Position numbers and translations under genes: made by a program. A DNA stretch of 31,465 bases from the NCBI GenBank assembly GCA_026770585.1, contig MU646458.1, positions 212,716 to 244,180 of the forward strand. The letters are read 5' to 3'. Of the stretch, positions 1 to 31,465 are shown in pieces. A model generated the notes under the pieces. The model was given only the letters and a program-made list of their open reading frames with translations, had not been told where the DNA came from and did no database searches. Source of the DNA: Baffinella frigidus (taxonomy: Eukaryota; Cryptophyceae; Cryptomonadales; Baffinellaceae). Each line of letters begins with the position of its first letter. Position 1 is the stretch's first letter.

Positions 1-501
1 CCCCCAATCTCCCTCCCTCTCCCTCCATCTCCCTTCCTCTCACTATCACTCTCTCTGTCCCATTCTATCCCCCTCCACCCCCCCCTCTCTCAGTCTCTGC
101 GGATCTGGTGCAAAAACAAAATTCTGGATTGGTCCGTGATGATAAAATCTGCAAGATTTTTTCAGGAAGGAGAACAAAACCTGATGGAGACGCATGTTGC
201 AGTAGTCGAAGAAATTGTACTGATTCGTGCCTGTAGGAGGTGGAGTTAGAACCCATCCGGAAAATGCTCGAATGAGCCGCCGACACGGGGTAAAGTAATG
301 GCACAATGCGTAGCATGTGCGACACTGTCGCTGACTGTTTGGCAATAAATTATCAATCTCTCGTGCCTGTAAGGAGGGTGTAGGCTTCAGTCACGGTTCA
401 GGGTTTCAATCAAAGTTTTCTGGATTAAATGTCCGCTGCGGTTCGGGGGCTCGGTCCAAGATTCAGGGGTACGATTTAGTCCCGGGGTCAGAGTGCAGGA
501 T
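1..501. other. Intergenic: CT-rich start and degenerate repeats
   Basis: Begins with a CCCTCT-rich tract (1-95). It then contains one copy of a dispersed repeat (about 235-360) and a TTCAGGG/TTTAGGGG-like degenerate stretch (380-500) just downstream of the gene 1 stop. No coding region seen. Confidence 0.6.
235..360 (+). repeat. Dispersed repeat R1, copy 1
   Basis: Shares GTAGGAGGTGGAGTTAGAA, ATCCGGAAAATGCTCG, CGACACGGGGTA, GGCACAATGCGTAGCATGTG and TGTTTGGCAATAAATTATCA with copy 2 at 9106-9245, and partly, inverted, with 6808-6890. Ends beside CT-rich sequence. Confidence 0.8.
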
Positions 502-3500
502 TTAGGGGTTGCCTGAGAGCATCGAGACAGTGAAGAAGTCGGCTTTTGTCAAGATGATGCTGCCGCGGAAAGATGCAAGTCAGAACATTTGTCACCCTCT
601 CCCCAACCCCAGACCAACGCAACGCACCGCGCGTGGTTTTCTTTGCGTGGCAACAGGGCAAAACGAGAGAGCGCAAGGTTTTCTACTCAACTCGTAAGGT
701 GCACCGCTGTCAGGACGCGGGACCCTTCTCTTCTTCTTTACTACTCTCGATGCAGGTCCTAAATGAGGCCCTTGAGCCTTGAGTTGAGTGGTACAAAAGT
801 CTATGAGCCTTAAGACCACTCTCCCATAGAAAAAGTCTATGAGCCTCAAGACCACTCTCCCACTGAGAGGTTCGAGTTGTCTTGATCGCGAGAGAAGCTG
901 CAAACCTGGTCTGGGAGGCGGCGGAGTCGAGGAACTTGGTAGGCCCTGTCGGGGAGAAGTGCGCGAGCCCCTGTCCGAAAACTCCGATCAATCGATATCC
1001 ATTAATTGGTCATGGGGTCCAAATTGACACCAAAGAGGTCCTAGGCAGGTCCTAGGGCCCTACGGTAGGGTGTATGGTTGGCCCCGTCGGGGACAAGTGC
1101 ACAAGCCCCTGGAAGAAAGTCATTAGAAAGGGTCAATTACGTACACGACAAACAAAAACAATCCTACACTTGCTGGGGCGGGTCGAGACTGCTGACTGGA
1201 TTAGAGTGGGTGGACGATACCAGGAAGGTTGTGATGGTGTGGGCCCCATCGTTCGCCTCGCCCAGCATCGAGGCATGCCGCCTGCCCGGAAAAAGAGATC
1301 CCTTGATCTCAGAAATTCCAGAATTTCTTCCCTTAATTTCAAAAATTTGAGATTTTCATGCCTTTATTTCAAAAATTGGAGATTTTAATTCCTGGTTTTC
1401 AAAAATTCCTGATTTTTATCCACCAATTCCAAAAATTCCCATCAAACATGCCAACATGGCCGCAATGTGTTTCCTCCCGAGGAGGCTATGGTTCAGCAGG
1501 ACCTAGGGGGGGTCACGAACACCCGCCCTCCCCTTCGGAGGGCGGGCTGTACCTGAGCTCGTGGTCTGCGAGCCTGGCTCGGCCCTTGAAGATGCGCGCG
1601 TACGGTTCGACGAGCCAGACACTCACGTCCGAGAGTACCATTCCCTCAAATTTGGTCTGCAGAGAGAAGAAGGCTTCAGTGGACTGATGTCATGACGCCC
1701 AAATATACTTAATGCAAACCGGCAGAAGCACGCAAGAAGGGGGCCTAGCGCGAAGACTTCAATCACCTGCATGTAATCAGTCTGCGGAAGGAAGTTGCTG
1801 GGCGGCGCGATCCAGGGGTTGCGCATCGCCTCTGGGTCCGAGTGGTTGCACACCTGGTTTGGGGTTTGGGGTTTGGGGTTTGGGGTTTGGGGTTGGGGGT
1901 TGGGGGTTGGGGGTTTGGGGGTTGGGGTTTGGGGTTTGGGGTTTAGTGTTTAGGTATAGGGTTTACTTTCAGCTCTCCAGACGTTTCGGAGGTGTTGATG
2001 AAGGTTTGGAAGGGGTCCACGGGGCGGTAGTTGTCGACGAAGGTGGGAAGGCAGCACGCTGCGATGAGATACTGTATTTCAGGCCCTAGTGGCGGGGTGT
2101 GAACATGGAGAGGATATCTTGAAGAATCGGAGATTTTCATCAAGATTCTCCGGGGAGAAAACCCACTACTTGGCGGAGCACCATGATAACCCGCTCCAAG
2201 GAGCCACCCACTCTCTGGTGCAGTACATCAATCTTTTGGCCACCGCACCTGATTCGTACTAATATGTCGTGATTATTTGTAAGAGGAGGGGCTCTACCCG
2301 TGGTGCGTTGCGTGGGGTTCTCCGGATCGTAGCCTTCGTTGCCACACGGGAAGTACTCGATGCCTGGTGGGGTGGGTGCTTTGCATGAGGCTAACATCGC
2401 CAGGCCAGGAACGATCAGCGCAGGGGAAATCCTGTTTGGGGGTTGAGGGTTGACATTGTTTTCTGGTCGCATTGTTTGAGAAACATTCGTCCTACCACCC
2501 ACGCCAACTAGGAAAAATCCTCAACCTGCATCCCTCGTGTTCGTCCTTGGTGTTTGCAAGGGTTTCAGAGTCTTGGTACGAACGAAGTCCTGATGGAGGG
2601 TTTGAGACTGGGGAGGACCGAAGGTATTGGTGACGGCCGATGGGTAGAAGGACGGGATGAGCGTGTCGTTGTTGTTCGTCCGCGGGAGGTATAGAACGTT
2701 GACCTGTTTAGAACACGCGTTTGATATTTCACATCGTCTATGAAAGAAATGGACAGGGTTTGCCATTTGCGAAAGTACAAACCTATGCCGCTATGACAAG
2801 GCAGGGTGAGAGTGGACCGTGTCGTTGGTGCCCATGGTGAAGGTAAAGTCGATGACCCAGGTTTCCGTTGGCGCAGCCTGCAGCGAGATCCAGGTAGATA
2901 ACTTTGGACCCAGTCAGGACAAATCCCTGAATCCAGCCTCCTGACCCAAAACGAAACTCAAACGACGCTGAGCGACAAGCACTCACCAGAAAACAAGGAA
3001 GAAGGGGTTCCACACCCAACCCCTCCTCCTCCACGCAACACCATGCCTCCGTACGGCTGTTGACTGAACCGCGGGCAGGCTCTGTGCCAGAACGTCAGTT
3101 GACTGAACCGGACAGTCTTTGTACCGGGAAACTCTGGGATTTGTCATCGGTGGTACGTGGATGGGAGGCTCACGGCTCTTCTGGTGGCACCGTCATCGAG
3201 ATCGAGGACGCGCTCGTGGAAAACGTTGTCCACCCGAAGACCCGTGGGCGGGAACACAAACGGGTCCTGCGTCGTGTCCGCAACCTGCGAAAGAAAACTA
3301 TTGTTATTCAGACGTGAGATCAGACCATGTCGAACCCGAAAAACGTAAATGGAGTGCTGCGTTCTGGTGCAAACTTCGAACCCGAGCTACAAAAACGTTG
3401 CGCCAGAGTAACCACGCCACGATATTCCAGCAAGTTCATCTCTCTCGCCTGAAGCCCTGCAGGTTGCAGACACATTCCCCGGCAGACACATTGCCTCTTT

Positions 3501-3914
3501 AGGTTGCAGACAACCTGAAGGGGGAAAGTAAGATTACAACAAGGTGTTAGCAATGTCAAGATTCAGCAAGTCAAGGCGTCGCTATCCAAAAGAAAAATCC
3601 CCGAGCTCTCTCGAGGGGCAGGCGAGACGACCCCTCTCGTGCGCTATGCGCTATGAGTCTCTCTCTCAGGGGCTGGGGGCTTTGTTCCACAGGATCGAAA
3701 AGGTCCAATGCCTCCAAAATTTCCGCTGGTTTTCAATGGCTCGAATGGCTCCAAATTGTTCGCTGGTGCTCAATGGCTCCAATGGGCGGGGCGAACCCAG
3801 GCGTTGACAGGGTCCCAGACGACACGCCCACCTCTCAAACCGCACTTCGTCTGCACCCCCCACGGGAAGCATTCAGAATCCGAGGTATCTTTAACAATAA
3901 TTTCACACTTGGCG
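502..3914 (-). CDS. Gene 1 exons 13-25: unassigned C-terminal region and stop
   Basis: Thirteen exons with short introns (mostly 43-270 bp). Exon 13 (3914-3797) contains CFPWG and WDPVNAW; exon 14 follows a strong TTTTCTTTCGCAG acceptor; exon 19 contains EYFPCGNEGYDPENP; exon 22 follows CTTCTTCTCTCTGCAG. The last exon reads IILTKADFFTVSMLSGNP and stops at TAA (504-502). Phases agree at every junction as drawn, but two spots needed a choice. At 2940-2877 the frame changes and a 43-bp (or 25-bp) intron must be assumed. At 2525-2463 a 63-bp intron is chosen because it fits phase 1. I recognise no family in this part; composition (cysteines, aromatics, glycosylation sequons) suits an extracellular region. 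Confidence 0.7.
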
Positions 3915-6900
3915 CTTCATGCTGAGTTGGTGGAGGGCGAAAAACGTTGCTCAAATGAAGAATCTGATCGGCGTGTGATTACGTAACATGGATGAGGTGG
4001 ACCTCGAGATCATGGAGAAAGTAAGGGCGGGCATCCGTGAGCAAGATTTCGGCGTCTGCTCCCCGGCCACTTCATCAGACGATCAGAGACCCACTTTCGA
4101 TTCCAAGGGAGGGGGGCAAGAGCGGGGGTTTGAACCGCACCTATTGCGTCGGCTTTCGTTTCGAAGAACGCGAAAAGCAGAAACTTGACGAGGGTCCTGG
4201 TCGGATCGGGCCTCGGGCATTCAGGGTCAGTGGATGCGAAGACACGCAGCATCATTGGACAAGCGACACCAACACCACAAGCAGCAAAATGCAGCACTAG
4301 AGGAACGTGGCTCAAACGACAGCTCATGTGGCAGGTCGCACACCCCAAACGCGAGTGCCCCCTTCCAGACCCTATCGGCGGGAGCTGTTGATCTTGCAAA
4401 GCACGGCTGCTGGACTCTATCGGTGGGAGCTGACCCTCCTTGCGGCGAGAGGCACAAATGAGAATGAAGATCGCCGACTTGCTCGGGTGAAAGGGCCCAC
4501 GCATACAACTTGATCTTGTAAACCACGCCGTCGAAGTCTTGTATAGCTGCCGCTATTGAGAGTTTGGGGTTTAGGCATTCAAGGGGACACGCGAGCCAGG
4601 GATGTGGGAAAAGGAGGACAAAACAGTTAGAACCCGATTGTGGGCACGTAGAAAACTGTTGGGGGGGGGAACTTACCCCAGGATGGATCCAGCCCGAGGT
4701 GGCCGATGGAGAGAAAAGACTCCTGGATATCCATGGAGGGCTGGATGTTGCTGGCGTTGAACACTCCATCCACGTAGAGGTCGTATTGAAAAGACGGAGC
4801 CCCGTGAAAAATTGTGGTGATCGAGCATGTCGTGTTGGAAGTGAAACCAGGCAGAGGTTTAAGCACGTGTGCTCTTGAACCTGGGTTAGGGTTTAGGGTT
4901 TAGGGTTTAGGGTTGAGGGTTGAGGGTTGAAGGTTGAGGGTTGAGGGTTCAAGGTTCAGGGTTCAGGGTTCAGGGTTCAGGTTAGGGGTTAGGGGTAAGG
5001 GGTTAGAGTTCAGGGGTTAGCAGTTAGGGGTTTAGGGGGTAAGGGGTTACGGTTTCGGGGGTTAGGGTTTAGGGTTTAGGGTTTAGGGTTTAGGGTTCAG
5101 GGGTGAGGAGTTAGTGTTTAGGGGTTAAGGGTTAGGGGTCAGGGGTTCGGGGTTAGGGGTTAGAGTTTAGGGATTAGAGTTTAGGGTTGAGGGTTCAGGG
5201 TTTAAGGGTTAGGGTTTAGGGTTTAGGGTTTGGGGTTTAGGGTTAAGGGTTTAGATTTTAGGGGTTAGGGTTTAGGGTTTAGGGGTTAGAGGTTAGGGGT
5301 TAGGGGTTAGGGGTTAGGGGTTAGGGGTTTTGGATTTGTGTTATGGGTGCAGCACCGAAATACCCCACGTCGTCCCAGAATGACCAGTAGTCCGAAAAAG
5401 CAAATGAGCTTGCATACGGATCGTAGTTTGCTCCGTAGCGAAGAACCTGGTTTAGGTTTGAGGTTTCAGGTGTTAGGGTTGACGGTTTACGGTTTAGGGT
5501 GATTTGCACTTGGTTTATAATTTAGGGTTTAAGGTCTGCACGGCCTGAATCGGCGACGGATAATAATCGTCCGGAATTTCCAATGTCACCATGATGGAGT
5601 GGGGTCCAGTTCCCGTTGCAAGGCCTGTATCAACCTGATCAGGGCCTAGAGTTTAGGTTTAGGGCCGTCTTGATGTCGAGGTCGGAGCCGCCATGGACCG
5701 TTTCAATATCTTTTGTCGCACCTCCATGGGCCCGGGGGCGCTCCACGCCCACGAAGGCGTCGGAACGGGTTCGCCGAGGGGGAAAGATGAGTACGTGTAC
5801 TTGTACTGGTAGAGCGACGTGCCAGCGAGGATCTGAGACTCGGGGGTGTCGGCACCACCCTCCCCCAGGAGGTAGCTTGCATACCTGAAGTGAGGAGGAG
5901 GGCACGGGTGTCAGGGGCGAGCGTCCATCCCCCCCTCCCCTCCTCTCTCCTTTGGGGCAAATTGGTTTGGAACAAAGAAAATGGCAGGGCGATGTGTGGA
6001 ACGCGGAGCCTCTAGTGGCGATACGTCTCACACAAAACTAAAAAAAACAGTGAATTCACTGGGTCCAAAATCCCGTTTTGGATCAGCCACACCTGAACGC
6101 CCCCCTCCAAAGAAAAATGGGGGGGGGGGATCTACGAAGGAAATCGCTGTTTTTTTCACATTGCAAGAGTTTGGAGATTACAAGAGCGATGAACAGTTCC
6201 ACTTGTCCTCAACCTCCTCTCGGGTGAGGTTCACAAACTCCATCGCCGTTCGGACCTACGTTTAGGGTTTAGGGTTTTGGGTTTAGGGTTTAGGGTTTAG
6301 GGTTTAGGGCTTAAGGTTTAGGGTTCAGGGTTTAGGGTTTAGGGTTTGGGTTTTGGGGTTTAGGGTTCAGGGTTTAGGGTTTAGGGTTTAGGGTTTAGGG
6401 TTTAGTGTTTGGTGTTCAGGGTTTAGGTTTTAGGTTTTAGGGTTTAGGGTTTAGGGTTTAGGGTTTAGGGTTTAGGGTTTAGGGTTTAGGGTTTAGGGTT
6501 TAGGGTTTAGGGTTTAGGGTTTAGGGTTTCGTGTTTGGGGTTTAGGGTCTAGGGTTTCAAGATTTAGGGTTTAGGGTCTGGGGACCATCTCGCTGGCCAT
6601 TCCATTGCGGATTTCCTCGCTCTATTCTACCCCTTCCTCCCCAAACCCAACCCTTCACCCTTTTCTCCTCGCCAAGCACACATCTCTCTTCTCGCGTCCC
6701 TCTTCGCACATCCCGCATCTCTCATCCCTCTATCGAGGAGGGATCAGACCGCGAACGACTCGCTCGAACATATCCCACCATCACCCCAGATACCTGCCAG
6801 AGAGATTTGGTTATTTATTGCCAAATAACAAGCGTCAGCGCCGCACATGCTTTGCATTGTGTCACTTGCTGTAGCCCGTGTCTGCCGGAGCGAGCGAGAG

Positions 6901-9900
6901 AGAGAGAGCGAGAGAGAGCGAGAGCGAGAGAGAGAGAGAGAGAGAGGAGCGAGAGAGAAAGAGAGAGAGGAGAGAGCGAGCGAGAAGGAGAGCGAAAGAG
7001 AGTTCTTTATTGACGACCAACTGGTCCGGATCCACCTCATCATGGCTCAGACGGTTTCTGGATCCACCGCATCATGGCTCAGGTGAGACGTCAGGGCCAT
7101 TGCAACACGAAAACGCTAGAGAGGCCAATTTAAAATCGTTGTCTTTTACAAGTGGGCAGTTGTGTAGTAGATTTCGTTGATTGGTCACGTAACTCTGCAA
7201 AATTAGCACAGTTACGAAGCTGGAATACCCTATCCTGCTACAAATGTTTACAACCCCACATGTCAATAAGTTCCTCCAGCAATCTCGAGTGGTGGTGGAA
7301 GGACGTGCGAATGTATGGTGGCAAATTTTCGTCAGCAAAGAGAACAAGGAGGGGGGACATATCATGCGAGTTGTTTGAATGCACCTCGGGGGCAGGAGCA
7401 TTCAAAGCTTCCCGGAGTGTCGCGACAGTACGCCAGATACTGCACACACCGATCTCTCAGCGACACAACCCTTGAGGACATCAACTTGGGCGTTCAGCGC
7501 TCAAAACCGCGGGCTCAAATCGCGGGGTGGGGAGGTACATGGCAGGTGGTCGTCCCAAGAGAGCACTCGGGGATGTCGTGACACTCCTTGCCTGAAGCGG
7601 AGAGGGGGGGGTTCTTCACTCTCTTGGGAGGTTCTAGCAGGGAATTGTGATCGCTTTCTCTTTAGGGGTTTTGTTGAGGGGGGAAACCGGTGGTGGCATG
7701 ATGCTCAAAGCCGTCGTCGCAGAGGCACTCGAAGTCAAGGTCCGTGTTTTGACACGTCGAATACGCGTTGCAGGTGTGTGTCCCGTTGTAACACTCATCA
7801 GGGCAACACTCTCCCTCCGAAAAGATCGTTGCCATCGTCGCATAACCGCCGGGAGGCGACTTGAAGCTGTGAGGATTGCAACCCGTGAGGTCCTCGCCTC
7901 CAACAATGTCGTCGAAGAGATAGGCACAGGAGAGGGGCCAAAGCGCCACCAATCCAGGTGTGGCAGACGCCTCCTCCCATTCGATGCGCTCGTTCATCTG
8001 GGCCTGAATATCCGACTCGGACCTGGTCGAGTTCCAGAGCCTCACCTCCGTCATGTTCCCCACAAACTCCTCAAGAGGAGTGAACGACTGGCACAACCCG
8101 TCTTGTTCCTGCCCCAGCGTGACGCAGCCTCCGTCCCCGATCGATTTGCACTCGAACTTCCATGACGTGAAGATGAGGTCTCCGTCCTTGTAGAACTTCG
8201 CCTGGCAGCATTTGACGGGATAGGGGGGGTTCGCTCCAATCGTGCAGACCGAGGTGTTGGTCCGCGAGACTGCAATATGATGCCAGCGTCCGTCCGCAAG
8301 GTCCCACGTATCTAACCCAGAGGTCACGGTCCCGGAACCTTGAGTTTTAATGTGCATCCTCGCCGTTGCAGGTGTAGCAAGATCACGGGTCCACACCAGG
8401 AGGGCGTCGGTCCCGCCTGCAAAATAGGAGAACAGGGTGATTCTGTCTCCGGGAAACCCGTCAGGAATCTGGACCCAGAGCTCGATGGTGAAGTCGCTGA
8501 GCGCGAGCCCGGGGTTGAAACCGCAGGTCCCGAGATACGTCCCGTTGTCGAAGACTGCATGACCCGTTGCGTTGAGGAGGGTGCTGGCCGAGCAAGCCTG
8601 TGAAAGGCCACAGGTCAGGGACCCTTTTTTCATCCCAACGAGTTTTCAGAGAGCAGGGGGGTTCAACCGGATCCTGAGCCTGAAACCCTGAACGTTCCAC
8701 ATTGCAAGGCTCGGGGTTCCAAAAGGATGGCACAGTGGTAGAAGGCTTTGGCACAGTATGAGGGAGCTTTGGCACAGAGGGAGAAGGCAGGTTTGGCACA
8801 GTTTGAGAAAGCTGTGGCACAGTAGGAAAAGGCTTTAGTTCAGTAGGAGAAGATTTTGGCACAGAAGGAACCGGCTTTTGCAATGTAGGAGACGGCTTTT
8901 GAAAAGAAGGAGAAAGCTTTGACTCAGTAGCAGCAGGCTTTGAAACGCCAGGAAACGGCTTTAGCACAGTAGGAGAACGCTGAGGTAGGAGAACGCTGAG
9001 GTAAAGCACGAGACGGTTTCTCCACAATAGGAGACAGAGAACCATTTTGAACCATTTTGAACCGTGTAACAGACCATACAGGGATGGTCAAGAGATATAT
9101 ACTCAGACCGTGTAGGAGGTGGAGTTAGAATCCATCCGGAAAATGCTCGTATGAGCGGCCGACACGGGGTACAGTAAGTGGCACAATGCGTAGCATGTGC
9201 GGCTTTGACGCTGGTTGTTTGGCAATAAATTATCAATCTCTCTCTCTGCTCAGACCCCCGTCAACCATAACTTTGGCATAGAAGGATCAAGCTTTTCCAT
9301 CGCCGAGCACACACGTCCAAAGCACACTCTTTTCTCAGGACAAAGAAAAGAAGCTCTAAAATCGAGGGTGGAGAAGCACAAACAGGTTGTTTAGTGGGAA
9401 ATCCAGAAATGACTCCGATATCACGGACTATGATGCCTCCAACTTTTCTGCCTCTCTACTTTTCTACTTAATTTGCCAGAAGGGGGGGAAGGGTACGTGA
9501 AACCAGATGCAGTAATTTTGGGGGAGTCATATTTTGTGCATGTTTGCGGGCCTCTGATGCCCCATATTCATGAAATGAATTTGAAGAGGACCTTTTGAGG
9601 ATTCCAGATCCTTCCAGAAAAGTGAAACGAGCCCAGGAGTTCAAACGTTACACCCAATCGAGCGCCCAACAGGTCCACGTTGGGCCCAGGAAACTTCGCA
9701 GAGCCAGGTTTTGGGGGCCCTGCCGGGCTTACTACAAAAATGTGAAACCACATTTGTGAACGTTGAAAGTACAACCCTGTATACCTACAGGCCATCTATG
9801 CGACTCCCGGTACAAACTTTCCGATAGATGGACGCATCCCGGTTTTCTCTGTTGGGATTAGATGTCTCCATAATCTTCGTTACTCTACAATTGAAAACAG

Positions 9901-11049
9901 ATCTTCAACGCGAGTCTCGCTCCGAGGTGGGCCCAACGAACTTGTGAGGGGGGGCGCATGCTGAGGAAGAGAGCCGCTTGCGCTCAGGATCGCTGATTTC
10001 CTACTGAACCAGGGGATCAGGAGATTTTTACACATTTGTCTGGTACAAAACACTTTTATATGCCGAAAGCAGAAAGTACTTCCCCACTAGGTCCTCCAAG
10101 ACGCGTCCCAATACACGGCAGAGCACCCCTTCTAGGGGTCACACTTTGTCCTCTAATTTGTGAACCCACATAATTCCTTTGTTCGTAGTGAACACTCCCA
10201 AACGTGTATAGTTGACTTTAGACCATGTCTGGCCCCTCGAAGATGACTTTTGACGTTACCCAACACTGTCAAAGGTTAAAAATTTACTTCTGCCAGTCTC
10301 AACACCCCAAATGTTGACGGTTGAGTTTTGACATGATCCATCCCTCAAAAGTTGACACTCTCAAAAGTTGACTTTCGAATACCCCCGTAAAAGCACCCTT
10401 TCCGGCTTTCCGGCACGTTGCGTTGGTGCCCCACAGGGGAGGAAAAGAGGGGGGGGGCTCTGTCGTGTAGTGGGACACGTCTGGTGGTGGGTACTACTTA
10501 CTAAAAACAATGCCGCAAGCTGAAAGGTAAGTACCTTTTTGGCTGCATTTACTCTGTTTCAAAAATGTGTCCCTATAATTTTGTATTAAGCCCGGCAAGA
10601 TCATGTCCCTATCCACTCGAAGCTAGATGTGTGACTATTTTAAAACATGATTTATTTTACAAGTGAAGGGAAAAAAGAAGTGTGTAGTAATTTTCACACA
10701 AATAGGGGCAAATGGTCACGTAGCTCAAGGAATTCCTTGAGCTACGTGACCAAGCCTGTCCGTGACTGGTACTAAATTTAACAACCCCACATTTAAAATA
10801 CTCCCTCTTTCAACCTCAAGTGGACGCAAAAGCCCTGCTTCTCCACCCTCCTAAAAACGGAGTTTCTCAATCGTTTGGGTCGGGTTTGTATAGGTTTTGT
10901 GCCAGAGTCGTCAAGTTTCCTGTACAAATCCCGGTACAAAACCTGGCTGTGTAGTCAACGTTGTGGGACTCTACCTCGCCGTTGGCCGGGGCGAGGAGGA
11001 GGCAGGCGACCAGGAGGAAGGTGACGGGGAGCGCCGTGGCGATGCCCAT
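502..11049 (-). CDS. Secreted multi-exon LamG/EGF protein (gene 1), ~25 exons
   Basis: Reconstructed by joining minus-strand coding islands through GT-AG sites with matching phase. Exons, high to low: 11049-10975, 8597-7688, 7591-7539, 7439-7385, 6793-6750, 6621-6586, 6255-6182, 5884-5722, 5634-5542, 5446-5356, 4880-4677, 4552-4456, 3914-3797, 3284-3157, 3081-2987, 2940-2921, 2877-2798, 2737-2526, 2462-2298, 2085-1967, 1853-1767, 1656-1553, 1281-1221, 970-906, 559-502. They total 3207 nt, exactly 1069 codons including stop. Order: signal peptide 1-24, LamG-like domain ~30-270, EGF-like modules ~290-372, LamG-like domain ~471-631, then ~440 residues I cannot assign. Seen: hydrophobic leader, cysteine spacing, N-x-S/T sequons. 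Known: LamG and EGF modules occur in extracellular adhesion or receptor proteins. Inferred: secreted or cell-surface protein; no C-terminal membrane span is seen. Least certain boundaries: 4456 (alternative 4435), 2921/2877, 2526/2462. Confidence 0.8.
787..863. repeat. 36-bp tandem duplication
   Basis: TCTATGAGCCTTAAGACCAC and TCTATGAGCCTCAAGACCAC, each followed by TCTCCCA, in the last intron of gene 1. Confidence 0.75.
1064..1108 (-). CDS. Candidate cassette exon duplicated from gene 1 exon 24
   Basis: A 45-nt segment preceded by a good acceptor (GACTTTCTTCCAG) and followed by GTAGGG. It encodes GLVHLSPTGPTIHPT; the first eleven residues mirror exon 24 at 970-906 (GLAHFSPTGPT). Both its ends are phase 0, as is the donor of exon 23, so inclusion would add 15 residues without breaking the frame. 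Alternatively it is a decaying tandem duplicate whose acceptor still looks usable. Confidence 0.45.
1298..1447. repeat. Degenerate 30-bp tandem repeat, five units
   Basis: AT-rich units built round TTTCAAAAATT spaced 30 bp apart. They fill most of gene 1 intron 22, just upstream (in gene sense) of the acceptor at 1282. Confidence 0.75.
1858..1965 (+). repeat. TTTGGGG-type array forming gene 1 intron 20
   Basis: Tandem GGTTTGG/GGGTTGG units. On the coding (minus) strand the intron is GTAAAC, CCCCAAA repeats, then AAACCAG, so the array is practically the whole intron (1966-1854). Confidence 0.85.
4456..6793 (-). CDS. Gene 1 exons 5-12: linker and second LamG-like domain
   Basis: Eight short exons: 6793-6750, 6621-6586, 6255-6182, 5884-5722, 5634-5542, 5446-5356, 4880-4677, 4552-4456. 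All junction phases agree. The intron after 4677 has a perfect GTAAGT donor and a TAG acceptor, both phase 1. Exons 9-12 form a LamG-like fold, ending in FDGVVYKIKLYAWALS, the usual final strand of this domain. Three introns (6585-6256, 5541-5447, 5355-4881) are largely CCCTAAA-type repeats on the coding strand and run directly into the acceptor. Exon 8 has no methionine and would be missed by ATG-based ORF finding. The weakest acceptor is the one before exon 6 (GAATAG in purine-rich sequence). Confidence 0.75.
4887..5336 (+). repeat. Degenerate TTTAGGG/GTTAGGGG array in gene 1 intron
   Basis: About 450 bp of TTTAGGG, TTGAGGG, TTCAGGG and GTTAGGGG units. It makes up nearly all of the 475-bp intron 5355-4881 and abuts the acceptor CCCTAACCCAG. 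Confidence 0.9.
6259..6580 (+). repeat. TTTAGGG array in gene 1 intron
   Basis: About 45 units, with a run of near-perfect TTTAGGG at 6435-6530. It fills the 330-bp intron 6585-6256 and ends at CCTAAACGTAG in coding sense. Confidence 0.92.
6808..6890 (-). repeat. Dispersed repeat R1, copy 3 (inverted, truncated)
   Basis: Inverted relative to copies 1 and 2: TTATTTATTGCCAAATAACA, GCACATGCTTTGCATTGTG, then diverges at TAGCCCGTGTC where a GAGA microsatellite begins. Lies in a gene 1 intron. Confidence 0.7.
6888..7005 (+). repeat. GAGA/GAGC microsatellite
   Basis: Purine-rich GAGAGAGC run beside R1 copy 3, in a gene 1 intron. Its six-frame translations (RERERE) are not coding. Confidence 0.9.
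7028..7082. repeat. 32-bp tandem duplication
   Basis: GGATCCACCTCATCATGGCT and GGATCCACCGCATCATGGCT, 32 bp apart. Confidence 0.75.
7155..7292 (+). repeat. R3-type dispersed element (TGTAGTA...GGTCACGTAAC)
   Basis: GTGTAGTAGATTTCGTTGA, GGTCACGTAAC, AATACCCTATCCTG and TTACAACCCCACATGTCAAT. An inverted relative sits at 22595-22715 and another at 10682-10815. Lies in a gene 1 intron. Confidence 0.65.
7385..7591 (-). CDS. Gene 1 exons 3-4: second EGF-like module
   Basis: Exon 3 (7591-7539) follows a strong pyrimidine-rich acceptor ending CTTCAG. It begins in phase 1 with KECHDIPECSLGTTTCH, which completes the first EGF module and starts the second. Exon 4 (7439-7385) follows GTGTGTGCAG and reads YLAYCRDTPGSFECSCPR, the GSF-C-x-C core of an EGF module; it ends at GTGCAT in phase 1. 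The intron between them is 99 bp. The last cysteine of module 2 (GGIC) comes from exon 5 at 6793-6750. Three consecutive phase matches plus cysteine spacing make this one of the safest parts of the model. Confidence 0.85.
7688..8597 (-). CDS. Gene 1 exon 2: LamG-like domain and start of EGF module
   Basis: The largest exon (303 codons plus one base). The acceptor is the CTTTCACAG just before it and the donor is GTTTCC after 7688. The encoded segment has the hallmarks of a concanavalin-A-like LamG domain: FTIELWV near residue 61, the WHHIAVSR strand near 130, and a closing strand with VRLWN near 209. It then continues into a cysteine-rich EGF-like module (EC, HTC, STC, FEC, LC spacing) whose sixth cysteine is supplied by the next exon. 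The exon can be extended upstream to an ATG at 8633, but that puts the start without a leader; joining to the signal-peptide exon gives a sensible secreted protein. Confidence 0.88.
8728..8978 (-). repeat. 21-bp minisatellite (would encode KPSPTVP-like repeats)
   Basis: About twelve 21-bp units, GGCACAGTAGGAGAAGGCTTT-like, one of them 24 bp. All lengths are multiples of 3, and on the minus strand one frame reads KPxPTVP repeats after a hydrophobic start (ATG at 9045). It lies inside intron 1 of gene 1, so it may be an untranslated minisatellite or an alternative first exon. Confidence 0.8.
9106..9245 (+). repeat. Dispersed repeat R1, copy 2
   Basis: Near-identical to 235-360 over about 110 bp, ending in CTCTCTCT. 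Lies in gene 1 intron 1. Confidence 0.8.
10682..10815 (+). mobile_element. R3-type element with 38-bp perfect palindrome
   Basis: Starts GTGTAGTAATTTTCACACA, contains the perfect palindrome 10714-10751 (GGTCACGTAGCTCAAGGAA and its reverse complement), then CAACCCCACATTTAAAATAC. Shares blocks with 7155-7292 and 22595-22715. Probably a non-autonomous inverted-repeat transposon. Confidence 0.65.
10975..11049 (-). CDS. Gene 1 exon 1: signal peptide
   Basis: Twenty-five codons starting at an ATG in good context (AGCAAGATGG). They read MGIATALPVTFLLVACLLLA and then end in PANGE, with a hydrophobic core and an A-N-G cleavage-like site, so this is a typical secretory signal peptide. The exon stops at a GTAGAG donor in phase 0. 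The next phase-0 acceptor that opens a coding region is at 8597, so intron 1 is about 2.4 kb and holds mobile repeats and a minisatellite. Reading on past the donor gives only 35 more codons without recognisable features, so a splice is the better explanation. Confidence 0.75.
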
Positions 11050-11159
11050 CTTGCTGCAACCTGCGTGCGCGGACGTTGTTCGTCAACTGCTTCACGTTTC
11101 AAAACTCCCAATGGATACGTCTGGTGGTATTGGCCAGAGTTTCATATCAAACCCCTAAA

Positions 11160-11275
11160 CACTGCACCCTAAACCCCAAACCCCAAACCCCAAACCCCAA
11201 ACCCCAAACCTCAAACCCCAAGCCCTAAACCCTAAACCCTAAACCCTAAACCCAACCCCAGACCCCAAACCGGGG
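11160..11275 (-). repeat. CCCTAAA/CCCCAAA array upstream of gene 1
   Basis: C-rich on the plus strand, 110 bp upstream of the gene 1 start, opposite in orientation to the arrays within gene 1. Confidence 0.85.
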
Positions 11276-11341
11276 GGCGGTGCCACGTTCACGGTTGGGA
11301 GGAGGGGTGGTCACGGGGCGGATGGTTGATATGCTCTACCC

Positions 11342-11770
11342 GGGTCTGACCGGTGCGCAGCGCACAGAAGCGGTGGTGTCAGAAGCGGAGGCTGCCTGCG
11401 GGGCCACACGCAGCCAGCACCCTCAGCCTCCACAGGCAAAGTTATCTTCTGGCGCGAAGGCGTCGAAACTCTCCCTCCAAAGGAGGCGCATCTCACAGGA
11501 ATATGGTAGGGGACAGGTGACGAATATGCGATGCTGCGCCCATGCGCCCGATGCCCTACCGTTTCTCGAGGGGGGCTGCAAAGAGAGAGAAAGAGAGTAA
11601 GAGTTGCTGGCAAACTAAGGCGGCGGTGCCAGCGGCCGCAGCTCACCGCGCCAGCACGAAACGGCGCTACCAGGTGCAACGACAGCGTGGGGGTCCCTCA
11701 GGGGGGTCTCACCGGTGCGCAGCGCACGGACGCGGTGTTGTCAGAGGAGGCGGGGGATCAGCCTGCGGAG
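11342..11770 (+). repeat. Direct duplication of a GC-rich ~65-bp segment
   Basis: The segments at about 11342-11405 and 11703-11770 share GGTCTNACCGGTGCGCAGCG and the following bases. Translated on the plus strand both give LTGAQRT(E/D)AV(V/L)SE, with changes that keep amino-acid type, so a duplicated exon is possible. Confidence 0.5.
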
Positions 11771-12165
11771 GGGGAGAGGTGTCACTCACCAGCACCATCC
11801 GTCTCCGCAACGCTGAGAGCGCTCGCGGTCCTTTGACCCTCTTGTTTTCTGCACGGGTAGGAGGGACGCGAGGGGGTGCGGCAGAGGTCAAAGGCAAGTG
11901 GGTCTCCCGCACCTGGTGGGCTGAGAGGCTTGTCGGGGTAGCACCTGCCCGCGGTGTGGCGGGGTGGGCGAGGCGTTGGCAACGCAGGACCGTGTCGCAG
12001 GCCTTGATGGGTGATGAGAAACGGGCCTACCGGAAAATTTGGGCGTTTGAGGCGACGTTTCCCCCTACGTTTCTGGTCAATTTGGCCGCGGCCCAAAAGG
12101 TTCCGGAAGCCGCCACTTTAGACGTGATGGTTGGCAATCAAAAGTTGCCGTACCACGGCAGCTGA
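11542..12165 (+). CDS. Doubtful GC-rich ORF
   Basis: A 207-codon plus-strand frame in GC-rich sequence. Its translation is arginine/glycine/alanine-rich, without recognisable motifs, and overlaps other open frames on both strands, as expected by chance at high GC. The only hint of coding in the area is a duplicated segment in other frames (LTGAQRTEAVVSEAEAA around 11340-11400 and LTGAQRTDAVLSEEAGD around 11705-11760). This may belong to exons of an unresolved plus-strand gene divergent from gene 1. Confidence 0.15.
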   Translation: MRPMPYRFSRGAAKREKESKSCWQTKAAVPAAAAHRASTKRRYQVQRQRGGPSGGSHRCAAHGRGVVRGGGGSACGGGEVSLTSTIRLRNAESARGPLTLLFSARVGGTRGGAAEVKGKWVSRTWWAERLVGVAPARGVAGWARRWQRRTVSQALMGDEKRAYRKIWAFEATFPPTFLVNLAAAQKVPEAATLDVMVGNQKLPYHGS

Positions 12166-12215
12166 CGAAATAACGAAATAGCTGACTGGCTTACAAGGAG
12201 AACTGACTATTTAAG

Positions 12216-13090
12216 TTCATAAGTGGATATTCTCCCCGGAGAAAATTCGAAAATTCGGAAAGTTGGTACAAATTCCAAGGGCTTTTTCTCACATCGCAAC
12301 GTGGGGGCCTAGGTGGTGGAGGGGATTTTCACTCTTCGTGCGTTGGCCGCGAGGAGAGTGGCCCACATATTTTTGCCCCGCCCGCCATCCGCTCGAAAGG
12401 AGGTGCACGGGGCAACTGTGTGTGGCATAGGCAGAGGGCCCCACACAACGGGTGCTCCGCGGGAGAGACCAGGGACCGGTGGACGCTTATTGTGACCCTG
12501 TTCCTCGGTGGACCCCCACATGGGTAGTGGCAGTTTCTTGGGCAGGAAAACTCTGGTGCAGTTCCCAAATGTTTTCCTAACCTCGCCTCAATTTTGCGCC
12601 GTGCATTTCTCTTTCGAATGAAGTCAATAAGTGTCAATAAGTGTGTGTGAACTGACTTACCACGCCAGAGTAGAGGAGGGGGTTAATTTTTTTAAACCGT
12701 GTCAGGACACGGTTTGACTTTTGAAAACCACTGCCTTGAAGGGGAATTGACTTTTGACGACCCCTTCGAAGACTCTGGCGTGGAGGTTTTTTTTTTTGGC
12801 CTGAAGGTGCTCGAAAAGAGGGGGAAAGGGAGCTCGGTCAGTCCGAGTGGATAGGATCAAGAAGCTCATTCCTCCATTATTCCCATCTCCTCAAGAGTGA
12901 GGTGAGCATGGCCTTCGATGTGAGTGTAAATAAAAGCACCAAAGCACCAACGGTCAGCCCTACACTCTTGTGTGGCCGCGCCAGGTCAGAAGTAGTCAGA
13001 CTTGCCTATTTTTTAATTTCATAGGTGGACATTCTCTTCATAATTCACCTTCAGAGATAATTCGAAAATTCGGAAAGTTGGTTACAAATC
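12216..13090. repeat. Diverged direct repeat pair
   Basis: AATTCGAAAATTCGGAAAGT followed by TGGT and a spaced ACAAATTCC/ACAAATCCC occurs at about 12245 and 13060, both preceded by GTGGA(T/C)ATTCTC. A second pair, CAGCCCTACACTCTTG, is at 12955 and 13120. No gene recognised between. Confidence 0.55.
12660..12783. mobile_element. Short inverted-repeat element
   Basis: Terminal CCACGCCAGAGT at the left and ACTCTGGCGTGG at the right, with an inner palindrome AAACCGTGTC/GACACGGTTT. Size 124 bp fits a MITE. Confidence 0.65.
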
Positions 13091-13539
13091 CCGTGTGAAC
13101 TGACTTGTTTTCCCAAGTCAGCCCTACACTCTTGCGTGGTAGGGGAAGAATCGCGTGAAAATGCGCGATTTCTCCAAAAGTTGACTCCAGCCTCCAAATT
13201 CGGACGTAGTAGACTTTGGCGATTGACCCCCTTCCCATCTAGCGCAGGTTCGAGCCATTCTATTCCGGGAACAAGGATTTTTCTTTTAAAACCCCCAAGA
13301 CGCTTTCGAGTTATTTTCAAATTTAGACTTTTTGGTCCGCTCCAAAAGTAAGAGCCCTTTCGGAGGGGCGTAAAATGACGTTCCTGTGAAAATTACTACA
13401 CCAAGGAACCCGAAGGAACCACACACATGGCACTTGTACGTGCATCTTCTATAAAAAAAGTACAGTTCACAAACTCAAATTTCCCCTGCATTCAGATAAA
13501 CAAATCACGAACCCCGCTGCAAATCAACTTACCAACTAC

Positions 13540-14150
13540 AGGATGGCCCTCAACTTCCTCATTGAAATAGTTCCTTTGAAATCCCACCATAGAAGGATAC
13601 TGGAACTGATCCGCAGGATGGCCCTGCACCCCAACCCCTCAACCCTAAACCCTAAACCCTAAAACCTAAAACCTAAACCCTAAACCTGAAACCCTAAACC
13701 CTCAACCCTAAACCCTAATCCCTAAACCCTAAACCCTAAACCCTAAACCCTAAACCCTAAACCCCAACCCTAAACCCTAAACCCTAAACCCTAAACCCTA
13801 AACCCTAAACCTAGACCCTAAACCTAAACCCTACACCCTAAACCCTAAACCAGGACGGCCCTGCGTTTATTGAAGCAACGAGCCTCCCGGTGCAGAGGAT
13901 CGCAGCATATCAAAGAGGTAGTCTTGTTGGTGCTGGAGTACTCACAACCTGAGCATTTTCCGTTACTAATTTGACACAGCAGAACCGACTGAAGGGTGAT
14001 CCTCAATTGGGCCCGGCACACGCGATCCTCTGCACAGGGAGGCATGATGTGATCCGAAAGGAAGCATGGCCTTGCCACAGAACAAGTTCTGGTGTCCGCC
14101 TATGTTGGGAGCTCGAAGAACCTAAAGGACCTAAAGGACAGCCCGCACAG
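13540..14150. repeat. Dispersed repeat R5 cluster (left)
   Basis: Blocks shared among 13560-13630, 14040-14145, 14605-14770, 17888-17985 and 18262-18400: CTTTAGGTCCTTTAGGTTCT, CTCCCAACATAGGCGGACAC, GGAACTGGTTC, GATGTGATCCGAAAGGAAGC, and CGATCCTCTGCAC in both orientations. No coding potential shown. Confidence 0.6.
13636..13852 (-). repeat. CCCTAAA array flanked by a short direct repeat
   Basis: About 30 CCCTAAA units. Left flank CAGGATGGCCCTGC (13615-13628), right flank CAGGACGGCCCTGC (13853-13866), so the array looks inserted into, or copied with, a 14-bp duplication. Confidence 0.85.
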
Positions 14151-14414
14151 TGCAGAGGGGGCTGGGAGACGGGACCTATCCGCCCACCTCGGACAGAAGT
14201 CCATCAAAACATCAATCCCCGCATCGGAGGCTTCAACACACGAGCGCCGGTGCGGAACTTCGGACAGAAGGGTCCGTTCCATGGCGTAAGCTGGCTCAGG
14301 CTGTCTGCCTGGACCAAGAGACATCATCGCCGGTGAAGGTGCGTACTTTCCCAGCCCCCGCCGAGAAACCCTCGCCGTCCACGAGCCCCAGGCCACCGTC
14401 CAAAAGCAGCTGCA

Positions 14415-14532
14415 CAGGGGTACCTCGCTCATAAGAAACTGCCCCCCCCCCTAGGACTCCCATATGGCCCTAGGCATAGGCCTCCTGTAGGGTCCTAGGG
14501 GAGGGTAGTTTCTTATGAGCGAGGTACCCCTG
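14415..14532. mobile_element. MITE family A, copy 1 (complete)
   Basis: 118 bp with long terminal inverted repeats CAGGGGTACCTCGCTCATAA / TTATGAGCGAGGTACCCCTG extending through GAAAC and around a CCTAGG/AGGCCTA core. Able to fold into one hairpin. Confidence 0.88.
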
Positions 14533-14604
14533 TAGGGCCCCCGCTTGCAGCCCCATATTGGCAGAGGCCGCATGGAGCATGGAGAGCCCCAGATGTGTGC
14601 CTCG

Positions 14605-14770
14605 TCTACCATTACGCCTTTAGGTCCTTTAGGTTCTTTTAACTCCCACCATAGGCGGACACGGGAACTTGTTCGCTCCAGGCTCCCTCTACTGAGATTA
14701 CTGCTGCCCTTTAGGTCTTTGAGGCTCTTCAAGCTCCCAACATAGGCGGACACTGGAACTGGTTCTGCCT
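14605..14770 (-). repeat. R5 repeat, two head-to-tail copies
   Basis: TTTAGGTCCTTTAGGTTCTT...CATAGGCGGACACGGGAACT followed by TTTAGGTCTTTGAGGCTCTT...CATAGGCGGACACTGGAACT, inverted relative to 14090-14145. Confidence 0.65.
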
Positions 14771-15003
14771 CAATGCCCCCCCCCAGAGTCAGAGTTCCCG
14801 ACCTACCCACACCTCTCACGCTCTGCTTCTGAGATCATTACAGGGGTATCTCGCTCAAAAGACCCCCCCTCCCAGTACCACCATAGGGCCCAGGGCATCG
14901 GCCTGCTGCAGGGTCCTGTCTGGCGCGTTTTAAGACCAGCGTGACAGCAGAGGAGAAGATTTGTGAGATAAAGATGTATTGACGTGAAGAGGCGCTCCTA
15001 GTT

Positions 15004-15157
15004 CTAGCTCTGTCCCACTTGGATTTGGGCTCGCCATTATTTCGCCCCCCCGAAATTTCACAGGTGAATTTCATGGGGGAGGTGTCAAAATTCGCCTGTG
15101 AATTTTTGGGGGAGTGGCGAAATAATGGCGAGCCCAAATTTACTGGGACAGAGCTAG
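15004..15157. mobile_element. MITE family B, long hairpin
   Basis: CTAGCTCTGTCCCA at the left and TGGGACAGAGCTAG at the right. Inside are TTGGGCTCGCCATTATTTCG and its complement, and further in AAATTTCACAGGTGAATTT against a diverged partner. Almost all 154 bp can pair. Confidence 0.85.
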
Positions 15158-15352
15158 TAGTTGGCTAATTCCTACTTATGAAGACTACGACCTTTCAGGA
15201 TGTCACTCCCGGTTCTGCCACGACCCTGCACTGGAGGGCTGGATGCGTCAAAGCAGGGCCAACCTGCGCATCCTCTCCGCCTATGTTGAGAGAAATCAAA
15301 CCCTCAAGGACCTAACGGACTTTTACAGCGAGGCATACTTTCCCAGGAAAGC

Positions 15353-15470
15353 CTAGCTCTGTCTCACTCGCGTTGACCGACTATTCTCAAGTTGACATCT
15401 TGAGTTTTTTGTACACACCCGTCAACTTTGGAGCGAAAAAGAGCCAGGTCTCAAACAATTGATGAGGGGA
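15353..15470 (+). mobile_element. Family B' element, copy 1
   Basis: CTAGCTCTGTCTCACTC, then TTCTCAAGTTGACAT, GTCAACTTTGGAGCGAAAAA and GAGCC. Same inner block as 21581-21719 (inverted), 23058-23190 and 26671-26809. Right end not clear. Confidence 0.65.
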
Positions 15471-15549
15471 AAACGAGACGGATATGGAGCCAAAAAGCGC
15501 GCCCCTTGACAAAACGCCGCCGCCCCTCGACACCTCTCAAAACGCCGAC

Positions 15550-16335
15550 CTACCCTTTAGCGCTAAAAAGCCCGCGAACCCAACGCGCGCACTTCCCCAC
15601 CCCCCCGATCGTAGCCTGGACCGGAAGGAAGACAGCGCGAAACGGTCGCATCGCGGGGTTCTCTTTTTTGGGGTCCTGGTCAGCGTGGAGGCCTTGAAGG
15701 GATTCACAATGCTGAGGCCACTCGGTGTTTCTGGTGGAGGACTTGCCCTCGAGGAGGCCTGTGAGGGATACACACGTCAGAGGCCACGATGTGTGTGGGG
15801 TGAAGACGGTGTCGGAGGAAGGGACGGAGTGGGCGGCGACGGACACTCTGAAGGCCCCTCCCTGCTGCAGGTTATCCTCGGCGTCTTCTGCGTCCAGCGA
15901 GCGTGCTGCATCGGCGCCCTCGTTTGCAGGATCCAGCAGCGGATTCCCCGCCAGCAAGCTCACCAAATGATGGTGGCCACGCAGAGCAGCCCACCACTTG
16001 GCCGATTTCCCGATGGTGTCTTGTGCCTTGATGTCCGCTCCCACGGCAATGAGCGAGGTCGCCATCGCATGGTCTCCTTTGAAGGCGGCCCAAAAGAGCG
16101 GCGTCCACCCCGTTTTGTCCTTGGCCTTGGCGTCTGCACCGTTAGAAAGGAGGGCGATCACGGCGTCGTTCTGGTCTGTGATAGCTGCCCTTTGCAGCGG
16201 GGTCCACCCATCGATCTCTTTGACCGCCTCAAACGGTCCCGTGAGGTTACCAGGTTCTGCGTCAGTATCTTCCCATCTCTGGGCCACCACCAAGACCACT
16301 ACCAGCGTCCACAAGAACGCAGCTCTCTTCACCAT
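15550..16335 (-). CDS. Ankyrin-repeat protein with N-terminal signal peptide or anchor
   Basis: An open frame runs from 16413, but the methionine at 16335 is preferred because it is followed at once by a hydrophobic stretch (AAFLWTLVVVLVVAQ), giving a secretory leader or membrane anchor. Ankyrin repeats follow: about residues 42-74 (DGWTPLQRAA...LLSNGADAKAKD), 75-107 (TGWTPLFWAA...LIAVGADIKAQD), and a weaker third, 108-133. Ankyrin repeats mediate protein-protein binding. The tail after about residue 158 is pyrimidine-rich and contains two tandemly related segments, each with an acceptor-like AG followed by GCCTCC (exon starts at 15758 and 15692). The 3' part is therefore probably intron plus duplicated exon, not continuous coding. 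The frame stops at 15550. Confidence 0.7.
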   Translation of the reverse strand: MVKRAAFLWTLVVVLVVAQRWEDTDAEPGNLTGPFEAVKEIDGWTPLQRAAITDQNDAVIALLSNGADAKAKDKTGWTPLFWAAFKGDHAMATSLIAVGADIKAQDTIGKSAKWWAALRGHHHLVSLLAGNPLLDPANEGADAARSLDAEDAEDNLQQGGAFRVSVAAHSVPSSDTVFTPHTSWPLTCVSLTGLLEGKSSTRNTEWPQHCESLQGLHADQDPKKENPAMRPFRAVFLPVQATIGGVGKCARWVRGLFSAKG

Positions 16336-16588
16336 CCCTTCCGGTATCCAGGCCGACCAATGACTGCCAGGACTGAATTCGGTTCCCAGCCCCATCAAAA
16401 ATCGATTATTCAATTTATTTGACTCGATTTTTTTTGGTTGCGAGACTGGTCAAACAAGACGCCGGTCCGGTCGGTGTCCCTTACTCTCGCTCTCGTCTCA
16501 CCTCGCCTTCTGGTCGTGTATGCAAATTCATCGTCGCGACAATTTATTACACCCCGCTTCACCCAGAAAGGGGCGCCTCTGGATCCTG

Positions 16589-16745
16589 CTCGGTACCTCG
16601 CTCACAAGGAGCCACCGAAGGGCTCGATACCAATCTACTTTAGGGTCCTAGGGTAGCGCGCCTCCTTATGAGTTTGCGGGCCCTGAAAATTGTACAGCAA
16701 TTTAAAAATAGTTTTATGGAGATGATTATGAGCGAAGTACCCCTG
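16589..16745. mobile_element. MITE family A, copy 2 (diverged, interrupted)
   Basis: Left end CTCGGTACCTCGCTCACAAG, middle CCTAGGG, right end ATTATGAGCGAAGTACCCCT separated by extra AT-rich bases. Confidence 0.6.
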
Positions 16746-16751
16746 CACCGA

Positions 16752-16890
16752 CACGGTGGACCACGAACCTTTCATCAAAAGTCAAATTGCCTGAAGACAA
16801 TTAACTTGAAGAATTTTTCTGATGCAAATTGGTCACGTAACACCCGGAATTCTGGCCCCAACGAAACCCTCGACACCTACAGTCTGGTGA
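16752..16890 (+). repeat. Dispersed repeat R4, copy 1
   Basis: CACGGTGGACCACGAACCTTTCATCAAAAGTCAA...TTGGTCACGTAAC...CGAAACCCTCGA (blocks). Related copies at 21338-21485 and, inverted, 25672-25765. Confidence 0.6.
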
Positions 16891-17205
16891 GTCCAAGCAG
16901 CCTCTCTCAAGAGCCCCTCCTGGCGCAACACTTTCATCCCCGTAGAAGTATTGATTAATTGCGTTCGGGGCAACGAAATTCACTACACAAATGCTTTACT
17001 ATTACTAGTATGATCCACCTGTGTAGTAATTTTCGTTGACCAAAAACAATTGATCAATACTGCCATTAACTTGGCAGCCACGCTCGAGCCTTAACGGAAG
17101 CTAGCAGAGAGACCTTGATCAATACGAATACGGTCGGACGGCATGTATGCACCCCCATCGAGGCTGTGTCTGTACAGGACCTAGCGAGAGGTCATGCCCA
17201 CTTTT

Positions 17206-17327
17206 CAAGGGTACCTCGCTCATACGAAACACCCCCCCCCCCAAGGACCACCCTAGGGCCCTAAGCATAGGCCTACTGTAGAGTCCTAGCTAGGGGAAGG
17301 CACTTGCGTTTGACCGAGGTACCCCTG
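17206..17327. mobile_element. MITE family A, copy 3
   Basis: AAGGGTACCTCGCTCATACG at the left, GACCGAGGTACCCCTG at the right, CCTAGGGCCCTAAGC core. Followed by TACACGTTCCAGAGAGA, the same flank as copy 4. Confidence 0.8.
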
Positions 17328-17359
17328 TACACGTTCCAGAGAGAGAGTCGCATCAGATA

Positions 17360-17479
17360 CAGGGGTACCTCGCTCATAAGAAAGTGCCACCCCCTAGGAC
17401 GCGTACAGTAGGCCTATGCCAAGGGCCCTCTGATGGTCCTAGTGGGGGGGGGCGCTTTCTTATGAGCGAGGTACCCCTG
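17360..17479. mobile_element. MITE family A, copy 4 (most intact)
   Basis: 120 bp; both ends match over about 28 bp (CAGGGGTACCTCGCTCATAA and GAAAG on one side, the complement on the other). Bounded by TA on both sides and followed by TACACGTTCCAGAGAGA like copy 3, so copies 3 and 4 arose by a local duplication that included flanking DNA. Confidence 0.9.
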
Positions 17480-17816
17480 TACACGTTCCAGAGAGATTCA
17501 CCTGAGGCTCCTAACCTGTGGTCTGAGTGGACTCTCTTTGACAGGTTAGGAGCCTGAGTCGACTCTCTCCGGGCCCTGCTCACCCAGTGTGAGGACCGGG
17601 TCCTGGACGGGCCCGCCTCAGGGGAAAAGGGCTCCAAGGCTGGGCCATTAGATCGACTGTCATCGGGGTAAGACCCTATGTATTGTAATGCTCGCACGGG
17701 AATACATGTAAAGGCATGGCAGAAGTGAAGCAGCGGCACGGCGTTTCCTCTCAGATCCAGAGACTCCGCGGGGGGTGCACACACGGCGGCCATCTTGGTT
17801 TTGATGACGGTCTCTA

Positions 17817-17885
17817 CAGGGGTACCTCGCTCATAAGGAGCCCCCCCCCCCCTCAGGACCCCACAGTAGGCCTATCCTACGGTGG
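17817..17885. mobile_element. MITE family A, copy 5 (left half only)
   Basis: CAGGGGTACCTCGCTCATAA then GGAGCC and a C-run; the right arm is replaced by an R5 repeat. Confidence 0.7.
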
Positions 17886-18048
17886 TTGATGTGATCCAAA
17901 AGAAAGCAGGGCTTTTCTACGGAACCAGTTCCAGTGTCCGCCTATGGTGGGAGTCTACAGAACCTGAAGGACCTAACAGACCAACCTCGCCACAAGATCA
18001 ACACTCGGAGTTCCCCGCGTGACGCTCCGTTACGGCTTCCCCCCCTTG

Positions 18049-18171
18049 CAGGGGTACCTCGCTCATAAGAGACCGCCGCCCCCCGAGAACCCTACAGCAG
18101 GACCATGCCTAGGGTCCTATGGTTGTCCTAGCTAGGGGGGAGGGAGGTTTCTTACGAGCGAGGTGCCCCTG
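18049..18171. mobile_element. MITE family A, copy 6
   Basis: CAGGGGTACCTCGCTCATAA at the left, TTACGAGCGAGGTGCCCCTG at the right, with two CpG-to-TpG-type or A/G changes in the right arm. Confidence 0.85.
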
Positions 18172-18261
18172 CATCGGGAACGAGGTGCGTTTTCTTCCTT
18201 GCGCTCCGGCGCGTGCCATGCGATGAATCGTGCAACGCGACCCATGCTCGGAGCTTTCCCC

Positions 18262-18400
18262 CCTTACGCCTTTAGGTACTTTAGGTTCTTCGAGCTCCCA
18301 ACATAGGCTTCGAGCTCCCAACATAGGCACCGGAACTTATCCTGCGGAAAGGCCATGCTTCCTTTCGGATCACATCAAGCCCCCCGGTGCAGAAGGATCG
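18262..18400 (-). repeat. R5 repeat with internal duplication
   Basis: TTTAGGTACTTTAGGTTCTT, then TTCGAGCTCCCAACATAGGC twice in tandem, then GAAAGGCCATGCTTCCTTTC and GGATCACATCA. Confidence 0.65.
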
Positions 18401-18608
18401 CGACAGAAACCGGTGCAGACGTGATGCATACGCGGAGCCTTCCGACTTGCGCGCCGGCCCTAGAGCAGGCCTATCCACAGCACCCTACGGTGGCCCTAGG
18501 GTGCGGGTTCTTCTACTCGACATGTACGGCAACAATGCTCGGAGTTGCCCGGCTGAGCGTTCCCCCCTGACGGCACGTGATGGATACATGCACGCGGAGC
18601 GTTGGGGC

Positions 18609-18653
18609 TTACGCAGCGGCAAGGCCCTTGAGGAGCACCACCGCATCTTGCAC
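18609..18653 (-). CDS. Gene 2 last exon (C-terminus and stop)
   Basis: Follows GGCGCGCGCAG and encodes VQDAVVLLKGLAAA then TAA. Phase 0 matches the donor after KVGHQQ. It is the only one of four related copies (others starting at 18990, about 19092 and 19205) that reaches a stop at the expected place. Confidence 0.75.
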   Translation of the reverse strand: MQDAVVLLKGLAAA

Positions 18654-20639
18654 CTGCGCGCGCCTTTTCCTTCAGCATAAACCCTAAACTCCAAACCCTG
18701 AACCCTACCTACTACTGAACTTCCCTGGCGTGCTTTTCGAATTCCTCCCGGCCCGAATCAGACCCGGGGTTGGGTCACATAAAAAAGATTTCCACAACTT
18801 TGCACATGATTCTTCGAAGGAATTGACTTTGATCCATTTCACAACCAGGATTTTAAAGTCCTCGCGGCAAAATCGAAAGGCAACTTCGAAAGGCACGCCA
18901 GTGAGGTTCAGTAGTAAACCCTACCCAAACCCTTTGGGTGGAGCTCCACCCAAAGGCAAGGCCCTTGAGGAGCACGACCGCGTCCTGCACCTCCTCGCGC
19001 CGTTTCGTTCAGTGGAAACCCTAAAACCTAAACCCTAAACCCTGAACCCCAACGTGTGGGGGGAAGAAACACAGCGTCCTGCACCTCCTCGCGGCTTTTC
19101 GTTCAGCGTAAACCCTAAAAGCTCAATCCTGAACCCTACCCAAACCCTACCTGAACCTCTGCCCCACCCAGAGGCAAGGCCGTTGAGCACCACAGCGTGC
19201 TGGACCTGCAAGGCGCTCAACGTTTCGTTTGGCGCCATCCCCGCTCAAGGCGGACCGTGCCATTTGTTGAAACGCTACACGTGGGTGCTTAAAACCGTTT
19301 CGGGGTGCTTAAAACCTTTTCGTAGACATGTAGCGCCATTTTGGACCCGCCGCAAAAAATCCTTTTATTTTTGTATGGGGGGTGCGGGGGGGAGAAGGCG
19401 GGGAGAATGGGGGGGAAGGGGGAGGAAGGAGGGGGAGGTGGGGGGCACTTGCTGATGGCCAACTTTCGGGAGGAAGGCGCTGCTGCGCCCGTAGCTCTTG
19501 ATCCCCAGCACTAGGAAGCCCGGCTCAGGGTGGGGTGGGGGACTGAGGCCGCCAACGCCAACCCCCAACCCCTCAGCAGGCTTGCGCCGCAGGGCGCCGC
19601 AGGCTTATCGCCGTGTTCTACTCTCTGTACTCTCTACTCCCTGGGTGTGCTACTCTCTGTACACTCTCTGTACACGCTTGTGTACTCTCAGGGTGCTTTT
19701 CGCCGGTAGGGTCGTCGGCGCGTGCTAAGGGTGTACTGTTTCGGTAGGGTAGGGTCGGTAGGGGTGTGTAGGGTTAAGGGCGGAGGGGTGAGGGATGAGG
19801 GTGCACCTGCTGATGGCCAACCTTGAGGAGGAACGCGCTGCTGCGCCCGTAGCTCTTCATTCCCAGCACCTTCGGGTTTGGGGTTTGGGGTTTGGGGTTT
19901 GGGGTTTGGGGTTTGGGGTTTGGGGTTTGGGGTTTGNNNNNNNNNNNNNNNNNNNNNNNNNNNNNNNNNNNNNNNNNNNNNNNNNNNNNNNNNNNNNNNN
20001 NNNNNNNNNNNNNNNNNNNNNNNNNNNNNNNNNNNNNNNNNNNNNNNNNNNNNNNNNNNNNNNNNNNNNNNNNNNNNNNNNNNNNNNNNNNNNNNNNNNN
20101 NNNNNNNNNNNNNNNNNNNNNNNNNNNNNNNNNNNNNNNNNNNNNNNNNNNNNNNNNNNNNNNNNNNNNNNNNNNNNNNNNNNNNNNNNNNNNNNNNNNN
20201 NNNNNNNNNNNNNNNNNNNNNNNNNNNNNNNNNNNNNNNNNNNNNNNNNNNNNNNNNNNNNNNNNNNNNNNNNNNNNNNNNNNNNNNNNNNNNNNNNNNN
20301 NNNNNNNNNNNNNNNNNNNNNNNNNNNNNNNNNNNNNNNNNNNNNNNNNNNNNNNNNNNNNNNNNNNNNCCTAACCGTAGGGCCGGAGGTTTGGTCAGGG
20401 GTCTGGAGAGTTTCCGGACCGTGCGATACCTGCGACGTGAAGAGGGAGAACAGGTCATTGACTCCATCACGACTCACGACAGCCGAGGGTTCCGGGATTT
20501 GGGTTTTGGGATTTGGGTTTGGGGGTTTGGGGTCTAGGGTTTAAGGCATAGGGTCCAGCGTTTATGGTTTAGGGTGTTTGGGATCTGCGAGAGAAAGTCG
20601 CCGCCGCCGCCTGACGCAGACATGAGGTCTCTCTCTTTC

Positions 20640-20681
<42 letters not shown>

Positions 20682-23600
20682 GTTCTTTCTCGCTCATTTC
20701 CTCTCTCTCGCGCTCTTTCTCGCTCTCTCTCATTCTCTCTGTCATTCTCTCTCTCTCTCTCTCTCTCATTCTCTCTCTCTCCCTCCCACCCCCGGGATTC
20801 ACCTGTGCAAGGCAGTCGCCGGCGCCGCCAGACGCAGACATGAGCGCAGCCGCGAGCTTCATCGGCCCTGAGGTGGCATAGCACTGGTGCACCTGCAAAA
20901 CACTTTTCGGTTCAGGGTCTAGCGTTTGATGTTTGGGGTGTGGGGTGTGACGGTTACGAACGTATTAAGGGCCACACCTACACGTGTAGTCGTATGCTCT
21001 TGCACCTGCACAGCGACCCACTTGAATTACCAACTGAGAGAGAGACTGTTGGTGACATGCGGGCAGCTGCGAGCTTCCTGGGACCCGATGTCGCGTAGCA
21101 CCACACACTGGACTTCCAAGGCATTTTGAATAACCCCTTAGCGAGAAGACTAAGGTCCCTACGGTAGGCAATCCGTAGGGACATAGGGGGGTTCCTACGG
21201 ATAAGGTAACGGAAAGTCGGCCCGGTTTGGGCCGAAAATGCCTTCGTAGCCCGCTGTGTGGCTGGTGCACCTGGAGAACACGGTGTGAATGTTACGAACG
21301 TATGCAGGGGTGTAGTTGTAAAATCTATACAATCTATTCTTCCACACAGTGGACTACGGAACTTTCATCATCAAAAGTCAACTTACCCTGTGGGTAGTTA
21401 ACTTTGAGGATTTTCTAATGCAAATTTGGTCACGTTACCGCTAAATCTAGGGGCCCCGAAACCCTCGAAGCCCACCGTGTGGGTAGCTGAATAATATATA
21501 CATCTTTTGTAATTTCCTTTCCTACTGCAGAATCGTTTCGCTGAGTTACAGACCGTAAAACTGGAAAGTATTACCACTAAGCTCTGCCTCAGTCTGATTC
21601 GGTCTCACCAATTTGGTGAGACCAGGATCTTTTCCTCGCCAAAGTTGACGGATTTGTACCGCATACCCAGCATGTCAACTTGAGAATAGTCTGGCAGTCC
21701 ACCCGAGTCAGGCAGAGCTGGCATCTGGGCACCAGACCTGCACTTCCAACCAGAAACTGTCATCTGGGCGAACCCCGCAGCACGCCACCACCGTATCAAC
21801 CAGCACCGTGGACAATCCACAGACCCTACGGTAGGCAATCCGTAGGGACACGGGGATATTCCCAGGGATATCTTAACGGGACGTCGCGCAAGTTGGGCCG
21901 GAAATACCGTGGTAGCCCGCCCGGGCGGGCGTGGACTGACGCGGATCCGGGCGGCCCACCTGGGCGCGCCATGTACATACAATACATTTGGAGCAGCAAC
22001 TCTGGTGCACACGTGCAACTCAACTGCATTTTTGGAAAACCCAGATTTAGTGAGGCAGAGCTAGGGATCTGGGACACACACCTGGACCTCCGACCAGAGG
22101 GTGTCGTCCGGGCGAAACCCACAGCACGCCACCACCGTGTCCGCCAGAACCGCCCCCCCCCCCTCCCCCTCGTCCCCCTCGCCTCCCGCGGTAGGAGTGC
22201 GTTCGAGGGTCAGCTGGATGGGCCCGGCGGGACCCGATGGGAGCGAGAACTCTGCACCCCGCCCTTGATGTTATTTTGGGAACGCTGCAGAGACCTTTGC
22301 ACAGCTTTTACAGGAGGAATGTGCGCGTTTGGAATCGGCGGGATGGGGCCTTCGGGAACCGATGGGAGGGAGAACTCTGCACGCCACAATCCAAAGTGGC
22401 CAAAACGACTTTCGGAGGCCAGCCGGCATGGTCCCTCTCTTCCAAACCCCTCTTCCGCTAGATGGGCCCGTTGGGTCCCGATGGGATGGAGAACTCTGCC
22501 GCACGGGAGCCGCTTGTCGTGATTTTGTTTAGTGGCTTGCCAAAGACGTTTTCACAGGAGTAATTGTCGAACTCTGCACGCGCCACTCGAAAATGCTGGA
22601 AGAGCCTATTTACATGTGGGGTTGTAAACAAATGTACCAGGATAGGGTATTCCCTCCTCGTGTATTTGCAAAAAAACATAGAATGGCTCCAAAGGCAATG
22701 AAAGTTACTACACAAAGGCTACATCTCGGTTTTAAATAGGTCCCTCTAGCATTCTCGTGTTGGGAGCCGCCACCCGACCCGTGTTGTTAATTTGGAAACG
22801 GTGATGCACTTTTTGGAAACGTTATAGAGACCTTTGCACATCAGAAAGGTAACTTAGGATTCTGATGGATTGCTGAGGTTGCTGGGGAGTTGCCCAGGGT
22901 GCTTGCGACATGAAAAGGGATGTTTCGGTTTTCGGTTTTCGATTTTCGATTTTCGGGTTTCGGGCTTCGGTTTCAGGTTTCAGGATTCAGGGTTCAGGGT
23001 CGAGGAAAATCTGAAACGCTGCATCTACCGTGAAACGTGACCGGGAGACTCGCCGGGCACACTTGGGTTGACTGCCAGACTATTCCCAAGTTGACATGCT
23101 GGGTGTGCGTTACAAATCCGTCAACTTTGGAGCGGAAAAGAGCCCGGGCTCGCAAAATAAGTGGGACTAAATAGGCTGAGGCAGAGCTAGGAGTCACACC
23201 TGAAACGCTGCATCCGCCGTGAAACGTGACCGGGAGACACTCAGGAGATTTGCCCCCTGCCATCTCATTCCCTGCCGGAGTTCCCCGCCATGTCACACAC
23301 GGGGATTCACCTGAGGTTCATTCCCGAGATTTGTACCAGAAACATGCCAAAAGCCACCGCAACCATGTGGAGTTTGTACCATGAAACACGTTTATAGCGA
23401 AACATCGCGTTCTGGAATTCCCACGTGTGAGGTGCATCCGCCGTGAAACATGACCGGGAGACACTCCGGGGACTTGCCCCCTGCCATCTCGTTGCCTGCA
23501 CGCCAACGCGCCTCGCTGTTGAGCTGGCGAAACAGAAAGTCTTTCTATTACTTCTGCCACGAGTCGGCCACTTGAGGAAATACATCGAGGATTCCTGGGG

Positions 23601-26600
23601 GCAAAAATGACTTTAGGCCGAAGCCGAGATCAGCTTTGGCCTCCACAGGGAGTTCAAACTAAGCCTGCCTGGCCGGGAGACAGGCTGGGGACTTGGGAGG
23701 GTGTGTAGGGTTTAGGGTTTATGGTTTAGGGTTTAGGGTTTATGGTTTAGGGTTTAGGGTTTATGGTTTAGGGTTTTTGGTTTAGGTTTTATGAGACAAG
23801 CTGGGGTCTTGACCCCTGCCATGTCGTCGCCTGCGAGAGTTTGGTCCAGGATCAGGTTTGGTTCAGGTTCAGGTTTGGTTTAGGCTCAGGCTGGGGTTTG
23901 GTCCAGGATCAGGGTTGTTTCAGGTTCAGGGTTGGTTCAGGTTCAGGTTCAGGTTTGGCCAGGTTAGGTCTAGGTTCAGGTGTGCTCCAGGTTGGATCTG
24001 GCTCAGATTCAGGATCAGGGTTGGCCCAGGTTCAGGTTTGGTTCAGGTTCGGGTTTGGTTCAGCATGCAAGTGCTGAAACTAGCGGTGGAGGTCTGGCTC
24101 TACCTCACTTCATCTGGGGTTCTCACTAAATAAATTTCGATGCTCTTTGTACTGGAGCGTTTGTACGGAGTCCTGATCTACGAGGAGCCTGGATTAAATA
24201 AGGCAGAGATAGGAGGTATACCCATAGCGTAGAGGCGGTCCCGCTGCGGGAGAGGGTCGTTGTCCACTCGCTGGTAGGGCGTGTTTGATCCCCGCGCCAC
24301 CCACTCGACTTTGACGACGCCCTTGTGTTGCTCCGCCACCTTTGGGGGTTGGGGTTTGGGGTTTGGGGTCTGGGGTTGAGGGTTGAGGGTTGAGGGTTTA
24401 GGGTTTAGGGTTTAGGGTTTATGGTTCAGGGTCTTGGGTTTAGGGTTCAGATCACCTCTTTGCGGGAGTTAATCATGGTGATTGGTACATAGTTTTTGGT
24501 GTTTAGTGTTTCTTATAAACCCTAAACCCTAACCTCCCTTTTAAACCCATGAGGACTTCTCACCTCTCTGAGAGAGTTGCTCGTGGCGATGGGTAGACGG
24601 TTTAGGGTATAGGGTCTGGTGTTTCGAATGGACCCTACACCCTAACCCCTTCTCACCTCTTTGAGAGAGTTGATCATGGTGATGGCGCTCGCGCCCGTCC
24701 CGACGACCGCGACCGTTTTGCCTGTTTCAGGGTTTAAATAACATAAGATCATTAAAACCAATAATATCATTAGGTTCACCTTTATGCTATCTTAGCGGCG
24801 GGTTTATGGTATGCTACATCGAGGCGATGGGGGGGGCGCTCTGATACACCATCGTGCGTCGTCAACCCTCCACTTAGCAGCGGCCGAGTTCCTTTTCGCC
24901 TTGAAATCAAGGTAAAACTACGGTTGGAATTCAGGGCAATAGATAAGATTCTAGTACAAATCGTTTAGATGGACTGTGTCCGTGATGCCCCCGGTGGCTG
25001 TTAAGTGGAACCCTAAAATGTGGGGGTTGATCATGGTGATTGCACTCGCGCCCGTACCTACGACCGCAACAGTTTTGCCTGTTTCAGGGTCTATGATTCA
25101 GGGTTTTGGGTATTGCAGAGTAACTCATGCAAAGGCTCGCGCCCGTCCCGACGACCGCGACCGTTTTTCCTGGGTATAGGGTTTAGGGTTCAGGGGTCAC
25201 AGACATGTTGAAGGCCTACTCCCTACACCCTACACCCTCCCAAAAGGTCAAACGGCGTACCCAGGATCTTCTCAGGAGAGGCGAGAGGGTCGCAGATTTG
25301 CTGAAGGATCCGCCCTGACTCGGCACCCATCACTGTCTCAGGAGATACCAGGGGGAGGGTTGTAGGAACACAGTAGTTTCCTATGAACTCAACAGGAGTT
25401 TGCTATAAACTCAATAGAAGCTTCCTATCAACTCAATAGGAGTTGACTATACACTCAATGGGAGTCGTACCCAGTAATTTCCCAGGAGCAGCGGGTCGCA
25501 GATATTCTGCAGGATCCACCCAGCATCAAACGGTACATGAATTTCGGAGGAGACGCAAGGGGGTCGTCCACCAGCAACCCCGAGCGGCTCAAATCCGCGC
25601 GTCGGAGCGGATGTTTCGGTCCTCCGCTCGGCGGGCTTGGAGGGTTTCGGATTTGAATTTGGGGCCGGATTCTGGGTTACGTGACCAAATTTACACCATC
25701 AAATCCTTGGTTATCTCTAGGCAAGAAAACTTTTGTTGAACCGTCCGTAGTCCACCGTGTGGAGGACCCTACGGTAGCAAATCCCCAGGTACCTAGGGAT
25801 TTCCTAGAGGGGTGGATAGATGGCGATAAAGACTGCGAGCGTCTCCCTGGTGAAAATTACTACAGGTGGAAACCCCGGTTTGAGACGCTTCGGGTTGTTG
25901 GGGGGGGTACCTCGGAACTTCTCAGAGGAAGCGAGCGGGTCGCAGATATGCTGGAGGATCCGCCCTGATGCCGCGAGCTTCCGCTCGTTCTGAAATCCCC
26001 ACTTGTGCCCGGGCGTGGGTCGATGCCAGGGGGGGGGGGTCCTATGAACTCAACGGGAGTTTACTATCAAATCAATAGGAGTTTCGTATCAACTCAATAT
26101 AAGTTTCGTATCAACTCAATAGGAGTTGACTATAAACTCAATAGGAGGCGTACCTAGGAACTTCTGAGGAGATGCGAGAGGGTCGCAGATATGCTGGAGG
26201 ATCCGCCCGGACGCCGCGAGCTTGCGTTCGTTGACGGCAGGGACCCCCCCCGCGCCGCTCCAGTTCGGCTGCACAGGTTATGCTTCAGCGAGCACGATGC
26301 ACGATGCAAATGTTTGTATACCCGATTTGTTTTTGGATCTATTGGATGTAACGCCGCAAAATCCTGGGTGCTGAGGAGCGGAGGCCAGGTGCAGGGGAAC
26401 AAGAGGACTTGACTGCGACTGATCGCTTTACTGTAAAGCACCGGATGCTGAAAGATGGTGTGGTATAAAGCAGCTGATGGAGAGCACCCATAAATCTTGC
26501 AGATGGACAGCCTCGGCGGGGGTGCATACATGGCGGCAGTATCGGTAGAAATAAAGGTCTCTCCCACGTTTTCTGAGTTGATTGCTATCTTCGCTGTTGG

Positions 26601-29600
26601 GCCTTCAGGTGTGGGTAGGACCGGCCCGCCTCGGTATCAGCCAGGGACAGCAACTGGCCGCGACCACAATCTAGCTCTGCTTCATTTGGGTCGATGGACT
26701 ATTCCTAAGTTGACATGCTGGTTTTGCGGTACAACTTCGTCAACTTTGGAGCGGGACAGAGCCCGGGCTCACCAATTTGGTGAGACCAAGTAGACTGAGA
26801 CACAGCTAGACTGGAACTGGCCGTTTCCACGTGATAAAGGAGGTGAGTTGTATGAGTTGTATCGCGAGAGCCGCTTTACAAATCTATTCCTAGAGACGAC
26901 CACACGGCGCCACTAGTGACCTCTAATCCACCCTGTAATTTTTTGACACCGGGTAGTAATCTGATCTTAAAGAGTTTTAGGTCCGATCTGAACTACCACG
27001 AGGTTTCGAGAGATATCGGTCTCGGGCCTAATTTGAGTCTTTCTAATATCTTCCGTCACAGGCACACTCGAAAGAGATCTAGATCTTTCTAGACCTTCTG
27101 CGACCGCGTTGCAGCGACTATTAACCAGAAAATAGTTTTGACACTTGACGTTTTACAACACGTGCACAGATTATACAATGCCTTTTTAGGCCTGTACATC
27201 TCCTAGTTATGGAATTCGAAGCCTATGAGAGGTGACACGTAGCGTTGTGTGGGAGCCTGCTCACCTGGTTCCAGGTGCCAGAGCAGTCGAGGACGTAGTC
27301 GAACGGCTGCATCATCGCTTCGTCTCCGCCCCTGTTGACGAGCAGGCGGAAGGGGGTCGTGATGCGCCGCTTCTTCCCTCCAATGTCGTCCTTCTTCAGG
27401 AGGTGGCCCCGCCCGATGTTGGTCACCTGGTTTGGCCAGAAGAGTTTAGGAGGGAGCAGGGGGGTTGTCGTTTCGGGTGGGGAATTTCCAGGTTTCGGGT
27501 TTTGGGGTTAAGGGTTTAGAGCGTCGGTGAGGCAAGGTTTGCCCCTCCAATGTCGTCCTTCTTCAGAAGATGTCCTGTCCCCACCCAGTAGAAGCCACCT
27601 GTTTAATATTTTATGGTTTCGGGTTTCGGGTTTCGGGTTTCGGGATTTGGGTTTCGGGGTTCGGGTTCAGGGATTCGTGTTTCGGGTTTAGAGCGTCGAG
27701 GTTATGAGTCGCTTCCCCCCGCCAATGTCGTCCTTCTTCAGGAGGTGTCCCCACCCAATTGACTTCACCAGAGGGGGTTGAATTGAAATTAAGGGTCTCA
27801 ATGAGGATGGCAATGTCTAAGTTAGGGCGGCCTAAACTAAGAAAAGGCGATTTATGATAGCTCTGAAGGGAGGGCTGTTCGGGCTTTGGGTTTTGGGGTT
27901 GGGGTTTAGGGTTCAGAGCGTCCTACAGAGGTCACCTGGTTTCGTGTTTGGTGTTTGGTGTTTGGTGTTTGGTGTTTCGGGTGTAGAGGGTCGGAGGCGG
28001 TATCAGTCCCCCGCACGCGTGCCGACTGATCGCAGGCTTCTCTGGTACCAATCCTTCCCAGGCCAAACACTGGACCCTGGATCCTATACCCGAAACCCTA
28101 AACCAAGTACCTCGCAGCCGAGAGCGAGGTCGCACTTGCCGCTCTTCTCCGCGAGCCACTTTGCAAGGACGTCGACGTACTGAGCCACGTACTCCTTCCC
28201 GGTAGGGAACCTGCCCACGAACGTGCATCAATCAGCCACTCACGCAAGGTTTCGGGGTTTCTTCACTCTGTTTCGGCAGCTGAAACCTCGGGTTTAGGGT
28301 TTTCTTCAAGGTCTCGGGTTTCGGGTCTCGGGTTGCAAGCACGTCCACGTACTGTGCGAGGAACTCCTTGCCCGTAGGGAACCTGCCAAACGATCAAATG
28401 GTCAAATTTATTGGATACCCACATAATCGCAAACTCCAGGGTGTTCCAGAGCGGAATCCAGCCGCAGGGAAGCTGCGGAACATCGTGTCACGCCAGGTCA
28501 CAAGTGGCAAATTCACAACGCGAAGTTTCGCTGTATAAGTGGTCTGTGGTTCAAATTCCACATTGCGGCGGCGGGCTATTGACTCTTGGCGTGTTCTTGC
28601 TACGAATCGGTACAAATCGTGGGAACCAGCTTCAGGAAAATTCCCACTTGTGACCGGGCGTGGCATCAACAAGTCACTCAAAGAATCTGACGGAATGACC
28701 AACACCACGTATGCCGAACAACAACAGTCGACTGTTCGGAAACAGTCCTTGGATCCCTTATATTCCCCTCAGAATCTGATACGCGGGGTTTCGGGTTCCG
28801 GGGTTCGGGTTCCGGGTTTCGGGATTCGGGGTTCGGGGATATACACGCTGTCATCGGGGATAGGAGCAGACACCTCGGTTTCAGGATTCGGGTTCGGGAT
28901 TGGTGTTCCGGGTTTCGTTTTTCGGGTTTCGGGGGTATACACGGTGTCGTCGGGGATAGGCGCAGCCATCTCTCCAAGCACGCGACGCCCAGCAGGCGAC
29001 ATATTCAGCGCCCAGCTTGAAAACAGCTCCACATGCCCCCTGCAAACCACCAACGAGCTTAGCGTTGAGCTGCCGAAACAGAGTCCTTCTATTATTATTA
29101 TTTATACCACGGATCGGCCACTTCGGAAGATAAATTTCGGAATTCCCCCCGCGATTCGCCAAAAGTTGAACATCTGAAGAGCACGCGCCGCCCAGCAGGA
29201 GACATGTTGAGGGACCACCAGCTTGAGAGCAGCTCTAAGTGCCCCCTGATACCAAATGATAGTTTATTGGATGCCCAAATAAGATCACAATTTCCTAGAA
29301 TCATTGGCATGGATGTGATAGAAGAGATTTGTTTTTGATAGTAGCGAGGCGTTTTTTGATAGGAGAGAGCCGTTTCTTGATAGTTGAAAGACGTTTCTTG
29401 ATAGACGATAACTGGCAATTTAATCACAACTTACTGGATATACCGGCAAGCACCATGTTCACAGTCTAGGGAAAGGCTCAGCGACTAACTGGGTTCGGGA
29501 ATTTCGGTTGGGTTTGGGGATGGCACCACTCGCGCACATTAGCAGCCACGGAGTTTCCGCGCTCCAGCACCTAGAACAGGCGTGCGCCGCTTAGGGGCGT

Positions 29601-30047
29601 CAAGAATAGACACAGGGAGAGCGAGAGCGAGAGCGAGAGAGTGAGCGAGAGAGAGAGAGCTGCACACAAAGCGCGGATCCGCCACCGAGCGAAGGGCTCA
29701 AGCGACAAAGCTGGTGGAGGTCATGGGGCGGAGCATACCGTGACACGGAACCCCTCGTCGACCAGGTGCACGGCGGCCTCGATGCCGACGGGCCCGCCGC
29801 CAATCACAGCGACGTTCCTTGAGCCAGGCCCGGACATGCCTGGCACCGGAACCGAGAAGGAGGAGACGCTTGGGGCGGAAAGGAGGAGCTGTAGGAGGAG
29901 GAAGAAGGCGGGAGCGAGCAGGGGCGCTGCCCGCAAGGGTGAGCGCGGGAGGGGCACGGTTGCGACGCTCCGAGGAACGGAGAGGGAAGGCTCCGCTGCT
30001 GTGTCCTGTGCTAAAGCCCTCCAGGACCAAACGCTTTTGGTTGACAA
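18609..30047 (-). CDS. FAD/NAD(P)-dependent oxidoreductase, FMO-like (gene 2), ~13 exons
   Basis: Exons with agreeing phase: 30047-29739, 29570-29527, 29039-28941, 28210-28111, 27426-27265, 26268-26154, 24721-24657, 24339-24222, 23271-23200, 22182-22082, 20892-20803, 19869-19807 (or the longer copy at 19449-19540), 18653-18609. Together 1383 nt, 460 residues and stop, a normal size for flavin-dependent monooxygenase-like proteins. Motifs: FAD-binding VAVIGGGPVGIEAA (~79-92), substrate/FAD segment GHVELFSSW, FDYVLDCSGTWNQ (~228-238), a second Rossmann motif VAVVGTGASA (~280-289), VVACCGFRPDD (ATG-like hinge of the family), and KSYGRSSAFLLKVGHQQ near the C-terminus. Known: such enzymes oxidise substrates using FAD and NAD(P)H. 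Substrate unknown. Nearly every exon has extra partial copies in neighbouring introns. The exon-12 region borders a 433-base gap, so its exact form is open. Confidence 0.82.
18940..19205 (-). pseudogene. Three extra copies of the gene 2 last exon
   Basis: Starts at 19205 (VQHAVVLNGLASGWG), about 19092 (partial VQDAV) and 18990 (VQDAVVLLKGLAFGW), each after an AG. They are separated by CCCTAAA-like stretches and a shared upstream segment (GTTTCGTTCAG / CCGTTTCGTTC). They lack the stop after GLA and may be relics or alternative ends. Confidence 0.6.
19449..19540 (-). pseudogene. Second copy of the gene 2 KSYGR exon, longer 5' end
   Basis: Reads PEPGFLVLGIKSYGRSSAFL then PKVGHQQ, ending at GTGCCC. 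It includes the PEPGF segment that family members have before VLGMKSYGR, so this could be the functional copy and 19869-19807 the truncated one, or a mixture. Confidence 0.55.
19807..19869 (-). CDS. Gene 2 KSYGR exon, copy next to the assembly gap
   Basis: VLGMKSYGRSSAFLLKVGHQ then Q, ending at a GTGCAC donor in phase 0. Its 5' side is a TTTGGGG array that runs into the run of N, so the true exon start may be hidden or lost. Confidence 0.6.
19872..19936 (+). repeat. TTTGGGG array entering the gap
   Basis: Nine perfect GGGTTTG units, then N. Homogeneous, unlike the mixed arrays elsewhere. Confidence 0.9.
19937..20369. other. Assembly gap, 433 N
   Basis: Run of N. Nothing can be said of its content; the left flank suggests that collapse of a TTTGGGG array caused it. 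Confidence 0.99.
20583..20627 (-). pseudogene. 3' fragment copy of the gene 2 VHQCYATSGP exon
   Basis: LMSASGGGGDFLSQ, resembling LMSASGGAGDCLAQ of 20892-20803, but followed by AT not GT, so the donor is lost. Confidence 0.55.
20628..20790 (+). repeat. CTGT/CT microsatellite
   Basis: Nine or so TGTC units (20640-20680) followed by CTCTCTCGCTCTTTCT runs. The antisense frames (RERERE) are not coding. Confidence 0.9.
20803..20892 (-). CDS. Gene 2 exon 11 (CYATSGPMKLAAAL)
   Basis: Thirty codons between CATTTTGCAG-like acceptor and GTGAAT donor, both phase 0: VHQCYATSGPMKLAAALMSA and SGGAGDCLAQ. It continues directly from SEVQ of exon 10. Confidence 0.75.
21055..21124 (-). pseudogene. 5' fragment copy of gene 2 exon 11
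   Basis: VWCYATSGPRKLAAARMS followed by unrelated sequence; preceded by AAGTCCAG. Truncated at its 3' end. Confidence 0.6.
21152..21260. repeat. R6 dispersed repeat, copy 1
   Basis: CCCTACGGTAGGCAATCCGT, AGGGACA, then GGCCGAAAATGCC(T/G) and GTAGCCCGC. A second copy at 21824-21918 and a fragment at about 25768. The first block is itself a short hairpin (CCCTACGG ... CCGTAGGG). Confidence 0.7.
21338..21485 (+). repeat. Dispersed repeat R4, copy 2
   Basis: CACAGTGGACTACGGAACTTTCATC (block), AAAAGTCAACTT, TTTGGTCACGTTAC, CCCCGAAACCCTCGA. Confidence 0.6.
21581..21719 (-). mobile_element. Family B' element, copy 2
   Basis: GCTCTGCCTCAG left end, GGCAGAGC right end. Inner TTTGGTGAGACC, AAAGTTGACGGATTTGTACC and CATGTCAACTTGAGAATAGT, inverted relative to 15353 and 26671. 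Confidence 0.75.
21745..21806 (-). pseudogene. Extra copy of gene 2 exon 10
   Basis: VLVDTVVACCGVRPDDSFWL then EVQ and GTCTGG. It aligns with 22182-22082 (VLADTVVACCGFRPDDTLWS, EVQ). The donor is kept; the 5' end is lost into R6. Confidence 0.6.
22082..22182 (-). CDS. Gene 2 exon 10 (GFRPDD)
   Basis: After the AG at 22184-22183: an acidic/glycine segment read through a G-run, then VLADTVVACCGFRPDDTLWS and EVQ, ending at GTGTGT. Phase 1 in, phase 0 out, both consistent. The G-run makes the 5' half sensitive to sequencing error. Confidence 0.65.
22216..22500. repeat. ~122-bp tandem repeat, three units
   Basis: GATGGGCCCGGCGGGACCCG / GATGGGGCCTTCGGGAACCG / GATGGGCCCGTTGGGTCCCG, each followed by ATGGGA...GAGAACTCTGC, at about 22216, 22340 and 22459. 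In gene 2 intron 9. Confidence 0.75.
22595..22715 (-). repeat. R3-type element, inverted copy
   Basis: TTTACATGTGGGGTTGTAAA, AGGATAGGGTATTCC, then AAAGTTACTACACA. Reverse of the order seen at 7155-7292. Confidence 0.65.
22925..23000 (+). repeat. TTTTCGG / TTTCGGG degenerate array
   Basis: GGTTTTCGGTTTTCGATTTTC grading into TTTCGGG, TTTCAGG and TTCAGGG units. Confidence 0.8.
23058..23190 (+). mobile_element. Family B' element, copy 3 (left end decayed)
   Basis: CTATTCCCAAGTTGACATGC, TCCGTCAACTTTGGAGCGGA, AGAGCCCGGGCTC and a terminal GAGGCAGAGCTAG. Confidence 0.65.
23200..23271 (-). CDS. Gene 2 exon 9 (GNEMAGGKSPE)
   Basis: Acceptor CCGGCAG, phase 1; donor GTGTGA, phase 1. NEMAGGKSPECLPVTFHGGC then SVS. 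Chosen over its neighbours because it alone keeps both splice sites; 23505-23430 has an equally good acceptor. Confidence 0.65.
23704..23790 (+). repeat. TTTAGGG / TTTATGG array
   Basis: Higher-order pattern of two TTTAGGG and one TTTATGG unit, repeated. Confidence 0.85.
23842..24065 (+). repeat. CAGGTT / GGTTTGGTTCAGG low-complexity tract
   Basis: Irregular CAGGTTCAGG and TTTGGTNCAGG units; purine/T only on this strand. Translations (QVQVWFRF) are simple-repeat artefacts. Confidence 0.85.
24222..24339 (-). CDS. Gene 2 exon 8 (DPLPQRDRLYAM)
   Basis: Acceptor AACCCCCAAAG at the edge of a TTTGGGG/TTGAGGG array; donor GTATAC. It encodes VAEQHKGVVKVEWVARGSNT and PYQRVDNDPLPQRDRLYAM. No duplicate copy seen, unlike most other exons. 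Confidence 0.8.
24350..24455 (+). repeat. TTTGGGG-to-TTTAGGG array
   Basis: Begins TTTGGGG next to exon 8, then TTGAGGG, then TTTAGGG. Borders a remnant of exon 7. Confidence 0.85.
24445..25170 (-). pseudogene. Partial copies of gene 2 exon 7
   Basis: 5' copies: 25078-25023 (KTVAVVGTGASAITMIN, then lost) and 25176-25132 (KTVAVVGTGAS). 3' copies with donor: about 24605-24555 (INSLRE, GTGAGA) and 24482-24449 (TMINSRKE, GTGATC). They are separated by short TTTAGGG-like tracts. Confidence 0.7.
24657..24721 (-). CDS. Gene 2 exon 7: second Rossmann (NAD(P)-binding) motif
   Basis: Acceptor CTGAAACAG, phase 1; donor GTGAGA, phase 0. KTVAVVGTGASAITMINSLK then E: the GxGxSA signature of the NADPH site in FMO-like enzymes. 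Five partial copies surround it. Confidence 0.8.
25381..25464 (+). repeat. 22-bp minisatellite, copy 1
   Basis: Four units CTAT(G/A/C)AACTCAATAGGAGTT-like, between two exon-6 copies. Confidence 0.8.
25672..25765 (-). repeat. Dispersed repeat R4, copy 3 (inverted)
   Basis: GTTACGTGACCAAATTTACA, CTTTTGTTGAACC, GTAGTCCACCGTGTGG. Confidence 0.5.
26040..26148 (+). repeat. 22-bp minisatellite, copy 2
   Basis: Five units of the same sequence as 25381-25464, again between two exon-6 copies, so exon copy, minisatellite and exon copy form a larger duplicated block. Confidence 0.8.
26154..26268 (-). CDS. Gene 2 exon 6 (PNWSGAGGVPAVNERK)
   Basis: Acceptor AACCTGTGCAG, phase 0, continuing from GTWNQ; donor GTACGC, phase 1. 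PNWSGAGGVPAVNERKLAAS and GRILQHICDPLASPQKFL. The only copy with the full 5' half. Confidence 0.78.
26671..26809 (+). mobile_element. Family B' element, copy 4 (complete)
   Basis: CTAGCTCTGCTTCA left end, TGAGACACAGCTAG right end, with CAAGTTGACAT-type and GTCAACTTTGGAGCGGGACA inner arms. In gene 2 intron 5. Confidence 0.78.
27265..27426 (-). CDS. Gene 2 exon 5 (FDYVLDCSGTWNQ)
   Basis: 54 codons, phase 0 both ends; acceptor GGCCAAACCAG, donor GTGAGC. Contains GHLLKKDDIGG, FRLLVNRGGDE and FDYVLDCSGTWNQ. Confidence 0.82.
27530..27770 (-). pseudogene. Two 5' copies of gene 2 exon 5
   Basis: GHLLKKDDIGG is repeated at about 27545-27590 (after AATATTAAACAG) and 27720-27765. Each is followed by a shared GAGCGTCG(G/A) block and a TTTCGGG array; unit about 170 bp. 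Confidence 0.7.
27605..27690 (+). repeat. TTTCGGG array
   Basis: Mostly GGGTTTC units, between two exon-5 copies. Confidence 0.85.
28111..28210 (-). CDS. Gene 2 exon 4 (FPTGKEYVAQY)
   Basis: Acceptor GTGGGCAG, phase 2; donor GTACTT, phase 0. FPTGKEYVAQYVDVLAKWLA and EKSGKCDLALGCE. Confidence 0.8.
28334..28382 (-). pseudogene. 5' copy of gene 2 exon 4
   Basis: Acceptor TTTGGCAG kept; FPTGKEFLAQYVDVLA, then TTTCGGG-like repeat replaces the rest and the donor. Confidence 0.72.
28489..28662. mobile_element. MITE with 25-bp inverted ends
   Basis: CACGCCAGGTCACAAGTGGC...AATT and CACGCCCGGTCACAAGTGGG (complement of the right end). 174 bp, in gene 2 intron 3. A half copy lies at 25990-26018. Confidence 0.82.
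28787..28935 (+). repeat. TTTCGGG/TTCCGGG array with embedded exon-3 copy
   Basis: GGGTTTCGGGTTCCGGGGTTC units. Interrupted at 28838-28892 by a 3' fragment of exon 3 (SAPIPDDS, GTATAT). Confidence 0.8.
28941..29039 (-). CDS. Gene 2 exon 3 (GHVELFSSWALNMSP)
   Basis: Acceptor GGTTTGCAG, phase 2; donor GTATAC, phase 2. GHVELFSSWALNMSPAGRRV and LGEMAAPIPDDT. A 5' copy (GHLELLSSWWSLNMSPAGRR) with its own acceptor is at 29245-29175. Confidence 0.78.
29175..29245 (-). pseudogene. 5' copy of gene 2 exon 3
   Basis: GHLELLSSWWSLNMSPAGRR then VLF, preceded by TGGTATCAG. No donor at the matching place. It has one extra codon relative to exon 3. Confidence 0.65.
29527..29570 (-). CDS. Gene 2 exon 2 (VLERGNSVAANVREW)
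   Basis: Acceptor CACGCCTGTTCTAG, phase 0; donor GTGCCA, phase 2. It links the FAD motif of exon 1 to GHVELF of exon 3; the split tryptophan codon is completed by the first base of exon 3. Confidence 0.8.
29607..29660 (+). repeat. GAGAGC microsatellite
   Basis: GAGAGCGAGAGCGAGAGCGA and GAGA runs in gene 2 intron 1. Confidence 0.9.
29739..30047 (-). CDS. Gene 2 exon 1: leader and FAD-binding motif
   Basis: 103 codons ending at a GTATGC donor, phase 0. Residues ~45-60 are strongly hydrophobic (FFLLLQLLLSA) and are followed by SVSSFSVPV and then the Rossmann GGGPVG at 83-88. A hydrophobic leader followed by a Ser/Phe-containing segment resembles the bipartite presequence of proteins sent into complex plastids, but a long polar stretch precedes the hydrophobic core, so secretory or membrane-anchored alternatives stay open. 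The chosen ATG is the only in-frame start before the Rossmann motif except one at residue 71. Confidence 0.8.
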
Positions 30048-30089
30048 ACAGGTTTTTTGCTCGAGGTTAGGTCAGTTACGAAATTTCAG
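30048..30089. promoter_or_regulatory. Possible bidirectional promoter interval
   Basis: Only 42 bp separate the gene 2 start codon (minus) from the first supported plus-strand coding base (30090), or 63 bp if 30111 is the start. No TATA-like box recognised. Alternatively the plus gene has an upstream exon overlapping gene 2 exon 1. Confidence 0.25.
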
Positions 30090-30700
30090 GTGGGGTGCGA
30101 AACGAGGCGCATGATCCAGTACATCCCGGCGCGACTGTTCATCACCAGTGAGGCCCTGCAGGCGCAGCTCCGACGCCAGACCGACCGGTACGGACACAAA
30201 ACCCCCAACTAATTATGACAGAAACCTCCAACCTAATTGACCACATCTGCCTGGAAGAAGGGGAACTGGTCAGGGCTGGCGAGTGGAGAGAGGAGTGTCT
30301 TGCTAGCAGAGAGTCGCGCCTGGCGGTGCCGTCGAGTGCCGACAACGCACAGTACCGTGTGCTGGTGGGGGGCGGCGCTCGTCCTGGCCCGGCTTTCAAA
30401 ATATAGCAAGGTAGGAAGAACCACCCCTCATGAAACAATGGGCTGTTCCGCAGGCAGCAGCACGTGGCGAAGCTGGAGAGCTGTGCGCGGCTGCAGGCTG
30501 CCATCCGCCGCAGGGTCGCGAGGACGCAGCCCACCTGCGCCGCCGCCCCGCACTGAACGCCATCGATCGTTCCCCCCTCCTGTCAGTCCGACATCCGCCG
30601 AGGAAGGCAGCTACCAGGGCAGTGCACAGGCTGCATAGCAGGGGTTCGAGGCAAGAAGCTGCCGCCGGCACTTCACGGGCTACGTGCGTAGCAGGGCGGC
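30090..30700 (+). CDS. Divergent plus-strand gene with IQ-like basic helix (partial)
   Basis: Exon at 30090-30187 follows AAATTTCAG and reads VGCETRRMIQYIPARLF, then ITSEALQAQLRRQTD, ending at GTACGG in phase 2; an internal ATG at 30111 could instead be the start. A second exon from 30454, after GTTCCGCAG, resumes in phase 2 with QQHVAKLESCARLQAAIRRR, which looks like an IQ (calmodulin-binding) motif. A third basic segment, EARSCRRHFTGYVRSR, starts at about 30642 after GCATAGCAG. The 5' start is 43-64 bp from the start of gene 2 on the other strand. The downstream end is not resolved. Function beyond the IQ-like segment is unknown. Confidence 0.45.
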
Positions 30701-30703
30701 GCG

Positions 30704-30970
30704 ATGGTGGTGGAGCTGTCGCACATGGAGGGCGTCTCCGAGCAGAACGCCGCATTGGGGGGTGTTCCGGGTGTTGACGGTACCGGACGGGCGGCTGGGT
30801 GGGCACCCGAGGAGCGGGCGGGGCGCATGCGCATGGGGGGGGCGCCGTTTGAACCGTTTGAGCCGTTTGGGCTGGGGGGGGCGTCGCGGTCGGAGAGAGC
30901 CCCGGGGAAAGCGGTCACGCTGCAGGGGAGCGCCGCCTGCGACATCTCGGGGTACCCTGAACCACCCTAG
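30704..30970 (+). CDS. Hypothetical ORF, possible later exon of the divergent gene
   Basis: An 88-codon plus-strand frame starting MVVELSHMEGVSEQNAALGG and ending ...CDISGYPEPP. The first 25 and last 20 residues look coding in composition; the middle is Gly/Pro/Arg-rich. It follows AG-rich acceptor-like sequence (GTAGCAG) and may be the next exon(s) of the gene beginning at 30090. A GTGTTCC after residue ~23 and a GGTACC near 30950 could be donors. No family recognised. Confidence 0.3.
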   Translation: MVVELSHMEGVSEQNAALGGVPGVDGTGRAAGWAPEERAGRMRMGGAPFEPFEPFGLGGASRSERAPGKAVTLQGSAACDISGYPEPP

Positions 30971-31465
30971 AGGCAACTTATGGGTAGATCTATGGTTGCT
31001 TAAGTCAACTCTCTTGCAAATTCGCCCGGAATCCGGGCGCATCTGCGGGAGATTGACTTAGGATTTGCCCCTGGGTTCCCTCCAGGGTGGCCCCAAACCC
31101 TAAGCCCTAAACCCGTCTGAGGTACTCGTTCTTCTGCCCTCACGCCCAACACCGCCCTCCACCTTAATTCGGAAACAAGTGTTTTTCTTTAGAAAATATG
31201 GCAAGGACAATTACTACACACAGTTCACGTCCCGAAGCATTTGTGTAGTAATTTTCAAGCAGATTTGTTTTTTAACAATACTTGTTCCTTGATGGACCTC
31301 CCCCCTCCTCACTCGCGTAACGCGTTCAACCAGCGCCGCATGCGATATTTCGGGGTAACTAATGCTTTCCCCCTGAACCCCCCCCCCCCCCCCCCCCCCC
31401 CCCCACTCTCAACCCCATACCCCAAACCCCAAACCTCAACCCCCCCCCCCCCCCCCCCCCCCCCC
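30971..31465. other. Right end: no gene seen
   Basis: Contains a short CCCTAAGCCCTAAACC stretch near 31100, the inverted repeat AATTACTACACA/TGTGTAGTAATT (31209-31250, R3-type ends with about 18 bp between), and poly-C runs at 31378-31404 and 31441-31465. Confidence 0.6.
31209..31250. mobile_element. Minimal R3-type inverted repeat
   Basis: AATTACTACACACAG and its near complement TTTGTGTAGTAATTTTC, 42 bp in all. The same end sequence occurs singly at 10683, 13385, 17022, 22704 and 25855. Confidence 0.6.

Follow-up and report, generated by a model that had tools for sequence, protein, structure and literature searches.

Ordered exon fragments beside the exons of a Baffinella frigidus oxidoreductase gene and in some other loci of the genome

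Why should nearly every exon of a gene be accompanied by incomplete copies of itself? The question is raised by a stretch of 31,465 nucleotides from the cryptophyte Baffinella frigidus (contig MU646458.1, positions 212,716 to 244,180; this whole stretch is called the window in this text, and positions count from its first letter). A first-pass annotation had described an oxidoreductase gene in which ten exons have neighboring copies and exons 1, 2 and 8 are single. Using each exon with 80-nt flanks as a BLASTN query against both strands of the window, we obtained the same sets, and the coordinates proved right: partial copies were found for exons 3, 4, 5, 6, 7, 9, 10, 11, 12 and 13, and none for exons 1, 2 and 8 on either strand. 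E-values ranged from about 2e-4 to 5e-34, except for one exon-9 copy (0.008), and the flanks contribute to some of them. Three low-complexity exon-10 hits at 31368–31465 and hits touching flanks only were dropped. At 27930–27942, 13 nt match the start of exon 5, too short a match to be counted.

The gene comprises 13 exons on the minus strand (29837–18609) and is of the FAD/NAD(P) type. Eleven exons spliced at canonical AG/GT sites form a single open frame; next come the exon-12 pieces and the final exon, which has the TAA. The product scores 35.1 bits against the Pfam model Pyr_redox_2 (cut-off 26.1), and further FAD/NAD(P)-binding models match as well, identifying it as an FAD/NAD(P)-binding oxidoreductase. 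Its best protein match is T484DRAFT_1791833, a ‘hypothetical protein’ of Baffinella frigidus. By eye, this public model agrees with most window exons, is without exon 3 and the end, and treats copies of exons 4, 6 and 9 as further exons. In a protein search of the assembly, 21 candidates were scored and 15 of 15 matches lay inside the oxidoreductase gene; thus, no second locus or version was found in the 382,457,362 bases searched, the reported genome size being 534.5 Mb (PMC9756366). The G+C content of the window equals the 53.9% reported for Baffinella CCMP2293 (PMC9756366). An oxidoreductase transcript was not among the matches listed (the best 120 of 319, and a second listing of 2), and Rfam and tRNA scans of the window gave no match.

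The window has other features of its own. A dispersed element of about 90–130 bp occurs in both orientations, with copies 76–85% alike (21580–21708, 23061–23188, 26673–26780, 15342–15466). A long, imperfectly self-complementary stretch at 17206–17479 has relatives near 18050, and positions 10713–10752 form a perfect palindrome of 40 nt. Two long open frames on the minus strand look ankyrin-repeat-like (15550–16449) and LamG/EGF-type-like (7662–8645) by eye.

Exon 12 needs a separate word. Partial copies of it exist, as annotated, but the complete exon is not in the sequence. A 5' piece (20429–20385, recognized by eye from the frame and homologues) is followed by the only N run of the whole window (20369–19937, 433 bases) and then by two 3' pieces. 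Because these parts come in order, the complete exon 12 is expected inside the gap. The exons and fragments, with the basis of each assignment in brackets, are as follows.

29739–29837, minus: exon 1, single; FAD-binding GxGxxG start (spliced frame; no BLASTN copy)
29527–29570, minus: exon 2, single (spliced frame; no BLASTN copy)
29180–29254, minus: exon 3 5' fragment, exon positions -9 to 63, upstream of exon (BLASTN, alignment)
28941–29039, minus: exon 3, complete (spliced frame)
28835–28876, minus: exon 3 3' fragment, 68 onwards, downstream (BLASTN, alignment)
28333–28387, minus: exon 4 5' fragment, -4 to 50, upstream (BLASTN, alignment)
28111–28210, minus: exon 4, complete (spliced frame)
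27701–27759, minus: exon 5 5' fragment, 10 to 68, acceptor AG lost (BLASTN)
27543–27604, minus: exon 5 5' fragment, 19 to 51 by BLASTN, to -5 with a gap in the detailed alignment
27265–27426, minus: exon 5, complete; genome matches are itself and its own fragment only (spliced frame)
26154–26268, minus: exon 6, complete (spliced frame)
25901–25989, minus: exon 6 3' fragment, 37 to 125, downstream (BLASTN, alignment)
25440–25521, minus: exon 6 3' fragment, 61 onwards, downstream (BLASTN, alignment)
25254–25324, minus: exon 6 3' fragment, 52 to 122, downstream (BLASTN, alignment)
25135–25185, minus: exon 7 5' fragment, -14 to 35, one difference in exon part (BLASTN, codon-position alignment)
25019–25093, minus: exon 7 5' fragment; in the tight alignment (-14 to 53), 6 of 6 coding differences are third-position (alignments)
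24657–24721, minus: exon 7, complete; second nucleotide-binding motif by eye (spliced frame)
24556–24592, minus: exon 7 3' fragment, 37 to 73 (BLASTN)
24452–24482, minus: exon 7 3' fragment, 39 to 69 (BLASTN)
24222–24339, minus: exon 8, single (spliced frame; no BLASTN copy)
23793–23841, minus: exon 9 5' fragment, -10 to 38, weakest match, E 0.008 (BLASTN)
23433–23499, minus: exon 9 5' fragment, -3 to 63 of 72 (BLASTN)
23200–23271, minus: exon 9, complete (spliced frame)
23011–23049, minus: exon 9 3' fragment, 34 to 72, donor GT lost (BLASTN, alignment)
22454–22499, minus: exon 10 5' fragment, contains stop codon (BLASTN)
22335–22385, minus: exon 10 5' fragment (BLASTN)
22082–22251, minus: exon 10, complete (spliced frame)
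21706–21808, minus: exon 10 3' fragment, 100 onwards (BLASTN)
21054–21117, minus: exon 11 5' fragment, 9 to 56 (BLASTN)
20803–20892, minus: exon 11, complete (spliced frame)
20585–20626, minus: exon 11 3' fragment, donor GT lost (BLASTN, alignment)
20385–20429, minus: exon 12 5' piece, low end approximate (by eye)
19937–20369: N gap, expected site of complete exon 12
19771–19869, minus: exon 12 3' piece, GT donor kept (alignment)
19449–19532, minus: exon 12 3' piece, longer
19166–19209, minus: exon 13 5' fragment (BLASTN)
19070–19140, minus: exon 13 5' fragment, homology 55 nt into intron (BLASTN)
18955–19043, minus: exon 13 5' fragment, homology 52 nt into intron (BLASTN)
18609–18653, minus: exon 13, last, with TAA

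Every copy shares the strand of the gene, and the copies follow a strict order. All 14 of the 5' fragments lie upstream of their complete exon and all nine 3' fragments downstream; under a coin toss, the chance of 23 in 23 is near 1e-7. The three exon-12 pieces, which stand outside the 23, obey the same rule if the complete exon is in the gap. There are up to four pieces per exon, and each of the 23 classed copies is partial, so that whole-exon tandem duplication (complete copies that have an open frame and two splice sites) does not describe them. As annotated, fragments keep one splice site: the acceptor AG is present in 13 of 14 5' fragments and the donor GT in seven of nine 3' fragments, the two that have lost GT belonging to exons 9 and 11. 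For the closest fragment pairs of four exons, the 5' and 3' breakpoints nearly meet (exon 3, 63/68; exon 7, 35/37; exon 9, 38/34; exon 11, 56/49), as if they were the product of one break. They do not meet for exon 10 (42/100), nor for the remaining fragments of exons 7 and 9.

It is chiefly the exons that have been copied. After masking of arrays and telomere-like runs, 10 of 13 exons vs 4 of 53 intron segments of 90 nt had a copy on the same strand at most 1.2 kb away, which means that the introns between copies are mostly without detectable copying. The homology often ends 3–14 nt outside the acceptor. Before the exon 11 5' fragment at 21054–21117 come about 10 nt similar to the end of exon 10, with the intron seemingly absent, a weak match. 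A tandem gene array does not fit, since the 15 genome matches are all within this gene and the copies keep to the exon order, and the earlier exon-by-exon description holds. Two complete interleaved genes, which the first-pass annotation had named as one case that would overturn it, can be rejected: exon 7 has four fragments, no other locus matches, and the three fragments of exon 6 are 78–85% alike mutually and 83–89% like the exon. The order rule, the coding-like divergence of the fragments and the recurrence in other genes had been missed.

The trait is not special to the oxidoreductase gene and recurs in some, not all, of the sampled loci. The clearest case is a 10-kb TCP-1 alpha locus (L048, gene at L048:129-8893), whose 18 spliced exons are collinear with P0121, a TCP-1 alpha protein from the mmetsp and eukprot transcript sets, and reproduce it exactly. 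Judging by this exact match, P0121 probably comes from the same strain as the assembly. Each of the 17 introns has one splice solution, GC-AG in one of them. The introns contain seven fragments adjoining six exons, and none of the seven is present in P0121. Three donor-side fragments lie downstream and three acceptor-side fragments upstream of their exons; the seventh, which reaches neither splice site, is upstream. A self-match of exon 17 in inverted orientation was set aside. In the masked test, 3 of 18 exons had copies, against 0 of 32 intron segments.

We also sampled 20 regions, four of which were readable wholly or partly (L020, L028, L030 and L032). L030 and L032 contain 18 and 12 direct local pairs, respectively, and no inverted ones. 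Thirteen of their copies could be classed by eye and all 13 fit the order rule, the remaining families being unclassed. L028, which is mostly N, has one local pair. L020 (C3:100001-110000), which has no TTTAGGG/CCCTAAA, is unlike L030 and L032, with 31 direct and 13 inverted pairs. In L049, a 3-kb part of a class I aminoacyl-tRNA synthetase gene that was located with PF00133 and used for the local-pair count only, there are ten direct pairs, all around one motif, and no inverted ones. No local direct pair was seen in the 3 kb of another TCP-1-family gene on C6 (L042), indicating that the trait is frequent but not universal.

The fragments of the window gene differ from their exons in a way that resembles coding sequence. 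In tight alignments of 24 fragment-exon pairs (the exon-12 pair being fragment vs fragment), differences at codon positions 1, 2 and 3 number 25/367, 27/366 and 103/365, i.e. 28% at third positions vs 7% at the first two. The resulting third-to-first/second ratio is 3.98 (bootstrap 2.85–5.66); looser alignments of 25 copies (41/400, 38/396, 116/397) give about 2.9. Simulated fragments that are neutral since duplication reach 1.43–1.55, and at most 2.07 with strong mutation bias. Since position-3 differences are also near balance (40 with G/C in the exon and A/T in the fragment, 32 the reverse), mutation bias as the source of the third-position excess is rejected. At 54 amino-acid differences, the residue commoner among 39 homologues is in the exon 35 times and in the fragment 17 times, with two ties; thus, the exon side has changed too. 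These 17 rows represent 14 distinct sites, where random replacement predicts 6.0 (0 of 1000 draws as high). At two positions, the exon 12 3' piece at 19771–19869 has a residue that homologues carry more often than that of the other piece. Together, the codon ratio and the residue test indicate that the two versions were both functional while much of their divergence accumulated.

A frame-free codon test agreed with the signature for the window gene (0 of 4000 draws). Among the other loci tested it was found in L030 only (p 0.0045 vs a uniform model, 0.0185 vs a 1:1:1.5 model); L030, L032 and L048 pooled gave 0.014 and 0.054. It was absent from L032 (0.55), from TCP-1 alpha (0.20) and from a set of six loci of C6, C39 and C1202 that partly overlap (0.47), so that many fragments may be plain decayed duplications. 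A reading in terms of diverged versions therefore rests mainly on the oxidoreductase gene.

With moderate confidence, we regard the copies as non-coding exon fossils left by exon-anchored duplicative repair or recombination, here partly from diverged functional versions. Local duplication would recur, one side pairing in the exon and the other being joined without homology in the intron. The product would be an exon piece on its own outer splice site, with a complete exon put or kept beside it. A 5' piece with an acceptor only, or a 3' piece with a donor only, would be ignored by splicing, so that the gene survives and the piece persists; duplications breaking the complete exon would be lost. 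Such exon-paired, intron end-joined repair would account for the partial copies, their order and strand, the meeting ends and the uncopied introns. Many pieces of the window gene would have diverged largely under protein-coding constraint before decaying beside the exon. Divergence of this kind suggests that donor and recipient were diverged functional versions, i.e. alleles or lost copies, and with a diverged repair partner the codon signature would follow. A bolder form of this idea, which we put forward tentatively, is that non-exon sequence in this alga diverges so fast that homologous chromosomes can pair only at exons. Through exon-anchored repair and end joining, introns would then accrete exon fossils that are snapshots of past alleles.

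It is possible, if somewhat unlikely, that plain serial tandem duplication is sufficient, through slippage or unequal exchange whose two breakpoints lie one in the intron and the other in the exon. The fragments would have been neutral since, and the introns would turn over too fast to show their share. This process yields the order rule by itself and needs no partner. It would suit the more than 50 nt of intron homology in two exon-13 fragments and in TCP-1 alpha exons 7 and 9 (in the latter largely telomere-like sequence), the near-adjacent duplication in L032 (7375-7511/7525-7663), which includes about 100 nt of intron, and the missing codon signature in L032 and TCP-1 alpha. Exons 9 and 13 show the order of distances that suits it; exon 6 does not, nor does exon 7 when judged by exon part. 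The mostly uncopied introns between copies argue against it, as does the codon ratio of 3.98 (2.9 in the looser set) when simulations gave 1.4–2.1. The 17 of 54 differences in which the exon looks changed are compatible with serial duplication, but only if the exon changes much faster than the fragment.

Telomere-like repeats offer another route. The motifs CCCNAAA/TTTNGGG occur as degenerate repeats in 10 of 12 introns of the window gene and 14 of 17 of TCP-1 alpha, far above what base composition predicts, and they have the repeat type and the internal position of interstitial telomeric sequence. We take TTTAGGG to be the likely telomere unit of this species. On the sense strand, CCCNAAA prevails over TTTNGGG (56 vs 10 in the window gene, 126 vs 6 in TCP-1 alpha). 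The motifs reach up to several splice sites and might act as branch or pyrimidine sequence. If double-strand breaks were staggered across a splice site, then filled in and closed with telomere-like sequence, a long target duplication would flank that filler. The abundance of the motifs and the frequent end of homology 3–14 nt outside the acceptor would agree with this, and in the horse, where short interstitial telomeric sequences were inserted at double-strand breaks, a few of these insertions are reported with flanking duplication (PMC7215372). However, broken ends are not significantly near the motifs (median 51.5 nt vs 95.5 nt for random positions, p 0.06), the borders of 27 introns show no excess of direct repeats and no target-site duplication, and the codon signature is left unexplained. 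We consider this route unlikely. The earlier suggestion of replication slippage or break repair at telomere-like tracts was right in kind as regards local duplication, and a direct role of the tracts at the breakpoints is weakly supported. An origin of all introns by insertion with target duplication is likewise rejected, there being no signal at the 27 borders.

Could the assembler have braided several diverged haplotypes? The assembly was made from Illumina reads with AllPaths-LG (PMC9756366), and the fragments resemble diverged alleles. However, the single N run in the window places most copies within contigs, exon 7 would require up to five versions, pieces are without their other half, and the TCP-1 alpha exons are collinear with a transcript-derived protein. 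An artefact of this kind is quite improbable.

In tandem exon duplication with mutually exclusive splicing, neighboring exon copies also lie in order, but the Baffinella copies are incomplete and without one splice site. That they serve as alternative exons or their reservoir, as the first-pass annotation had considered, is very improbable: the outer splice sites are mostly kept and T484DRAFT_1791833 includes copies of exons 4, 6 and 9, but 23 of 23 classed copies are partial, each motif occurs once in seven of seven homologues inspected by eye, and no TCP-1 alpha fragment is in the transcript-derived protein. Alternative splicing is thus unlikely, and the copies are likely fossils of exon duplication.

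Related processes have been described elsewhere. In Drosophila, introns were gained by tandem duplication of exonic sequence (PMC2891723). As in that account, exon sequence is duplicated locally and part of it becomes intronic; here, however, this recurs beside existing introns, leaves as many as four pieces per exon and usually creates no new intron, and border repeats are not in excess in 27 introns. One possible exception is L030:8357-8922, where two exon-like stretches are split by a telomere-like intron with CGCAG at both borders, and a downstream fragment joins both stretches without the intron. As a fossil, this fragment could predate the gain of the intron; it could also derive from spliced RNA or have lost the intron by deletion between the short repeats. 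Like the horse sequences outlined in PMC7215372, the Baffinella repeats are internal and telomere-like, sometimes with flanking duplication. Unlike them, they are degenerate, present in most introns and mostly oriented with the C-rich strand as sense, and the copied sequence is exonic. With introners, as presented in PMC9860276, the exon fragments share large-scale intron change by a recurrent process, but here we found no target-site duplication, and the repeated part is the gene's own exon. A search of the PMC literature by title and start of abstract returned no paper describing exon fragments in cryptophyte introns.

Automatic gene models of the Baffinella genome can err where fragments are strung in, as in T484DRAFT_1791833. 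The accretion of exon fragments may also contribute to the large genome of Baffinella, 534.5 Mb compared with 87.2 Mb in Guillardia theta (PMC9756366). The role of diverged alleles is the most interesting question that the exon fossils pose. If the process is real, introns grow recurrently by products that stay in position and orientation and, in the window gene, preserve a coding history that can still be read. The introns themselves could then show how they grew, which duplications are older than others and what earlier alleles looked like.
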